This document shows positions 1 through 53,809 of a stretch of 53,809 bases of DNA, one piece after another (within the stretch, counting starts at the first letter, position 1; the number at the start of each line of letters is the position of its first letter). The notes under the pieces were generated by a model, which did no database searches, was not told the DNA's origin, and saw only the letters and a list, made by a program, of their open reading frames with translations. Source of the stretch: a bacterium (GTDB lineage Bacteria; ARS69); assembly GCA_025774805.1 (NCBI GenBank), contig JALGZR010000020.1:1-53809 (forward strand). The letters run 5' to 3'. The position numbers were made by a program, and so were the translations under genes.

Positions 1-154
1 TGGCGGTGATCGGTCCGTCCAGGAACGACCAGCGAGGCTTGCCGGCGTTGATCGCGCGAAGCTCCTCGAACGCCCTCGACTCGTCCCAGAACCGGAGGAT
101 CTCCCGCTCGAGGGCGGGAAAGTCGGTCTTCGGCTCGATCTTGCGGAACGGCAT
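1..154 (-). CDS. ileS: Isoleucyl-tRNA synthetase, N-terminal fragment (cut by window edge)
   Basis: Cytoplasmic class I aminoacyl-tRNA synthetase charging tRNA-Ile. Reading the minus strand from the ATG at 154-152 gives MPFRKIEPKTDFPALERE followed by ILRFWDESRAFEELR and ending WSFLDGPITA at the window edge. The spacing of FW, F and the LDGP-TA block matches the start of IleRS just before the HIGH-type signature. ITA in place of the common PTA resembles the clade that continues NNPMGVHH, but that part lies outside the window. A purine-rich GAGGAGAG sits just upstream of the ATG. Only 51 residues are visible, so the identification rests on one short conserved block. A tRNA synthetase of another class I type (ValRS, LeuRS) is less likely because of the FLDGPITA wording. 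Confidence 0.8.
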   Translation of the reverse strand, partial: MPFRKIEPKTDFPALEREILRFWDESRAFEELRAINAGKPRWSFLDGPITA

Positions 155-457
155 GGCTCTCCTCGGCGAGGCTCCGCGGGGCGTTCGGGTGGTCTCGGCG
201 GCCGCGGCCGTTCTGACGGTCGGGGCCGCGAGTCCGAGACGATAGCAGGCGGAGGGCGATGGGGAAACCCGGGAGATCCCGGGGACCGGCGCCGTGACGG
301 GACCGGAGCAAGGGTCGGCGCCCGATCCGGGCCGGCCTCCGAGGAGGAGTCCGCCCGGGATCTCTCCCGGGCGGCCGGTGGCGCTTCCGATCGGAGCGCG
401 CCGACGTGTCAGGCCCGACGAGTTGCTGCCGCGGCGGAGCCTGGTGAGAGATGCAGG
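155..457. other. Intergenic region upstream of ileS
   Basis: No convincing gene. It separates two minus-strand genes and contains a solo repeat terminus (437-461) and a strong GC-rich hairpin (351-374). The promoter of ileS should lie between 155 and about 350, but no clear -35/-10 pair can be named. Confidence 0.5.
351..374. terminator. Perfect 10-bp GC hairpin, terminator-like
   Basis: CCGCCCGGGA, a TCTC loop, then TCCCGGGCGG form a perfect inverted repeat. It lies about 85 bp past the stop of the minus-strand lipoprotein gene and 200 bp before ileS. No T-tract follows on either strand, so termination is inferred from position only. Confidence 0.4.
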
Positions 458-461
458 CTAG
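437..461 (-). repeat. Solo terminus of the dispersed CTAGCCTGCAT element
   Basis: The plus strand reads GAGCCTGGTGAGAGATG then CAGGCTAG, i.e. the right-hand terminal repeat of the full elements at 10812-10993 and 53217-53397. The CTA at 458-460 is also the TAG stop codon of the minus-strand lipoprotein gene, so in gene sense the repeat starts with the stop codon. Confidence 0.75.
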
Positions 462-1276
462 ATCGCGGGAGGCGGGCAGTCCGTGTCGATCTTCTGCGCG
501 TCCCAGCAGGCCTCCTCGCCCTCGTTGTAGTCCGGGGCCTGCAGACTGCCGGTCCCCTCCACGTCATCCCACCGGACGAACCAGCCCAGATCCGCGTCGC
601 TGGCGTCCGTGAACGTGAGGGAGTGGAGGGATCCGTCTTCCCGGTACTCGAGCGTGTCGCCGACATTGTTGTAGAGATCCGTGAACCGGAGATAGCCTCC
701 CTCGGCGTCGGAGCCCCACTCGAGCTGGGCGACGTCCGGCCGCTCCTCGATCGCGAGGTCACGAAACACCCAGGATCCGCCGTCTCCCTCGTTCCACGTC
801 TCGCCCCTGAACCAGAGCTCCCGGTCCCATCCCTCGACCGTGCTCGATACGCGCATCTGCCAGTCCACCCGCTCCGTTCCGAGGGGCTTGCCGCGGAGGC
901 GGATCTGGGCCTCCTCGCCTCCGTTCACCCACGTGTAGACCCAGAGATAGGAGCCGTTGGGCCGGGGACTCGGAACGATGTGTAGCGCGAGCGCGAACGC
1001 GGCGACGGGCGGGGTCAGAGCCAGCTGCGCCATCGCTTTGACGACCACGACTCGGAGATATGCACTGACGAAGTTTTGCTGCGAGACGCGGGCGAGCGGC
1101 GGCGGCTCCTGGAAGAAATCGAAGTCGAAAGTCAGCGTCTCGGCCGCCGGAAGCGCCGGGGCGGAATCGGCCTCGGGATTCGTGGAGTTTTCGTCGGAGC
1201 AGCCACACGCGAAAAGCAGGGCGATCCCCAGAAACGCGAGGCTGCGGAACCGGAAAGGAGAGATCGGGTGGTTCAT
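458..1276 (-). CDS. Lipoprotein of unknown function
   Basis: Predicted lipoprotein of 272 aa. A basic, hydrophobic leader (residues 1-23) ends in a lipobox LLFAC with the lipidated Cys at about 24 (a second Cys at 26), then an acidic low-complexity linker. The rest is a soluble, Trp-rich, mostly beta-looking domain with no family I recognise, ending in a short Cys-containing tail (ACWDAQKIDTDCPPPAI). AAGGAGG lies 6-8 nt before the ATG, supporting this start. The stop codon TAG is part of a dispersed repeat. The upstream neighbour on the same strand is the spermidine-synthase-like gene, about 270 bp away, so a shared operon is uncertain. Confidence 0.75.
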   Translation of the reverse strand: MNHPISPFRFRSLAFLGIALLFACGCSDENSTNPEADSAPALPAAETLTFDFDFFQEPPPLARVSQQNFVSAYLRVVVVKAMAQLALTPPVAAFALALHIVPSPRPNGSYLWVYTWVNGGEEAQIRLRGKPLGTERVDWQMRVSSTVEGWDRELWFRGETWNEGDGGSWVFRDLAIEERPDVAQLEWGSDAEGGYLRFTDLYNNVGDTLEYREDGSLHSLTFTDASDADLGWFVRWDDVEGTGSLQAPDYNEGEEACWDAQKIDTDCPPPAI

Positions 1277-1326
1277 GGTCGGCCTCCTTGGCTTCAGCGA
1301 TGGATCGATCCGAAGACCGCGTCACC

Positions 1327-1347
1327 TTAGCCCGCAATTCTCGCCCG
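1327..1347 (+). repeat. Degenerate terminus of the dispersed element
   Basis: TTAGCCCGCAATTCTCGCC matches the left terminal repeat of the full copies at about 16 of 21 positions. It lies between two minus-strand genes and is not attached to a stop codon. It may be a decayed copy or a chance match. Confidence 0.35.
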
Positions 1348-1521
1348 GCCGCCGCGACCGCGGCCCGCCGCCCCACGGCGAGCCGGGCGCCGGTCATCGG
1401 TCGACCCCGACCGCGGGCCGGGTGCCCCCTTGCGGGGATAGGGATCCAACTGGAAGACAGGGGTGAGTCTGGGGGCTACGCCGCCGTGCCGAGACACTCT
1501 TGCCGATCGAGTGGTTCCGTG

Positions 1522-1533
1522 GTGAAGCTTCAC
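1522..1533. terminator. Perfect palindrome just past the spermidine-synthase-like gene
   Basis: GTGAAGCTTCAC is a 12-bp perfect palindrome 16 bp beyond the stop of the minus-strand gene ending at 1549. The arms are short and no T-tract follows, so a role in termination is only suggested. Confidence 0.25.
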
Positions 1534-1548
1534 ACCTGACGTGGAAGC

Positions 1549-3969
1549 TCACGCCGAGGAGGGTGCCTCTCCGCTCCGCCGTCCCCGGCTGAACAGGAAG
1601 ATCAGCCATCCGACCAGGTAGACGACCGCCCCGATCTGCATGGCCCGGTTGAATCCGAGGGTCGTGCTCAACATCATCGTGACCACCGAGCCCATCACCG
1701 TCGCGCAGGCGTTGATCCCCCAGGACCACGGGCTGAGCTCGGGTCGCACGCGGTGGACCAATCGCAGCCCCGAAGGAAACGGCATCCCCATCAAGAATCC
1801 CAAAGGAAAGACAAAGCCCGCCGCGGCCGCGCAGCGCCCCGACCGCGGAAGATCCATCAGTCTCTCGATCCAGCCGTCGAGGGCGACGGACTCGACGAGC
1901 ACGGCGACGGCCAGGAGAGGGATCACGACGGAGACGGTTCTCAGCGGGCTCGCGGAGAAGGACTTGGAGGCGAGGGCCCCGAATCCGGAGGAGAGGAGGA
2001 TCGCGAACAGGGTGATCGCCATCGAGTACGCCGGACCGCCCAGAAACACCGTGAACTTCTGAAGCAGGGCCACCTCGATCACGATGAACCCGAGGCCGAG
2101 CGCGGCGAAGTAGACGAAGATCCCGGTGCGGCCCCCCTTGCGGGCGGCGGGGACCTTCCGGTAGAGAGGATAGAGGACGAACAGCGCGCTCAGGATCAGA
2201 ACCTGGACGAAGCTCGCGAGGAGAACGATCGCCCCCATCGTGATGACCGGCCCTTCCCCCCGGAGCCACTTCAGCTTCCAGAAGTCGTCCCAGCGGTAGT
2301 ACTGGAAGAAGAAGGGGCGGTCGTCCGTCGCCGGTGTCAGGTCGAAGACGTAGTCCTCCATGATCCGCCCCCGTTCCTCCGGCCCGCTTCGAACGAAGGG
2401 AGCGAGCTGACTGTCGACCCGGTTTCCGAACGGCTCGTACGCGACGTGGAAGTCGTGGGCCGTCGCCCACCGCGTCAGCCGCTCCACCTCCTGGCGCGTG
2501 AACGGGGAGCGCTTGATCATCACCTGACCCCAGGGCATGGCGAAGTAGGTTCCCTTGCCCCGGGCGGAGAGGATCACGAAGTGGTCGGCGGGGCGCCGTG
2601 TCCCGATCGCCTCGAGGGCCTCGACCGCGGTGATGATCAGCTTGGCCGTCTCTCTCGGCTGCTTGAGGAGAGGACGCGAGAACCCGACGATCCCGTCGGG
2701 CTCGAGGTGGGCGAGGTACTGGTCCATCGCCTCCCGGGTGTAGATGTAGTACTCGGTCAGCGCGTACGCGCCCGCGGCCAGCGCGGTGAACGTGTCCACG
2801 CCGCTCAACTGGATCACGTCGAACCGGCGATCGTCCTTCGTCAGGAAGTGCCGTCCCTCCGACACGACGAGCTCGACATCCTCCCGCTGAAACGTGCCCC
2901 GGGCGAAGTCGGCGTATTTCGTCCGGACGAGATCGATCGTCTTCGGATTGATGTCCACCCCGACGACGTGACGCGCCCGGTGATGCAGGGCGATCATGAC
3001 GTCGACCCCGCCGCCGCATCCGATGACCAGAGCCTGCGCGTGCGGACGGATGACGAACGCGGATCCCTGCATGTAGTGTCCGAGAACCGGGGTCGCCTCC
3101 GGCTGCCCGTTCGGCTGGATGATCCCCGTGAGCGCTCCCCCGTCCTGGTAGATGACGCGCTGCGGGGGGGCCGGCCCGCTGTAGTCCCACGAGAGCGCCC
3201 CTCCGTACGAGTGGTGCCGGTGCAGTACACGCGTGACGTCGATGCGCGTGATGGGATGCCACTCGGTGTGCTCGATCGTGTCCTCGTTTCGGAAGAGGGG
3301 CTTGTCGGGCGGGGCGTAGAGCGGGAGCACGTTCGTGCGGGCGACGAAGGGGGTCAGGGCGGCGAGGACGAGACAGGCCACCGCATAGCGGACGCGATGG
3401 CGCGCACCGGAGACGATCGCGACCAGCATGGTCAGCGCCGCGACCGCGAAGCAGGCCGCGGTGCCGCCGAGGTGCGAGATGACCAGGAGGGACGTCAGGC
3501 TCCCCAGGGCGGCCCCGATCAGATCCGAGAAGTAGACGCGATTGATGCGCTCTCCCGCCCGGCTGAGGATGTGGCCGACACAGAGTCCGGCGAAGTAAAA
3601 TGGGATCCCGGCGAGCACCAGCACGATCAAGAGGGAGAAGAAGTGGCTGTAATCCCCGCGCAGGATCATGTCTTCCGGATAGAATCGGATCCGGGGGATG
3701 ACCACGATGGCCGCGACCGTTCCGAGCCCGAAGCGCCACGCGTTTCGCGCGACGAAGTCCTCCGTCCCGCCGCGGGTCTCCGCGTCCCCGCGAATCGTCA
3801 GCGCACTGCTGGCCGCGCCGAACCCCAGGAGCGCCACGCTGATGACCAGGTAGGTCATGTGGTGGAACATGATGAACGAGAAGACGCGGGTCAGGGAGAC
3901 CTCGAGCACCAGAACTCCCAGCGCGAGCAGAAAGATCTGAACGCTTCGGATCGTCGACTCGTTTCTCAC
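1549..3969 (-). CDS. Membrane-anchored spermidine-synthase-like protein
   Basis: 806 aa. The N-terminal part has several membrane segments (about residues 10-30, 36-58, 80-95, 110-135, 150-215), with the start LLALGVLVLEVSLTRVFSF typical of fused spermidine-synthase/transporter-like proteins. A central Rossmann methyltransferase-fold domain carries the SAM-site wording ALVIGCGGGVDVMIALHH, then VVGVDINPKTIDLVR and FDVIQLSGVDTF. More membrane segments follow (about 555-800). Known relatives are annotated as polyamine aminopropyltransferase family or MFS-fused spermidine synthases. The real substrate is unknown, and a membrane-linked aminopropyl- or methyltransfer is only an inference. It is divergent from the sulfatase gene, with about 98 bp between them. 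Confidence 0.85.
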   Translation of the reverse strand: MRNESTIRSVQIFLLALGVLVLEVSLTRVFSFIMFHHMTYLVISVALLGFGAASSALTIRGDAETRGGTEDFVARNAWRFGLGTVAAIVVIPRIRFYPEDMILRGDYSHFFSLLIVLVLAGIPFYFAGLCVGHILSRAGERINRVYFSDLIGAALGSLTSLLVISHLGGTAACFAVAALTMLVAIVSGARHRVRYAVACLVLAALTPFVARTNVLPLYAPPDKPLFRNEDTIEHTEWHPITRIDVTRVLHRHHSYGGALSWDYSGPAPPQRVIYQDGGALTGIIQPNGQPEATPVLGHYMQGSAFVIRPHAQALVIGCGGGVDVMIALHHRARHVVGVDINPKTIDLVRTKYADFARGTFQREDVELVVSEGRHFLTKDDRRFDVIQLSGVDTFTALAAGAYALTEYYIYTREAMDQYLAHLEPDGIVGFSRPLLKQPRETAKLIITAVEALEAIGTRRPADHFVILSARGKGTYFAMPWGQVMIKRSPFTRQEVERLTRWATAHDFHVAYEPFGNRVDSQLAPFVRSGPEERGRIMEDYVFDLTPATDDRPFFFQYYRWDDFWKLKWLRGEGPVITMGAIVLLASFVQVLILSALFVLYPLYRKVPAARKGGRTGIFVYFAALGLGFIVIEVALLQKFTVFLGGPAYSMAITLFAILLSSGFGALASKSFSASPLRTVSVVIPLLAVAVLVESVALDGWIERLMDLPRSGRCAAAAGFVFPLGFLMGMPFPSGLRLVHRVRPELSPWSWGINACATVMGSVVTMMLSTTLGFNRAMQIGAVVYLVGWLIFLFSRGRRSGEAPSSA

Positions 3970-4067
3970 GGGGGCTCCGCTCGCGGAAGGCCGGGCTCGG
4001 TGCCTCTCAGCCTACACGGATCCCGATTCCCGAGATACCCGTTTCTCCTTTCGTGCGGCAGGGTCGT

Positions 4068-5456
4068 ATGACGAACCCCGACACGCGCCGAGGGGGACGG
4101 GGCACGGCGCGGCTCGCCGTGGGACTGGTCGCGCTCGCGCTGGCCGCGTGCGGGAGGTCCGAGCGCACGACACCCGCCGCGCGCGCCCTCCTCCTGATCA
4201 CGGTCGACACGTGGCGCGCCGACGCGTTCGGAGCCGGCGGCAATCCGGTGGTTCGAACGCCTGCCATCGATCGGTTCTTCAGGGGAAGCGTGCAGTTCTC
4301 CGAGGCCTACTCCCCGGTTCCCACGACGCTCGCCTCGCACGTCTCCCTGCTGACCGGGGCCTGGCCGACCCGCCACGGCGTGCCCGGCAATCTCTGGCCG
4401 GTCCCCGACGATCTCGTCACGCTGGCCGAGATCCTGTCCGAGCGCGGATTCGAGACGGCGGCCTTCCTGTCCAGTGCCGCGCTCGCCAAGGACTTCAATC
4501 TGGGTCAGGGCTTCGAGACCTACAACTTCAAGCCGGTCGCATACGCGCGGAACGACGCCCCGTGGCGTCCCGCGGCTCGGACCCTTCACCGCAGCCTGAC
4601 CTGGTGGGGAAAGACCGACGGACCACGGTTTCTCTGGACCCATCTCTGGGAGCCGCACTTTCCCTACGAGCCCGACCCCCGGCTCGCGCGACTCTACGAC
4701 CCCGAGTACGACGGTCCGGCCGACGGCTCCATGGACTACCTGATGAAGCTCTGGAAGCGACGGGAGCCGCCGCCCCGCGCCGACCGGGATCACGTCGTCG
4801 CGCTCTACCACGCGGAGATCACCGGACTCGATCGTGTGCTCGGGCAGTTCCTCGAGATCGCGAACACGGACGAGGCCGTCGTCGTGCTCACCAGCGACCA
4901 TGGGGAGAGCCTCGGGGAGCACGACCTGTCCTTCAAGCACGGCCCCCACGTCTTTCCCGGCGACGTTCGGGTTCCCCTGGCCGTCCGTGCCCCCGGTCTG
5001 AGCCCCGGGGTCAGTGCGGCCCTGGTGCGGACCATCGACGTGCCTCGAACCGTTCTCGATCTCCTCGGCGTCGATAGGGTCGAGCTCCCCGAGGAAGCGG
5101 GCGACCTCCTTGACTGGGCGGACGGTGGGGAGGGGCTCCCGGTCTTCGGGGTCGCCACCCAACCGTGGGAGATGATGGAGACCGACGTCTATCCCTGCAC
5201 CCCTCTGCAGCGCGTGGTGCGCACCCCTCGCGCCGCCTACGTCGAGACCCCGTTCCGACAGCGGCGCGCCTGGTACAATCGTGCGACCGACCCGGGAGAG
5301 CTGCGGGGGATGTCGGTCGACGGATCGGCACTGGCCGACTCGCTCCGCACCGAGCTCGACCGCTGGATCGAGAACGCCCGTTACCGCTCGGACTATCGTC
5401 CGGTCAAGGACGAGCGGCTCATCGACCAACTGAAGAGCCTGGGATATGTGGAGTGA
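4068..5456 (+). CDS. Sulfatase-like lipoprotein (alkaline phosphatase superfamily)
   Basis: 462 aa from the ATG at 4068 (an in-frame GTG lies at 4053). The signal peptide ends at a lipobox LALAAC (Cys28), so it is probably anchored in the periplasm or outer membrane. Metal-site blocks are visible: LLLITVDTWRADAFG at the start of the fold and LTSDHGESLGEH later. The nucleophile region reads PTTLASHVSLLTG. Aligned on LLTG, the position of the usual Cys/Ser is Thr and the usual Arg is His, so the formylglycine signature (C/S)xPxR is absent. It ends with the LKSLGYVE tail common in this group. The next gene overlaps it, forming an operon with the TPR and VCBS/ASPIC proteins. It could be a phosphohydrolase or phosphotransferase rather than a sulfatase. 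Confidence 0.85.
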   Translation: MTNPDTRRGGRGTARLAVGLVALALAACGRSERTTPAARALLLITVDTWRADAFGAGGNPVVRTPAIDRFFRGSVQFSEAYSPVPTTLASHVSLLTGAWPTRHGVPGNLWPVPDDLVTLAEILSERGFETAAFLSSAALAKDFNLGQGFETYNFKPVAYARNDAPWRPAARTLHRSLTWWGKTDGPRFLWTHLWEPHFPYEPDPRLARLYDPEYDGPADGSMDYLMKLWKRREPPPRADRDHVVALYHAEITGLDRVLGQFLEIANTDEAVVVLTSDHGESLGEHDLSFKHGPHVFPGDVRVPLAVRAPGLSPGVSAALVRTIDVPRTVLDLLGVDRVELPEEAGDLLDWADGGEGLPVFGVATQPWEMMETDVYPCTPLQRVVRTPRAAYVETPFRQRRAWYNRATDPGELRGMSVDGSALADSLRTELDRWIENARYRSDYRPVKDERLIDQLKSLGYVE

Positions 5457-6780
5457 CGATTCGAGGGAACGACCGCGCCGACGTGCCGGTCGCCTTCCCG
5501 CCACGGCTCGTCACCCGGTCCCCGCTCTCGCGGTCTCGGCGGTCGTCGCGCTGGGCTCGGCCTGCTCCCGGACAGAGACGGAGCCGCTGGCGTGGGCGGA
5601 CGAGGCGCTTCGCGAAGGTCGACTGACCGACGCCTGGCGCCTCTCCGGAGAGGCCGTGGACGCGGACTCGACCTCGGTGCCCGCGTGGATCCTGCGTTCC
5701 CGAATCGCTCTTCACTCGATGCGCACCGGCCCGGGACTCGTCGCGGCCGAAAGAGCGATCGCCCTCGACGCGACCGATGCCCGCGGTCACATCGTCCTGG
5801 CCCTCCTGGAGCAGCGGCGTCGTCGACATCTCGCGGCCCTCGCCGCCGCGGCGGAGGCGGTTCGGCTCGCTCCGGAGGACCCGAGGTGCCACATCGTGCA
5901 CGGTGAGCTTCTTTTCGGCGGAGGCGTCGTGGGAACGGCGGACCACGCGGAGGCGGAGGCCGCCTTCCGCGAGGCGCTCCGCCTCGCGCCGGAGAGCGAT
6001 CGCGCCCGCTACGGTCTGGGCAAGGCTCTCGTTCTCCAGGGGCGCCACGACGAGGCGGAGACCTTCCTCGACACCGTCGTCGAAGCGCTTCCTCACCACG
6101 CCGAGGCGTACTACTGGCGCGGACTGGTCCGCATGCGACAGCGCGAGTTGGAGGAGGCCGAGGCGGACTTCCGGCAGGCGACCGATCTCGATCCGTCCCT
6201 TGCGGCCGCCTGGTTCAATCGGGCCCGGGTGCTCCGCATGATGGGGCGCAACGCGGCGGCGGACGGCGCGACCTTCCGGCACGAGACGGCGAAGGAAGAG
6301 GACGAGCGATCGGAGTCGTACGAGATCTCCTACCACGGCGACACCGACGCTTCGGGTCCCGCGCTCCTCCTGGCGCGCTACCTGGCCTCGCGGGGACGGC
6401 TGGACGAGGCCCTCCGCGTCGCCGAGTCGTTTGCCGTCGATCATCCCGACATCGGACCGGCCTGGATCGTGCTCGCGGAGGTCGCGACGACCGCCACGTT
6501 CCTCGAGCTCGCCTCGGAGGCCGCCGAGAAGGCACTGGATCTCGCCTCCGGCAACCCGAAGGCGCTCGCTGCGGCGGAGGGGGCCGCGGGGCTGCGGCAA
6601 GCCCTCGCGCGGGACGATGAGGCCCAGCGGCGGATCCGCGAGAGCTTTCGCGGGTTCCTCCTCCGCCCCGGGGATCCGGCGGCGGCCGAGTCCTACGCCG
6701 CGCTTCTCGAGGAGACGGGGCAGGGCAAGCAGGCCGGGCAGGTGCGGGCGCGATCGGCGCGCTTCGGGGTGGAACCGTGA
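5446..6780 (+). CDS. TPR-repeat lipoprotein
   Basis: 444 aa. Its ATG lies 11 nt inside the preceding sulfatase-like gene. An arginine-rich start is followed by a hydrophobic stretch and a lipobox VALGSAC (Cys40), suggesting an exported, lipid-anchored protein. The rest is a string of about ten TPR-like helix pairs (for example AEAAFREALRLAPESDRARYG, AYYWRGLVRMRQRELEEAEAD). TPR arrays bind partner proteins, and no enzyme domain is visible. The tight overlaps on both sides suggest that it works with the sulfatase-like enzyme and the VCBS/ASPIC protein, perhaps in handling an extracellular substrate. Confidence 0.8.
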   Translation: MWSDDSRERPRRRAGRLPATARHPVPALAVSAVVALGSACSRTETEPLAWADEALREGRLTDAWRLSGEAVDADSTSVPAWILRSRIALHSMRTGPGLVAAERAIALDATDARGHIVLALLEQRRRRHLAALAAAAEAVRLAPEDPRCHIVHGELLFGGGVVGTADHAEAEAAFREALRLAPESDRARYGLGKALVLQGRHDEAETFLDTVVEALPHHAEAYYWRGLVRMRQRELEEAEADFRQATDLDPSLAAAWFNRARVLRMMGRNAAADGATFRHETAKEEDERSESYEISYHGDTDASGPALLLARYLASRGRLDEALRVAESFAVDHPDIGPAWIVLAEVATTATFLELASEAAEKALDLASGNPKALAAAEGAAGLRQALARDDEAQRRIRESFRGFLLRPGDPAAAESYAALLEETGQGKQAGQVRARSARFGVEP

Positions 6781-8423
6781 GCCGGCCGCTTCGGCCCCGA
6801 CGACTCGCGGCATTCCGGACGGTCGCGGCGGCGGGTCTCGGTCTCGCGTGGGCCGGGAGCCCCGGTCCGTCCTTTGCGGCCCCCGCCTTCCACGACATCA
6901 CCGCCTCCTCGGGCGTCGACTTCGTTCACGCGAACGGTGCCACCGGAGAGAAGAACTACTACGAGGTGATGGGCTCGGGGGCGTGCGTTCTCGACTACGA
7001 CGGGGACGGCCGTCTCGATCTCTATCTGGTCACGTCCCACGGACCGAATCGCCTCTACCGGAACCTCGGCGGGCTGCGCTTCGAGGACGTCACGGACGCC
7101 GCGGGGCTCGGCGACGACGGATACGGCATGGGCGCGGTCGCGGCCGACGTCGACAACGACGGCGACGCCGACCTCTACGTGACGAACTTCGGGGCGAACC
7201 GGCTCTACGAGAACCTCGGCGACGGGACGTTTCGCGAACTCGCCTCCGGCGCCGGAGTGGCCGATTCGCTGTGGGGATGCGGCGCCGCCTTCTTCGACAA
7301 CGATCGCGACGGTCTCCTCGACCTGTACCTGGTCAACTACGTGCACGTGGCGGTACCCGACACGATCGACTGCTTCATGAAGACCGGGCACGAGCTCTAC
7401 TGCTCTCCCCGGGCCTATCCCCGGGCGAAGGACGCGTTCTTCCGCAACCTCGGCGCCCTCCGGTTCGAGGACGTGACGGCGGCGGTCCGGCTGGACGGCT
7501 ACCGCGGGCGAGGTCTCGGGGTGGTGGCCACCGACTTCGATCGGGACGGGTGGGTCGACGTCTACGTGGCGAACGATCTCGACGCCAACTTCCTCTTCCG
7601 GAACCGGGGCGACGGCACCTTCGAGGAGATCGGGATGATGATCGGGGTGAGCCACTCGGAGGATGGAGTGGAGGAGTCGGGAATGGGGATCGCCGTCGGC
7701 GACTACGACAACGACGGGTGGCTCGACCTGTTCGTGACGAACTACATCAACGAGACGAACACCCTCTATCACAACGAGGGGACGGGATACTTCTTCGACG
7801 AGTCGGCGACTTCGGGACTGGGGCCCGTGAGCCTTCCCTGGCTCTCCTGGGGCACGCACTTCCTCGACTACGATCGGGACGGCTGGCTCGACCTGCTCCA
7901 CGTGAACGGCCACACGGAGTCCGAGGCCTCGCTCGCCGATCCCACGACGACGTGGGCCCAGCGCGACTTCGTCTTTCGAAACAACGGCGACGGCTCGTTC
8001 GTCGACGTCACCGCCGAGGTGGCGCCGACCCTGCTCGAGCAGAGGCCGGCCCGCGGGGCGGCCTTCGCGGACCTCGACGACGACGGAGATATCGAGGTCC
8101 TCGTGAACAACCAGAACGGTCCGGCCCTGCTTCTCGAGTGCCGGGGTGCGGAGAATCGCCACTGGATCGGATTCCGGACGGTGGGAACCCGATCGAATCG
8201 GGACGGGGTGGGAGCGTACGTCGAGGTCCACGCGGGGTCCGACCGCTTCGTCCGTGAGGTGCGGGCGGGCGGCAGCTTCCTCTCGGGAAACGACCCTCGG
8301 GTCCTGGTCGCGCTCGGGGACCGGACCGCCGTCGACTCCGTGACGGTCCACTGGCCGTCCGGGACCCGCACCGTTCACCGATCCCCCGAAATCGATCGCT
8401 ACCACCGGCTGGAAGAGGAGTGA
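6777..8423 (+). CDS. Secreted VCBS/FG-GAP repeat protein with ASPIC/UnbV domain
   Basis: 548 aa, starting in a 4-nt ATGA overlap with the TPR gene. The signal peptide ends near SFAAPAF. Repeated calcium-binding blades such as LDYDGDGRLDLYLV, VDNDGDADLYV, FDNDRDGLLDLYLVN, FDRDGWVDVYVAND and YDNDGWLDLFVTN indicate a seven-bladed integrin-alpha-like propeller. The last ~80 residues (RHWIGFRTVGTRSNRDGVGA and VTVHWPSGTRTV) match the ASPIC/UnbV domain. Such proteins are extracellular and common in Planctomycetes, Acidobacteria and FCB genomes next to TPR genes and sulfatases. Their exact role is unknown; carbohydrate or surface binding is the usual guess. Confidence 0.9.
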   Translation: MSRPLRPRRLAAFRTVAAAGLGLAWAGSPGPSFAAPAFHDITASSGVDFVHANGATGEKNYYEVMGSGACVLDYDGDGRLDLYLVTSHGPNRLYRNLGGLRFEDVTDAAGLGDDGYGMGAVAADVDNDGDADLYVTNFGANRLYENLGDGTFRELASGAGVADSLWGCGAAFFDNDRDGLLDLYLVNYVHVAVPDTIDCFMKTGHELYCSPRAYPRAKDAFFRNLGALRFEDVTAAVRLDGYRGRGLGVVATDFDRDGWVDVYVANDLDANFLFRNRGDGTFEEIGMMIGVSHSEDGVEESGMGIAVGDYDNDGWLDLFVTNYINETNTLYHNEGTGYFFDESATSGLGPVSLPWLSWGTHFLDYDRDGWLDLLHVNGHTESEASLADPTTTWAQRDFVFRNNGDGSFVDVTAEVAPTLLEQRPARGAAFADLDDDGDIEVLVNNQNGPALLLECRGAENRHWIGFRTVGTRSNRDGVGAYVEVHAGSDRFVREVRAGGSFLSGNDPRVLVALGDRTAVDSVTVHWPSGTRTVHRSPEIDRYHRLEEE

Positions 8424-8461
8424 GCCGTCGAGGCGTCGATCCCGAGGCACGCCGCGCGTCC

Positions 8462-8483
8462 GGGGGGATCGAGAACTCCCCCC
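8462..8483. terminator. Hairpin between convergent genes
   Basis: GGGGGGA, loop TCGAGAAC, TCCCCCC: a perfect 7-bp stem in the 60-bp gap between the convergent ends of the VCBS/ASPIC gene and the DinB-fold gene, touching the stop codon of the latter. It could act in both directions. There is no T-tract. Confidence 0.5.
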
Positions 8484-9014
8484 TCAACCCGAGCCGGGCA
8501 CCGATCCCGCGTACTCGACGCGCCAACCGTCCAGGGTCCGCGCCGCGTTCACCGCCATCGCGTGGGCGAGCTGGCGCAGGTGCAGGAGGTCGTGAACGCG
8601 CCACGCCGCGATGAAGTCCCCGGCGCGGAAGCTCCCGAAGCGGGGGTGATCGACCGACCTCTCCAGGTCCGCGAGCGAGAGGGAGGCGAGCCAGACGCAT
8701 GACGCCGCCCGCTCCCGGGCCCAGACGGACCGGACCTCCTCCGGATCCATCTCGTTGTAGCGTCGCTCGACGACCCACCGCTCCGGATCGACGTCGAGGA
8801 CCAGCTCCCGACCCTCCACCGCGACGCGGGCCCGGGCGCCGAAGTCCTCCGTCTCCTCGTCCCGCAGGTGGGCGAGGATCTCCAACGGCGACCAGCGGTT
8901 CTCGGCTTCCCGCGCACGGAGGGTCTCCACGGTCGCGCCCTCGACGAGCGCCTGCACCGCCGCCGGGAATCGGGCGTGGTCCTCGATCAGTTTGGCGAAC
9001 GTCTCCTTCGTCAT
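8484..9014 (-). CDS. DinB-fold (DinB_2/YfiT-like) protein
   Basis: 176 aa four-helix-bundle protein of the DinB/YfiT superfamily, which includes metal-dependent thiol S-transferases. Supporting blocks are WSPLEILAHLRDEE near residue 42 and the C-terminal WRVHDLLHLRQLAHAM, which supply the spaced His residues that usually bind the metal. The ATG (9014-9012) overlaps the stop of the lipid-kinase-like gene by 4 nt (ATGA), so the two are probably co-translated. The open frame continues far upstream only as a shadow of the kinase gene. The substrate is unknown. It should not be confused with DNA polymerase IV, also called DinB, at 50.7 kb. Confidence 0.85.
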   Translation of the reverse strand: MTKETFAKLIEDHARFPAAVQALVEGATVETLRAREAENRWSPLEILAHLRDEETEDFGARARVAVEGRELVLDVDPERWVVERRYNEMDPEEVRSVWARERAASCVWLASLSLADLERSVDHPRFGSFRAGDFIAAWRVHDLLHLRQLAHAMAVNAARTLDGWRVEYAGSVPGSG

Positions 9015-9898
9015 GGCGTCCCCCCGCGGCCCACGCGGACCTTGAGCTTGCCGGGAACCATCTCCACCGTGAGTTCCCGGCGGGAAGTATCGATCACCTC
9101 CCCGTCGACGTGAAACGGAAAGCCGCCCGACGATTCGATCCGGATCCTCCGGGCGCGCAGCATCGAGACCCGTGGATGGCTCGTATGCGACCCTGACAGA
9201 GCCTTCGGAAGCGTGCGGAGAACGGAGAGACGCCCCATCGCTCCCACGACGCAGACGTCGAACCGACCGTCGTCGAGTCTCGCGTCCGGGGTGAGAAGGA
9301 ACCCTCCGCCCACCCGCGGTCCGTTCCCGATGCACACGAGGAGTTGCCGTCCCTCGAACGTCCGGTCGTCCGCCCGAATCACGAGGTCGGGACAGCGGAG
9401 ACGGATCAGCGCTCTCACCACCGCCCAGAGGTAGATGGCGAATCCCCGCAGCCGTCGGATCTTCGTGCTCTCGATGGTGACCTGCGCTTCGAAGCCCAGT
9501 CCGACGCTGTTCGCGAACCACCTTTCGTCGTACCGACCGAGGTCGATCCGGATGTCTCGCCCGTCGAGGAGGACGTCGATCGCCGCGTCGAGAGTGAGCG
9601 GAATGCCGAGCGCGTAAGCGAAATCGTTGCCGCTTCCGACCGGGACGATGCCGAGCGTCGCGTCCGTCTCGGCGAGGCCGTTGACCACCTCGGAGACGGT
9701 CCCGTCGCCGCCGACCGCGACCACGAGCTCCGCCCCGTCCGCCGCGTCGCGCGCCCTCGCCGCCGCCTCCCTCGGGCCGCCGGTCCGGACGATCTCGCAC
9801 GACCGACCCCGGGCGGCGAGACGCCGGGAGAGCTCGTCCGCGACGATCGCGCCGCGCCCCCGTCCCGCACTCGGATTGACGATGAAGACGGGGTCCAC
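9011..9898 (-). CDS. Diacylglycerol/sphingosine kinase-like lipid kinase
   Basis: 295 aa of the YegS/BmrU/DgkB family, cytoplasmic ATP-dependent lipid kinases. Visible motifs are FIVNPSAGRGRG (residues 4-15), the nucleotide-binding VVAVGGDGTVSEVVNGLAE, and GIVPVGSGNDFAYALGIP, followed by the beta-rich C-terminal half (GNGPRVGGGF, DDGRFDVC). I chose the GTG at 9898 because GGGGGGAGA precedes it directly and the protein then begins at the usual position before the first beta strand; an upstream ATG would add about 39 unlikely residues. It is followed by the DinB-fold gene with a 4-nt overlap. Confidence 0.88.
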   Translation of the reverse strand: MDPVFIVNPSAGRGRGAIVADELSRRLAARGRSCEIVRTGGPREAAARARDAADGAELVVAVGGDGTVSEVVNGLAETDATLGIVPVGSGNDFAYALGIPLTLDAAIDVLLDGRDIRIDLGRYDERWFANSVGLGFEAQVTIESTKIRRLRGFAIYLWAVVRALIRLRCPDLVIRADDRTFEGRQLLVCIGNGPRVGGGFLLTPDARLDDGRFDVCVVGAMGRLSVLRTLPKALSGSHTSHPRVSMLRARRIRIESSGGFPFHVDGEVIDTSRRELTVEMVPGKLKVRVGRGGTP

Positions 9899-10081
9899 TC
9901 TCCCCCCCCGGGTTACGGGTCGATCGGAGATCCGGTCCGCCGCGCTCGGGCGACCAGGATCCCGGAGTCTAGCAACGCCGGCGGGGTCCGTCGCCGGCGG
10001 CCTGGCCCTCCGCAAGAACCCTCGCGACAGCTCGGCTCACCGCCGAGCACTCTGCGGGCCGGGGGGGCACGGCCGGTCTCA

Positions 10082-10097
10082 CCCGCCTCCCGGCGGG
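10082..10097. terminator. Short GC hairpin after the TPR lipoprotein gene
   Basis: CCCGCC, TCCC, GGCGGG form a 6-bp stem about 20 bp beyond the stop of the minus-strand gene ending at 10116. No T-tract; weak support. Confidence 0.3.
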
Positions 10098-10098
10098 C

Positions 10099-10119
10099 CC
10101 GGCGAGAAGTGCAGGCTAT
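10099..10119 (-). repeat. Solo terminus of the dispersed element at a stop codon
   Basis: CCGGCGAGAAGTGCAGGC then TAT matches the right terminal repeat at about 17 of 21 positions. CTA at 10116-10118 is the TAG stop of the TPR lipoprotein gene, the same arrangement as at 437-461 and 22574-22594. Confidence 0.6.
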
Positions 10120-10616
10120 TCGATCTTCTCCGGGATTCGGCCCTGCTTCTGGCGCACCTCGCGCAGGTAGCCCTGGGCGCGGTGGCTGTCCGGATCGACC
10201 TTCAGCGCGAGGGTCCAAAACGCGATCGCCCCCTCCAGATCGGAGTGTGCGTACTGCTCGAGGCCGCGCACCAGGTATTCGCCCGACAGCACGGACGACA
10301 CGTCCCGGAAGTCGGGATCGACGGACCAGACCCGCTCGAGAAGCCGAACGGCGTCGTCGTATCGGGCCGACTTCAGAGCGGTCACGCCCTCCTCGTAGAT
10401 ACCGGCGATCTCATCGGGGCCCCGAGGGGCTTTCGGGGAAGCCTTGGCGGACTCGGACTCCGTGGGCGTCGGCGCCGGGGAGGCGGGGGCCTCCGGTCGG
10501 GGGACCGGGGCCGTCGCCTGTGGCCCGGGATCCACCGGTGGAGAAGGCGAGTGAAGGGACGCACATCCCCCCACGCAGAGAAGAAGGGGTACGATGGGGA
10601 GGAAGGTTCCGCGCAT
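10116..10616 (-). CDS. Small TPR-containing lipoprotein
   Basis: 166 aa from the ATG at 10616 (a GTG two codons upstream is possible). A leader of 17 residues ends with VGGC (Cys18), a Pro/Ala/Ser-rich linker spans about residues 20-65, then two or three TPR-like helix pairs follow (EEGVTALKSARYDDAVRLLE, YLVRGLEQYAHSDLEGAI). It is a predicted envelope scaffold with no enzymatic domain. The TAG stop coincides with a dispersed repeat terminus. A full copy of the same repeat lies about 200 bp upstream of the start, so the gene is bracketed by repeat sequences. Confidence 0.75.
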   Translation of the reverse strand: MRGTFLPIVPLLLCVGGCASLHSPSPPVDPGPQATAPVPRPEAPASPAPTPTESESAKASPKAPRGPDEIAGIYEEGVTALKSARYDDAVRLLERVWSVDPDFRDVSSVLSGEYLVRGLEQYAHSDLEGAIAFWTLALKVDPDSHRAQGYLREVRQKQGRIPEKIE

Positions 10617-10811
10617 GGCCACGTTGAGGGCGATTCCGGTCGATCGGTTGGGGTAGTCTCACTGTCGGTCGATTGCGCCGGCGGATTGAGGCTTCACCTC
10701 GAAGCCGGCAGAGGGATGGCGATTCCCGGATCTGCTGTCCTGAGCGGATGGACAGTAGGGTTGCTTGCATCGAGGGGGATAGCGCCGTGCACAGTGGTTC
10801 CCTGCCCAGGG

Positions 10812-10993
10812 CTAGCCCGCACATCTCACCAGTCTCTGCTGCGGCAGTGGCGAAGCCGCGCCTGGCTTCGTCGCTGGGGCACTTCCGCCCTGCGACGGGG
10901 CTACAGCTCCGCCTCGGGCGAAAGCCCCCCATCTCCTCGCCGGCCACGACTATCCGCAGCCTCGCGACGAGCCTGGTGAGAAATGCGGGCTAG
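10812..10993 (+). mobile_element. Full-length 182-bp inverted-repeat element (MITE-like), copy 1
   Basis: The element begins CTAGCCCGCACATCTCACC and ends GGTGAGAAATGCGGGCTAG, forming imperfect ~21-bp terminal inverted repeats. The 140-bp interior is closely similar to that of the copy at 53217-53397 in the same orientation, including TCGGGCGAAAGCCCCCCATC and GCAGCCTCGCGACGAGCC. No ORF of its own is convincing. Size, terminal repeats and copy number fit a non-autonomous mobile element, or a REP/BIME-like sequence. No transposase is present in the window. Confidence 0.75.
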
Positions 10994-11199
10994 ATCTCGG
11001 CGCGCGTCGGACGTCACGTCGCGCGATTCCCTCATCACCTCGTCCCGCGCTGCGCTCGTCCTCGGCGCGGGCCTCTCGCTGATGTCGGCCACCGGTGGCG
11101 TCTCAGGCGTCGTGCACGCCTCGACGATCGCGTCGCCCGCCGACCCGCTTCCGGGAGTCGAGACCGATCGAACGACCCCCGCGGACGCCGTTCCGATTC

Positions 11200-11303
11200 C
11201 TCGCCCGCCGGCCCCCGCCGAGTCCGTCGCGTCCGGGGTCTACTTCTATCGGATCGAGGCGGGAACGTTCCGGCAGACGCAGAGGGTCGTGCTTCGAAGG
11301 TGA
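11200..11303 (+). pseudogene. Remnant of a secreted protein: orphan C-terminal sorting tail
   Basis: The frame ending at 11303 encodes SVASGVYFYRIEAGTFRQT and then QRVVLRR, the last strand of the FlgD-Ig/T9SS-like sorting domain seen in full at the ends of the 19448 and 46388 genes. Upstream there is no NPF-type linker or complete Ig domain, only a low-complexity Pro/Ala-rich stretch that runs back into the mobile element. I read this as the leftover 3' end of a larger secreted-protein gene whose 5' part was lost. A short functional protein starting in the repeat (10983) is less likely. Confidence 0.5.
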
Positions 11304-11350
11304 GGCACCGGTAACGCTCACCCGCCCCCGCGACGCACGGAGCCCGCGCC

Positions 11351-12868
11351 ATGGACGTCGTCTTCCTCTCCCGGCTGCAGTTCGCGCTCACGATCATGTT
11401 CCACTACGTCTTTCCGCCGCTCACGATCGGCCTGGGAGGAGTCCTCGTCTACCTCGACGGAATATCCTGGCGCACGGGCAACCCGACCTACGAGAAGGCG
11501 GCCCGGTTCTGGACGCGCATCTTCGCGCTGAACTTCGCGGTCGGCGTGGCGACCGGGATCGTGATGGAGTTCGAGTTCGGGACGAACTGGGCGACGTACT
11601 CCCGCTTCGTGGGCGACGTCTTCGGCTCGGCCCTCGCCGCCGAGGGCATCTTCGCGTTCTTCCTGGAGTCCGGTTTCCTCGCCGTGCTCGTATTCGGGTG
11701 GGACCGCGTCTCACCCGGGATGCACTTCTTCTCCACATGCATGGTGGCCCTGGGTTCGATCTTCTCGTCGATCTGGATCGTGGTCGCGAACAGCTGGCAG
11801 CAGACGCCGGCCGGCCATCACATCGTTCCCATCCTTCGTGACGGCGTCCCCTGGGTCGTGGACGGGGAGGTGATGATGCGGGCCGAGATCGTGGACTTCT
11901 GGGCGATGGTGCTGAACCCGTCCACGATCTACCGCCTTTCACACGTTCTCGTCGGATGCTTCCTCATGGGCGCGTTCTTCGTGATGAGCATCTCGGCGTT
12001 CTATCTGCTGCGGAACCGCCACGTCGAGTTCGCCCGGCACTCCTTCCGCGGCGCCCTCGCGCTGGGCACGGTGGCCTCGATCGCGGCCCTCGTCGGGGGC
12101 CACTTCCAGGCCAAGAACGTGTACCGGACCCAGCCGGCGAAGCTCGCCGCGTTCGAGGGGCACTTCGAAACCGGTCCGGCCGCTCTCTCTCTCTTCGGCC
12201 TGCCCGACGAGGACGAGGGGCGGATACGCTTCGATCTCGCCGTTCCCGGCGGACTGAGCTTCCTGGTGCACGAGGACTTCCATGGGGACGTGGTCGGGCT
12301 CGACAAGTTCCGGCCGGAGGACCGTCCGCCCGTCGTGATTCCGTTCTTCTCGTATCACGTCATGATCGCGCTCGGCATGTTCTTCATCGGTCTCACGCTG
12401 ACCGGCTGCTGGTTCCTCCGGCGCGGCACGCTCTTTCGGAGTCGGCGGCTCCTCTGGACCTTCGTGTTCGCCGTGGGGGGAGCCCTCGTCGCGAACCAGG
12501 CCGGGTGGGTCGCGGCGGAGGTCGGGCGACAGCCGTGGATCGTGCACCCACCCGTCGAGTGGGTCGACGGACACCTCGTCGTCGGGGTCGACGGAACCGT
12601 GGAGTACGACGAGACGCTGGGTCTCCGCACGTCCGACGCCGTCAGCCGGGCCGTCTCGGAGGATCAGGTGCTCGCGTCGCTCGTCCTCTTTACCGTGATC
12701 TACGCTCTGCTCGGCGCCACCTGGATCTTCCTCCTGGATCGCAAGATCCGCCACGGGCCGGAGCCGGTCGGTCCGAGGCCGGCCGCGCGACGCGAGGGGT
12801 TCCTAGACACCGCGGCCGAGCGCGCGGGTCACGGGGAGCCCCTCACTGGCGGATCGAGGGGAGCATGA
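11351..12868 (+). CDS. cydA: Cytochrome bd ubiquinol oxidase subunit I
   Basis: 505 aa inner-membrane subunit of the bd-type terminal oxidase, which oxidises quinol and reduces oxygen to water, with high oxygen affinity. The start [21 protein letters not shown] carries the heme ligand His18. Other family landmarks are [40 protein letters not shown], the quinol-site region with [14 protein letters not shown], and [10 protein letters not shown] near the end of the heme domain. Length fits CydA (about 500-525 aa). cydB follows after a 1-nt gap, giving a two-gene operon. A cydX-type small subunit is not obvious downstream. Confidence 0.96.
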
Positions 12869-12869
12869 G

Positions 12870-13898
12870 ATGACCGGTGAGCTCCTCGCCCAGATCTGGG
12901 CCGTGCTCCTTCTGGTTCTCCTCGCGGGCTATGCGATCCTCGACGGGTTCGACCTCGGGGTGGGCATACTGCACCGCTTCGTGCCCCGGTCGAACACGGA
13001 GAAGCGCATCCTCATGAACGCGATCGGCCCGCTCTGGGACGGCAACGAGGTGTGGCTCGTCACCTTCGGGGGCGCGCTGTTCGCCGCGTTTCCGGAGGCC
13101 TACGCCACGGTCTTCTCCGGGTTCTACACGCCCGTGATGGTGCTGCTCTTCGCCCTGATCCTACGTGCCGTATCGCTCGAGTTTCGCGGCAAGGTCCAAT
13201 CGGAGTCGTGGCGGGGAGTCTGGGATCTCGGCTTTTTCGGCAGCTCACTCGTCGCCACCCTCGTCTTCGGGGTGGCCGTCGGGAATACCGTGCTGGGAAT
13301 CCCGCTGGACGCGCGCGGGGACTTCACGGGCTCCCCGACGACGCTTCTGAACGGTTATTCACTGCTCGTCGGGCTCTTCACGGTCTCGCTGTTCGCGATG
13401 CACGGGGCGGTCTTTCTCCACCTCAAGACCGAGGGTGACCTCCAGCGCCGCGTTCGGGGCTGGTTCTGGCGGTGCTTCGTCGCGTTCGTCTTGCTCTACC
13501 TGACCGTCTCGCTCTTCACGCTCCTGCGGGTCCCCTCGGCCACGGCGAACTTCCGGGACTACCCCGTCCTCTGGATCATGCCGGTGCTGAACGCGCTGGC
13601 CATCGCGAACGTCCCGCGGGAGATGTCTCGCGGGCGACCGCTGGCGGCATTCGCGAGCTCCTCCGCCTCGATCGCCGCGCTGGTCTTCCTTCTCGGGGTC
13701 GCGGTCTTCCCGAATCTCGTGACCAGCAACCCCCACATCGAGCACAGTCTCACGATCTTCCGGGCGGCCTCGTCGCCGAAGACGCTTCGGATCATGCTGA
13801 TCATCGCGGCCATCGGGATGCCGTTCGTGGTCGTGTACACGTCGATCATCTACTGGACGTACCGGGGCAAGGTCCGGCTGAGCGAAGACGCGTACTGA
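12870..13898 (+). CDS. cydB: Cytochrome bd ubiquinol oxidase subunit II
   Basis: 342 aa polytopic membrane partner of CydA. The N-terminus LLAGYAILDGFDLGVGILHRFV, the block IGPLWDGNEVWLVTFGGALFAAFPEAYA and the later SPKTLRIMLIIAAIGMPFVV are CydB landmarks, and the length agrees with the family (about 335-380 aa). Its ATG begins one nucleotide after the cydA stop in the string GCATGAGATGACC, indicating translational coupling. The gene downstream runs the opposite way, so cydAB stands alone. Confidence 0.95.
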   Translation: MTGELLAQIWAVLLLVLLAGYAILDGFDLGVGILHRFVPRSNTEKRILMNAIGPLWDGNEVWLVTFGGALFAAFPEAYATVFSGFYTPVMVLLFALILRAVSLEFRGKVQSESWRGVWDLGFFGSSLVATLVFGVAVGNTVLGIPLDARGDFTGSPTTLLNGYSLLVGLFTVSLFAMHGAVFLHLKTEGDLQRRVRGWFWRCFVAFVLLYLTVSLFTLLRVPSATANFRDYPVLWIMPVLNALAIANVPREMSRGRPLAAFASSSASIAALVFLLGVAVFPNLVTSNPHIEHSLTIFRAASSPKTLRIMLIIAAIGMPFVVVYTSIIYWTYRGKVRLSEDAY

Positions 13899-13951
13899 GG
13901 GGAGAGGCGACGCCCGGGGACGAGATGCGACGGGTCGGGGAACGGTCCGTC

Positions 13952-14353
13952 CTATGCCCGCCGGGGAGCCGGCCGGACGACGAACCGGCGGATGATCTCC
14001 CAGCCGAGAAGGCATCCGAGCGGATACGCGGGCAGGTCCTTCCAGGAAAACTTGTTTCCCAGAACGGCGCGACCGACGAACGTGGATCGGACGGCCTCGA
14101 GCCAGACGGGTTTCCAGAGCTGGAGGAACTCCAGCGCGCAGGTCGCGACACACACGGCGACCGCGATCGCGCCGAGCCGGGACGGAGAGGGCAGGAAGAG
14201 GAACGCGACCCCGATGAAGAACACCTCGTAGGCGAGGCTCGCGCCCCAGTTGTTGATCCACCAGCGGCCGGGACCGGAGTAGAGGCTCGCGGCCAGGCCG
14301 ACGGGGACCACGACGAGCAGGAGGGCGAGAGTCCGCAGGCGCAACGGCGACAT
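13952..14353 (-). CDS. DUF2809 family membrane protein
   Basis: 133 aa with four predicted membrane segments (about residues 8-24, 38-55, 60-80, 108-124). The wording SLYSGPGRWWINNWGASLAYEVFFIG and KFSWKDLPAYPLGCLLGWEI matches the DUF2809 family of small integral membrane proteins, whose function is unknown. It converges with cydB. It has no strong Shine-Dalgarno sequence, so the start could be slightly different. Confidence 0.75.
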   Translation of the reverse strand: MSPLRLRTLALLLVVVPVGLAASLYSGPGRWWINNWGASLAYEVFFIGVAFLFLPSPSRLGAIAVAVCVATCALEFLQLWKPVWLEAVRSTFVGRAVLGNKFSWKDLPAYPLGCLLGWEIIRRFVVRPAPRRA

Positions 14354-14678
14354 CCCGTCGGTGAGGAGCTGCCCCGCGAGAGCGCGGCGACGAAGTCGGA
14401 CGCGTCTCCCGGGGAACGGGCGAGTCCCAAAGCGGGCGGATTATCCGGCGCGACCCCCGGCGAGACAAGGAGATCCCCGGGGCCGCCCGTAGCGGCCGGG
14501 CGCGGAATCGGGCCCGCTCGCTCCCCGTCGGGTCCAGGAACCGTCGGGCGCAGGGAGACCTTGTGGGAGAACCGGCGTCCCTCTAGACTCGCGAGACAGG
14601 GCCCGCCGGCCCGTAAAGACGGCAACACGGCCGGAAGACGGAGACACGCGACCGATCCCGGCGCCGAGAGGGGAGAGA
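14354..14678. other. Intergenic region, divergent promoters expected
   Basis: GC-rich spacer between the divergent DUF2809 and zinc-ribbon genes. No RNA gene, repeat terminus or clear promoter seen. A GAGGGGAGAG ribosome-binding site for the plus-strand gene sits at its right end. Confidence 0.4.
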
Positions 14679-15275
14679 ATGGCGACGAACCCGCCCGCAC
14701 CCGCCGAACCGACCGAGACGCGCTGCGCCGAATGCGGCCGGCTTCTCGCGGCGGACGAGACCCGGATCGAGACGGAAGACGGTGCGTTCTGCACCACGTG
14801 CTTCGAGAACCTGAAGGCGCAGCTTCGGCGGGCGATCCAGACGCAGTCCAGCGACATCAACTATCCCACCGCACTCGTGGGGGGAGTGCTGGGGGGCGTG
14901 TTGGGCGCGCTCGTCTGGTGGGGCTTCACCGTGATCACGAGCGTGTCGTTCGGCCTCGTCGCGATCGTGATCGGAATCGCGGTCGGGAAGGGCGTGACGA
15001 TCTTCTCCGGCCACAAGCGGGCCCGCGGCCTGCAGGCGCTGTCGGCGGCGGTTGCGCTGGTCTCCTTCTTCTACGCCAGCTACCTGGTGACCCGGACGTT
15101 CATCCTGCGGGCGCTCGCCGAGGCCGGACAGGAGGGGACTCTGCCCCTCTTCCCCGATCCCGAGCTCTGGATCCGGGTGGTCTCCCCGGGATTCCAGATG
15201 TTCGACCTGGTCTTCCTGGCGATCGTGCTCTGGCAGGCGTGGAAGATCCCGGCCCCGGTTCGCCTCGCCCCCTGA
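14679..15275 (+). CDS. Zinc-ribbon membrane protein
   Basis: 198 aa. The N-terminal cytoplasmic part holds a four-Cys zinc finger, CAECGRLL at about residues 16-23 and FCTTCFENL at about 37-45, like the LIM/treble-clef ribbons found on bacterial membrane proteins. Three to four membrane segments follow (about 66-84, 88-108, 118-142, 172-190). GAGGGGAGAG precedes the ATG. The site-2 protease gene begins 19 bp downstream, so the two are probably co-transcribed and may work together at the membrane. No named family recognised. Confidence 0.75.
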   Translation: MATNPPAPAEPTETRCAECGRLLAADETRIETEDGAFCTTCFENLKAQLRRAIQTQSSDINYPTALVGGVLGGVLGALVWWGFTVITSVSFGLVAIVIGIAVGKGVTIFSGHKRARGLQALSAAVALVSFFYASYLVTRTFILRALAEAGQEGTLPLFPDPELWIRVVSPGFQMFDLVFLAIVLWQAWKIPAPVRLAP

Positions 15276-15294
15276 GCTCACGGATCGACTCGCG

Positions 15295-16173
15295 ATGAGC
15301 CCCGAGCCCTCTTCCGCCGAAGAGCTCCGGCGTCTCCGCAACCTCCGGGCGGTGGCGCGCCATCTGGCCACCGCGGAACGCGAGACGATCCCGTCCGAGC
15401 CCTCCGGGCCTCTCCCTGAAAAGCGGCGCTCACGGGCATGGATGCGATGGGGACCGGTCGGGGTGGCCGTCGCGTTCGTTCTGGGGAAGTTCAAGCTGCT
15501 CGTTCCCCTTCTCAAAATGGCGAAGCTCGGCACGCTCGTCACGATGATCGTGGTCGTGGGCGCCTACGCCCAGCTCTGGGGGCTTCCGTTCGCGCTGGGC
15601 TTCGTTCTCCTCATCTTCGTTCACGAGCTCGGTCACGCGATCGCCATGCGCCGGCAGGGAATTCGCGCAGGGGCGCCGGTGTTCATCCCCTTCGTGGGCG
15701 CCGTGATCGCGATGAAGGGGTTGCCGCGGGACGCGTGGGTCGAAGCGCTCGTCGCGATCGCGGGGCCCGTGCTGGGAAGTCTCGGGGCGTTCATCTGTCT
15801 CCTCGTGGGCTGGGCGACGGGCCATCCCTACTGGTACGCGCTGGCGTCCACGGGGTTTCTCATCAACCTCTTCAACCTGCTTCCCATCCGGCCTCTGGAC
15901 GGTGGCCGGATCGTCGGCGTCATCAGCCGCTGGTTCTGGGCGGTCGGGTACGCCCTGGGCATTCTCATCTTCCTGGTCACCTACCACCCCCTCCTGTTCC
16001 TCATTCTTCTCGTCGGGCTGACGGGACTCGGCCGGGCGATTCGCGGACCCCGGGCGGGCTACTACGCCGTCGAGCCCAAGAAGCGTCTCGCCATGGGGGT
16101 CGCATACTTCGGCCTCGCGATCCTCCTGGCGCTCGCGATGTCGATCACGGACCGGGCTCTCGCCTCGCTCTGA
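15295..16173 (+). CDS. Site-2 protease family M50 metallopeptidase
   Basis: 292 aa integral-membrane zinc protease. The zinc motif HELGH lies at about residues 110-114 inside FVHELGHAIAMRRQG, and the third ligand is in NLFNLLPIRPLDGGRI near residue 202. The PVFIPFVGAVIAMKGLPRDAWVEALVAIAGP block is typical of the FtsH-associated/YwhC type of M50 proteases. An N-terminal cytoplasmic segment of about 50 residues precedes the first membrane helix. Such proteases cut membrane-bound substrates in regulated intramembrane proteolysis. The target is unknown, and the adjacent zinc-ribbon membrane protein is a possible partner. Confidence 0.9.
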   Translation: MSPEPSSAEELRRLRNLRAVARHLATAERETIPSEPSGPLPEKRRSRAWMRWGPVGVAVAFVLGKFKLLVPLLKMAKLGTLVTMIVVVGAYAQLWGLPFALGFVLLIFVHELGHAIAMRRQGIRAGAPVFIPFVGAVIAMKGLPRDAWVEALVAIAGPVLGSLGAFICLLVGWATGHPYWYALASTGFLINLFNLLPIRPLDGGRIVGVISRWFWAVGYALGILIFLVTYHPLLFLILLVGLTGLGRAIRGPRAGYYAVEPKKRLAMGVAYFGLAILLALAMSITDRALASL

Positions 16174-16358
16174 TCGCGGCCCGCCCAATACCTGACATCT
16201 ATCAGTTTCTAGCCTGACAAATAGCATGGAACTGGCCCCCACGCTTCCGTCATGATCCGCTTCGTGACCGGGGTTCGCATTCCTCTGTGCCACGGCCGTC
16301 CACCGCCCGTTCGAATCCGTCCCTCTCGCACTCCGGTACGCACGAAGGAGGATCTCCC
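16174..16358 (+). promoter_or_regulatory. Promoter-bearing leader of the secreted peptidase gene
   Basis: The segment around 16190-16228 is clearly lower in GC than its surroundings (TATCAGTTTCTAGCC, GACAAATAGCATGG) and probably contains the promoter of the downstream gene, though no exact boxes can be assigned. CTGACATCTATCAG is a short imperfect dyad there. AAGGAGG lies 7 nt before the ATG at 16359. Confidence 0.35.
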
Positions 16359-19300
16359 ATGCTGCTCCGTACCTGCTCCCCCCTGCTCCGTCCTGTCTGT
16401 TGGGCCGCTCTCGGTCTCGGCCTCGCGCTCGTCGCCGCCGGCGACTCGTGGGCCAGGCCGCGCGGTTCCCACCACGTCTCCGACGCGGAGGTCGTCCGTC
16501 AGGCCGACCGCCTCGATCTTCCCGATCCAGCCCGGTCCAACGCGAGAGCCTCGTGGACCCGGGTTCATCCGGAGGGCACGTCTCCCTGTGACTCCGCCGA
16601 CACGGCCGGGTCCCCCAGCGGTCAGTCGATCGACCATGTCTGGTGCTTCGAGGGAGCCGGCGGCGACAGCACCTGGCCGGACAATCCCGGCTTCGGCGAC
16701 AGCCACAACTGGGATCACTGGTCGCGATTCGATCCACCGGAAGGTCAGGACTCCCCCTGGCACGTCACGGACTTCTACCCCGGACCGTCTACAGGTACCT
16801 ACAATGCCTGGGCCGGCTGTGACACCTCGGGAGCGACCGCCGGTTGCGCCGACGCCCACTACTGGGTCCTTGCGAACGGATACGGGAACCAGTGGAACTA
16901 CCCGCTGGTCCTCGACTGCAGCGCTCTTGACGCCTCCGTGGGCGGAACGATCGAATTCGACCTCCGCTACGACGCGGAGTGCAGCGCGGACTACCTGTTC
17001 CTGGAATACCTCGACGAGGTCTCGGGCGCGTGGGAGGTCGTGATCGACAGCGTCGGCGGGGAGGCCGTCTTCAACGCGGTCTCCGGCGTCTACGACGTCG
17101 CGCACGGGGGAACCGGGCGCTCGTGCGGCACCGACTACTTCGGCTCCAGCGATCAGGTCGTTTCTGAGGGGGACGCTCACGGGAACAGCTCCTGGCTCAC
17201 CGGCGCCACGTTCCCGGTGCCGCAGGGGTTCTCCGGCCTCATGCTCCGCTGGCGCGCGCAGTCCGATCGAACGATCTCCGACGAGGACGGAGGCATCGAT
17301 ACGGACGGCCTGGCCGCGATCGACAACGTGTCCATCACGTTCGACGCCACCGGAGACATCGTCTCGGACGATTTCGAGTCGGGCACCTTCAATGTGTCGA
17401 GCACCGGCCCGCCCGCGTACTGGATCCAGAGCGGCCATGCCGGAGACCCGTACGACGGCTGGCACCTGGAATTCGATCCGAACTACAAGAACAAGGGCAA
17501 TACGACCTATTTCAGCGATGACTGGATGTGGTCTTCAACGCCGGCGGTGGGTGCGATCCCTGCGAACGGTTTCGCTTTCATCCTCGTCGCTCCACGGCTG
17601 GACGTGAGTGGCTGGACTGAAGGAGTCGTCGAGTACTCCGAGTACTACTGCTTCCTCGCCCCCCGAATCGACTACGGCCAGCAAGTCGTGCGGGTCCACG
17701 ATTCGACCATCGGTGCTTGGTCACCCTGGATCGACGTGGGTGACTCACTCTCGGGTGGGTGCACGGAATGGGAGATGAACAAGCGGGTCGAGCTGACCCC
17801 GTACGTCGGCGGAACGGTCGACTCCCTTCAGGTCGGGTGGGAGGTCTTCGACGGAAGTCAGCCGGGGGACCTTGCATGGGGCAAGCACGGTGCGGTCAAG
17901 TACCTGATCGACAACGTCTCCTTCGCGGACTACGTTCCGACCGGACCGGTGCCGCAGCCGGAGATCCAGCACCCGATCGAGCTCGGCCAGGTCAGCTGGA
18001 ACATGGATGCGACGGGTGTTGTCGATCACAGCGAGTACGGTCACCTTCGATTCGACTTCACCCCGGCGACGACCAGGCTTCACTTCCTGAACATCGTCGC
18101 CGAGATGGATGGTCCTTTGACCTGGCTGGTGCAGAACATGCCGCTCGTGACCACGGAAATCATCGAGATGTCGCTATCCGAGACCTGCCAGACGGTCGAC
18201 CTCTCGGGTCTGGGGGTCGTTCGGGGCACGTCTTCGGCCGGGGACTCCGTCTGGTACACGGTGACGCTCGACACGATTCCTGAGGAGACGCAACCGGCGT
18301 TCTTCCCGCAATACGTCGTCGTGCTCGATTCGACCCGGTACAGTTACGGTGGGGACGTGTATGCGGGAGTCCCCCCCGTTCCCGGGCTGGACTCGCCGAA
18401 GGGTCCCGCCAAGCCACCGTGGGACGGGAACACCAACCTCAAGTGGAGTTGGCGGGTCGGCATGCCCAACGGCGAGCAGGGGACAAACCAGTGTGGACCG
18501 GCCGCGATCACCAACAGCATGCACTGGCTGGAAGCGCAATTCCCCGGACAGGTCTTCCTGGGGCAGACGTGGAACGAGACGCTCCTCAAGCTCAAGGACT
18601 ACACGAACTGGGACGCGGGCGGGATCGGCCAGAGGGACGCCATCGAGGGGAAGCTGAGGATGGCCGCCGATCCGGGGAAGATCTTCTTTCCCGATCTGAA
18701 CGTGAAGTACGAGGCGGATGCGACCCTGACGGATCTCGGTGCGTCCGTCACGGTGGCGGGCCGGACCGCCCGCCGGCACGGTCCGAGCGGTCCGCCGAGT
18801 TTCGACTGGATGATGAGCGAGCTTCAGGACTACGAGGACGTGGAGCTGAGCATCGACTGGCTGGACAACGCTGGAAACAAACGGGGTGGGCACGTCGTCT
18901 CCGTCGTAGGTGCCCTGCAGTTCGGCAACAAGAGGTTTGTCTGGACGAACGATGACGGAGATCAAGGGGAGAAGACGGGAGATCCTCCGGTTCCTCCCCT
19001 GAACGGCGGGCTCCGCACGAACATGCTCCATCAGGTCACGATCGAGAACGGCGGCTACATGCGGTTGAGTGGTTTCCGATCGAACAACCGGGTCAAGGCC
19101 ACCTATTCCGAGTCCGTCGAGGATATCAAGACCGGGATGCCGGACGGGACGGAAGGGCCGCAAGCCGCGGGCCTGGCCCTGGATGCGCGTCCGAACCCGT
19201 TCAGCGGTTCCACGACCCTGCGCTTCCACCTGCCCCACGCCGCGAACGTGACTGTCGAGATCTACGGAGTCGACGGACGGCGGTTGCGGACGCTCCACCT

Positions 19301-19448
19301 GGGTGCGGCGGACGCGGGATGGAATCAGGCCGAATGGAACGGCCGCGACCGCGCCGGCAACGCCGTCGCGAGCGGGGTCTATTTCGCTCGGATGAAGACG
19401 GGCGATCGGGTGATCGTCAAGAAACTCGTGCTGCTGCGCGAGAACTGA
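16359..19448 (+). CDS. Large secreted C39-like cysteine peptidase with sorting tail
   Basis: 1029 aa. I chose the ATG at 16359 because AAGGAGG precedes it and a clean signal peptide follows (LLRPVCWAALGLGLALVAAG). Residues ~60-560 form beta-rich domains with a repeated jelly-roll-like layout (FDLRYDAECSADYLFLEYLD, VEYSEYYCFLAPRIDYGQQ). About residues 700-895 look like a papain-fold C39-type domain: NQCGPAAITNSMHWLEAQF supplies a Cys and GGHVVSVVGALQFGNKRFVW supplies a His. The last ~85 residues are a FlgD-Ig-like sorting domain with NPFSGSTTLRF and ASGVYFARMKTG. It is probably exported to the cell surface or outside. The peptidase call is from motif pattern only. Confidence 0.8.
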   Translation: MLLRTCSPLLRPVCWAALGLGLALVAAGDSWARPRGSHHVSDAEVVRQADRLDLPDPARSNARASWTRVHPEGTSPCDSADTAGSPSGQSIDHVWCFEGAGGDSTWPDNPGFGDSHNWDHWSRFDPPEGQDSPWHVTDFYPGPSTGTYNAWAGCDTSGATAGCADAHYWVLANGYGNQWNYPLVLDCSALDASVGGTIEFDLRYDAECSADYLFLEYLDEVSGAWEVVIDSVGGEAVFNAVSGVYDVAHGGTGRSCGTDYFGSSDQVVSEGDAHGNSSWLTGATFPVPQGFSGLMLRWRAQSDRTISDEDGGIDTDGLAAIDNVSITFDATGDIVSDDFESGTFNVSSTGPPAYWIQSGHAGDPYDGWHLEFDPNYKNKGNTTYFSDDWMWSSTPAVGAIPANGFAFILVAPRLDVSGWTEGVVEYSEYYCFLAPRIDYGQQVVRVHDSTIGAWSPWIDVGDSLSGGCTEWEMNKRVELTPYVGGTVDSLQVGWEVFDGSQPGDLAWGKHGAVKYLIDNVSFADYVPTGPVPQPEIQHPIELGQVSWNMDATGVVDHSEYGHLRFDFTPATTRLHFLNIVAEMDGPLTWLVQNMPLVTTEIIEMSLSETCQTVDLSGLGVVRGTSSAGDSVWYTVTLDTIPEETQPAFFPQYVVVLDSTRYSYGGDVYAGVPPVPGLDSPKGPAKPPWDGNTNLKWSWRVGMPNGEQGTNQCGPAAITNSMHWLEAQFPGQVFLGQTWNETLLKLKDYTNWDAGGIGQRDAIEGKLRMAADPGKIFFPDLNVKYEADATLTDLGASVTVAGRTARRHGPSGPPSFDWMMSELQDYEDVELSIDWLDNAGNKRGGHVVSVVGALQFGNKRFVWTNDDGDQGEKTGDPPVPPLNGGLRTNMLHQVTIENGGYMRLSGFRSNNRVKATYSESVEDIKTGMPDGTEGPQAAGLALDARPNPFSGSTTLRFHLPHAANVTVEIYGVDGRRLRTLHLGAADAGWNQAEWNGRDRAGNAVASGVYFARMKTGDRVIVKKLVLLREN

Positions 19449-19478
19449 GCGTCGGAGAACTGACTGAGCACGAAGGAG

Positions 19479-19506
19479 GAGGGCCGCTCCGGGGGGAGCG
19501 GCCCTC
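19479..19506. terminator. Strong 12-bp bidirectional terminator hairpin
   Basis: GAGGGCCGCTCC, GGGG loop, GGAGCGGCCCTC: a perfect inverted repeat in the gap between the convergent peptidase and sulfatase-like genes, followed by TTCCC on the plus strand and preceded by AAGGAG. A good candidate for terminating transcription from both sides. Confidence 0.7.
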
Positions 19507-19581
19507 TTCCCGGATGGGTCGGGCATCGACCCTCGACCGGTCGTTCTCACCCGGCGCGGAAATTCTCGCCCCCGTCCCCCA

Positions 19582-19602
19582 CCGGTGAGAGACGCGGGTC
19601 AG
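19582..19602 (-). repeat. Degenerate element terminus at a stop codon
   Basis: CCGGTGAGAGACGCGGGTC then AG matches the right terminal repeat at about 15 of 21 positions. TCA at 19599-19601 is the TGA stop of the sulfatase-like gene. Weak by itself, but the position is the same as in three stronger cases. Confidence 0.4.
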
Positions 19603-20918
19603 TCCACGTAGCCGAGCGCCCGGAGCTCCGCGATGAACTCCGGCGGCAGGTCCCGGTCGGAGGGGGCGCCGGGGAGTCCCAGCGCCGCGGTGAGGAGGTC
19701 GTCGAGCCGCTCCTTCATCAGGGTCACGACCGCCGGGTATTCGCCGATCACGTTCCGTAGCTCCAGAGGGTCGGTCCTGAGGTCGAACAGCCGGTCGTCC
19801 TTCTCGGACGCGTAGTAGTACCTCCATCGCCGGCCGGTGATCGCGTACTCCTCCCCCCGGCGAAAGAGGTTCCCCGAGGGGGCCGTCATTCGTTCCGAGA
19901 GAACGTACTCGCGCGTCGGATCACTCAGCGGGTTCATCCCCTCGAACTGCGCGCGGTCCGATGCCGAGACCGGCAATTCGAGCTCCTCGGTCAGGATCGG
20001 GAGGACATCCACCAGCGCCGCCAGATCGGCCCTCCGCTCGGCCTCTTCGGAACCCATCCCGGGCAGCTTGAGGATCAGCGGAACCTGGAGGATCTCGGCG
20101 TGAAGCTGTCCGTGCTGCATCCAGTCGTGCTGCCCCAGTCCCTCCCCGTGGTCGGAGGTGAACACGATCACGGCCTCGTCGAAGAGATCGAGCTCGCGGA
20201 GCCGTTCGAAGAGACGTCCGATTTGACCGTCCACGAACAGGATCTCTCCATCGTACTGGTTGTGGCTGTACTGGACGGCCCGGTCCTCCCAGTTCGTGAA
20301 AGCTCCGTGCTCGAGGTAGCGAAGCAGCCTCTCGTTCGTCTTGAACGCCTGGTTGAACGGGGGTGGAGGCCGGTAGAGGAAGTGGGGATCGAAGTAGTGG
20401 ATCCACAGGAGGATCGGTTCGGAGGGGGGCGTCTCCAGCCAAGCCAGCACGTCCTCGGTGACCGCGTCCGCGGGCCGACTGCGTTCCTCCGGTTGGCTGA
20501 AGTGCGCGAACCCCGTCGAGATTCCCGTCAGATCCTTGAGCGGAGCGGCGCTCACGAATGCCGCGGTTCGGTAGCCCGCGTCCTGCAGCATCTGGGGAAA
20601 CGTACGGAGGCCCAAGGCTTCCGCGTCGAAGAGCATTGCGTTGTTCTGAACACCGTGACGGATCGTGCGGGTGGAGGTCAGCAGGGACACGTGGGCCGGA
20701 AGCGTGCATCCCATTTGCGTGACCACGTTCTCGAACAGCACGCTCCGCTTCGCGAGCTCGTCGATGACCGGTGTCGTGTTCCGGAAGTAGCCGTAGCACC
20801 CGAGCCGGTCGGCGCGCAGCGTGTCCACGGTGATCAAGAGGATGTTCGGGAGCGGACGGGGCGATCCGCACGAGACCGGAAGCAAGAGAGCGAAGAGGGC
20901 ACCGAGGACCCGGCTCAC
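19599..20918 (-). CDS. Sulfatase-like lipoprotein, second paralogue
   Basis: 439 aa. The leader ends in LPVSC (Cys17). Metal-site blocks NILLITVDTLRADRLGCYGY and FTSDHGEGLGQHD are intact. The nucleophile block is CTLPAHVSLLTS: aligned on LLT, the nucleophile position is Thr and the Arg of (C/S)xPxR is His, as in the paralogue at 4068-5456, although here the Pro is kept. WIHYFDPHFLYRPPPPF supplies further active-site His/Asp residues. The protein ends in LRALGYVD. It stands alone and is divergent from a phosphoesterase gene. The substrate is unknown; phosphate ester or sulfate ester hydrolysis, or phosphotransfer, are all possible. Confidence 0.85.
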   Translation of the reverse strand: MSRVLGALFALLLPVSCGSPRPLPNILLITVDTLRADRLGCYGYFRNTTPVIDELAKRSVLFENVVTQMGCTLPAHVSLLTSTRTIRHGVQNNAMLFDAEALGLRTFPQMLQDAGYRTAAFVSAAPLKDLTGISTGFAHFSQPEERSRPADAVTEDVLAWLETPPSEPILLWIHYFDPHFLYRPPPPFNQAFKTNERLLRYLEHGAFTNWEDRAVQYSHNQYDGEILFVDGQIGRLFERLRELDLFDEAVIVFTSDHGEGLGQHDWMQHGQLHAEILQVPLILKLPGMGSEEAERRADLAALVDVLPILTEELELPVSASDRAQFEGMNPLSDPTREYVLSERMTAPSGNLFRRGEEYAITGRRWRYYYASEKDDRLFDLRTDPLELRNVIGEYPAVVTLMKERLDDLLTAALGLPGAPSDRDLPPEFIAELRALGYVD

Positions 20919-21016
20919 GAACCGTGATCGACTACGAATGTCCTCACCTCCGCGAAGAGCTGCCGCAGGTTCCCGGTAATGATAGCCTATGCGGGCCGAT
21001 GCGAGGGAGTCGGACC

Positions 21017-21835
21017 GTGAGACGGATCGCCTGGATGACCGACATCCACCTGAACTTCCTGGAGGCGGAGCGACAAATGGAGTTCGTCCGTCGGGTCCGG
21101 TCCCACCGAGCGGATTCGATCCTGGTCGGGGGTGACATCGGGGAGGCCGCCTCCGTCGGCGACTACCTGCGCTTCCTGGCCACCCGGCTGGGCGTGCCCG
21201 TCTACTTCGTTCTGGGGAACCACGACTACTACGGGGGTTCGATCGCGGAGGTTCGAAGGGCCGTTCGCCGGCTGACGGCCGAAGTGGACGGCCTCCACTA
21301 CCTCTCCGAATGCGGGCCGGTGGCCCTCTCGTCCGACGTCGGGCTGATCGGGCACGACGGATGGGGCGACGGCCGATTCGGGGACTTTCTGCGGTCTCCC
21401 CTCGTGCTCAACGACTACGTGCACATCCGGGAGATCTCCGGGCTCTCTCGAGCGGATCTGCTCGCCCGGCTGAACGCGCTCGGCGACGAAGCCGCGGATC
21501 ACGTGCGCGGCACACTGACCGACGCTCTGAGGAGCTTTCGCCACGTCTACCTTCTGACCCACGTGCCGCCCTTTCGCGAGGCCTGTGTGCACGCGGGGCG
21601 GCCGTCCGACGACGATTGGGCTCCGCACTTCGCCTGCCGGGCGGTGGGAGAGACGGTGCGGGAGGTCATGACCGCTGCCCCGGACCGGAGGCTGACGGTC
21701 CTGTGCGGTCACGTGCACGAGCGGGGCCGTTGCGAGGTTCTTCCCAACGTCGAGGTCCACACCGGCGGAACCGAGTACGGCGATCCCGGAGTCCAGGGGA
21801 TCTTCGACATTCGGGGACGAAGCCGCGGGGAATGA
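21017..21835 (+). CDS. Calcineurin-like metallophosphoesterase
   Basis: 272 aa from the GTG at 21017, chosen because AGGGAGT precedes it and the first beta strand (RRIAWMTDIHLNF) follows directly; an ATG at 20999 is the alternative. All metal-binding motifs are present: TDIHLN, LVGGDIGE, VLGNHDYYGG, LTHVPPF and CGHVHERG. This is a cytoplasmic two-metal phosphoesterase of unknown substrate. It is divergent from the sulfatase-like gene with about 98 bp between, and converges on the bactofilin gene across a strong hairpin. Confidence 0.9.
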   Translation: MRRIAWMTDIHLNFLEAERQMEFVRRVRSHRADSILVGGDIGEAASVGDYLRFLATRLGVPVYFVLGNHDYYGGSIAEVRRAVRRLTAEVDGLHYLSECGPVALSSDVGLIGHDGWGDGRFGDFLRSPLVLNDYVHIREISGLSRADLLARLNALGDEAADHVRGTLTDALRSFRHVYLLTHVPPFREACVHAGRPSDDDWAPHFACRAVGETVREVMTAAPDRRLTVLCGHVHERGRCEVLPNVEVHTGGTEYGDPGVQGIFDIRGRSRGE

Positions 21836-21879
21836 GGCGCGCCGTCCGGCGCCGGTTCGCACCCCGGAGTGCGCACCGC

Positions 21880-21916
21880 CCCCCTTGCCCCCGGAAGGGC
21901 GCCGGGGGAAAGGGGG
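21880..21916. terminator. Long hairpin between convergent genes
   Basis: CCCCCTTGCCCCCGG pairs with CCGGGGGAAAGGGGG (14 of 15 positions) around a 7-nt loop, in the gap between the phosphoesterase and bactofilin genes. It is very stable and well placed to stop transcripts from both sides. No long T-tract. Confidence 0.65.
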
Positions 21917-21922
21917 ACGCGA

Positions 21923-22405
21923 CTACTTCGCGATCTGCTCCTTCGCGATCTCCTCGACGACCGCCTCCGAGGGCTGCGATCCGGGCGGCGCGGCCTTCTT
22001 CGATTCGGAAGGAGTCGCCGGCGCGGCCTTGGCGCCGACGGCCTGCGCGGCGCTCTGCGCCGTGTTGCAGCTTCCCTGGAAGGAGACTCCCTCTTCGATC
22101 ACGAGCTTGGAGGTGATCATCTCTCCTTCGAGACGGGAGCCGCTCTGAAGCGTGATCTTGTCCGCCGCGTGGAGGTTCCCCTTGATCGTGCCCGCCACGA
22201 CGGCGCTTCTCGTGTGCACATTGGCGTCGACCATGCCGTTCTTCCCGACGACGAGCGTTTCGCTGACGCGGATCTCACCCGTGAATCTGCCGTCGACGCG
22301 AACGTTTCCGGTGACCTCGAAGGTCCCGTCGAACGCGGAGCCTTCTCCGATGATCGAGGTGGCCTCTCCGTCTTCCGGCCTGAGTCCCGGCTTCTTGCCG
22401 ATCAT
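21923..22405 (-). CDS. Bactofilin
   Basis: 160 aa cytoskeletal protein that polymerises into filaments without nucleotide. The central ~100 residues show the right-handed beta-helix pattern of bactofilins (SIIGEGSAFDGTFEVTGNVR, VDGRFTGEIRVSETLVVG, GTIKGNLHAADKITLQSG, SRLEGEMITSKLVIEEG). The ends are disordered: a short polar N-terminus and an Ala/Pro/Lys-rich C-terminus. Roles in other bacteria include cell shape, stalk formation and localising cell-wall enzymes; none can be assigned here from context. Confidence 0.93.
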   Translation of the reverse strand: MIGKKPGLRPEDGEATSIIGEGSAFDGTFEVTGNVRVDGRFTGEIRVSETLVVGKNGMVDANVHTRSAVVAGTIKGNLHAADKITLQSGSRLEGEMITSKLVIEEGVSFQGSCNTAQSAAQAVGAKAAPATPSESKKAAPPGSQPSEAVVEEIAKEQIAK

Positions 22406-22559
22406 GGGACGCCTCCTGGCGGTTTCGAGACTGGGGAAGGGTTTGCGACCCTATCGGACCCCGCCCGCGGGTGTCAAGACAGCGGGGATATACGCCCCGG
22501 TATCGTCTCGATGGACGCGGATCTTTAGCCAGAACGGGGGATGAGAGGGTCCCGCTTGC

Positions 22560-22594
22560 GCTTCGTGACGAGCCTGGTGAGGAAAGCAGGCTAG
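22560..22594 (-). repeat. Solo terminus plus flank of the dispersed element
   Basis: CTTCGTGACGAGCCTGGTG continues as AGGAAAGCAGGCTAG. It matches the last ~35 bp of the full copies including interior sequence (CTCGCGACGAGCCTGGTG). CTA at 22591-22593 is the TAG stop of the PorV-like gene. Confidence 0.75.
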
Positions 22595-23676
22595 AAATAC
22601 CCCAGGCGAACCTCGACGGTGTGGAGGAACTGGCTCTCGGAGCCGGGATACTCGCCGAGCTCCCGACCGTAGAAGGCGTAGTCCAGCTCGAAGAACCGCA
22701 AACCGATCGACGCCCCGACGGCCGGGTATCCCTGATTCACCCCTCCCCGCACCGAGACGACGGGCATCCGGACTTCCGCGCCAAGGTGGATCTTGTTCCC
22801 CGTCGCCTCGTTCGAATCGAGCATGTTTCGCAGGTCTGCAGCGAGGAGTACGCCGCGCACGGGACCCCAGTCGCCGATCTCCGGCCGCCAGGCCGTCCCC
22901 AAATCGAAGGCGGCTCCGATCTTCTCGCCGCCGACGAACCCGGCCGCGTCCCGGAGAACCGCTCCCACCGCCCAGCGACTCCCCGGGCGCGCCCAGCGCA
23001 CGCCGAGGTCCATGGCGAACCCGGCGTCGGCTCCTTCCAGATCATCGAGGATCTCTTCAGGATCGAAATCCGCCACCTCACGCGAGGTCAGGGCGCGGCG
23101 GGACTCACGTCGCCAGACTCCTTTGAGCGTCCCGCCCACGGTGAGGTCGTACCTTCCGAGATCCATCGAACCGCCGACGAGCGCGACGATGTCGTCGAAG
23201 ACGTGGGCTCGAACCCGAGGCTCGTAGACCCCTCGGTCGATGCTGAACCCGACCCGCCCGAGACTGTAGACGCCGACTCCGAGGTTCTTCCGGGTCACGT
23301 CCACGTAGGCCTGGGCGTCGGCCGAGACCCATCGGTCGTCGTACGGTGCGAGTGACTCGTAGAACTCCTGATCGATCTCGTCGAAGTCGGCGAAGCGCTC
23401 TTCGTTGTCCTGGATGAACTCGATGACCTCGAAGAACTCGTCGTCGATGCCTCCCTGGAGCCCGATTCCCGAGATCTTCGTTTGATCCAGGTTCGAGAGC
23501 CCGGCGGGATTGTAGTAGAGCGCGTTTCGGTCGTCGGCCACGGCCACGAACGCGTTGCCCATCCCGAGGGGACGGATTCCCGGAAGCCCGGTCGAGGCCG
23601 GCCCGGCGGCGACGTTTTCCGCGAGGAGCGCCCCGATCGAGAGGACCGCGAGGGCGGTCGGCGCGAGCGGTTTCAT
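22591..23676 (-). CDS. PorV/UPF0164-like outer-membrane protein
   Basis: 361 aa with a signal peptide ending near NVAAG. The mature N-terminus has the hallmark GIRPLGMGNAFVAVADDRNALYYNPAGLSNL split over two adjacent strands, typical of PorV/UPF0164/FadL-type barrels of FCB bacteria. The remainder is beta-strand rich with alternating aromatic residues and ends VEVRLGYF with a terminal Phe, as expected for BAM-assembled barrels. It lies 16 bp before the end of the preceding minus-strand lipoprotein gene (23693-24610), so the two likely form an operon. A role with a T9SS-like secretion route would suit the sorting tails in this window, but is an inference. Confidence 0.85.
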   Translation of the reverse strand: MKPLAPTALAVLSIGALLAENVAAGPASTGLPGIRPLGMGNAFVAVADDRNALYYNPAGLSNLDQTKISGIGLQGGIDDEFFEVIEFIQDNEERFADFDEIDQEFYESLAPYDDRWVSADAQAYVDVTRKNLGVGVYSLGRVGFSIDRGVYEPRVRAHVFDDIVALVGGSMDLGRYDLTVGGTLKGVWRRESRRALTSREVADFDPEEILDDLEGADAGFAMDLGVRWARPGSRWAVGAVLRDAAGFVGGEKIGAAFDLGTAWRPEIGDWGPVRGVLLAADLRNMLDSNEATGNKIHLGAEVRMPVVSVRGGVNQGYPAVGASIGLRFFELDYAFYGRELGEYPGSESQFLHTVEVRLGYF

Positions 23677-23692
23677 GGGGGTAACTCCTCCG

Positions 23693-24610
23693 TCAGGATG
23701 CGGGGGGCGGACAGCCCGCCACGCGTGAGTCCTCGTCGATGAGACCGTCGCCGTCGTCGTCCAGCTCGTTCCGGCACTCCTCGTCCGTTCTCCCGTCCCC
23801 GTCGTTGTCGCCCTCCCCGGCGTTGCCCGGAACTCCCGTGTTCACGTAGTAGAAGGAGATGTCCGACCCGACCTCGTCGAGGATGTCGAGCAGGTCCTCG
23901 ATGTCGATTCCGCTGTCGTCGTCGTTCACGTCCTCGAGCACTTCTCCGCCGCTGTCGAGGAGCTCGTTGAGGTCGTCGATCATCTCGTTGATGTCCTCGG
24001 GCGGGATGTTGTCGATGCCGTCGATCGAGTACTCGCCGTTCTCGTCCTCGCTGAATCCCAGCTCCTCGGGGGACGCATCCGTCCCGTCGATCGTCCCGTC
24101 GCCGTTCGTGTCGCGCAGGCGGAGAATCCCGCGGAGCGTGTAGGCCATCGCGAGGTCGAGATCGACGTCGGCCCCCACGAAGCGACCCTCGGTCACCTCC
24201 CCCTTCCGGATCGGCTCCAGGCTCTCGAGGACGACTCGATTGACGCGGTAGACCGAGTTCGCCTCTTGAATCGGGAAGTCGAAGACCCCGGTGGCCCCGG
24301 AGCCGGGCGAGTCGTCGGTGAGGGTCTGCACGAGGGTGAAGACGTCGACGTCGCTGTTCAGCACGGCGGCCTTCGCGAGGTAGAACCGAGCCTCGCTGTG
24401 GTGGGGGCGAAGGGCGACCGCCGCGGCGAACTTCGCCTCCGCCCGCGGGTAGTCCGCGGCCTGAATGGCCTCGCGGCCGTCGGACATCAGGGCGTCAAAG
24501 CTCTCGGAGTCGACGGTCCACTCCCAGAGGTTGTTACAGCCTGACCCGAGAATCACAATCCCCGAGAGGGCGGAAAGGATGGCGAAACGGGCCCTTACGT
24601 GCCAGGTCAT
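23693..24610 (-). CDS. TPR lipoprotein with acidic calcium-binding MopE-like tail
   Basis: 305 aa. The ATG at 24610 has GGAGG 8 nt upstream; a GTG three codons earlier is too close to that site. Lipobox ILGSGC (Cys25). Residues ~40-80 carry a TPR-like pair (GREAIQAADYPRAEAKFAAA). The middle is very acidic with dockerin/EF-hand-like loops (RDTNGDGTIDGTD), and the C-terminus has repeats of the DxDxDGxxDE type (DNDGDGRTDEECRNELDDDG then DGLIDEDSRVAGC), resembling the MopE/thrombospondin-3 metal-binding motif. It probably binds calcium at the cell envelope. It is upstream of and co-oriented with the PorV-like gene. Confidence 0.8.
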   Translation of the reverse strand: MTWHVRARFAILSALSGIVILGSGCNNLWEWTVDSESFDALMSDGREAIQAADYPRAEAKFAAAVALRPHHSEARFYLAKAAVLNSDVDVFTLVQTLTDDSPGSGATGVFDFPIQEANSVYRVNRVVLESLEPIRKGEVTEGRFVGADVDLDLAMAYTLRGILRLRDTNGDGTIDGTDASPEELGFSEDENGEYSIDGIDNIPPEDINEMIDDLNELLDSGGEVLEDVNDDDSGIDIEDLLDILDEVGSDISFYYVNTGVPGNAGEGDNDGDGRTDEECRNELDDDGDGLIDEDSRVAGCPPPAS

Positions 24611-24843
24611 GTTCAGCACCTCCGCTGAAACGCAAATCCCGATAAGGAGTTGCGGTCAGCGCCCAGCCGGGGGAGGATCCCGCCGGTCGGTACCGTCATC
24701 GGGAGGGTGGGCCTTCACCTTGAGTGACAGATTGATACAGAGGAGCTAGGCGGAACGAGAGGGCGTCCCGGGGCAGCCGGGTCGAGTCGGATCACGAGCG
24801 CGGCATCGAGCGGGGTCGAGAGGCTCGAAAGGCGGCCTCCCGA

Positions 24844-27051
24844 TCAGCGATCCAGTCTGGCCAGGAGGTCGCGGGCGCTCTCGGCGCGGGGGAACGCCGG
24901 GTCGAGCTCGAGCGCGCGCCCGATCTCCCGCCGGGCCTCGTCCGACTCCCCGCGGGCGGACTGGACCACGCCGAGCATGTACCGCTTCATCGGATCGTCG
25001 GGAACGCGAAGGGTCGCCGCCTTCAAGGAGACGGCCGCCTCGTCGAGCAGCCGGTTCTTGTACTGGGCCCAGCCGAGGGTGCCCAGCACGTGCGGGTTCT
25101 CCGGCTGCAGCTCGGCCGCCCTCCGCGCGTGGACCTCGGCGAGGATCGGATCGATGTCGAGATCGGCGAGCAGCCACGCCAGGTTGTTGTGGGCTTCCGC
25201 GATCCGCTCGTCGCGGGCGAGCACGGACCGGTACGCCTCGACGGCCTCCTCCGTCCGGCCGACCGCGGTGAGCGCGAGCCCGAGAAGATGGGAGGGGAGC
25301 CAGGATCGCGGGTCCAGCTCCCGGGCCCGCTCGAAGTGAGGGACGGCGGCCCCGCCCCGTCCGAGCCGCATCTCGAGCTGGCCCTGATGGATGTGCGCGT
25401 CGGGAAGATCCGGCCGGAGCTCGAGCTCGCGGTCGAACGCCTCCCGCGCCTCGTGCGGCCGTCCCGACTCGAGCTGAGCCAGACCGATCACTCCCAGGAA
25501 CTCCGGATCCGCGGGGGCGAGCTTCGCCCCCTCGCGCGCGTGGTAGATCGCGTCGGGGTATCGATTCGCCCGGAGATAGAGCCTCGCCAGGGCGAGCTGC
25601 GCGGGGGGAAACGGCGGCTCGCCCCCGAGGATGTCGTGCAGCTCGATCTCCGCGTCCTCGATGCGGCCCAGCGCGGACAGCGCTTCCGCCCTTAGGGTGC
25701 GGGCCTCGCGGTCCCCGGGGTCCCGTTCGAGGATGCGCGCGAGCACGTCGATCGCCCGCTCGGGGGACTCCCGCTCCAGGAGCCACCCGGCATACGCGAG
25801 GATCTCGTCGCGCGACGCCTCGGGCCGGGTCGCGAGCCGCTCGAGGGCGCTCCCGGAGGCGAACCCGTTCCCTCCCGCGGCCAGAGCCCGACCGCGAATC
25901 GTCCGGGCCGCCTCCGAATCGGGATTCCGTTTCAGGATGCCGTCCACGATGTCGAGGGCGTTTCCCGCCTCGTCGAGACGGAGATACGTCTCCGCGAGCG
26001 TGAGACCGCATTCCTCCCAGAGGGCCGGCTCGAGAGAGGCCCGGGCGCGGGCCTTGCGCAGGAGCGTGACCGACTCCTCGGGGCGGCCGGCGCGTGAGAG
26101 GAACCGGCCGAGCGCGAGATACGCGGGCGCGAACTCGGAGTCGGAGCGGATCGCTTCGCGAAACGCCATCTCCGCGGCTTCGGGATCCCCCGTCTCGAGC
26201 GCGCAGGTTCCGAGCCCCTCGAGCGCGGCGGGATCGCGTGGGTTGTCCTCGAGGACGGCGCGGAACGCCTCCGCCGCCTCCGACGAGCGGCCCTCCGCCG
26301 CGAGAAGTCGAGCGAGCTCGAGGCGGGCGCGGGGGCGGCGCGCGGCAAGGGCCAGGCCCGCCTCGAGGTCCTCTCGCGCCCCCGGAAGGTCGCCCAGATC
26401 CCTGCGGACGCGGGCCCGGGCGAAGAGGACATCCGCGCTCTCCGGGAACCGGGCCACCAGATCGTCCGCCTCGGCCAGCACCGTCGAGCCCGAGTCCGCG
26501 CGCAGCCGGTAGAACAGGCGGGCGATTCGGATCTCGGGATCGTCCGGGGCCTGCAGGAGCGCCCGCTCGACCTCGGTTCGGGCCTCCGGAAGTCGTCCGG
26601 CCTCGGCCAGGACCCGTCCCCGCAGCGCGCGCCGCGCCGGGGTCTCCGATCCGATCGCGATCGCCTCGTCGATCCGGGTGAGGGCCTCCTCGGCTCGTCC
26701 CTCGATCAGCGCGATCCGCGCCAGAGCCACGCGATCCTCGACCCGCGTCGAGTCCCAGCGCACGGCCTCGAGGAACGCGTCCCGCGCGTCGCGGGAACGC
26801 CCCAGCGCGCTCGCGACGCGACCCACACCGGACCAGGTCCACGCCTCGGTCGGGAAGCGCCGGGTCGCGTCCCGATAGGCCTCCAGCGCCTCGATCGGAT
26901 CGCCCTCCCGCTCGAGGAACCCAGCCCGGTGCCGGTACTCGTCGATCGCTCGCGGGGACGAGAGGGAGCGCCGGGAGTCCTCCCCGCCGCACCCGATCGT
27001 CAGGAGCGGCCACACGACCCCCAGAGCCAACGTCCACCCGACCCGATGCAT
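24844..27051 (-). CDS. Large TPR-array lipoprotein
   Basis: 735 aa from the ATG at 27051, preceded by GGGGGAAAGG. The signal sequence ends in LLTIGC (Cys21). The rest is about 20 consecutive TPR-like helix pairs (for example EALEAYRDATRRFPTEAWTW, AEAFRAVLEDNPRDPAALEG, EAHNNLAWLLADLDIDPILA), forming one long superhelix. It is a predicted envelope-associated scaffold for protein complexes, with no catalytic domain. A compact repeat element lies only 32 bp upstream, so any promoter must lie within or beyond the element. Confidence 0.85.
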   Translation of the reverse strand: MHRVGWTLALGVVWPLLTIGCGGEDSRRSLSSPRAIDEYRHRAGFLEREGDPIEALEAYRDATRRFPTEAWTWSGVGRVASALGRSRDARDAFLEAVRWDSTRVEDRVALARIALIEGRAEEALTRIDEAIAIGSETPARRALRGRVLAEAGRLPEARTEVERALLQAPDDPEIRIARLFYRLRADSGSTVLAEADDLVARFPESADVLFARARVRRDLGDLPGAREDLEAGLALAARRPRARLELARLLAAEGRSSEAAEAFRAVLEDNPRDPAALEGLGTCALETGDPEAAEMAFREAIRSDSEFAPAYLALGRFLSRAGRPEESVTLLRKARARASLEPALWEECGLTLAETYLRLDEAGNALDIVDGILKRNPDSEAARTIRGRALAAGGNGFASGSALERLATRPEASRDEILAYAGWLLERESPERAIDVLARILERDPGDREARTLRAEALSALGRIEDAEIELHDILGGEPPFPPAQLALARLYLRANRYPDAIYHAREGAKLAPADPEFLGVIGLAQLESGRPHEAREAFDRELELRPDLPDAHIHQGQLEMRLGRGGAAVPHFERARELDPRSWLPSHLLGLALTAVGRTEEAVEAYRSVLARDERIAEAHNNLAWLLADLDIDPILAEVHARRAAELQPENPHVLGTLGWAQYKNRLLDEAAVSLKAATLRVPDDPMKRYMLGVVQSARGESDEARREIGRALELDPAFPRAESARDLLARLDR

Positions 27052-27419
27052 CGCCTTTCCCCCGCGCACCTCTAAACCGCCCCTAGCCTGCATTTCTCAC
27101 CAGGCTCCTCGCCAGGCGCGGCTTCGCCGCTGCCGCAGCAGAGGCTGGTGAGACATGCAGGCTGGAACCCGTCGCGCGACCTCCCCGTCTCGGGTACAGA
27201 CTAGTCCGAACCTCCCTCCGGATCCACCGTGGCCGTGCGGCCGGCCGCGATTGTGGGGGATTCGTCGCGCGCCGCCCGCCCGTCGCGCGGCCGGCCGGGA
27301 ATCCGGACTTGCGTTCCTCTGCGCGAATGAGGATCCTGGATGGTTGAAACCCCGGTCCGGCGGGGCGGACCCGGAAGAGCTCCCCGCCGAACCGGGGCGG
27401 CAGGAATCGAGGTGTCCTC
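27052..27419. other. Divergent intergenic region with embedded repeat element
   Basis: It holds the compact element copy (27083-27165), then GC-rich sequence including the palindrome GCGGCCGGCCGC near 27236-27247. The promoter of the tatA operon should lie here; no clear boxes are visible. A GAGG stretch just before 27420 serves tatA. Confidence 0.4.
27083..27165 (-). mobile_element. Compact 83-bp inverted copy of the dispersed element
   Basis: It begins CTAGCCTGCATTTCTCACC and ends GGTGAGACATGCAGGCTGG. Compared with the full copies it is in reverse orientation: the left part matches the reverse complement of their right end and the right part (TGCCGCAGCAGAGGCTGG) matches the reverse complement of their left end. 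About 100 bp of interior is missing, as in internally deleted non-autonomous elements. Confidence 0.75.
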
Positions 27420-27604
27420 GTGCCACTCTTCGGCATGCCGGGCGGTCAGGAGCTTCTGATCATCGCCCTCATATTGTTGGTGCTGTTCGGCGGGACCCGA
27501 ATTCCGTCCCTCATGCGCGGGATGGGCCAGGGGATCCGCGAGTTTCGGAAGGAGCTACGATCCGGCGACCGCGAAGGGGGCGAACCCGAGGAGAAGGAGA
27601 AGGA

Positions 27605-27608
<4 letters not shown>
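27420..27608 (+). CDS. tatA: Sec-independent protein translocase TatA/E
   Basis: 62 aa, GTG start. A single N-terminal membrane helix (GGQELLIIALILLVLFGGTR) is followed by the hinge and amphipathic helix IPSLMRGMGQGIREFRKELR and an acidic tail, the exact TatA layout. TatA forms the pore of the twin-arginine pathway, which exports folded proteins, often cofactor-containing ones. The stop overlaps the TTG start of moaC by 4 nt. That coupling makes sense because molybdenum enzymes are common Tat substrates. tatC is not in the window. Confidence 0.93.
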
Positions 27609-28086
<478 letters not shown>

Positions 28087-28090
<4 letters not shown>

Positions 28091-28587
28091 GCGGCGAGCT
28101 CGCGGCCGCCGTCGTCACGGTGAGCGATCGAACGCACCGGGGCGAACGGGAGGATCTCTCCGGCCCGGCGCTCGTGAACGCGGTGGAGCAGGCGGGTGGT
28201 CGAGTGCTCTCGGCGACCGTCGTTCCGGATGAACGGACGGAGATCGAGCGGGAGCTCCGCCGTCTCGCCGACGACGAGGCCGTGCCTCTGATCCTCACGA
28301 CCGGCGGCACCGGCTTCGCCCCGCGCGACGTCACCCCGGAGGCGACGCGGAACGTCCTCGAGCGGGAGGCCCCCGGTCTCGCCGAGCATGCCCGGATCGC
28401 GACCCTGCCCCGGACCCGCTTCGCGGTCCTCTCCCGGGGGATCGCCGGCATCCGCCGGAGGACGCTCATCGTCAATCTTCCGGGCAGTCCGAAGGCGGCC
28501 CGTGAGATGTTCGAGGTGCTCGCGCCCGTTCTTCCCCATGCCCTGGCGGTGCTTCGGGACGCCGCGGAGGATCATCCGACGTCATGA
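28087..28587 (+). CDS. mog: Molybdopterin adenylyltransferase / MoaB-Mog family
   Basis: 166 aa, GTG start overlapping the moaC stop by 4 nt. The MoCF-binding fold is seen in AAVVTVSDRTHRGEREDLSG, ILTTGGTGFAPRDVTPEAT and RRRTLIVNLPGSPKAAREM. The enzyme adenylylates molybdopterin before metal insertion by MoeA. I cannot separate Mog from MoaB with certainty from sequence alone. Its neighbours moaC and tatA support the molybdenum-cofactor role. Confidence 0.88.
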
Positions 28588-29366
28588 CCGGTTCCTCTTC
28601 CGGATTCGATCGGGCCGTCGCGGCCCTCGGCTCCGCTCGTCGGGTCATGGCGCTCTCGGGCGCGGGCATCTCCCGCGAGAGCGGCGTCCCCACGTTTCGC
28701 GAGGCGGGGGAGGGGCTGTGGGAGAAGGTTCCCATGGAGGAGGTCGCCACCCCCGAAGCGCTGCGAAGGAACCCGCTCCGGGTGTGGGAGTTCTACGAGA
28801 TGCGGCGGGAGAACATGAAGTCCGTCGATCCGAACCCGGGGCACTACGCGCTCGCGCAGATGGACGATCTCTTCGACGAGCTCACGGTGGTGACCCAGAA
28901 CATCGACGGTCTCCATCAGCGCGCCGGCTCCCGGGACGTGATCGAGGTGCACGGATCGCTCTGGCGTGTCCGCTGTGTGGACGATTGCGGTCACGAGGTC
29001 GATCCCTTTCCCCACCCCGCGCCCGAGATCCCGCCGCCGTGCCGCTGCGGAAGCACTCTCCGGCCCGCCGTCGTGCTGTTCGGAGAGAACCTGCCGATCG
29101 TGGAGTTCGAGAGGGCGCGCCGCGCCGCGCTGGAGTGTGACGTCGGGATGTCCCTGGGGACTTCGAGCGTGGTCTGGCCGGCCGCCGGCATTCCCCTCGT
29201 CGCGAAGGAGGGGGGGGCGTTCGTGATCGAGGTCAATCCGGAGGAGACCGAGCTGACCGCCCACTTCGACGTCTCGCTGCGCGGGCCCACCGGCGACATC
29301 CTCCCCCGTCTGCTGGAGGCCGTGCGCAAGCACCGCGCGGCGGGGAAAGGTCGGAGTCAAGAGTGA
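28584..29366 (+). CDS. cobB: NAD-dependent protein deacylase (sirtuin)
   Basis: 260 aa SIR2-family deacylase; removes acyl groups from lysines using NAD+. Motifs: ALSGAGISRESGVPTFR (NAD site), VVTQNIDGLHQRAGS, the catalytic His in EVHGSLWRVRC, the zinc Cys pairs CVDDCGHE and CRCGS, then RPAVVLFGENLP and LGTSSVVWPAAGIP. The length fits bacterial CobB. It begins in a 4-nt ATGA overlap with mog and ends in a GTGA overlap with the VWA gene. Its place among Mo-cofactor and envelope genes is probably an operon of convenience. Confidence 0.92.
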   Translation: MTGSSSGFDRAVAALGSARRVMALSGAGISRESGVPTFREAGEGLWEKVPMEEVATPEALRRNPLRVWEFYEMRRENMKSVDPNPGHYALAQMDDLFDELTVVTQNIDGLHQRAGSRDVIEVHGSLWRVRCVDDCGHEVDPFPHPAPEIPPPCRCGSTLRPAVVLFGENLPIVEFERARRAALECDVGMSLGTSSVVWPAAGIPLVAKEGGAFVIEVNPEETELTAHFDVSLRGPTGDILPRLLEAVRKHRAAGKGRSQE

Positions 29367-31648
29367 CTCCGTTCTCCGCGTCGATACAGTTTCTCGAATC
29401 GATCTCCCTCGGTCTGATCGCCGCCACCGGCGTCCTCGGTTGGTTCGCGGTCCGGCTCTATCGGGGACAGATCACGACGGGGCGGGGCCGCGTCTCCGGG
29501 CTGTTCCTGCTGCGGGTCCTCTCGATCCTCCTTCTGCTGGTTCTGCTTCTCGATCCCGTGCTCTCGCTCTTCTCCGAGCGGAGCGTGCCCGCCCGGATCG
29601 CCGTCCTGCTCGACGGTTCGCTCTCCATGTCGATCCCCGTCGCGGCGGACACGGACGAGGAGGTCGCGGCAGATCGCGACGCCGGGGAGGACCGCGACGA
29701 CGCGGGCTCGAGACCGACCCGGGCCTCCCGGGTGTTCGAGGCGCTCGGGGGGGAAGGCGGGGGTCTTCTCGCCGACCTGGCGGGTCGGGGCCGGGTGGAC
29801 ATCTACCGCTTCGGAGCCTCGGTCGTACCGCTTCCCTCGAACCCGTCGGCCGAGGAGACGAGTCCCACCGACGACCGCACCGATCTCGCGCGCGCTCTCG
29901 TCGAGGGTGTCGGGGCCCGGCGACGGGAGACGGGCGCGGTGGTCCTGCTCACGGACGGCTCCCAGAACGTCGGGATCGATCCCCGGGAGGAGGCTCGGCG
30001 ACTCGGGGTCCCGGTGTACGCGATCGGAGTCGGCCAGGAGGGGACGGTCACCGATCTCTCGATCGTCGACGTGGAGGCCTCGGGGGTCGCCTACCTCGAC
30101 AACGACGTGCCGGTTCTCACCCGCGTGCGGGCCCGCGGGGACGCGGCGGGGGAGATGGTCGTCTACCTCTCCGAGGGATCGGTCCCGATCGACTCGGCGC
30201 GGGTGGACCTGCCGGGGGGCGGGACGGAGGAGGAGATCGAGCTTCGCTACGTTCCGACCGAGGAGGGGTTGCACCGGTACCGGATCTGGACTCCGACCCT
30301 CGACGGAGAGATCTCCGAGGGAAACAACGAGCACCTCTTCGCGGTTCGCGTCCTGAAGGAGAAGATCCGCGTGCTGCTCGTCGCCGGACGGCCGAGCTTC
30401 GATCTCACGTTTCTCAAGCGCGCGCTCGAGTCGGACGTGTCGCTCACGATCGATCCGGTCGTGCTCTCGCTCCAGGAGTTCCCGGGCACTTTGGGCCGTC
30501 GGGGCATCCGCTTTCCCGAATCGTGGGCGGAGCTCGCCCCCTATGATCTCGTGATCTTGCTCGACGTGGGGAAGACCTCGCTCTCGGACGAGCGGTTCTC
30601 CATGATCGCCCGTTTCGCGCAGGAGCGGGGAGGGGCTCTCCTCGTCATGGGATCCACCCGCTCGTTCGATCTCGCGGGCACCGATCTCGAGCCGCTCCTG
30701 CCCGTCGCGGCCGGACCCGGCCCCCGCGCGCGCACGGGACAGATCCTGCCCGGCCTCACCGGGATCGGACGCGCCCATCCCGTCACCCGGATGGAGGGTG
30801 ATCCGGAGGAGAACATCCGGGTCTGGCGGGACCTTCCTCCGCTCGGCGCCGCGCCGGTCTTCCTCATGAATGGACGCCCCGATTCCCGCGTGCTCGTCCA
30901 GGGCGTGCTCGACGGAGTGCCTCGACCGGAGCTGCCCCTCGTGGTCACATCGGGAGCGGGCCGGGCGAGAGTCCTCGCCGTCGCCGGCACTCCTTACTGG
31001 CGCTGGGATCTCTACCTCTGGGGATCGGGACGATCGGGGGATTTCTTCCGCCGGTTCATCTCACGCGCGGTTCGGTGGCTCGTGTCGCGCGACGAGCTCG
31101 AGCAGGTCATGATCCGCCCGGGGAAGAGCCTGTTCGACGGAGCCGAGGACATCGTCGTGGAGGGACAGGTCTACGACGACGATTTCCGTCCCGTCGAGGG
31201 CGCGGACGTGCGGGCGACCGTGAGCGGCCCCCTCGGCTCCGAAGAGGAGAAGACGAGGGAGCTCTCGCTCGTGGATCTCGGCGCGGGCCGCTATCGGGGA
31301 GTGGTGCCGGGGCTGCCTCCGGGGGACTTCCGGATCGAGGGGAGCGCGCGCGTCGGAGGGGTGGCGTTCGGGGAAGACCGTTCCGAGATGACGGTGGCGC
31401 CGTACCGCATGGAGTTCGAGAACCCCGTCCCCGACCTCGAGCTGCTGCGCGAGATCGCGCGCGAGAGCGGAGGCCGGTTTCTCCCCCTCGACGAGGTCGG
31501 CGAGCTGGCCCGGATCCTCGACCTCGAGCCCGTCCTCGACCGTTCCGTGCGGGAGCTTCCCTTTCTCGAGAACCCCCTGTTCTTCCTGGCTCTCCTCGCG
31601 CTTCTGGGTGTCGAGTGGGGATTCCGCCGGAGACGAGGGCTCCCGTGA
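29363..31648 (+). CDS. Membrane-anchored VWA-domain protein
   Basis: 761 aa, GTG start in a 4-nt overlap. Two N-terminal membrane helices (about 13-30 and 46-66) precede a von Willebrand factor A domain with the MIDAS motif DGSLS (AVLLDGSLSMSIPV) and TGAVVLLTDGSQNVGID. A beta-sandwich section follows, then a glutamine-amidotransferase-like fold (about 330-520; KIRVLLVAGRPSFDLTFLKR, LVILLDVGKTSL), a further beta domain and a final membrane helix (LENPLFFLALLALLGVEWGF). This layout matches large VWA membrane proteins of the BatA/YegL-neighbour type of unknown function. The YfhO gene follows with another GTGA overlap. Confidence 0.8.
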   Translation: MTPFSASIQFLESISLGLIAATGVLGWFAVRLYRGQITTGRGRVSGLFLLRVLSILLLLVLLLDPVLSLFSERSVPARIAVLLDGSLSMSIPVAADTDEEVAADRDAGEDRDDAGSRPTRASRVFEALGGEGGGLLADLAGRGRVDIYRFGASVVPLPSNPSAEETSPTDDRTDLARALVEGVGARRRETGAVVLLTDGSQNVGIDPREEARRLGVPVYAIGVGQEGTVTDLSIVDVEASGVAYLDNDVPVLTRVRARGDAAGEMVVYLSEGSVPIDSARVDLPGGGTEEEIELRYVPTEEGLHRYRIWTPTLDGEISEGNNEHLFAVRVLKEKIRVLLVAGRPSFDLTFLKRALESDVSLTIDPVVLSLQEFPGTLGRRGIRFPESWAELAPYDLVILLDVGKTSLSDERFSMIARFAQERGGALLVMGSTRSFDLAGTDLEPLLPVAAGPGPRARTGQILPGLTGIGRAHPVTRMEGDPEENIRVWRDLPPLGAAPVFLMNGRPDSRVLVQGVLDGVPRPELPLVVTSGAGRARVLAVAGTPYWRWDLYLWGSGRSGDFFRRFISRAVRWLVSRDELEQVMIRPGKSLFDGAEDIVVEGQVYDDDFRPVEGADVRATVSGPLGSEEEKTRELSLVDLGAGRYRGVVPGLPPGDFRIEGSARVGGVAFGEDRSEMTVAPYRMEFENPVPDLELLREIARESGGRFLPLDEVGELARILDLEPVLDRSVRELPFLENPLFFLALLALLGVEWGFRRRRGLP

Positions 31649-34404
31649 GCGGCGCGGATCCCGTGCGCGCGGGCGGGATCCCGCTCCTGTTTTTCGCCCT
31701 CGCGATCCTGCTCTTTCCGCAGGCCTTTCTCGGACAGGGCACCTTCTTCCACTACGACACGTGGCAGCAGAACCTCACGTTCCGCGCGTGGTGGTTCGGG
31801 GAGCTGAAGAGCGGTCACTTCGCGACCTGGTGTCCCGGGTTGTTCGCGGGCTATCCGCTGTTCGCCGAGACGCAGACCGGTCCGCTCTACCCCCCGACCT
31901 TCGTTCTCTTCTCCCTGCTGCCGCCGACGCTCGCGTTCTCCTGGAGCGTGATTCTCCATTTCGCGTTCGCGGGCACCGGGGCCTGGCTCCTGGCGCGGCG
32001 TCTCGGCGCGGCTTCACTCCCCGCCGTCGCGGCGGGAGTCGCGTACGAGCTCAGCGGATTCCTGATCACCCACGTCGTCCATTTCAACCTTCTGACGGGA
32101 GCGGCATGGACGCCCTGGGCGATCTGTTTCGCACTCGGAGCCTGGAGCGGAGGCTTGCGTTCCGCGATCGGCCTGGGGGTCGCGGTCGGGGGGCTCCTCC
32201 TGGGAGCCCACCCCTACGCCACCTTCATGACGCTCCTTCTTACCGGGCTCGCTCTGCTCTTCCGGACCGGGGTCCGTCCCCGTCCCCTCGCGGCGGGCGG
32301 CGGAATCCTCGCGGGCGCGATCGCGCTCGGCACCGGTCTCGCGGCCGTTCAGGTCTTGCCCACGCGCGAGTTCCTGGCGCGGACGACACGCGGGGAAGCG
32401 GTCGACTACTCGTTCCTGACGTTCGGCTCGTTTCCCCCGTGGAACGTCGCGACGCTCGCCGCGCCCGATCTGTTCGGCACCCCGGTGAACGGGACCTGGT
32501 ACGCCGGGCCCGACTGGAGCCATTTCGCGGAGACGTGCGCGTACCTGGGGCTTCCGGCGCTCGCCCTCGCCGTCGCCGCGCTCCTGCTCCGCCGGGACCG
32601 GGCGACGCTCTTCGCCGGGACCGCCGGAGCCGTTTCCCTTCTCCTCATGCTGGGCAAGTACACGCCGGCCTATCGTGCGGTGGGCGCGTTCCCGCTGCTC
32701 CAGTCGACCCGTCTCCCCGCGCGATTCGCGCTGACGTTCTCTCTGTCGCTCGCGCTGCTCGCGGCGCTGGGCCTCGACGCACTGCTTCGCGAGAGCGTCG
32801 CGCGGCGCCGGAGGCGCGCCCTCGCCGTCGGCGCGGCGCTTCTGCTCGGGCTCGGGGGCATGGCGTACTGGCTCGGGGGAGAGGCGAGGGCTCCCGACCC
32901 GGAGCTGGCGGTGACGGGGCGGGCCTGGCCCGCGACGCTCGAGGCGATTCGCGCGAACGCGACCGGAGTCCTCCGGCGCACCGCGGGGGTCCTCGGGCTG
33001 ACGATCGTCGCCCTCGCGCCCCTGGCGACCCGGCGGCCGCCTCGCGCCCTCGCCGCCCTTCCGGTGGTGATTCTGATCGCGGCCGACGCCCTCCAGTGGG
33101 GCGCCACCTTCAATCCGGTGATTCCCCCGGAGCTCGTGACCGAGCCGCCGCCGGTCGTGAAGGCCCTGCCCGAGGTCGCGCCGCGCCCCCGGATCTTCCG
33201 ACAGGGCGTGAGCGAGATGTGGGGCCGCAGTCCGGGACAGCCGCGCGTCGATCTCTTCACTCCGGCGTGGAAGGGCCACCGGGACTCGTACGCCTCCGGG
33301 GCGTGGGCGCTTCCGCCGAACTCCCAGCTCCTGTACGGCGTCGACTCGGGCGAGGGCTTCACGTCGCTGCTGCCGCTGCCGTGGCTGGAGTGGATGGGAT
33401 GCGCGGCGAGGGCCGGCGCCACCCCCCGGCCCGACCTGACCGAGGCGCAGGCGGACCTGCTCTCCCTCGACGCGGTGATCTCGAGCGGCTCCGGCATCGC
33501 GGGGGAGGGTTGGGAGGCGACGGAGCTGCCGGGCGATCTCTGGCTCTCCCGTCACCGGGACCCGCTTCCCCGGGCGCGACTCGCCCGGTCCTGGAGGGTC
33601 GTCGAGGATCGCGGCCGGCTCCTGGGGCGCCTCCGAGATCCCGCTCACGATCCCCGGGAGGCGGTGCTGCTCGAGCGAGAGCCCCCGGGACTTCCCCGGG
33701 AGCGAGCGGCCGGCGCCGTCGACGAGCCGCTGCCGGCGCAGGAGACCGGTCCGGGGCGGTGGGAGATCGAGGTTCCTCCGGGCAGCGGGGGGATCGTCGT
33801 GATCTCGGAATCGCACGATCCGGATTGGATCGCGGAGGATGCGGCCGGCCGGGCGATTCCGATCTTTCGGGCCGATGGTCTCTTCCTGGGGTTTCCCGCT
33901 CCGGAGGAGGGCGGGCGGGTGCGACTGCGACACGCGCCGGCGTCCGTCCTCCGGGGGGGCGCGATCTCGGCGGTCTGCGTCCTCTTGGGCATCGCGGGCG
34001 TCGCTCTCGGCTCGGGCGGAGGGCGCCGAAGGCTCCGCCTACCCTCCCTCGGAGCGCGCTGGTCCGGGGAGGCCCTCCCCGCCTGGACTCCGTGGATCGC
34101 CGCCGCCGCCGTGGTGGTGGTCTCGGGAGTGCTCGACGTCGGTGATTGGAGGCGCGATCGGGCCGCGGCGACGCTCTCGGCGGCCGCATGCCGGGCCTGG
34201 AGCGAGGAGGCGACCGCGGCCCACCGTGCGGGGGCGGACGAGGCCGCGGCGCGGCTTCTGCGGGCCGCTCTCACCCGGAACCCGGAAAGCGCCCTTCTCC
34301 ACTACCGGCTCGGCATCGTGGAGCGCGCTCTCGGCCGCGAGGAGGCTGCTGCGCGGGCCTTCGAGCGCGCCGGCTCGCTCGACCCCTCGATCGATCCCCC
34401 CTGA
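31645..34404 (+). CDS. YfhO-like polytopic membrane protein with C-terminal TPR
   Basis: 919 aa from the GTG at 31645, which overlaps the stop of the VWA gene by 4 nt; the longer open frame upstream is an antiframe shadow. About 12 membrane segments include GIPLLFFALAILLFPQAFLG and ILHFAFAGTGAWLLARRL. The wording SGHFATWCPGLFAGYPLFAETQTG and AGVAYELSGFLITHVVHFNL fits the YfhO/GT-C-like family, some of whose members transfer sugars to cell-wall polymers. The final ~70 residues are TPR-like (LLRAALTRNPESALLHYRLG). The role is an inference: envelope glycosylation. It is the last gene of the tatA-led operon. Confidence 0.8.
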   Translation: MSGADPVRAGGIPLLFFALAILLFPQAFLGQGTFFHYDTWQQNLTFRAWWFGELKSGHFATWCPGLFAGYPLFAETQTGPLYPPTFVLFSLLPPTLAFSWSVILHFAFAGTGAWLLARRLGAASLPAVAAGVAYELSGFLITHVVHFNLLTGAAWTPWAICFALGAWSGGLRSAIGLGVAVGGLLLGAHPYATFMTLLLTGLALLFRTGVRPRPLAAGGGILAGAIALGTGLAAVQVLPTREFLARTTRGEAVDYSFLTFGSFPPWNVATLAAPDLFGTPVNGTWYAGPDWSHFAETCAYLGLPALALAVAALLLRRDRATLFAGTAGAVSLLLMLGKYTPAYRAVGAFPLLQSTRLPARFALTFSLSLALLAALGLDALLRESVARRRRRALAVGAALLLGLGGMAYWLGGEARAPDPELAVTGRAWPATLEAIRANATGVLRRTAGVLGLTIVALAPLATRRPPRALAALPVVILIAADALQWGATFNPVIPPELVTEPPPVVKALPEVAPRPRIFRQGVSEMWGRSPGQPRVDLFTPAWKGHRDSYASGAWALPPNSQLLYGVDSGEGFTSLLPLPWLEWMGCAARAGATPRPDLTEAQADLLSLDAVISSGSGIAGEGWEATELPGDLWLSRHRDPLPRARLARSWRVVEDRGRLLGRLRDPAHDPREAVLLEREPPGLPRERAAGAVDEPLPAQETGPGRWEIEVPPGSGGIVVISESHDPDWIAEDAAGRAIPIFRADGLFLGFPAPEEGGRVRLRHAPASVLRGGAISAVCVLLGIAGVALGSGGGRRRLRLPSLGARWSGEALPAWTPWIAAAAVVVVSGVLDVGDWRRDRAAATLSAAACRAWSEEATAAHRAGADEAAARLLRAALTRNPESALLHYRLGIVERALGREEAAARAFERAGSLDPSIDPP

Positions 34405-34646
34405 TTCGCCCCGAGATTCCCGGACTCTCGTGTCGTTTGCTTTTTGATGCAGTTGTCGGCCTGCGGGGGAAAAGGGGCTGGCTGAACGCGGATCGCGGGT
34501 GTAATGTATTGCATTCGTTTGCCCCGCACGACCACGCGCTCGCGACCCCTCACTGCGTCCGTGGATCCGGCTTCCCTTCGGGTGTGGGTGAACCGCGCCG
34601 ACGAAGACGAGGCCTGGCACGATCCGCGACTTCCTCAGGAGAAGAC
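34405..34646 (+). promoter_or_regulatory. AT-richer leader with possible promoter
   Basis: The stretch 34436-34520 is lower in GC than its surroundings. TAATGT at 34502-34507 within GTGTAATGTATTGCATT is a -10-like box, but no matching -35 is clear. It probably serves the HARE-HTH gene. No RNA gene seen. Confidence 0.3.
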
Positions 34647-35078
34647 ATGACACGTATCGATGTGCTCTTCGACAAGCACGATCTCAAGACTCTCGAAGCC
34701 GCCGTGGAGAGAAAGCGCCGACAGGAGCAGCGGCGCCTCGACGGACTGATGTCGAAGAAGCGGGCTCTCGAGTCCGAGCTGAAAGACGTCAACCGGAGCC
34801 TGAAGTCCGCTCTCGCCGAGGCGAAGCGGGCCCAGGGGGGAAAGGTGAAACGTCGTCCGAACGCCCGGCGGCTGAACGACATCTCCCTGGCCGATGCACT
34901 CGAAAAGGTCATGCGGGGACGAAAGACCCCGATCCACTACAAGAAGCTCACGGAGGCGGTGGTCCGGAGAGGTCTCTACCGCACCCGGAGCAAGAACCTG
35001 CTTTCCACCGTCGCCGTGACCCTCAAGCGCGACCGGCGGTTCAAGAAGGTCGAGCCGGGGTACTACAAGCTCCGCTAG
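34647..35078 (+). CDS. HARE-HTH (HB1/ASXL-type) winged-helix protein
   Basis: 143 aa. CAGGAGA precedes the ATG at 34647. Residues 1-65 are a basic coiled coil (KTLEAAVERKRRQEQRRLDG, KRALESELKDVNRSLKSAL). Residues ~75-143 form a winged helix of the HARE-HTH type (ISLADALEKVMRGRKTPIHY, KKLTEAVVRRGLYRTRSKN, RRFKKVEPGYYKLR), the fold shared by RNA polymerase delta, restriction endonuclease accessory domains and eukaryotic ASXL proteins. It is a likely DNA-binding or transcription-associated protein. It converges with the CCA-type gene, overlapping it by 4 nt at the stops. Confidence 0.82.
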   Translation: MTRIDVLFDKHDLKTLEAAVERKRRQEQRRLDGLMSKKRALESELKDVNRSLKSALAEAKRAQGGKVKRRPNARRLNDISLADALEKVMRGRKTPIHYKKLTEAVVRRGLYRTRSKNLLSTVAVTLKRDRRFKKVEPGYYKLR

Positions 35079-36457
35079 CCGCTCGACTCGTCGGACCCCG
35101 GATCCCGACGCCCCGGCCGTGAGCCGGGGTCGGTCGGGGGGTCGGCCTCGAGAAGCCGCCGCGCCTCCGCGATCGCTTCTTCCCGCGTGCGAAGCGACCC
35201 TTCGAGCTGCATCTCCTCGAGGGCCCGAAGGGCCCGGCCGAGCGCCGGCCCGGACTCCCATCCGATCTCCAGAAGATCGTGGCCCGACACGAGAAGCTCG
35301 GGGCGAAGCCCTTCCTCGCCGAGCTCCTCGAGGCGCTCTCGGACGAACCGCCAGTTGTCGAGCTTCCGGTGACTCGCGAGGCAGTCCGCGCGGTGAAGGG
35401 CGAGGTGCTCCTCGAAGTGCGGCAGCCGGAGGAAGCGCTTGAGAGTCGCCGTCCGCATTCGCTTCACGTCGAGGAATCGCATGTGATTCGCGACCAGCGA
35501 CACCACGCGCTCCCGGGAGTCGTTGGAGAGGCGGAGTCGCCGCGCGATCTCCTCCGTCATCTCCGCCCCCACCTTCGCGTGGGACGGGAAACGGATTCGA
35601 TCTTCCGCATCCACCCTCGTCGGCGCCTTCCCGATGTCGTGCAGAAGCGCTCCCCACGCCAGCTCCGGGGACGGCGACTCGAGATGGTCGAAGAGAAGAA
35701 AGGTGTGGGGGAGGACGTCCCCTTCCGGATGGTGCTCGGGAGGCTGGGGAACGCCCTCCAGCGCATCGACCTCGGGAAGGACCGCCCGCAGGAGTCCCGT
35801 CGCGTGCATCAGTTCCAGTCCCCGCTTCGCCGCCGGGCCGACGAGCAGTCGCACGAGCTCATCGCGCACGCGCTCCGCGGCCACGGTCCGGACCCGGGGG
35901 GCGAGCTCCTCGAGCGCCCTTCGCGTCTCCGGCTCGATCTCGAAATCGAGCTGGCTCCCGAATCGGACGGCCCGCAGCAGCCGGAGGTGGTCCTCTGCGA
36001 AACGCTCGCGCGGATCCCCGATGGCCCTCAGGATACGACGCTCGAGGTCGCGTCGGCCGCCGACGAAGTCATGTACGGTTCCGTCGAGCGGATCGAGAAA
36101 GAGCCCGTTGACGGTGAAATCCCGGCGACGCGCGTCCTCTTCCGCCGTACCGTACTCCACCCGGCTCGGATGGCGTCCGTCGAGGTAGGGCCCCTCCGTG
36201 CGAAACGTGGCGACGTCGACGTCCCACTCCCGCCAGCGAACCCGGACGACGCCGAAGGACGCGCCCACGTGCTTCCCCCGGGGGAAGAGAGCAAGGACCT
36301 CCTCGGGACGGGCGGACGTGGCCACGTCGACGTCGTGGGGCGCCCGGCCGAGCAGATGATCGCGGACCGCTCCTCCCGCGACGTAGGCCGTGTGGTCGGA
36401 CCGCGCCAATCGCTTCGCGATCGCGCGGGCGGCCTCGAGAAGTGGATGATCGCTCAC
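35075..36457 (-). CDS. CCA-adding enzyme / poly(A) polymerase family (class II) with HD domain
   Basis: 460 aa from the GTG at 36457, chosen because a GGAGGGGAG tract lies upstream and the conserved head follows; the frame extends 95 codons further upstream but only as a shadow of Trm112. The nucleotidyltransferase head has AYVAGGAVRDHLLGRAPHDV with DVD catalytic carboxylates, then RRRDFTVNGLFLDP and RRILRAIGDPRERFAEDHLR. The C-terminal half has an HD motif (ELAWGALLHDIGKAPTR, FPSHAKVGAEM), as in bacterial CCA enzymes. It matures tRNA 3' ends, or polyadenylates RNA; sequence alone does not decide. Confidence 0.9.
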   Translation of the reverse strand: MSDHPLLEAARAIAKRLARSDHTAYVAGGAVRDHLLGRAPHDVDVATSARPEEVLALFPRGKHVGASFGVVRVRWREWDVDVATFRTEGPYLDGRHPSRVEYGTAEEDARRRDFTVNGLFLDPLDGTVHDFVGGRRDLERRILRAIGDPRERFAEDHLRLLRAVRFGSQLDFEIEPETRRALEELAPRVRTVAAERVRDELVRLLVGPAAKRGLELMHATGLLRAVLPEVDALEGVPQPPEHHPEGDVLPHTFLLFDHLESPSPELAWGALLHDIGKAPTRVDAEDRIRFPSHAKVGAEMTEEIARRLRLSNDSRERVVSLVANHMRFLDVKRMRTATLKRFLRLPHFEEHLALHRADCLASHRKLDNWRFVRERLEELGEEGLRPELLVSGHDLLEIGWESGPALGRALRALEEMQLEGSLRTREEAIAEARRLLEADPPTDPGSRPGRRDPGSDESSG

Positions 36458-36541
36458 CGGTCCTTCTCTCCCCTCCTCCGGCCCGATTGCCTCGGGCGGA
36501 GAGGTGTGCGATTCTCGAAGCCCCGCTACCGGAGGTGTCGG

Positions 36542-36763
36542 GTGCCCATCGACAGGGAGCTTCTCGATCTTCTCGTCTGTCCGCTCGCCAGGACGCCGCT
36601 CGTCCTCGACGGCGAGACCCTCGTCTCGACGGATCCCGCGACCCGGCGGCGCTACCGGATCGACGACGGGATCCCGGTGCTCCTGATCGAGGAGTCGGAA
36701 GAGCTCGACGAGACCGCGTGGCACGAGATCATGGCGCGTCACGGTCGGGCGCCGGCAGGATAG
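36542..36763 (+). CDS. Trm112/YcaR-family small protein
   Basis: 73 aa, GTG start with GGAGG 6 nt upstream. The motif LLDLLVCPLARTPLVLDGET and the ending YRIDDGIPVLLIEESEEL are those of the Trm112-like UPF0434 family. The zinc-binding Cys pattern of eukaryotic Trm112 is reduced to one Cys (CPLARTPL), as in many bacterial members. Trm112 proteins stabilise methyltransferases in eukaryotes and archaea; the bacterial role is poorly known. It is divergent from the CCA-type gene and its 3' end overlaps the convergent GT-C-like gene by 35 bp. Confidence 0.85.
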   Translation: MPIDRELLDLLVCPLARTPLVLDGETLVSTDPATRRRYRIDDGIPVLLIEESEELDETAWHEIMARHGRAPAG

Positions 36764-38417
36764 CCTGCCACGGCAGGAAATCCAGCGCGAAACGGTGGAA
36801 CCCCACGAAGCGCACGCGCACGGGGGACGCGTCGGGTGAATCGCCCCCGGCCGCGCGCAGCACCACCTGCCGGGCCATCCGGGGATTGCCCGTGACGGTG
36901 TATCGTTCCGTGTGCGCCTCGAACTCCGTTTCGAGTCGGTCGGGGTCGAGGGCGCGAAACCAGGCCGGGATCAGGGCCAGGGCCGCGACCGGATGCGCGC
37001 GGACGAACGCCTCGTCCGGCTCCCGCATCTCCGGCGTGTTCAATCCGATGACGTCGATCGTCGGAAGGTCCGAAAAGTAACGAATCGCACCCGCGTCCGA
37101 GGCCGCGATCCAGGTTCCGGGCGCGAAGCTCGCCGCACACCACTCTCCGATTCGTCGCTGCACCTCGTTGATGTTGCGAACGTCGTTGTGGAGGCTTCGG
37201 CTCTCGGGTCCGATCCGGAGGATCGCTCCGATCCCCGAGAGCGCGAGCAGCCCGATCACCGGGAAGGAGCGGGCTCGCGGACCGAGCCGGGCGACGAGTC
37301 GGCTGTTCCCCCCCCGGTGGGCCCCGACCGCCAGCGCGACCAGGAGCAGCGGAATCGACGGCAGCAGGTAGCGCAGGTGGTAGAACGCCTCCGGGTCGGC
37401 CGGATCGATCAGGAAGAGGTTCGACAGGAGAAACGCGGCGCCCCCCGCCAGGGGAAGAAGGGCGACCCCGGGGGAAACCGGAGGAGCGCCGCCGCGCCCG
37501 AGGGTCGTGCCGGCTCCGCCGCGCCCGTCCGACCTCGACCCCACGGCGAATCCGAGCAGCGCCAGCCACCCGAGGCCCGCTCCGAACGGCGGGACGCCGG
37601 GAAGGTATCGGGTCAGCCCGACACCGAGGCGGCGAGGAAGATCGGCGAGGACGCCGGAGCTCTTCGCGTAGTACGTCGCGGGCAGCGGGGCTCCGCTCGC
37701 CCAGAGATCGTAGGCGACGAGTGCCGTCCCCACCACGATCGACGGGCCGAGAACTCGAGCGAGATCCGGCAGAAACTCGGCGCGGCTCCGGCGGGGCCGC
37801 CCGCCAGCGAGGCGGAACAGTACCAGAACGACCGTGACGGCGGCCGACTCGGGGCGGGCGAGTCCGGCCAGGGCCAGCCAGGCGCCGGCCCGCGCGGTCG
37901 AGCCTCCGGCGAGGTCGCGCACCCCGAGCAGGAGCAGGAGCCCGGCGACGGCGACCTCCATCCCGGAGAGGGCGGCCGCCGCGAGCGGGGTGGCCAGGGC
38001 GACGAGGCATCCCGCGGCGAGGCCCGCCCGATCGCTGCCGGTGAGCCGCCGGCCGAGATCGGCCGCGACCCCGGTTCCCCCGAGGTGCAGCAGGGCTCCC
38101 ACGACGAGCACGGCCGGGACGACGGCGTCGGGAGACGGCCGACCCCCGAGCAGGGCGTGAATCGCGGCGAGCACGACCGCCCACAGCGAGGCGAGGAAGC
38201 CTTCGGCGAGCAGGCCCCGTCCGTAGACGAGGTGGATCCAGGCATCGTCGAGCCGGAACCCGGGCGGACCCGGGTTCGCGTCGCGACCGAGAAACCAGAC
38301 GCCGGTGAGCCCCGCGATTCCGACGGCGAGGGGCACCCCGAGCCGCGTGGGGAGCGGGAGCGTCTCCCCCGGCCCGGCCTCGGACGGGCGGCGCTGCCGG
38401 CTCCTTCGTCTCTTCAT
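36729..38417 (-). CDS. Polytopic GT-C-like membrane glycosyltransferase candidate
   Basis: 562 aa from the ATG at 38417; an ATG at 38435 is also possible and neither has a strong ribosome-binding site. About ten membrane helices. The first loop reads FRLDDAWIHLVYGRGLLAEG, like the DDAxI...R.L.EG signature of actinobacterial and other GT-C enzymes that use polyprenyl-phosphate sugars, and the first loop Asp pair would be catalytic. A soluble C-terminal part follows (EWCAASFAPGTWIAASDAGA, LPTIDVIGLNTPEMREPDE) that is also common in these proteins. Likely cell-envelope glycosylation; substrate unknown. Its 3' end overlaps trm112-like convergently. Confidence 0.75.
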   Translation of the reverse strand: MKRRRSRQRRPSEAGPGETLPLPTRLGVPLAVGIAGLTGVWFLGRDANPGPPGFRLDDAWIHLVYGRGLLAEGFLASLWAVVLAAIHALLGGRPSPDAVVPAVLVVGALLHLGGTGVAADLGRRLTGSDRAGLAAGCLVALATPLAAAALSGMEVAVAGLLLLLGVRDLAGGSTARAGAWLALAGLARPESAAVTVVLVLFRLAGGRPRRSRAEFLPDLARVLGPSIVVGTALVAYDLWASGAPLPATYYAKSSGVLADLPRRLGVGLTRYLPGVPPFGAGLGWLALLGFAVGSRSDGRGGAGTTLGRGGAPPVSPGVALLPLAGGAAFLLSNLFLIDPADPEAFYHLRYLLPSIPLLLVALAVGAHRGGNSRLVARLGPRARSFPVIGLLALSGIGAILRIGPESRSLHNDVRNINEVQRRIGEWCAASFAPGTWIAASDAGAIRYFSDLPTIDVIGLNTPEMREPDEAFVRAHPVAALALIPAWFRALDPDRLETEFEAHTERYTVTGNPRMARQVVLRAAGGDSPDASPVRVRFVGFHRFALDFLPWQAILPAPDRDAP

Positions 38418-38435
38418 GTCGCGATCATACTCCAT

Positions 38436-38887
38436 TCGTTTCTTGACTCAGACTCTCCGGTTCCCTAGTTTCGCGCGATCGGAGCGCCGCAGGAAGTCCG
38501 CGCTGCGGTCTCCGGTCTCCGTCGTTCGTTTCATCGGTTCGCGTCGAGAGGTCCCCCGCGCGCAACCGATCGAACCGGGGGATGGGAAGGTAGAGGCCTG
38601 AATGCAAAAGAGGCCCTTCACCGGAAGGACTTCGATTCGCACACGGGTCATCCGCCAGCGTCGCCTGATTTTCGGAAAGGTCTCGGAAACTTGGCGTGCG
38701 CTGCGGCTGCCGGTCGGGAGGCTTCGCGAGGAACGGCAGAAACCGGAGCCCACCGCGACCTGATTCACGGGCGCCTCGGATCCTCGGATTCGGGGCGCCT
38801 TCTTCAGTCCGCGTTCTCCATCACGATCTCGACTGCGATCTTCCCGAGTGGACCGCGCCGTGCACCGGAACGGGTGAGGTCCGCTCG
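38436..38887. other. 452-bp stretch without a convincing gene
   Basis: Several short frames run through it on both strands, but none has a recognisable domain, a good start site or consistent codon use. It contains TTGACT at 38443, GAGGCCTGAATGCAAAAGAGG (a short inverted repeat, 38590s-38610s) and the hairpin at 38770-38799. It could hold a small RNA, but nothing specific supports that. Confidence 0.4.
38770..38799. terminator. Hairpin beyond the cupredoxin-like gene
   Basis: GGCGCCTCG pairs with CGGGGCGCC at 8 of 9 positions around a 12-nt loop, about 90 bp past the stop of the minus-strand gene ending at 38888. No T-tract. Confidence 0.35.
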
Positions 38888-39238
38888 CTATTCCACCAGG
38901 TTGGGAGCGAGGTAGACGTCGAGGGGGAAGAAGCGGCGTCCGTCGTCGTGAAGCTCGACCTGGAACCAGAGCCCCGTGACCATCATGGGGGGGGAGGACC
39001 GGCCGGGGGCGAGCGAGTGGCGGGCGAACGCCGTTCCGAAGAAATCCAGAGGCGCGACCTGCAGGGTTCTTCGCGTGCGGTTGACGATGATCAGCCGATC
39101 GCCGGGGGAGAGGGCGACGTGGGGAAGGTCGATTCCCTCGTTCTCGTCCACGACGACCCGCACGAGCCGGACGGGGGCCCGCCCGCCCGATGCGGGCTCG
39201 GCGCCCGGAATGGCCTGGAGACGGGAGACGAGTTTCAT
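38888..39238 (-). CDS. Small conserved-looking protein, cupredoxin-like fold possible
   Basis: 116 aa from the ATG at 39238, which has GAGGAG 9 nt upstream; the longer frame to 39646 is rejected as non-coding in character. The sequence reads as a beta-sandwich (VRLVRVVVDENEGIDLPHVA, LSPGDRLIIVNRTRRTLQVA) reminiscent of a cupredoxin fold, but no copper ligands (His, Cys, Met set) are evident. No signal peptide. No family recognised. It is divergent from the ECF sigma gene with a 380-bp gap. Confidence 0.6.
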   Translation of the reverse strand: MKLVSRLQAIPGAEPASGGRAPVRLVRVVVDENEGIDLPHVALSPGDRLIIVNRTRRTLQVAPLDFFGTAFARHSLAPGRSSPPMMVTGLWFQVELHDDGRRFFPLDVYLAPNLVE

Positions 39239-39620
39239 GGTCCGGATCTCCTCTTCGCGGCTCTTCGCGACGCGGGGCCGGCGGGGCGCGATACCACTTT
39301 CCTCACGATTCCCGATCCTGGCAACCGGAGGGGCCCGGTCCCCCTCTACGAGACGGAGACCGTGGCGTGCCCGCCTTCGAGTGCGGGAGCGGCCCGGGAG
39401 GGCCACATTTCGGGAAGCGAGGATCCGCCTCCCGTGTCGGTTCCACGCGGCCCCGCGGGGCCGAGTCCTCGGAAGATCGCTCCCACCGGGACGTCCGGGT
39501 CCCACGAACCCCGGTCCTGTGGGCTCCAGCCGAAGGAGAGTGTTCGATTCTCGCGGCCGTCTGCGCGACAATCGGAATCGCCTCCGAGCCGGCTCTGTAC
39601 CGCTGTGAGGGGGACTGCCC
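39239..39620. other. 382-bp divergent intergenic region
   Basis: No convincing gene, repeat or RNA. It must carry the promoters of the small minus-strand gene and of the sigma/kinase pair. GAGGGGG lies 7 nt before the GTG at 39621. No -35/-10 pair can be named with confidence. Confidence 0.4.
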
Positions 39621-40193
39621 GTGCCCGATTCCTCCCGGGACTTCACCCGTCTCCTCGACCGCGCGAGCGCGGGCGACCCGACGGCCGCCCGCGAGCTTCT
39701 TCCTCTCGTCTACGAACAGCTTCGCGCCAGCGCGGCCCGGATGATGGCCGCCGAGCGACCCGACCACACGCTCCAGCCCACCGCCCTTGTCCACGAGGCG
39801 TACCTCCGGCTCGTGGGCCAGGGCCACACGACCTGGCAGAACCGCGCCCATTTCTACATGGCCGCCGCGGAATCGATGCGGCGCATCCTGATCGAGCACG
39901 CCCGAAGGCGGGGTCGGCAGAAGCGGGGGGGCGATTGGAGGCGCCTCCACTTCGACTCGGTCGACCTGGCCGGAAAAGACCTCCCGATCGAAGAAATCCT
40001 GTCCGTCGACGAGGCGATTCGGCGCTTGGAGGAACGAGACGAAAGGTTGGCGAAGGTCGTCCGGCTCCGGTTCTTCGCCGGCCTGAGCAACGGCGAGACC
40101 GCGGCGCTGCTCGGCGTCACGGACCGTACGGTCCGGCGCGACTGGACCCTCGCCCGCGCGTGGCTCTTCCGGGATCTCTCGGACGACTCCTGA
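39621..40193 (+). CDS. ECF-family RNA polymerase sigma factor
   Basis: 190 aa, GTG start. Region 2 is seen in ARELLPLVYEQLRASAARMM and the hallmark HTLQPTALVHEAYLRLVGQ of the TIGR02999-type ECF sigma factors common in Acidobacteria and Planctomycetes. Region 4 is LRFFAGLSNGETAALLGVTD with RTVRRDWTLARAWL as the recognition helix. It directs RNA polymerase to a small regulon. The kinase gene follows after 12 bp, the usual arrangement in which phosphorylation or the kinase's sensing arm controls this sigma type; no anti-sigma factor is visible. Confidence 0.92.
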   Translation: MPDSSRDFTRLLDRASAGDPTAARELLPLVYEQLRASAARMMAAERPDHTLQPTALVHEAYLRLVGQGHTTWQNRAHFYMAAAESMRRILIEHARRRGRQKRGGDWRRLHFDSVDLAGKDLPIEEILSVDEAIRRLEERDERLAKVVRLRFFAGLSNGETAALLGVTDRTVRRDWTLARAWLFRDLSDDS

Positions 40194-40205
40194 CGGAGGT
40201 CGAGC

Positions 40206-43200
40206 ATGCCAGGCTCCACTTGGGATCGGGTGAAGGAGATCTTCCACGCCGCACTCTCCCGGCCGGCGGAGGCGCGCTCGGCGTACGTCGCCCGGGCCTG
40301 TGGAGACGATGATCGTCTCCGCGCGGAGGTCGAGGCGCTTCTCGAGGCGCACGAGAACGCGGGGACTTTCCTCGGCGAGCCGAGGCGCGGCGCAGAGGCG
40401 GGACAGGACCGCTCTGCGTCCCTCGGCGAAGGACCCGGCACCCGGATCGGTCCCTACGAGCTCCTCCAGCTCATCGGAGAAGGCGGCTTCGGCTCGGTCT
40501 ACCTGGCGGAGCAGGACCGGCCGGTGCGCCGCCGCGTGGCGCTGAAGATCATCAAGTTGGGCATGGACACAAGGGAGGTCATCGCCCGCTTCGAGTCCGA
40601 ACGCCAGGCGCTCGCGATCCTGGACCATCCCAACATCGCCAAGGTGTTCGACGCCGGTGCGACAGAGCAGGGACGGCCGTACTTCGTCATGGAGCACGTG
40701 CCGGGCGTCCCGATCACGGACTACTGTGACCGGCACCGTCTGACCACCCGGGAGCGCCTGGAGCTCTTCATTCCCGTCTGTCAGGCCATCCACCACGCGC
40801 ACCAGAAGGGGATCATCCACCGGGACGTCAAACCGGGGAATACGCTCGTCGCGATCCAGGACGGGAAGCCGGTCCCGAAGGTGATCGACTTCGGGGTGGC
40901 GAAGGCGACGCATCGACGTCTGACGGAGCGGACGGTCTTCACCGAGCAGGGGCGCTTGATCGGCACTCCCGCCTACATGAGTCCGGAGCAGGCGGAGATG
41001 ACCGGACTCGACGTCGACACGACGACCGACGTGTACTCCCTCGGCGTGCTCCTGTACGAGCTGCTCGTCGGCGCTCTGCCCTTCGATCCGCATCAGTTGC
41101 TGGACGTCGGCCTGGAGGGGATGCACCGGATCATCCGGGAGGTCGACCCGCCCACGCCCAGCGCGCGGATCACGACCCTGGGGGATGGGGTCGGGGAGGT
41201 CGCGACCCATCGGCAGACGGTTCCCGAATCTCTCGTGCGGCAGATCCGGGGGGAGCTCGACTGGATCACGATGCGGGCCATGGAGAAGGACCGAACGCGG
41301 CGATACCCATCGGCCTCGGAGCTCGCGGCGGACATCCGCCGACACCTTCAGGACGAGCCGGTGCTCGCCAGCCCTCCCGGTGCGGCCTACCGTTCCCGGA
41401 AGTTCGTCAAGCGCAACCGAATCGCCGTCACGGCCGGATCCTTGGTGGTCGCGGCGCTCGTCACGGGCCTGGCGGTCTCGATGATCGGGTTCGTTCAGGC
41501 GAGCCGTCAGCGCGATCGGGCGGTGGAGGCCGAAGGGCAGGCCACGCGGCAGGCGTTTCTCGCGAACATCGCCGCCGCGGAAGCGGCCCTGGCCACGAAC
41601 GAGATCTCGGCCGTTCGACGGCACCTCGACGCGGTACCGGCCGATCTTCGCCACTGGGAATGGCGCAACCTCGATGCCGAGATCGACGGGAGCCTCGCGG
41701 TCTTGCGAGGGCACGAAGACCGGGTCTACGGCGTGGCGTTCAGCCCCGACGGCAAGACCATCGCCTCGGGATCGCGGGACAAGACCGTGCGTCTATGGGA
41801 TGCGTCGTCCCTCGAGGAGCTTGCCGTCTTTCGAGGGCACGAAGGCGTGGTCACCTCGGTGGCCTTCGGCCCCGGCGGCGCCCGGGTGGCCTCCGCGTCG
41901 AGCGACCGGACCGCGCGCCTCTGGGACGTCTCCTCCGGGGAAGTGTCGGCCGTCATGCGGGGCCACGAGGACGAGATTCTGTGCGTGGCGGTCAGCCCCG
42001 ACGGGACGCTGCTGGCGACGGCGGGCTCGCAAGATCAGACTATACGGCTGTGGGACACGGCCGCCGGTAACGAGCTTGCCGTCCTGATCGGCCACGAGAA
42101 CCGGATCTTCTCCGTCGCCTTCAGTCCGGACGGTTCGCGGTTGGTCTCGGCATCGCAGGTCGAGAACTCCGTGCGCATCTGGGATGTGACCAGCGGTGAG
42201 GACCTGCTCGTCCTCCCCGGGAGAGTCGGCGCGGTGTTCTCGGCGGAGTTCAGCCCGGACGGCAAGAAGGTGGCGGCCGCGCTTATGGATCAGACCGTCC
42301 GAATCTGGGACGCGTCCACGTTCGAGGAGCTGGCCATTCTGCGAGGGCACGCGAACAGCGTGGACCGCGTGGCCTTCAGTCCGGACGGAGAACTCCTGGC
42401 GTCGGCGTCGAGGGACCGAACCGTGCGCCTGTGGGACGTGTCCACGGGCCTCCAACGGGACGTTCTGCGAGGGCACGAGGGGTCCGTCGAAGCGCTGGCC
42501 TTCAGCCCGGATGGAACGCGTCTGGTATCCGCGTCGTGGGACCACACGCTCCGGGTCTGGGACGTGTCCGCCGGTACGTCGACGACTCTGCGAAGGCATG
42601 AAGAGGAGTATCCGTGCTATGACGCGGCGGCCTTCAGCGCGGACGGCACGCGCCTGGCGGCGATGAACGGATCGTCCGTCCGCGGCGACAACGCGGTCCA
42701 CATCTGGGACACGGCGACGGGCGAGGAGCTCGCCGTCCTTCGGGGCCACGAGGAATGGGGCATGTCCGTCGCCTTCGACCCGACCGGGGCGCGGCTCGCC
42801 TCGGCGGCGGTGGACAACATGATCCGCATCTGGGACGCGGAGACCGCCGAGTGCCTCTTGGTCCTGAAGAAGCACGAGGGAGGTGTCCCATCGGTGGTCT
42901 TCAGCCCCGACGGGAAGCGGCTGGCCTCCGCTTCGCACGACGAGACCGTGCGCATCTGGGACGTGTCGACCGGCGAGGAGCTGACCGTCCTGCGAAGACC
43001 CGAGGGCTCGACGTGGCCGGCTCTGGCCTTCAGTCCGGACGGCCTTCACCTGGCCTGCGCGTCGTATGACAAGACCGTGCGCATCTGGGACACCTCCTCG
43101 GGTGAGGAGTCGAGCGTCCTTCCGCATCCGGATCGCGTCACTGCCGTGACGTTCAGCCCGAACGGAACGCGGCTGGCCTCGGCGGTCACGGGCGACAACT

Positions 43201-44258
43201 CGATACGCATCTGGGATGCGTCGACCGGAGCGGAATTGGCCGTCCTCCGCGGTCACGAGCACACCATCCTCTCCCTGGCGTACACCCCGGACGGAACGCG
43301 TCTGGCCTCGGCGTCCATGGACCGGACCGCGCGCATCTGGGACGCGAGCCGCGGTGAGCTCCTCCGTGTTCTCCGGGGACACGAGGCGTGGGTCACCTCC
43401 GTGACGTTCGACGCCGACGGCACGCGCCTGGCCTCGTCGTCTCGCGACGGGACCGTGCGCATCTGGCACACGGAACGGTTCCGGGTCCGGGATCGGAAGC
43501 GTCAGGCGATACTCGCGGCGCGATCGGCCGTGAAGCCGGTCGTCGAAAACCTCTGGGAGCAAACCGTCGACGCGAAGTCGATTGCGCGGCGACTTCGTGG
43601 AGATGCTTCCCTCACGGAACGGCAGCGCCGAGCCGCCTCGAGTCTGCTGCTCCGCAAGTCCGCACGGCTCCAGGAGTATGTCGATGCGGTGTTCGCGAAG
43701 AAGGTGTTCACCCACGACGTCGTGACGGAATTGACGGCGGACCCCTCCCGGGACCCGGGCTTCCTGTACAAGGCGGTCCGGCGGGCCCGCGCGACCGGCG
43801 ACGAAGCATCGCGGATCCATAGCGACAGTTGGAATCTGGTCCGCTTCCCCGGCGGGGATGCGGAATCCTACGAGATCGGATTGCGCGGGGCGGAAGCGGC
43901 GGTCGCCCGGGAATCGGAGAACGTCGTCTTCCTGGGCACGCTGGGCATGGCCCAGGTTCGGAACCGCCGCCATGCAGAAGCATTGGCCACGCTCGCCCGG
44001 TGCGAGCAGTTGCGCCGCGAACATGAGCTCGCGAGCGTTCCCCGCGACATGGCCGCTCAAACCCTGGCGCTCTTCGGGCTCGGGCGGACCGAAGAGGCAC
44101 GCCGCAGCTACCGGAGGCTCGAAAAGATCATGCGGGATCCGGTGGAGGCGTGGGTCTACTACGAGGAAGAGACGGCGCTGTTCGAAGAGTGCCGGCGTCT
44201 GCTCGCGGGGTCCGATGTTCGGACCGGATCGTCGGAAGACACCGGAGCCGGGGAATAG
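40206..44258 (+). CDS. Transmembrane serine/threonine kinase with 14 WD40 repeats
   Basis: 1350 aa. Residues ~82-380 are a Hanks-type kinase: [23 protein letters not shown], the catalytic [11 protein letters not shown] (His205, Asp207) and DFGVAK with APE-like AYMSPEQ, so it should be active. One membrane helix ([20 protein letters not shown], near residue 420) is followed by 14 WD40 repeats (about 497-1085), from [20 protein letters not shown] to [18 protein letters not shown], enough for two seven-bladed propellers. A helical, TPR-like C-terminal region ends the protein. Repeats 5, 8 and 12 are diverged or carry insertions. The propellers are outside the membrane if the kinase is inside. 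Confidence 0.93.
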
Positions 44259-44295
44259 CGGAACGCAAGACGCCGAACCGGCGTGCAAAGGCGCT

Positions 44296-44315
44296 CCGCC
44301 GGATTGAACCGGCGG
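44296..44315. terminator. Hairpin between kinase and secreted-protein genes
   Basis: CCGCCGG, ATTGAA, CCGGCGG: a perfect 7-bp stem 37 bp past the kinase stop. No T-tract follows. Together with the independent ribosome-binding site of the next gene it hints that the next gene is transcribed separately. Confidence 0.4.
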
Positions 44316-44399
44316 GGGACGATCCCGTACGATCGGCCCCGCGGCATCCGCCTCAGGGATGCCCGAGAGACGCGTTCTCCCACCGTAAGGAGATCTCCC

Positions 44400-46388
44400 G
44401 TGTCCGCCTCCGTTCCCCGGGCGATTCCGCCCCTGGTTCTCACCCTTCTGATCGTCTCCGTTCCTCCCGCCCTCGCCGATCCCGTGATCAGCGAGATTCG
44501 TATCGACAATCCGGGCGATGACACCGACGAGTACTTCGAGCTGGCGGGTGCCCCCTTCGAAAGCCTCGACGGTTTGGCCTACGTGGTGATCGGGGATGCC
44601 GATTACTCCGCCGGGCACTACGGGGTGGTCGAGACGTTCATACCGCTCGACGGATTCACCCTCGGCGCCAACGGCTTCCTGGCGATCGCCAACGATCCCT
44701 TCCTGGCCGTCTGCACGGGCTACTCACCCGTTGCCTCCTTTGCCAAGTTCGAGAACGGCGACAACGTCACGCACCTGCTCGTCCGCGGCGCCTCCGGATT
44801 GCTCGGGGAGGACCTCGACTGGGACGACGACGGCACCCTGGACATGGAGCCCTGGTCCGAGATCCTCGACTGCGTCGCGCTGATCGAGCGGACCTCGGGC
44901 GGGGATCCGGTGTACTGCGATCACACGGTGGGCCCCGACCGCAAACACACCCTGCCCATCGGAGGACCGCGCGAGTACGTGCCGGCCCACGTCGCGCGGT
45001 GCGGACCCGGCTGGTACGTCGGGAATCTTTACGGGGATCCTCCGTGCGCGAACGACTCCCCGGGCGGGCCCAATGTCATCTGCGGCAACGTCCCCCCCCG
45101 GGTCCCCGTGCTCACCTCCCGGCCCTGCGCCCCCGAGTCGACCGACCCCGTGGTCGTCGAGGCCACCGTCCTGGACTCCAACGGCGATCTGAGCACGGTG
45201 TTCCTCCACTACAGAGTGTACGGTGCGCCGGACTACGCAACGGTCGCGATGGCCCCCGCGGGAGGGCAGACGTGGGCGGCGACGATCGGGCCGTACCCGG
45301 ACCAGACCCTCCTGGAGTTCTACGTGCAGGCGACGGACGTCGCGCAGAACACGACGACGAACCCCTCCTCCGCGCCCTCGTATCCGAGATCCTTTCGGAT
45401 CGGACTCACGCCCATCCCGGAGATCCAAGCCTCCACGGGACCGGTCGACGAATGCCTCTACCCTTCCGATCTCGACGGGCAGTCCGTGAACGTGACGGGG
45501 ATCGTCACCCACCGGGCCGGGGAGTTCAGCCCCCGGTTCTTCTACATCCAGGAGGGAACCGAGCCGTTCTCCGGCCTGAAGGTCTACGTGCCGGCCGAGG
45601 ACTTCGTTCCCGAGCTCGGCGATCGCGTCGTGGTCTCCGGAGTCGTCGAGGAGCGGCGATGCCAGACGCAGCTCCGCCTCTTCCGGGGATGCGGGCAGGT
45701 CGTCGGCAGCGAGCCCGTTCCGATTCGCACGCTGGCCCACATGGAGGAGATCAACACCGAGCCGAACGAGAGCATGCTCGTCACGGTGGACGGGCCGATC
45801 ACGGTCACCAGCGCATGGGACACCACGCTGGCGCGGAACGGGAGAGAACCGAGCTTCCTCCTGCGGAGATTCGAGATCTCGGCCGGCATGTACAGCGTCT
45901 GGGTCGGGGATGACACGTTCTACCCGGACGGCCTGGGCTACTCCTACGAACCGAACATCCAGGACGGGCTGCGGTGGATCACGGGGATCGTGGGCATGTC
46001 CCCCGAGGGCGCGTCCTACGGGATCCTCCGGCTCGAGCCGCGTCGCGATCCCGACGTGTGGCTCCGGACCTTGGACGTTCCGGATGAAAGCGAGCCGGTG
46101 GTCGTCGACGCGCTGCGTCTCGATCCGGCTCGTCCCAGTCCCACGCGCGCCGTCACCACGATCGGGTTCGAGGTTCCCGTTGCGGGGCGCGTGACTCTGC
46201 GCATCTACGACGTGGCGGGCCGTCTCGTGCGCGAGCTCTTCGAAAGGGAGTACGAGGGTCCTGCGCGCGGAGAGACCGTCTGGGACGGCCGCGACGACGC
46301 GGGACGACCGGTCGCCGCAGGCGCGTACCTGTACCGCCTGGAGGTCGGCGAGCGATCGGCGACCCGGAAGATCATGCTCCTGCGGTGA
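44400..46388 (+). CDS. Secreted lamin-tail-like protein with sorting tail
   Basis: 662 aa from the GTG at 44400, which has AAGGAG 7 nt upstream. A signal peptide ends at PPALADP. Residues ~25-130 resemble a lamin-tail domain (VISEIRIDNPGDDTDEYFEL, GLAYVVIGDADYSAG), then an Ig-like section (about 230-330), an OB-fold-like section (VNVTGIVTHRAGEFSPRFFY, LGDRVVVSGVVEERRC) and a FlgD-Ig-like sorting domain at the end (IYDVAGRLVRELFE, AAGAYLYRLEVGERSATRK). Probably exported and surface-attached or released. Function unknown; lamin-tail domains often accompany extracellular nucleases, but no nuclease motif is visible. Confidence 0.82.
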   Translation: MSASVPRAIPPLVLTLLIVSVPPALADPVISEIRIDNPGDDTDEYFELAGAPFESLDGLAYVVIGDADYSAGHYGVVETFIPLDGFTLGANGFLAIANDPFLAVCTGYSPVASFAKFENGDNVTHLLVRGASGLLGEDLDWDDDGTLDMEPWSEILDCVALIERTSGGDPVYCDHTVGPDRKHTLPIGGPREYVPAHVARCGPGWYVGNLYGDPPCANDSPGGPNVICGNVPPRVPVLTSRPCAPESTDPVVVEATVLDSNGDLSTVFLHYRVYGAPDYATVAMAPAGGQTWAATIGPYPDQTLLEFYVQATDVAQNTTTNPSSAPSYPRSFRIGLTPIPEIQASTGPVDECLYPSDLDGQSVNVTGIVTHRAGEFSPRFFYIQEGTEPFSGLKVYVPAEDFVPELGDRVVVSGVVEERRCQTQLRLFRGCGQVVGSEPVPIRTLAHMEEINTEPNESMLVTVDGPITVTSAWDTTLARNGREPSFLLRRFEISAGMYSVWVGDDTFYPDGLGYSYEPNIQDGLRWITGIVGMSPEGASYGILRLEPRRDPDVWLRTLDVPDESEPVVVDALRLDPARPSPTRAVTTIGFEVPVAGRVTLRIYDVAGRLVRELFEREYEGPARGETVWDGRDDAGRPVAAGAYLYRLEVGERSATRKIMLLR

Positions 46389-46426
46389 GGGAGATCCGCC
46401 CCGGAGCGCGAATAGTGCAACCCTCA

Positions 46427-46570
46427 TCGAGGAAAGGAAGGGAGGGTCCGGAGGCTCGCAGCGCTGCTGCATGCGAAGACGGAGCTCGAGGCTGCGGCCA
46501 CCACTCCGTCGGGGCAAGGCCCCCACTCCCACGCTCTCCAACTCCCCTCCGGACCCCCTTCCTTCCTCGA
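46427..46570 (+). ncRNA. RT-associated structured RNA candidate closed by a 25-bp stem
   Basis: 46427-46454 (TCGAGGAAAGGAAGGG then AGGGTCCGGAGG) pairs with 46546-46570 (CCTCCGGACCCCC then TTCCTTCCTCGA): 25 base pairs with a 1-nt and a 2-nt bulge. Inside the ~91-nt loop are three smaller hairpins: 46458-46470 (GCAGC/GCTGC), 46478-46510 (GACGGAG/CTCCGTC, with an inner GGC/GCC) and 46511-46523 (GGGGC/GCCCC). The stem ends 10 nt before the RT start and abuts its ribosome-binding site. It begins 38 nt after the preceding stop. The layout, a branched RNA closed by flanking complementary arms just upstream of an RT, is retron-like, but no long msd hairpin is present. It could alternatively be a translation-control leader or an attenuator. 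Confidence 0.65.
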
Positions 46571-46580
46571 AGGCTCGCCG

Positions 46581-47918
46581 ATGACGTTTCTTGATCGTCT
46601 GGGAGATCCCGTTCGGATCCGGCGGCAGCTCGACCGGCTGGCGGCGAACCGGCGGCGGACGGGCATCCGTCTCTCCGGGAACGGCGATCCGTCGCTGGCC
46701 CGGCTTCTGTTCCGCGCCCCGGAGCTGGCGCGCCGGCTGGGACGTGACATCCGTCACGGCGCGTATCGCCCCGCGCCCGCCCGGATCCGCCCGGCCGAGC
46801 TCGACAAGCTCCGCGATCTCTGCGTGTTTCGCCCCGCCGATCTCATCGTTCAGGGAGTGCTTGCCGGCTTGCTCTCCGAAGCCATGGAGCCTCTCCTCCC
46901 GGCCCGGCTCTTCTCCTACCGGCGCCGCCGGTCCTCCTGGATGGCGGTGCGTGACTTCGCGTCGTACGTGCGGGAGCACCGCCGCGCGAACCCCGACCCG
47001 CAATCCCGTGGACTGTTCGTGCTGCGCGCCGACGTCCGAGACTACGGTGAGTCCATTCCGATGGACGAACGGTCGGCGATCTGGACGCAGGTGGGCCGGA
47101 TGCTCGGACTTTCTGCAAACGATGACGCGTGGCCTCTGGTGCGCGAGCTGGTGCGGCCCGCGATCCTCACCGGCGAGGGCGCCGTGATCCGCCCGGAGCG
47201 CGGCGTCGCCACCGGCTCCCCGGTGGCCACCGCCCTCACGAATCTCTATCTGACGGGTCTCGACCGGCATCTACAGGAGATCGCCGGAGGGTTCTACGCG
47301 CGCTACGGCGACGACTTCCTGTTCGCCCATACCGACCCGGAGGTGGCTCGCGAGGCGCGGCGCCTGGCCACGAGGTATCTGGAGGAGCACGGTCTCGAGC
47401 TGAACCGGGAGAAGTGCCGGCTGCTCCACTTCAACGGCGCCGGACGCCCGGGTCCGGAAGGGAGCGGCCTGCCCGGGAGCTCGCGGGTCACCTACCTCGG
47501 ATGCAACATCAGCTTCCGGGGCACCGTCGGTCTCTCCGAGCCGAAGCGGCGCGAGACGTTGCGGGAGATCCGGCGCCGGGTTCAGCGGACGGCCGAGGTC
47601 GTCGCCCTCCGCGAGCCTGACGAGCAAGGCCGGCTCCTCTGCGCCACGGTCGATACCGCGCTCGATCCGCGCGTCGAGACCTCGGTTCCCGCGAGCGCGG
47701 TCCTGGCGGCCGCGGTCACGGACCGGCGGCAGCTCAAGGACTTGGACTTCCGGATCGCCCGCACGATCGCCGAGGCGCTCGCGGGCCGGCACGGTTCCCG
47801 ATCCTTCCGGCGCTACCCCTACCGGAAGCTCCGTGCCGAGTGGGGACTGACGTCGCTCGTCGTGCAGAGGAACCGGGGTCGGGTGTCGGCGAGGTCGGCG
47901 GAGAAGGGGGCGGCATGA
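46581..47918 (+). CDS. Reverse transcriptase, unclassified (not retron, not DGR by signature)
   Basis: 445 aa. GAAGG lies 7 nt before the ATG. RT blocks are complete: fingers (DKLRDLCVFRPADLIVQGVL, residues 75-94, and FSYRRRRSSWMAVRDF), motif A RADVRDYGESIPMD with Asp151, motif B GVATGSPVATALTNLYL (208-224), catalytic RYGDDFLFAH (YGDD, 242-245), motif D GLELNREKCRLLHF (271-284) and motif E VTYLGCNISF (303-312). A thumb-like helical C-terminus ends with RKLRAEWGLTSLVVQRN. There is no NAxxH or VTG as in retrons, no maturase X/zinc or endonuclease domain as in group II introns, no RNase H or integrase. Motif A has Gly in place of the aromatic residue before the Ser-Ile. Catalytic Asp residues are all present, so polymerase activity is expected. 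The stop overlaps the next ATG. Confidence 0.92.
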   Translation: MTFLDRLGDPVRIRRQLDRLAANRRRTGIRLSGNGDPSLARLLFRAPELARRLGRDIRHGAYRPAPARIRPAELDKLRDLCVFRPADLIVQGVLAGLLSEAMEPLLPARLFSYRRRRSSWMAVRDFASYVREHRRANPDPQSRGLFVLRADVRDYGESIPMDERSAIWTQVGRMLGLSANDDAWPLVRELVRPAILTGEGAVIRPERGVATGSPVATALTNLYLTGLDRHLQEIAGGFYARYGDDFLFAHTDPEVAREARRLATRYLEEHGLELNREKCRLLHFNGAGRPGPEGSGLPGSSRVTYLGCNISFRGTVGLSEPKRRETLREIRRRVQRTAEVVALREPDEQGRLLCATVDTALDPRVETSVPASAVLAAAVTDRRQLKDLDFRIARTIAEALAGRHGSRSFRRYPYRKLRAEWGLTSLVVQRNRGRVSARSAEKGAA

Positions 47919-49912
47919 GCGGCCTGGACCGGTGGCTCGCCCGGGAGGCGGCACGGGAGCGGCGACGTCCCGTCCTGGAGGAGTGTCTGATCGGCGGGCG
48001 GGCCGGCCGGTACGTCCTCCACCGGCTCCGCCTTGTCGCGGGAGCCCGGCTTCTCGGCTACGCGGTGCACGTCGTCGAGTTCCTCTTCCTGTTGCGGGTC
48101 TTCACCGACGAGGGGCTCGGTCTCTCCTTCGCCGCGCGCAACTTCGTGCTCCTCGCGGGCGCGTCTTGGTGGGGCGCGCTGGAGGTGTTGCGAACCCGCA
48201 TCCGGCGGGAGGATCCGAATCCTGCCGACCGTGTCGAGGTCGAGCGCTGGCTCACGCTCTCGTTGATCGCCGCGGTGGGACTTCTCGCCGTGACCGGAGT
48301 CGGGCTCGGGGCGGCCTGGCTCCGGAGCGGGCGACCTCCCGGCATCCTCGAGCTCTACTTCGGGATCACCTTCGCCCGCCTCTCGGTCGACCTCGTCGCG
48401 CGGACGCTCTACTCGGGGATCTACGCCCGGCGGCGGGTCTACCGGCCGGCCCTCTGGATTCTGGGGCTGGAAATGCTCGGACTGGCCAGCGCTCTTCTCT
48501 TCTGGGGCGTGCTCGGACTGTGGGCGTTTCCCGTCGCGCTCGCGATTTCCACGGCGGCCTCCCGTGCCGCCACGGTCCACTTCACGGCCCGCGCCTACCG
48601 GATGTTGCGCATCCCCGTTCCCCGGTGGACGCGCCTTCGCCGTCCGCGTCTGACGAGCTCGGATCTCGGGGCGATGGCCGTCGCCGGCGCATCGAACGCC
48701 GCCACCCGGCTGGGCTCGGTGCTGGTCCTGTTCCTGGTGCTGCGGGGGGTGCGGGGCGCGGAGGCCCTTCTCCAGTGGCTCCACGTTCTCGCCCCACTGC
48801 TCGCGACCGCCGGGTCGTGGGCCCAGGTCTTCTATCCCGATTTCAAGCGGTTGGAGGACCGGGCCGCCGGCGCCCTTCGGCGGAGACTCGAGAGGGCGCT
48901 CGCGCGGAGTAGCTTCGTCGTGGGAACGGCGCTCGGCGCGCTCGCCGTCGGCACCTCCCTCGGCCTCACCGGCCGCGTCCACCCCGAGGTCCTGGCGACC
49001 GGGCCCCTGCTCGTCGTGCAGTCCTACGTCGGGCAGCTCCACCTTCGCTTTTTCGCCCAGGACCGTTTCCGACGGCTCCTCGCCGGAGGGCTGGCTCTCA
49101 CGCTCGGCATTCCCCTGCTCGGGCTCGCGATTCCGGGGGAGGGGCAGGCGCCGCCGGCGGTGAGTCTCGTGCTCGGAACGGCCGCCGCGATCGCCCTGTC
49201 CGGGGTGGTGATGCGTGCCTGGCCCTTCGCCGACGGGCGCCGGCAGCCGCACGGAGAGGGAATCTGGGCGTGGCTGGAGTCGTTGGCGGCGAATCCCGGG
49301 CCGGTCCGGATCGGGCGCGTCACGATGGGGGATTCCCGGGCCTTCGAGCGCGCGGCGGTGCTCGCGCGAATCGAGGAGTGTCTGGAGCTCGCGGGGAAAG
49401 CGGTGGAACGGGGAAGGACGATTCTCTGGTTCGAGACCGGGGATCGCCCGGTCATGAATCCGGATCAAGTGCTGGTATGGGGCGCGGGCCTGATCGACGA
49501 CGTTTGCGTTTCGGACCCGCAGCCCTCCGGAAGGGAGGCCGCGCGGAGCGAGGAAGGGGGCCGTAGGATCGGGAGGCCCCGCGAAGGAAGCGTCGAACCG
49601 ATCCCCGCCCTCGTGGCCCGGCTTCGCGCCGCGTGCCCCGGCGGGCTCGTCGTCGACCTGGAGTCCGGAACGTGCGACCGCGCCGTCCGTGACCTCTCTC
49701 CCCGGGAGCGTCAGGACGTGTGGCGCCGCGCCCGCCTGGACGCCCTCGGAAAGCGCGTCCGGACGCCCGACTCCCCCTTTGAGGTGCGCTCGGTCGTGGA
49801 CGGCGGCGAGATCCGCCTCCTCTTCCTCGTGCCTCGGAAGCTCGACGCCGCGCAACGACGGCTCTGGGCCGAGACGGTGAGGTCGGGCAACTGGGTGCGG
49901 GCCGTGGCCTGA
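47915..49912 (+). CDS. RT-linked flippase-like polytopic membrane protein with soluble tail
   Basis: 665 aa. The ATG lies in a 4-nt ATGA overlap with the RT stop, so the two are translationally coupled. Residues ~40-435 contain about 11-12 membrane helices (e.g. 41-62, 72-92, 112-135, 145-165, 178-213, 249-277, 283-305, 333-352, 360-380, 388-406, 414-433), with a layout and Arg-rich loops like polysaccharide flippases of the MOP/Wzx type. The last ~210 residues are soluble (SRAFERAAVLARIEECLELA, GRTILWFETGDRPVMNPDQV, RLLFLVPRKLDAAQRRLW), with no family I recognise. It may be an effector or anchor for the RT and its RNA. The open frame extends upstream to 47840, inside the RT gene, but the overlap start is more plausible. 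Confidence 0.82.
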   Translation: MSGLDRWLAREAARERRRPVLEECLIGGRAGRYVLHRLRLVAGARLLGYAVHVVEFLFLLRVFTDEGLGLSFAARNFVLLAGASWWGALEVLRTRIRREDPNPADRVEVERWLTLSLIAAVGLLAVTGVGLGAAWLRSGRPPGILELYFGITFARLSVDLVARTLYSGIYARRRVYRPALWILGLEMLGLASALLFWGVLGLWAFPVALAISTAASRAATVHFTARAYRMLRIPVPRWTRLRRPRLTSSDLGAMAVAGASNAATRLGSVLVLFLVLRGVRGAEALLQWLHVLAPLLATAGSWAQVFYPDFKRLEDRAAGALRRRLERALARSSFVVGTALGALAVGTSLGLTGRVHPEVLATGPLLVVQSYVGQLHLRFFAQDRFRRLLAGGLALTLGIPLLGLAIPGEGQAPPAVSLVLGTAAAIALSGVVMRAWPFADGRRQPHGEGIWAWLESLAANPGPVRIGRVTMGDSRAFERAAVLARIEECLELAGKAVERGRTILWFETGDRPVMNPDQVLVWGAGLIDDVCVSDPQPSGREAARSEEGGRRIGRPREGSVEPIPALVARLRAACPGGLVVDLESGTCDRAVRDLSPRERQDVWRRARLDALGKRVRTPDSPFEVRSVVDGGEIRLLFLVPRKLDAAQRRLWAETVRSGNWVRAVA

Positions 49913-49949
49913 CGGTCGGATCTGAGGGTCGATGGCGCCCACAAGAAAA

Positions 49950-49979
49950 GGAGGCGAAGTGGCCAGTACCTTCGCCTCC
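49950..49979 (-). terminator. Intrinsic terminator facing the minus strand
   Basis: GGAGGCGAA pairs perfectly with TTCGCCTCC around a 12-nt loop. On the minus strand the stem is followed by TTTTCTTGTG, the classic T-rich tail; on the plus strand the tail is absent. This suggests a minus-strand transcript arriving from 50.0-50.3 kb, although no minus-strand gene is evident there. It may also act on the RT operon in reverse, which would be weaker. Confidence 0.6.
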
Positions 49980-50015
49980 CCGATCCTGTGCGGCAGAGCC
50001 GCTCTCTCGATAGTA

Positions 50016-50085
50016 AGGGACGATCCCTTCGGAGATCCCGGAAGCACACCTCCGAGCACCGGTCTTTCGTCGCGAGATCGTCCCT
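50016..50085. ncRNA. Branched fold, possible RNA of unknown kind
   Basis: AGGGACGATC (50016-50025) pairs perfectly with GATCGTCCCT (50076-50085), enclosing an inner hairpin TCGGAG/CTCCGA. The fold is possible on either strand. It lies between the terminator and the AT-rich segment, consistent with part of a minus-strand transcript ending at 49950. No known family recognised. Confidence 0.35.
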
Positions 50086-50120
50086 CGGACGTCCGGTGAT
50101 TATGCAAGGGTGGGGCCGCG

Positions 50121-50141
50121 TTTCCCCGATTTCGGGGGAAA
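50121..50141. other. Small stem-loop
   Basis: TTTCCCC and GGGGAAA flank a short GATTTCG-type loop: a 7-bp stem with one extra G. Function unknown. Confidence 0.3.
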
Positions 50142-50413
50142 CTGGCAAAGAGTTGAAAATCAAGAGATTAGAAGTGAAGCCCGAGGACGACGGAACCTCC
50201 GGAAGCGCCGGCAGAATGTCCTCTTTCGGAAACAGGAATCTGATCCTGTCCTCGTTCGTGGACACTGATTCGGGAATGGACAACCAGTCATTTGTCTAGT
50301 ATTCTGATTTCGTTCGGTGGGCGGCAGCGAGAGCGATGGCCACCGTCGGGTGGCTAGGCGTGCGGCGGGAAGGTCGGCAGCTTGGCGGCGAATCGGTCCA
50401 AGGGGAGTGAGCC

Positions 50414-50665
50414 TTGATCGAGAAAGTCCGGGAGCCCATCGAAGTGCTCTCCCGTTTCAAGGAGGGGAAGATCCAGCCTCTCCGTTTCCGGTGGCGGGGC
50501 CGCGTCTTCACGATCACGGAGACGACCGGCACCTGGATCAAGCGGGTCGGAGAGCATCAGGTCCACTACTTCTCCGTGGGTGCCGGCACCCGCGACTACT
50601 ACGAGATCAGCTATTCCGCCCGGACCTCGGGATGGTCCCTCGAGAACATCTACCTCGAGGGGTAG
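50414..50665 (+). CDS. DUF6504 family protein
   Basis: 83 aa, TTG start with AGGGGAG 6 nt upstream. The pattern QPLRFRWRGRVFTITETTGTW, WIKRVGEHQVHYFSVGAGTR and DYYEISYSARTSGWSLENIY fits DUF6504, small proteins commonly encoded beside Y-family DNA polymerases. Here dinB starts 3 nt after the stop, so they form an operon. The function is unknown; the neighbour suggests a part in lesion bypass. Confidence 0.75.
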   Translation: MIEKVREPIEVLSRFKEGKIQPLRFRWRGRVFTITETTGTWIKRVGEHQVHYFSVGAGTRDYYEISYSARTSGWSLENIYLEG

Positions 50666-50668
50666 GCG

Positions 50669-51868
50669 ATGGATCGGGACGGGTGGAGCCGGGAACCGGA
50701 CGCCGGTCTCCGTGAGCTCAAGATCGCGCACGTCGACATGGACGCCTTCTTCGCTTCGGTCGAGGAGATGGTCCGTCCTCCCCTGGCGGAGCACCCTCTC
50801 GCGGTGGGAGGAGCCCCGGGAAGTCGTCATGGGGTCGCGACCACCGCGAACTACCGCGCCCGGGTGTTCGGCGTGGCCTCGGGGATGCCCCTCGGGAAGG
50901 CGTTCCGCCTCTGCCCCGACCTGGTCACCATTCCCGTGGACGGGGGGAAGTACCTTTACTTCTCCCTCCAGGTGCTCAAGGTCCTCGATCGCTTCACGCC
51001 GGCCGTCGAGCCCACCTCGGTCGACGAGGCGTTTCTCGACCTGAGTGGACTCGAGCGTCGGTGGTCCGACCCGCGAGATCTCGCGAACGCGATCCAGCGG
51101 GAGATTCGCGAGGACGTCGGAGTCACGGCGTCCATCGGACTCGGCCCCACGAAGATGATCGCGAAGATCGCCTCGGGGCTGAACAAGCCGTCCGGAATCA
51201 CTCTGCTCACCCGCGAGGGTTTCCGCCGGTTCCTGGGCGAGCGTCCGATCCGGGCGCTCTGGGGGATCGGGGCGAGCACCGAGCGGGCGCTCGGGAGATT
51301 GGGGATCCACCGGGTGCGGGACCTCGCCACATCTGACCCCACCCGCCTGAACGACCGATTCGGAGTGCTCGGCCTCTGGCTTCACGCCTCGGCGAACGGT
51401 GAGCTCGACGATCCCGTGACCCCCTACTGGGACTCTCCCGCGGCGAAGTCGTTCGGTCACGAGCGCACCCTCGAAGAGCTCGTCTCCGACCGGCGCGAGA
51501 TGATTCACATTCTGCGCGGCCTCTCCGAGAAGGTCGCGCGCCGCGTTCGGAACCGGCAGGTCAGCGGGAGAACGGTCACTCTGAAGGTGCGTTTCCCCGA
51601 TTTCGTGACGCCTCTCCGCAGCCTGACCCTTCCTCTGGGGGTCGACGACGGTCGGGAGATCGCGAGGACCGCGGCGTTTCTTCTCGATCGGGTCCCCTTT
51701 CGGGGAAGACCGGTACGGCTCCTTGGTGTGTCGGTTTCGAACGTGGAGGAGGGGAGCCCGGGAGCTCAGGAGTCCTTCCTGGGGGATGTCGCGCGACGGC
51801 GCCGACTGATCCGGGTCGTCGACCGGATCCAGAACCGCTGGGGAGAAGGCGTGATCGGGCCCGGCTGA
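50669..51868 (+). CDS. dinB: DNA polymerase IV (Y family)
   Basis: 399 aa translesion polymerase. Catalytic carboxylates are in HVDMDAFFASVEEMV (about residues 20-34) and TSVDEAFLDLSGL (about 116-128). The palm/thumb motifs GLGPTKMIAKIASGLNKPSG and LWGIGASTERALGRLGI (HhH) and the little-finger region KSFGHERTLEELVSDRREMI follow. Length fits DinB (350-410 aa). A C-terminal beta-clamp binding motif is not clear. DUF6504 lies just upstream in the same operon. Confidence 0.95.
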   Translation: MDRDGWSREPDAGLRELKIAHVDMDAFFASVEEMVRPPLAEHPLAVGGAPGSRHGVATTANYRARVFGVASGMPLGKAFRLCPDLVTIPVDGGKYLYFSLQVLKVLDRFTPAVEPTSVDEAFLDLSGLERRWSDPRDLANAIQREIREDVGVTASIGLGPTKMIAKIASGLNKPSGITLLTREGFRRFLGERPIRALWGIGASTERALGRLGIHRVRDLATSDPTRLNDRFGVLGLWLHASANGELDDPVTPYWDSPAAKSFGHERTLEELVSDRREMIHILRGLSEKVARRVRNRQVSGRTVTLKVRFPDFVTPLRSLTLPLGVDDGREIARTAAFLLDRVPFRGRPVRLLGVSVSNVEEGSPGAQESFLGDVARRRRLIRVVDRIQNRWGEGVIGPG

Positions 51869-52007
51869 CCTGCTTCCCCCGGGGATCTTCCCCGAGGACA
51901 TCGACACCGGAATCCCGATCGAGGAGCTGGCCGGGTTGAGCGAACTTCCCGGGGAGACCGTCTCCCTGCCGAACCGGATCGTGTACGAGGAGGCCGTTCG
52001 CCATTAG
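51855..52007 (+). CDS. Small possible ORF after dinB
   Basis: In a different frame from dinB, 51855-52007 reads LLPPGIFPEDIDTGIPIEEL then AGLSELPGETVSLPNRIVYE and EAVRH before a stop. Third codon positions are strongly G/C, as in real genes here. No ATG/GTG/TTG opens the frame early, and its 5' end overlaps the dinB end. It could be a small gene with an unusual start, or the remnant of a gene fused or frameshifted onto dinB. Function unknown. Confidence 0.3.
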   Translation, partial: SGPADLLPPGIFPEDIDTGIPIEELAGLSELPGETVSLPNRIVYEEAVRH

Positions 52008-52105
52008 GCTGCGAGCGGCAATGTGACTTTCCAGCGCCCCGAGGTGTCCGGGGTGGCCGGGAGATACCCGATCATCGACGCCAACCTGAGGAGGAGGAGT
52101 TCCCG

Positions 52106-53179
52106 ATGAGCCGAGTCTTCGCCGGTGTCCTGCTTTCGGCGCTGCTGCTGCCTTTCGGCGCCGTCGCCCAGGACGAAACCGACGGTCCCCCCGAGCCGGG
52201 CCCCTGGAGCTACGGAGTGGTCGGCGGGCTGAACATCGCCCAGAGCGCCTTCAGCGACAACTGGGCGGGCGGTGACAAGGGCACGATCAACTGGGTCGCG
52301 AACGCCGATCTGAGCGCCGAGCGCCAGGTGACCCCCGAGTTCCACTGGAGCAACAAGCTCGAGCTGGCCTACGGACAGACGGCCACCCAAGTCTCGGTCA
52401 CCGATACGCTGCCCTCCGGAGCGGTCATGATCAAGAGAGACAAGGAGTGGTCGCGTCCCGACAAGACCACCGACCGGATCTTCTTCGAGTCGCTGGGCCG
52501 GTTCACGCTCGACCTGTGGGTCGACCCGTACGTCTCCGCCCAGCTCGAGGCGCAGTTCGTCGACGAGAGCGATCCCATCGGGAGTCTGCTGTTCAATCCG
52601 TTGAAGATCACGGAGTCGGCCGGAATCGCCCGCGTCTTCCGCAAGACGGAGGAGGAGGAGCTCACGAGCCGGGTCGGGTTCGGTTTCCGCCAGTCGATCG
52701 GGCGCACGTTCACCGACGCCACCGGCGACGAGACCGAGAGCTTCACCACGAGTGACGGCGGGTTCGAGTTCCGGACCGACGCCAAGAAGCCGCTTCACGA
52801 GAAGCGCATTCTCTACCAGGGCCGGCTCAAGGTCTTCTACCCCGTGTTCTTCAGCCAGTCCTCCGATCTCGAGGACTTCGACGCGCTCGCGATCGCGGCC
52901 GACCCGTTCCGGGAGGAGGTCGCCGACTACTGGAAGAGTCCCGACGTCGACTTCCTGAACACGTTCTCCGCCGAGATCACGAGCTGGATGTCGGTGATCC
53001 TCTTGGTGCAATGGGTCTACGACAAGTACGACGCCGCGACGAACGTGGATCTCGCGAACTGGGACCCATCGGATCCAGCGACGCACGCGCCTGTCATCAG
53101 TGAGATCGAAGGCGGCATCCGCAAGTCGGGGCAGTTCAAGCAGACGCTCGCGATCGGGCTGACGTATCGGTTCCTGTAA
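52106..53179 (+). CDS. DUF3078-like outer-membrane beta-barrel protein
   Basis: 357 aa with AGGAGGAGG about 8 nt upstream. The signal peptide ends at AVAQDE. The early strand LNIAQSAFSDNWAGGDKGTI with INWVANADLSAERQ matches the DUF3078 family described mainly from Bacteroidetes. Alternating aromatic strands continue to a C-terminal TYRFL, in keeping with a BAM-assembled barrel. Function unknown. A full copy of the dispersed repeat begins 37 bp after the stop. Confidence 0.82.
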   Translation: MSRVFAGVLLSALLLPFGAVAQDETDGPPEPGPWSYGVVGGLNIAQSAFSDNWAGGDKGTINWVANADLSAERQVTPEFHWSNKLELAYGQTATQVSVTDTLPSGAVMIKRDKEWSRPDKTTDRIFFESLGRFTLDLWVDPYVSAQLEAQFVDESDPIGSLLFNPLKITESAGIARVFRKTEEEELTSRVGFGFRQSIGRTFTDATGDETESFTTSDGGFEFRTDAKKPLHEKRILYQGRLKVFYPVFFSQSSDLEDFDALAIAADPFREEVADYWKSPDVDFLNTFSAEITSWMSVILLVQWVYDKYDAATNVDLANWDPSDPATHAPVISEIEGGIRKSGQFKQTLAIGLTYRFL

Positions 53180-53216
53180 CGGCGGAAATCGTCGTATCCA
53201 GGGCGAAAACTCGGTG

Positions 53217-53397
53217 CTAGCCTGCATATCTCACCAGCCTCTGCTGTGGCAGCGGCAAGCCGCGTCTGGCGTCGTCGTTGCGGCGCTTCCGCCCCGCGAC
53301 GGGGCTACGGCCCCGCCTCGGGCGAAAGCCCCCCATCTCCTCGCCAGACACGACTATCCACAGCCTCGCGACGAGCCTGGTGAGAAATGCAGGCTAG
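53217..53397 (+). mobile_element. Full-length 181-bp inverted-repeat element, copy 2
   Basis: Begins CTAGCCTGCATATCTCACC and ends GGTGAGAAATGCAGGCTAG. The interior is closely similar to copy 1 (10812-10993) with a 1-bp length difference, both in plus orientation. It lies in the 321-bp gap between the barrel gene and mscL; the remaining 103 bp before mscL contain its AGGAGG ribosome-binding site and probably its promoter. Confidence 0.78.
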
Positions 53398-53500
53398 CAT
53401 CGGCGGCGACATCCGGGTGGATCTCGCCGTCGATCTCGCATCGTTCCGTCAGACGTTTCCTTGACCCCGGTTTTCCGGATTCCCGAGGAGGATTGACCAG

Positions 53501-53809
53501 ATGTCCATGATTAAGGAGTTCAAGGACTTCGCCATGCGCGGGAACGTCGTCGACATGGCGGTCGGTATCGTGATCGGAGGTGCGTTCGGCAAGATCGTCA
53601 GCTCGTTCGTCAAGGACGTCCTCATGCCGCCGATCGGCATTCTGCTCGGTGGGGTCGACTTCTCCGAGCTCGCCGTCACCCTCAAGCAGGCCACGGAAGA
53701 GGCGGAGGCGGTCACGGTCAACTACGGTGTGTTCATCAACACGGTCATCGACTTCCTGATCATCGCCTTCGCGATCTTCATGGTGATCAAGGCGATGAAC
53801 TCGCTGAAG
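53501..53809 (+). CDS. mscL: Large-conductance mechanosensitive channel (cut by window edge)
   Basis: First 103 residues visible. [40 protein letters not shown] and [17 protein letters not shown] are the amphipathic N-helix and first membrane helix of MscL, and [20 protein letters not shown] begins the second. MscL is an inner-membrane pentamer that opens under high tension to release solutes at osmotic downshock. GAGGAGG lies about 10 nt before the ATG. The C-terminal helix is outside the window. Confidence 0.95.

What the first reader, a model, noticed from the sequence alone, without database searches (positions are those of the whole stretch)
46389..49912. RNA-RT-membrane protein module with no match to known RT systems
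Seen: a structured segment closed by a 25-bp stem, an RT with all catalytic motifs (YGDD), and a flippase-like membrane protein coupled to it by a 4-nt overlap. Known: retrons have region X/VTG motifs and an msr-msd RNA with a long hairpin; DGR RTs have a template/variable repeat pair; group II RTs have maturase domains; defence RTs (Abi/UG/DRT) have their own partners. None fits by eye. Inference: the RT may copy or bind the upstream RNA and the membrane protein may be the effector or anchor, as in two-part phage-defence modules.
Basis: partly seen in the sequence, partly recalled or inferred. Interest (0 to 1): 0.88.

Follow-up and report, generated by a model that had tools for sequence, protein, structure and literature searches.

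The report
Reverse transcriptase paired with a flippase
This is a rare, previously unclassified bacterial gene pair in which a reverse transcriptase, preceded by a structured RNA and usually lacking the residue that makes such enzymes prefer DNA building blocks, is nearly always found next to a flippase-like membrane protein, so an RNA-copying enzyme appears to work at the cell envelope.

Summary
A 25-bp stem (46427-46454 with 46546-46570) encloses three hairpins. Next comes an intact RT (46581-47918), then a membrane protein (47915-49912) overlapping it by 4 nt. The RT belongs to a small family found here in Myxococcota, Bdellovibrionota, Coxiellaceae and others. Seventeen loci have the RT directly followed by the membrane gene. 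The membrane protein has the MOP-flippase fold (WzxE, Z 24) plus an unassigned C-terminal domain. The RT falls in no PADLOC or NCBIfam class at member-level scores; its family is a supported clade with UG26 as the nearest sampled relative. In 16 of 17 RT+flippase loci the motif-A steric-gate aromatic is Gly, Thr or Asp; every RT outside the family that I aligned has Phe or Tyr. A stem enclosing hairpins lies upstream in most relatives, statistically supported but with only local covariation. Most loci also carry a secreted protein: a cysteine-containing lipoprotein or a membrane-anchored PLD. I infer an RNA-associated polymerase coupled to a MOP transporter and an extracytoplasmic partner. Function is untested. 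Phage defence is possible, but nothing here points to it specifically.

The parts
46389..46580 (+). intergenic structured segment (putative ncRNA or RT leader)
   Evidence: RNA fold z -3.5, 0 of 200 shuffles as stable; similar stem-enclosed segments upstream of most homologues
46427..46454 (+). 5' arm of the 25-bp closing stem
   Evidence: best outer helix exceeds all 40 shuffles, z 3.9
46546..46570 (+). 3' arm of the 25-bp closing stem
46456..46476 (+). hairpin 1
46478..46510 (+). hairpin 2, with apical GGC-UGCG-GCC; homologues carry a YGCG tetraloop hairpin in the middle of the same arrangement, but the window copy is not significant by sequence on the + strand
46511..46523 (+). hairpin 3
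46581..47918 (+). reverse-transcriptase-like polymerase, 445 aa; motif A LRADVRDYGESIP (steric-gate position Gly156), motif C FYARYGDD
47915..49912 (+). MOP-superfamily flippase-fold membrane protein with C-terminal soluble alpha/beta domain, 665 aa
44283..46388 (+). upstream exported protein with FlgD-like C-terminal domain, 701 aa; same place as the secreted partner of other loci but not homologous to it (uncertain member)

Best explanation
A conserved envelope-associated module. (1) The upstream RNA folds into a long stem enclosing hairpins and is bound by the RT (inferred). (2) The RT is a catalytically intact polymerase that synthesises a short nucleic acid, most simply copied from or primed on this RNA (inferred). 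Because the aromatic steric-gate residue is missing in most members, it is predicted to accept ribonucleotides (inferred from sequence). (3) The translationally coupled MOP-fold protein is its membrane partner. It moves, or is switched by, the product or RNP, possibly through its C-terminal cytosolic domain (inferred). (4) In most lineages a secreted lipoprotein or membrane-anchored PLD-like protein encoded alongside acts on the outer side (inferred). Shown here: the gene pair, its recurrence, the MOP and RT folds of the models, the substitution at the gate position, and statistical recurrence of an upstream structure. The biological role is not shown; export or surface modification is my leading guess, narrowly ahead of defence.
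For: RT homologues at 28-40% identity in many lineages. The membrane gene directly follows the RT in 17 loci including the window: L040, L041, L045-L054, L057, L067-L069; it is truncated by the contig end in L054. The membrane-protein profile finds L041 (E 1.5e-89) and L054 (E 4.4e-55), which were not used to build it. MOP fold Z 24. RT model pLDDT 89.6, nearest folds DRT9 and GsI-IIC. Gate position Gly/Thr/Asp in 16 of 17 RT+flippase members, Phe/Tyr in all RTs outside the family that were aligned. Clade support 98% SH-aLRT. Upstream fold more stable than controls, p 0.003; outer helix p 0.0023. Covariation of the apical hairpin. Secreted partner family shared by seven loci; PLD-type partner in four.
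Against: L041 has the flippase but keeps Phe at the gate, so gate loss is not essential. L041 and L052 show no RNA in the usual place. The unpaired 22-nt stretch of the window is not conserved, so no template region is identified. The window lacks the shared secreted family anywhere in its genome by one profile search. Clade-B membrane proteins are only weakly linked to clade A by profile (E 0.0013, probability 18%). No expression or activity data.
Confidence: 0.4

Rival explanations
1. Anti-phage defence module: the RT-ncRNA complex senses infection, as in retrons and DRTs, and the MOP-fold protein is the membrane effector that depolarises or blocks the envelope.
For: Most non-mobile bacterial RTs with an RNA partner are defensive. 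Best named profile is a DRT class (UG26, weak) and nearest solved fold is DRT9. Sparse, patchy distribution: 6 of 381 genomes in one sample.
Against: UG26 matches are no better than those of group II and CRISPR RTs. None of three genes flanking the window module nor seven neighbours from related loci was recognised as defence beyond generic kinase or PASTA matches to PD-T4-6 models. No relatives in viral contigs. A full-size flippase plus secreted partner is unlike known small membrane effectors.
Confidence: 0.35
2. Regulatory RT: the polymerase is retained mainly as an RNA-binding protein that controls translation of the flippase operon through the upstream RNA; polymerisation is secondary or lost.
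For: The structured segment is immediately upstream of the RT start codon, the 3' arm of the stem lies 10 nt from the ATG, and the downstream gene is translationally coupled. Gate residue changed.
Against: The catalytic Asp residues and motif C are invariant in the 12-member alignment, which suggests selection for catalysis.
Confidence: 0.15
3. Mobile or selfish retroelement (group II-like or DGR) that carries a passenger membrane gene.
For: RT is related to group II RTs by fold and profile. In Coxiellaceae the locus lies next to a tRNA-like sequence.
Against: Single copy in the genome. No group II intron RNA by Rfam. No template/variable repeat pair. Same partner across distant phyla.
Confidence: 0.05

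Closest known systems
Defence-associated RTs with an adjacent ncRNA (DRT2, DRT9; UG classes)
   Same: Stand-alone RT with intact YxDD; structured RNA next to the gene; nearest solved fold is DRT9; UG26 is the nearest sampled group in the tree (support 82)
   Different: Not within any UG/DRT profile class; coupled to a MOP-fold membrane protein; often a secreted partner; gate residue usually lost; no evidence of defence
Group II intron and group II-like RTs (GsI-IIC, G2L)
   Same: Overall RT and thumb fold (TM 0.70), gapless alignment of motif A and motif B
   Different: No intron RNA, scores far below the group_II_RT_mat cut-off (81 against 300 bits), Phe of motif A replaced by Gly/Thr/Asp
Retrons
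   Same: Structured RNA with inverted-repeat ends upstream of the RT; some have membrane effectors (own knowledge)
   Different: No NAXXH or VTG motif in the RT, no long msd-type hairpin recognised, retron profiles far below cut-off
MOP-superfamily flippases (WzxE, MurJ, MATE)
   Same: Fold of residues about 20-446, Z 24 to WzxE
   Different: No consistent Pfam match in the family, extra C-terminal soluble domain, gene coupled to an RT

Membership tests
UG26 / DRT classes (PADLOC profiles) | Class-level profile score comparable to members (about 500 bits) | tested here: not met
   Window RT 78 bits and L041 102 bits to RT_UG26, against 500-511 for UG26 members L011 and L012; most non-UG26 control RTs, group II-like and CRISPR, score 94-132 bits to the same model
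UG26 / DRT classes (PADLOC profiles) | Demonstrated anti-phage activity | not testable with these tools
   Needs phage challenge
Group II intron RT | NCBIfam group_II_RT_mat above cut-off, intron RNA present | tested here: not met
   81 bits against cut-off 300; no Rfam match in the window
Retron | NAXXH and VTG motifs; retron RT profile above cut-off | tested here: not met
   Neither motif in the 445-aa sequence; retron_St85 32 bits against 235
Retron | msr-msd RNA that templates msDNA | tested here: inconclusive
   Stem-enclosed hairpins present, but no long msd hairpin identified; no Rfam family
DGR | Template/variable repeat pair and SQ motif in RT domain 4 | tested here: not met
   No repeat pair in the window or 14 other loci; domain 4 reads GVATGSPVA, not (I/V/L)GxxxSQ (motif as in PMC4244168)
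CRISPR-associated RT | Fused or adjacent Cas1 | tested here: not met
   Neighbouring ORFs are an exported protein and a flippase-like protein
MOP-superfamily flippase (membrane partner) | MOP fold of two six-helix bundles | tested here: met
   AF2 model pLDDT 82.7; Foldseek and VIA-align hits are MATE, MurJ and WzxE, Z up to 24. Predicted model only
MOP-superfamily flippase (membrane partner) | Transport activity | not testable with these tools
   Needs transport assays

The most novel reading that the evidence does not exclude
A reverse-transcriptase-fold enzyme that lost its sugar gate and makes RNA (or mixed RNA/DNA) on a dedicated structured RNA, whose product is exported or displayed by a dedicated MOP flippase and handled outside by a lipoprotein or PLD enzyme: a nucleic-acid synthesis and export pathway.
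Probability: 0.15. Interest if true: 0.95.

Novelty: new variant of a known kind. Interest (0 to 1): 0.74.

Why it matters
Bacterial RTs outside introns have turned out to be mostly defence machines or diversifiers. A conserved RT lineage paired with a flippase-fold membrane protein, and usually without the steric-gate aromatic associated with DNA synthesis in this fold, would extend RT biology to the cell envelope and give a natural test of how RTs choose between dNTPs and rNTPs. It is directly testable with one purified enzyme.

Tried and rejected
Single-protein scan of viral contigs and alignment-based scans found no relatives; a DNA pattern scan was empty. The one viral hit, L044, is an ordinary RT that groups with the control RTs. 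UG26 membership was considered because it was the best named profile, and rejected by score against true members and against unrelated RTs. DGR was rejected by the absence of repeats. Whole-core alignment of the RNA by MAFFT gave no consensus fold. A 45-nt covariance model of the apical hairpin region, built without the window, did not single out the window's + strand; the third-best window hit overlaps the site on the minus strand, because the hairpin is nearly palindromic, so the tetraloop homology of the window is left open. A leave-one-out motif scan put the window site 57th of 107,586 positions, but six relatives first or second. To widen the genome scan I used query alignments with masked (X) rows; those rows served only as search patterns. 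A probe meant to identify a lineage among the held genomes was badly chosen and told nothing. An early stability scan timed out. Literature searches found no description of an RT-flippase pair in the open library; the main UG/Abi survey (10.1093/nar/gkac467) is not held, so absence there was not checked. The C-terminal domain of the membrane protein was not searched alone (prediction cap), so its fold is open.

Full report
What is in the window. The intergenic stretch 46389-46580 folds with a 25-bp closing stem (46427-46454 with 46546-46570; two small bulges) around three hairpins, more stable than all 200 shuffles. The RT ORF 46581-47918 is intact, and the membrane ORF 47915-49912 starts inside its stop codon. 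Rfam finds nothing in the window. The RT is single-copy in its genome. The four other held genomes of its phylum lack it and lack the membrane protein.

Is it a family? A first pass with the UG26 profile over 386 genomes found one full-length relative (L035/L040, 28% identity, E 1e-33), which also has an overlapping membrane gene behind the RT. A scan of 84,980 species genomes with an alignment-derived pattern gave 13 loci, L045-L057, and a profile search of a 45-genome phylum (Bdellovibrionota-like: it holds the contigs of L047 and L048) added L067-L069. L041, fetched earlier, proved to belong as well. Titles of the loci name Myxococcota, Bdellovibrionota/Oligoflexia, Coxiellaceae, Legionellaceae and Hyphomicrobiales. 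In one sample 6 of 381 genomes carry it, five of them from one phylum, so it is rare.

The pair. In every relative whose contig continues past the RT, except the Legionellaceae copy L056, the RT is directly followed by a membrane gene of about 640-760 aa, often overlapping by 4 nt. L054 is cut by the contig end but encodes the N-terminal part. L055 ends within the RT. Counting the window this gives 17 loci; L051, L053 and L057 are near-copies, so about 15 are independent. The clade-A membrane profile finds L041 and L054, which were not in it, at 1.5e-89 and 4.4e-55. The clade-B proteins (L040, L067-L069) match only weakly at the N-terminus (E 0.0013, probability 18%); there the claim rests on gene position, size and membrane helices.

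The membrane protein. Pfam has no consistent match. The AF2 model (pLDDT 82.7) has a MOP-flippase fold over residues 20-446: WzxE Z 24.0, MATE and MurJ next. Residues from about 460 to the end form a separate alpha/beta domain that these searches barely tested.

The RT. PADLOC and NCBIfam give only generic scores: RT_UG26 78 bits for the window against about 500 for true members, and 94-132 bits for most non-UG26 RTs tested as controls; group_II_RT_mat 81 against cut-off 300; Drt and retron models far below cut-off. The model (pLDDT 89.6) is nearest to DRT9 and GsI-IIC. A tree of 55 RTs puts the family (with L041, L055 and L056) in one clade (SH-aLRT 98), UG26 being its nearest sampled neighbour (82). 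The tree lacks Abi, most UG, DGR and retron references, so it does not settle the wider position.

The gate. Motif A aligns without gaps to solved RTs: DLEKFFDRV in GsI-IIC, D(V/I)xxY(G/T/D)(E/D)xI here. The fifth residue after the Asp is the position of the aromatic steric gate in RTs (established for HIV-1 Tyr115; my knowledge). It is Gly, Thr or Asp in 16 of 17 RT+flippase members; L041 has Phe. It is Phe or Tyr in every RT outside the family that was aligned; L055 (partner unknown) has Phe and solo L056 has His. One of the two scan patterns required motif A with G, but the Thr/Asp members came in by motif C alone, and L067-L069 by a profile, so selection does not explain the result. In another polymerase family loss of the gate allows ribonucleotides (DinB2, abstract of PMC4176160). 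Whether it does so here is inference.

The RNA. Fixed windows upstream of the RT are more stable than control windows (p 0.003). The best enclosing helix is stronger than in controls (p 0.0023), and the span it encloses is less variable (SD 8 against 33 nt, p 0.016; control spans were copied by hand and clade-B loci other than L040 were left out of this last test). Individually, the window, L048 and L049 stand out; L046, L050, L052 and several others do not. Folds of L045, L046, L048-L051, L054 and L056 show, like the window, an outer stem enclosing about three hairpins. An apical hairpin with a YGCG loop ranks first or second of its whole locus in six relatives and shows compensatory changes in three of four pairs across eight loci; these sites were picked for pairing, so the pair counts lean towards structure. 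In the window the corresponding GGC-UGCG-GCC is not significant on the + strand. L041 and L052 have no room for the RNA in this place. So an upstream structured RNA is supported for the family as a whole, but not universal, and a template region is not identified.

The third protein. Seven loci (L041, L045, L046, L049, L050, L052, L054) encode a predicted exported protein or lipoprotein with variable N-terminal parts (EGF repeats in L049, ASH/Ig in L045, a sub-threshold MopE-like match in L054) and a shared cysteine-containing C-terminal domain, next to the module. L047 and L048 share a different secreted family. Clade B has a membrane-anchored protein in the same operon; in L040 and L067 it matches PLDc_2, and L067-L069 are mutually homologous. 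The window has an unrelated exported protein upstream with a FlgD-like end, and the shared family was not found in its genome.

How it may work. An RT-RNA complex that makes a short nucleic acid, a MOP protein that transports or is switched by it, and an extracytoplasmic partner fit the anatomy best, but each functional step is inferred. Defence is almost as likely from base rates. A regulatory role of the RT on its own operon is a weaker third. I give 0.40, 0.35 and 0.15, with 0.05 for a mobile element.

Novelty. The kind (non-mobile bacterial RT with its own RNA) is known. The pairing with a MOP flippase and the frequent gate loss were not found in the profile libraries or the open literature searched; the main UG/Abi survey could not be read. 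I therefore call it a new variant of a known kind, with a small chance that it is something categorically new.

Noticed in passing
L051 7512-7700; L053 7536-7760; L057 7143-7800: In the three Coxiellaceae loci a tRNA-like sequence lies just upstream of the RNA-RT module, in opposite orientations, and L057 carries what looks like a second partial copy, suggestive of insertion or rearrangement at a tRNA gene.
   Followed up: no
L056 332-1657: Legionellaceae copy of the RT has no membrane gene, His at the gate position and a diverged motif A. The myRT paper (PMC8934634) mentions 46 unclassified RTs related to one from Legionella longbeachae, possibly the same lineage.
   Followed up: partly
L048 6140-7642 and 11261-12385; L047 11377-12969: A secreted family of about 500 aa without Pfam match flanks the module in two loci; L048 has it on both sides.
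   Followed up: partly
L051 11191-12450: A predicted exported protein follows the membrane gene by 12 nt in only one of the three close Coxiellaceae loci; by eye it resembles a GH18 glycosidase.
   Followed up: no
window 49950-49979: An inverted repeat (GGAGGCGAAG...CTTCGCCTCC) without a T run lies just after the membrane gene and may end the operon.
   Followed up: no
window 40206-44258: Large Ser/Thr kinase with WD40 repeats upstream; PADLOC PD-T4-6 matches are to the kinase domain and look generic.
   Followed up: partly

Follow-up and report, generated by a model that had tools for sequence, protein, structure and literature searches.

The window analyzed here, a 53,809-nucleotide stretch of bacterial DNA, contains a folded intergenic element that is directly followed by genes for a reverse transcriptase (RT) and a membrane protein (Table 1). 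A structure of the RT was predicted with a pLDDT of 93.4, and the gene upstream of the element occupies the place at which relatives of the RT carry a surface lipoprotein. Further upstream (39621-44258), a 190-aa ECF-type sigma factor-like gene lies next to a gene for a 1350-aa Ser/Thr kinase with WD40-like repeats (both read by eye, the latter with kinase-type PADLOC matches), while genes for a DUF6504 protein and then a Y-family DNA polymerase with IMS domains are found 3′ of the module (50414-51868). PADLOC returned generic kinase matches only around the locus and no known defense genes; a defense role therefore receives no support from the neighborhood. Neither a T-run terminator nor a sigma-70-like promoter was seen between 46200 and 46800, and the minus strand contains an open reading frame of 848 aa (44724-47270) that overlaps the upstream gene and the RNA and reaches into the RT gene; this frame is probably spurious in this GC-rich sequence.

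Table 1. Coordinates of features in the window and of neighboring genes in related loci (L numbers)
Feature	Coordinates	Strand	Remarks
Secreted-looking protein	44283-46388	+	FlgD-like C terminus (FlgD_ig)
P1 5′ arm, closing stem	46427-46454	+	Outer part polypurine; bulged A46435 and 46443-46444
P2 hairpin	46456-46476	+	RNA fold
P3 hairpin	46478-46510	+	RNA fold; tip C-UGCG-G (C46492-G46497)
P4 hairpin	46511-46523	+	RNA fold; GGGGC-AAG-GCCCC
Pyrimidine-rich unpaired stretch	46524-46545	+	RNA fold; from P4 to P1 3′ arm
P1 3′ arm	46546-46570	+	Outer part polypyrimidine
Reverse transcriptase	46581-47918	+	445 aa; RVT_1, E = 1.2e-15; FYARYGDD; C-terminal Ser425
Membrane protein	47915-49912	+	665 aa; ATGA overlap with RT stop; MOP-superfamily flippase fold
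Lipoprotein-like genes	L022:3506-5761; L024:3696-5765; L025:4649-5818; L029:2638-5736; L032:4233-5735; L033:4221-5732; L034:3353-5668; L035:3365-5758; L037:3094-4419; L039:865-3060; L042:4659-5753; L043:3790-5751; L044:4094-5662		
PLD-domain protein genes	L014:8661-10499; L046:5426-6673; L047:8909-10405; L048:8888-10366		

Folded as RNA, the 144-nt segment at 46427-46570 reached a minimum free energy (MFE) of −80.8 kcal/mol, compared to a mean of −58.6 (SD, 4.2) for 200 dinucleotide shuffles, none of which was as stable (z = −5.30); the element thus passed the comparison with shuffled sequence that the earlier note had named as a check. The fold also agrees with what that note had described ahead of the RT, namely, a 25-bp closing stem with polypurine/polypyrimidine arms and two small bulges, a loop of about 91 nt holding three hairpins, and a spacing of 10 nt to the RT start. 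P1 joins 46427-46454 to 46546-46570 through 25 pairs, the 91 nt between the arms (46455-46545) contain three hairpins of at most 10 pairs each, and 10 nt separate the end of P1 from the ATG of the RT gene (46581). A weak Shine-Dalgarno-like motif, GAAGG (46569-46573), contacts the end of the P1 3′ arm. Because the opposite strand folds comparably (−90 kcal/mol), the strand of the RNA was taken from the relatives and not from energy. Scanning 46000-48200 with Rfam gave no family above chance and no group II intron RNA. A direct repeat, ACTCC..ACTCC, within the pyrimidine-rich stretch lies where a DRT10-type template would be expected, 3′ of a stable stem-loop, but was not significant on shuffling (P = 0.29) and the relatives display no such enrichment; an A-B-A′ template repeat of the DRT10 type is not claimed for the window.

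Relatives of the window RT were found at 33 further loci, in Myxococcota, Bdellovibrionota, Coxiellaceae, Planctomycetota, and others. A single scan of genome contigs yielded 35 loci, of which 31 clearly belong to the family and span Myxococcota, Bdellovibrionota (Oligoflexia, Bacteriovoracaceae), Coxiellaceae, and Anammoxibacter, and additional relatives occur in genome G299 and its phylum. Genome G094 encodes homologues of both proteins in the same order, with the RT (36% identity, E = 3e-71) preceding the membrane protein (E = 2.7e-27); contigs C156, C108, and C172 of this genome contain two UG26-type RT matches in addition to the RT-flippase module. Two scans of viral contigs recovered no relative of the window RT, and phage and plasmid records held remote RTs only. 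The window RT nests inside the family with support of 85/80 in one tree and 96/90 in another, and Ser425, which immediately precedes the C-terminal helix, is kept in 30 of 33 RTs.

Most of these loci share an RNA plan 5′ of the RT that consists of P1, P2, a longer P3 with a conserved tip (GAGA[CU][CU]GCGGUCU and variants), and another hairpin, after which a short pyrimidine-rich stretch leads into a P1 3′ arm finishing near the RT. This layout is kept ahead of RTs with just 20 to 43% identity. Across 33 loci, the 190 nt 5′ of the RT folded with a mean z of −1.77 (14 of 33 below −2), compared to a mean of 0.14 for coding controls from the same loci (0 of 33 below −2); no clear RNA was seen ahead of the RT in L026, L027, L028, L031, L049, and L051. 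The covariation among homologues that the earlier note had proposed to look for is present among the RNAs of the relatives, in alignments that omit the divergent window sequence. In an alignment of P3 from 11 relatives, 11 of 13 pairs were changed on both sides, with 40 double-change cells (14 in shuffles) and 84.6% of cells paired (61.2% in shuffles), and the covariation score was 0.685, compared to 0.259 in shuffles and 0.05 to 0.25 once the partners were slid. The signal held after the addition of L025 and P2, the latter poorly aligned (55% paired). P1 pairing differs too much between clades for a family-wide alignment; within four Bacteriovoracaceae, 59 of 60 P1 pair cells were paired, and both partners had changed in 4 of 15 pairs. 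The Coxiellaceae P2 stem displays two apparent compensatory pairs, as read from the alignment, and the 3′ half of their RNA is nearly invariant. Since a whole-length MAFFT alignment gave no usable consensus, the covariance model was limited to P2 and P3. When L025 was left out of this model, it was nonetheless found at the right place (E = 0.037). The family models did not find the Bdellovibrionota and Coxiellaceae RNAs, and they found nothing in DRT9, DRT10 (L076), or UG26 loci.

One locus, L037, bears directly on whether the element serves the RT gene as a leader. Here, the upstream lipoprotein gene stops 6 nt before the RT gene, so that no room is left for an RNA 5′ of the RT. The best remaining match to the model, which was built without L037, lies directly after the membrane gene (E = 0.13, not significant alone), where the sequence folds with a z of −3.75 and forms a perfect 13-pair closing stem (GGAGAAGGAGGCA/TGCCTCCTTCTCC) around the P3 motif. 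This placement past the membrane gene favors a stand-alone noncoding RNA (ncRNA) over an element that acts chiefly as a leader of the RT. The earlier note had suggested that the stem could gate RT translation, and a cis-acting leader would use P1 at the ribosome-binding site, switched by a ligand, a protein, or the RT, to set that translation. In favor of the suggestion, the P1 3′ arm touches the sole Shine-Dalgarno-like motif in the window locus, and in many loci no more than about 70 nt lie between the end of the stem and the RT start. However, the relocated RNA of L037 is unable to lead an RT, and the spacing between RNA and RT varies widely from locus to locus; we consider a cis-acting leader unlikely, although loci other than L037 may still use gating in cis.

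The window RNA itself is an outlier of this family. It scored 4.7 bits against the covariance model, which is not significant, at the correct place (46454-46507), and its P3 is the counterpart of the family hairpin GA[CU][CU]GCGGUC but lacks the GAGA..UCU flanks; a C-UGCG-G tip on at least three stem pairs arose at P = 0.037 in shuffles of the window element. The RNA is assigned to the family by its position, orientation, operon, P1/P2/P3/P4 plan, and P3 tip. Its divergence from the family model, together with a GC-rich genome in which the opposite strand folds equally well, would suit a polypurine/polypyrimidine inverted repeat without RNA function, whether chance structure or relic. Such a repeat is very unlikely, however, given that no shuffle matched the stability of the element and that its position and architecture match those of covarying RNAs in the same type of operon.

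The second gene of the module encodes a protein whose model (pLDDT 85.8) combines a MOP fold at approximately residues 20 to 445 with a C-terminal alpha/beta domain. Structural matches concern the MOP domain and barely cover the C-terminal domain: the membrane domain aligned to WzxE with a Z of 23.7 over 381 residues and, over some 380 to 410 residues, to MATE proteins with a Z of about 20 to 22 and to MurJ with about 18 to 19. The protein thus resembles MOP flippases and transporters (WzxE, MATE, MurJ) in the fold of its membrane domain, but differs from them in the extra domain, in having an RT as an obligate neighbor, and in having no match in Pfam or NCBIfam; PADLOC gave none either. In relatives, the protein is usually 570 to 760 aa long and follows the RT directly wherever the contig allows. 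The RT-adjacent membrane gene is backed at the sequence level except in L014, L020, L041, L046 to L048, L051, and L052, where a multi-helix protein in its place was counted by position. The window protein scored 668 bits against the family profile, and a profile search of 290 genomes found the membrane gene in only 2, both times with a neighboring RT.

Thirteen relatives carry, immediately ahead of the RNA and in the same orientation, a gene for a lipoprotein-like exported protein, and two more have one nearby. These proteins vary in their N-terminal repeats (EGF-like, Asp/Thr-rich, ASH/Ig-like) and share a cysteine-containing C-terminal domain (SLRRRF ... CDAxVxNxxGAGVCL) that matched no Pfam family. 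This conserved domain had no match in the window genome, including the secreted-looking protein upstream of the element. Other neighbors were observed 3′ of the module, namely, a PLD-domain protein after the membrane gene in another clade of the RT family, a different common protein of about 710 aa in the same place in L041 and L052, and, immediately past the module in a Coxiellaceae locus (L036:9191-10450), a gene for a chitinase-like protein of glycosyl hydrolase family 18.

To place the RT among known systems, its model and sequence were compared with characterized RTs. Foldseek returned DRT9 as the first match, and VIA-align superposed the two with a Z of 24.5 over 397 residues (RMSD, 3.5), in an alignment that spans residues 1 to 444. 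Group II intron, G2L4, and diversity-generating retroelement (DGR) RTs reached Z values of 28 to 29 in VIA-align. Broad kinship with class 2 UG RTs, which are related to DRT9, DRT10, and UG26, lack alpha-Rep, and have a cis-encoded ncRNA, is possible: DRT9 is the leading Foldseek match and a cis RNA is present, but group II and DGR RTs match just as well by VIA-align Z. A group II intron was rejected, as the RT scored 81 bits on TIGR04416 against a cut-off of 300 and no intron RNA was detected. Among PADLOC DRT-type profiles, UG26 scored best (77.7 bits), but true UG26 RTs score about 500, carry YARYSDD or YARYADD, and lack, in the two loci read, a gene for a membrane protein 3′ of the RT. In a tree with four UG26/DRT10/DRT9 references, the RT family formed a separate clade (100/98), with long branches as a caveat, and UG26 membership, which the PADLOC rank had suggested, was dropped.

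Two immune systems offer closer parallels. DRT10 (UG17) combines a 137-nt decorated stem-loop ncRNA, an RT, and a membrane (SLATT) protein, and Eco3DRT10 uses a C-terminal serine, S456, as its priming residue (PMC12632851). The window module is similar in that a structured ncRNA of some 140 nt, a large stem-loop bearing smaller ones, precedes an RT and a membrane protein, and the RTs of its family likewise conserve a C-terminal serine. Because such a serine primes DRT10 (PMC12632851), Ser425 is a candidate priming residue by analogy. The window RT nevertheless scored 34.3 bits on the UG17 profile, compared to 509 for a true member; the partner has a MOP-type flippase fold in place of SLATT, and the decorated stem-loop next to the DRT10 operon is matched by the window element in architecture only. 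DRT9 (UG28), in which an RT and an ncRNA make poly-dA (PMC12483538; PDB 9nlv, 9ioa, 9vma), resembles the module in its nearly full-length RT fold match and in an ncRNA scaffold of several stem-loops. It differs in profile score (55.7 bits for the window RT on the Drt9 profile, 695 for a true member), in that no universally conserved U-rich template was seen in the window family, and in its partner, an occasional SLATT protein as opposed to one with a flippase fold.

These comparisons also bear on a retron-like ncRNA, in which P1 would serve as a1/a2 of an msr/msd and the RT would make msDNA. The earlier note had likened the arms to retron a1/a2 logic without the msd hairpin; its long, RT-tied closing stem and the missing hairpin were both borne out, and the placement of a structured RNA, its ends complementary, immediately ahead of the RT does recall retrons, but the retron logic itself is now less supported. 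The RT lies far below retron cut-offs (the retron St85 model gave 31.9 bits where its cut-off is 235, and the PADLOC retron out-group model gave 30.8 bits), the window element has no long msd hairpin, and the best retron RT aligned to the model with a Z of 19.7 over 292 residues, such that the nearest full-length immune-RT structure is that of DRT9. A retron is thus highly improbable. A DGR with the upstream surface protein as target and the intergenic element as template repeat, which the order of surface protein, RNA, and RT in 13 loci and the fold of a DGR RT (8ub7, Z = 28.2) might suggest, is scarcely credible, as it is contradicted by the absence, within the surrounding 13.8 kb (40001-53809), of any near-repeat of the 500 nt that precede the RT, by the absence of TR/VR-like pairs in the relatives tested except L056, whose RT is remote, and by the covarying fold of the RNA. 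In L056 (Rokuibacteriota), an 87- to 106-bp stretch is repeated at least four times ahead of the RT (3140-5462), and this locus could be a different kind of retroelement.

We therefore favor, with a probability of roughly 0.65, the reading that 46427-46570 either is a gene for an ncRNA or yields one by processing of the operon transcript, and that this RNA assembles with the RT into a ribonucleoprotein (RNP) and constitutes one module with the RT and the membrane protein. The module is best read as a variant of the ncRNA-dependent, class 2 UG-like RT systems, one whose membrane partner is unusual. From small RNAs, class 2 UG systems produce genes, homopolymers, and telomere-like repeats. In the systems published, cis-encoded ncRNAs serve as templates (PMC12483538, PMC12632851, PMC13174585), and the DRT papers propose DNA products that act on membrane proteins. 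By the same logic, P1 and the hairpins P2 to P4 would form a scaffold that is bound by the RT and puts an unpaired stretch into its active site; here, by analogy to DRT10, we infer that the pyrimidine-rich stretch at 46524-46545 is the candidate template region. Copying of this stretch by the RT, with Ser425 as a possible primer, would yield a cDNA that is either repetitive or short; this cDNA or the RNP itself may then control the membrane protein, probably in an anti-phage or envelope-stress response. The exported partner of many relatives and the flippase fold leave open a role at the envelope.

A bolder proposal is that these loci represent an undescribed RT class that belongs to none of the PADLOC UG groups. 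Its RT, guided by the ncRNA, would make a cDNA signal controlling a MOP-flippase-type membrane protein, joined in many species by a secreted surface lipoprotein with a conserved unannotated domain, and the result would be a nucleic-acid-gated envelope system and not a classical intracellular abortive-infection device. We offer this proposal tentatively and consider it possible but doubtful as a whole. A literature search confined to open-licence papers turned up no account of an RT partnered with a flippase-fold protein.

Overall, the RNA-RT-flippase module seems to be an unstudied relative of the antiviral RT systems of bacteria. It is conserved and widespread, its membrane partner is of a new type, and many species have an exported partner protein as well. 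It adds an RNA family, a candidate priming residue in Ser425, and, in the relocated RNA of L037, a natural experiment, and it offers a new setting in which to test how DNA made by an RT acts on membrane proteins.
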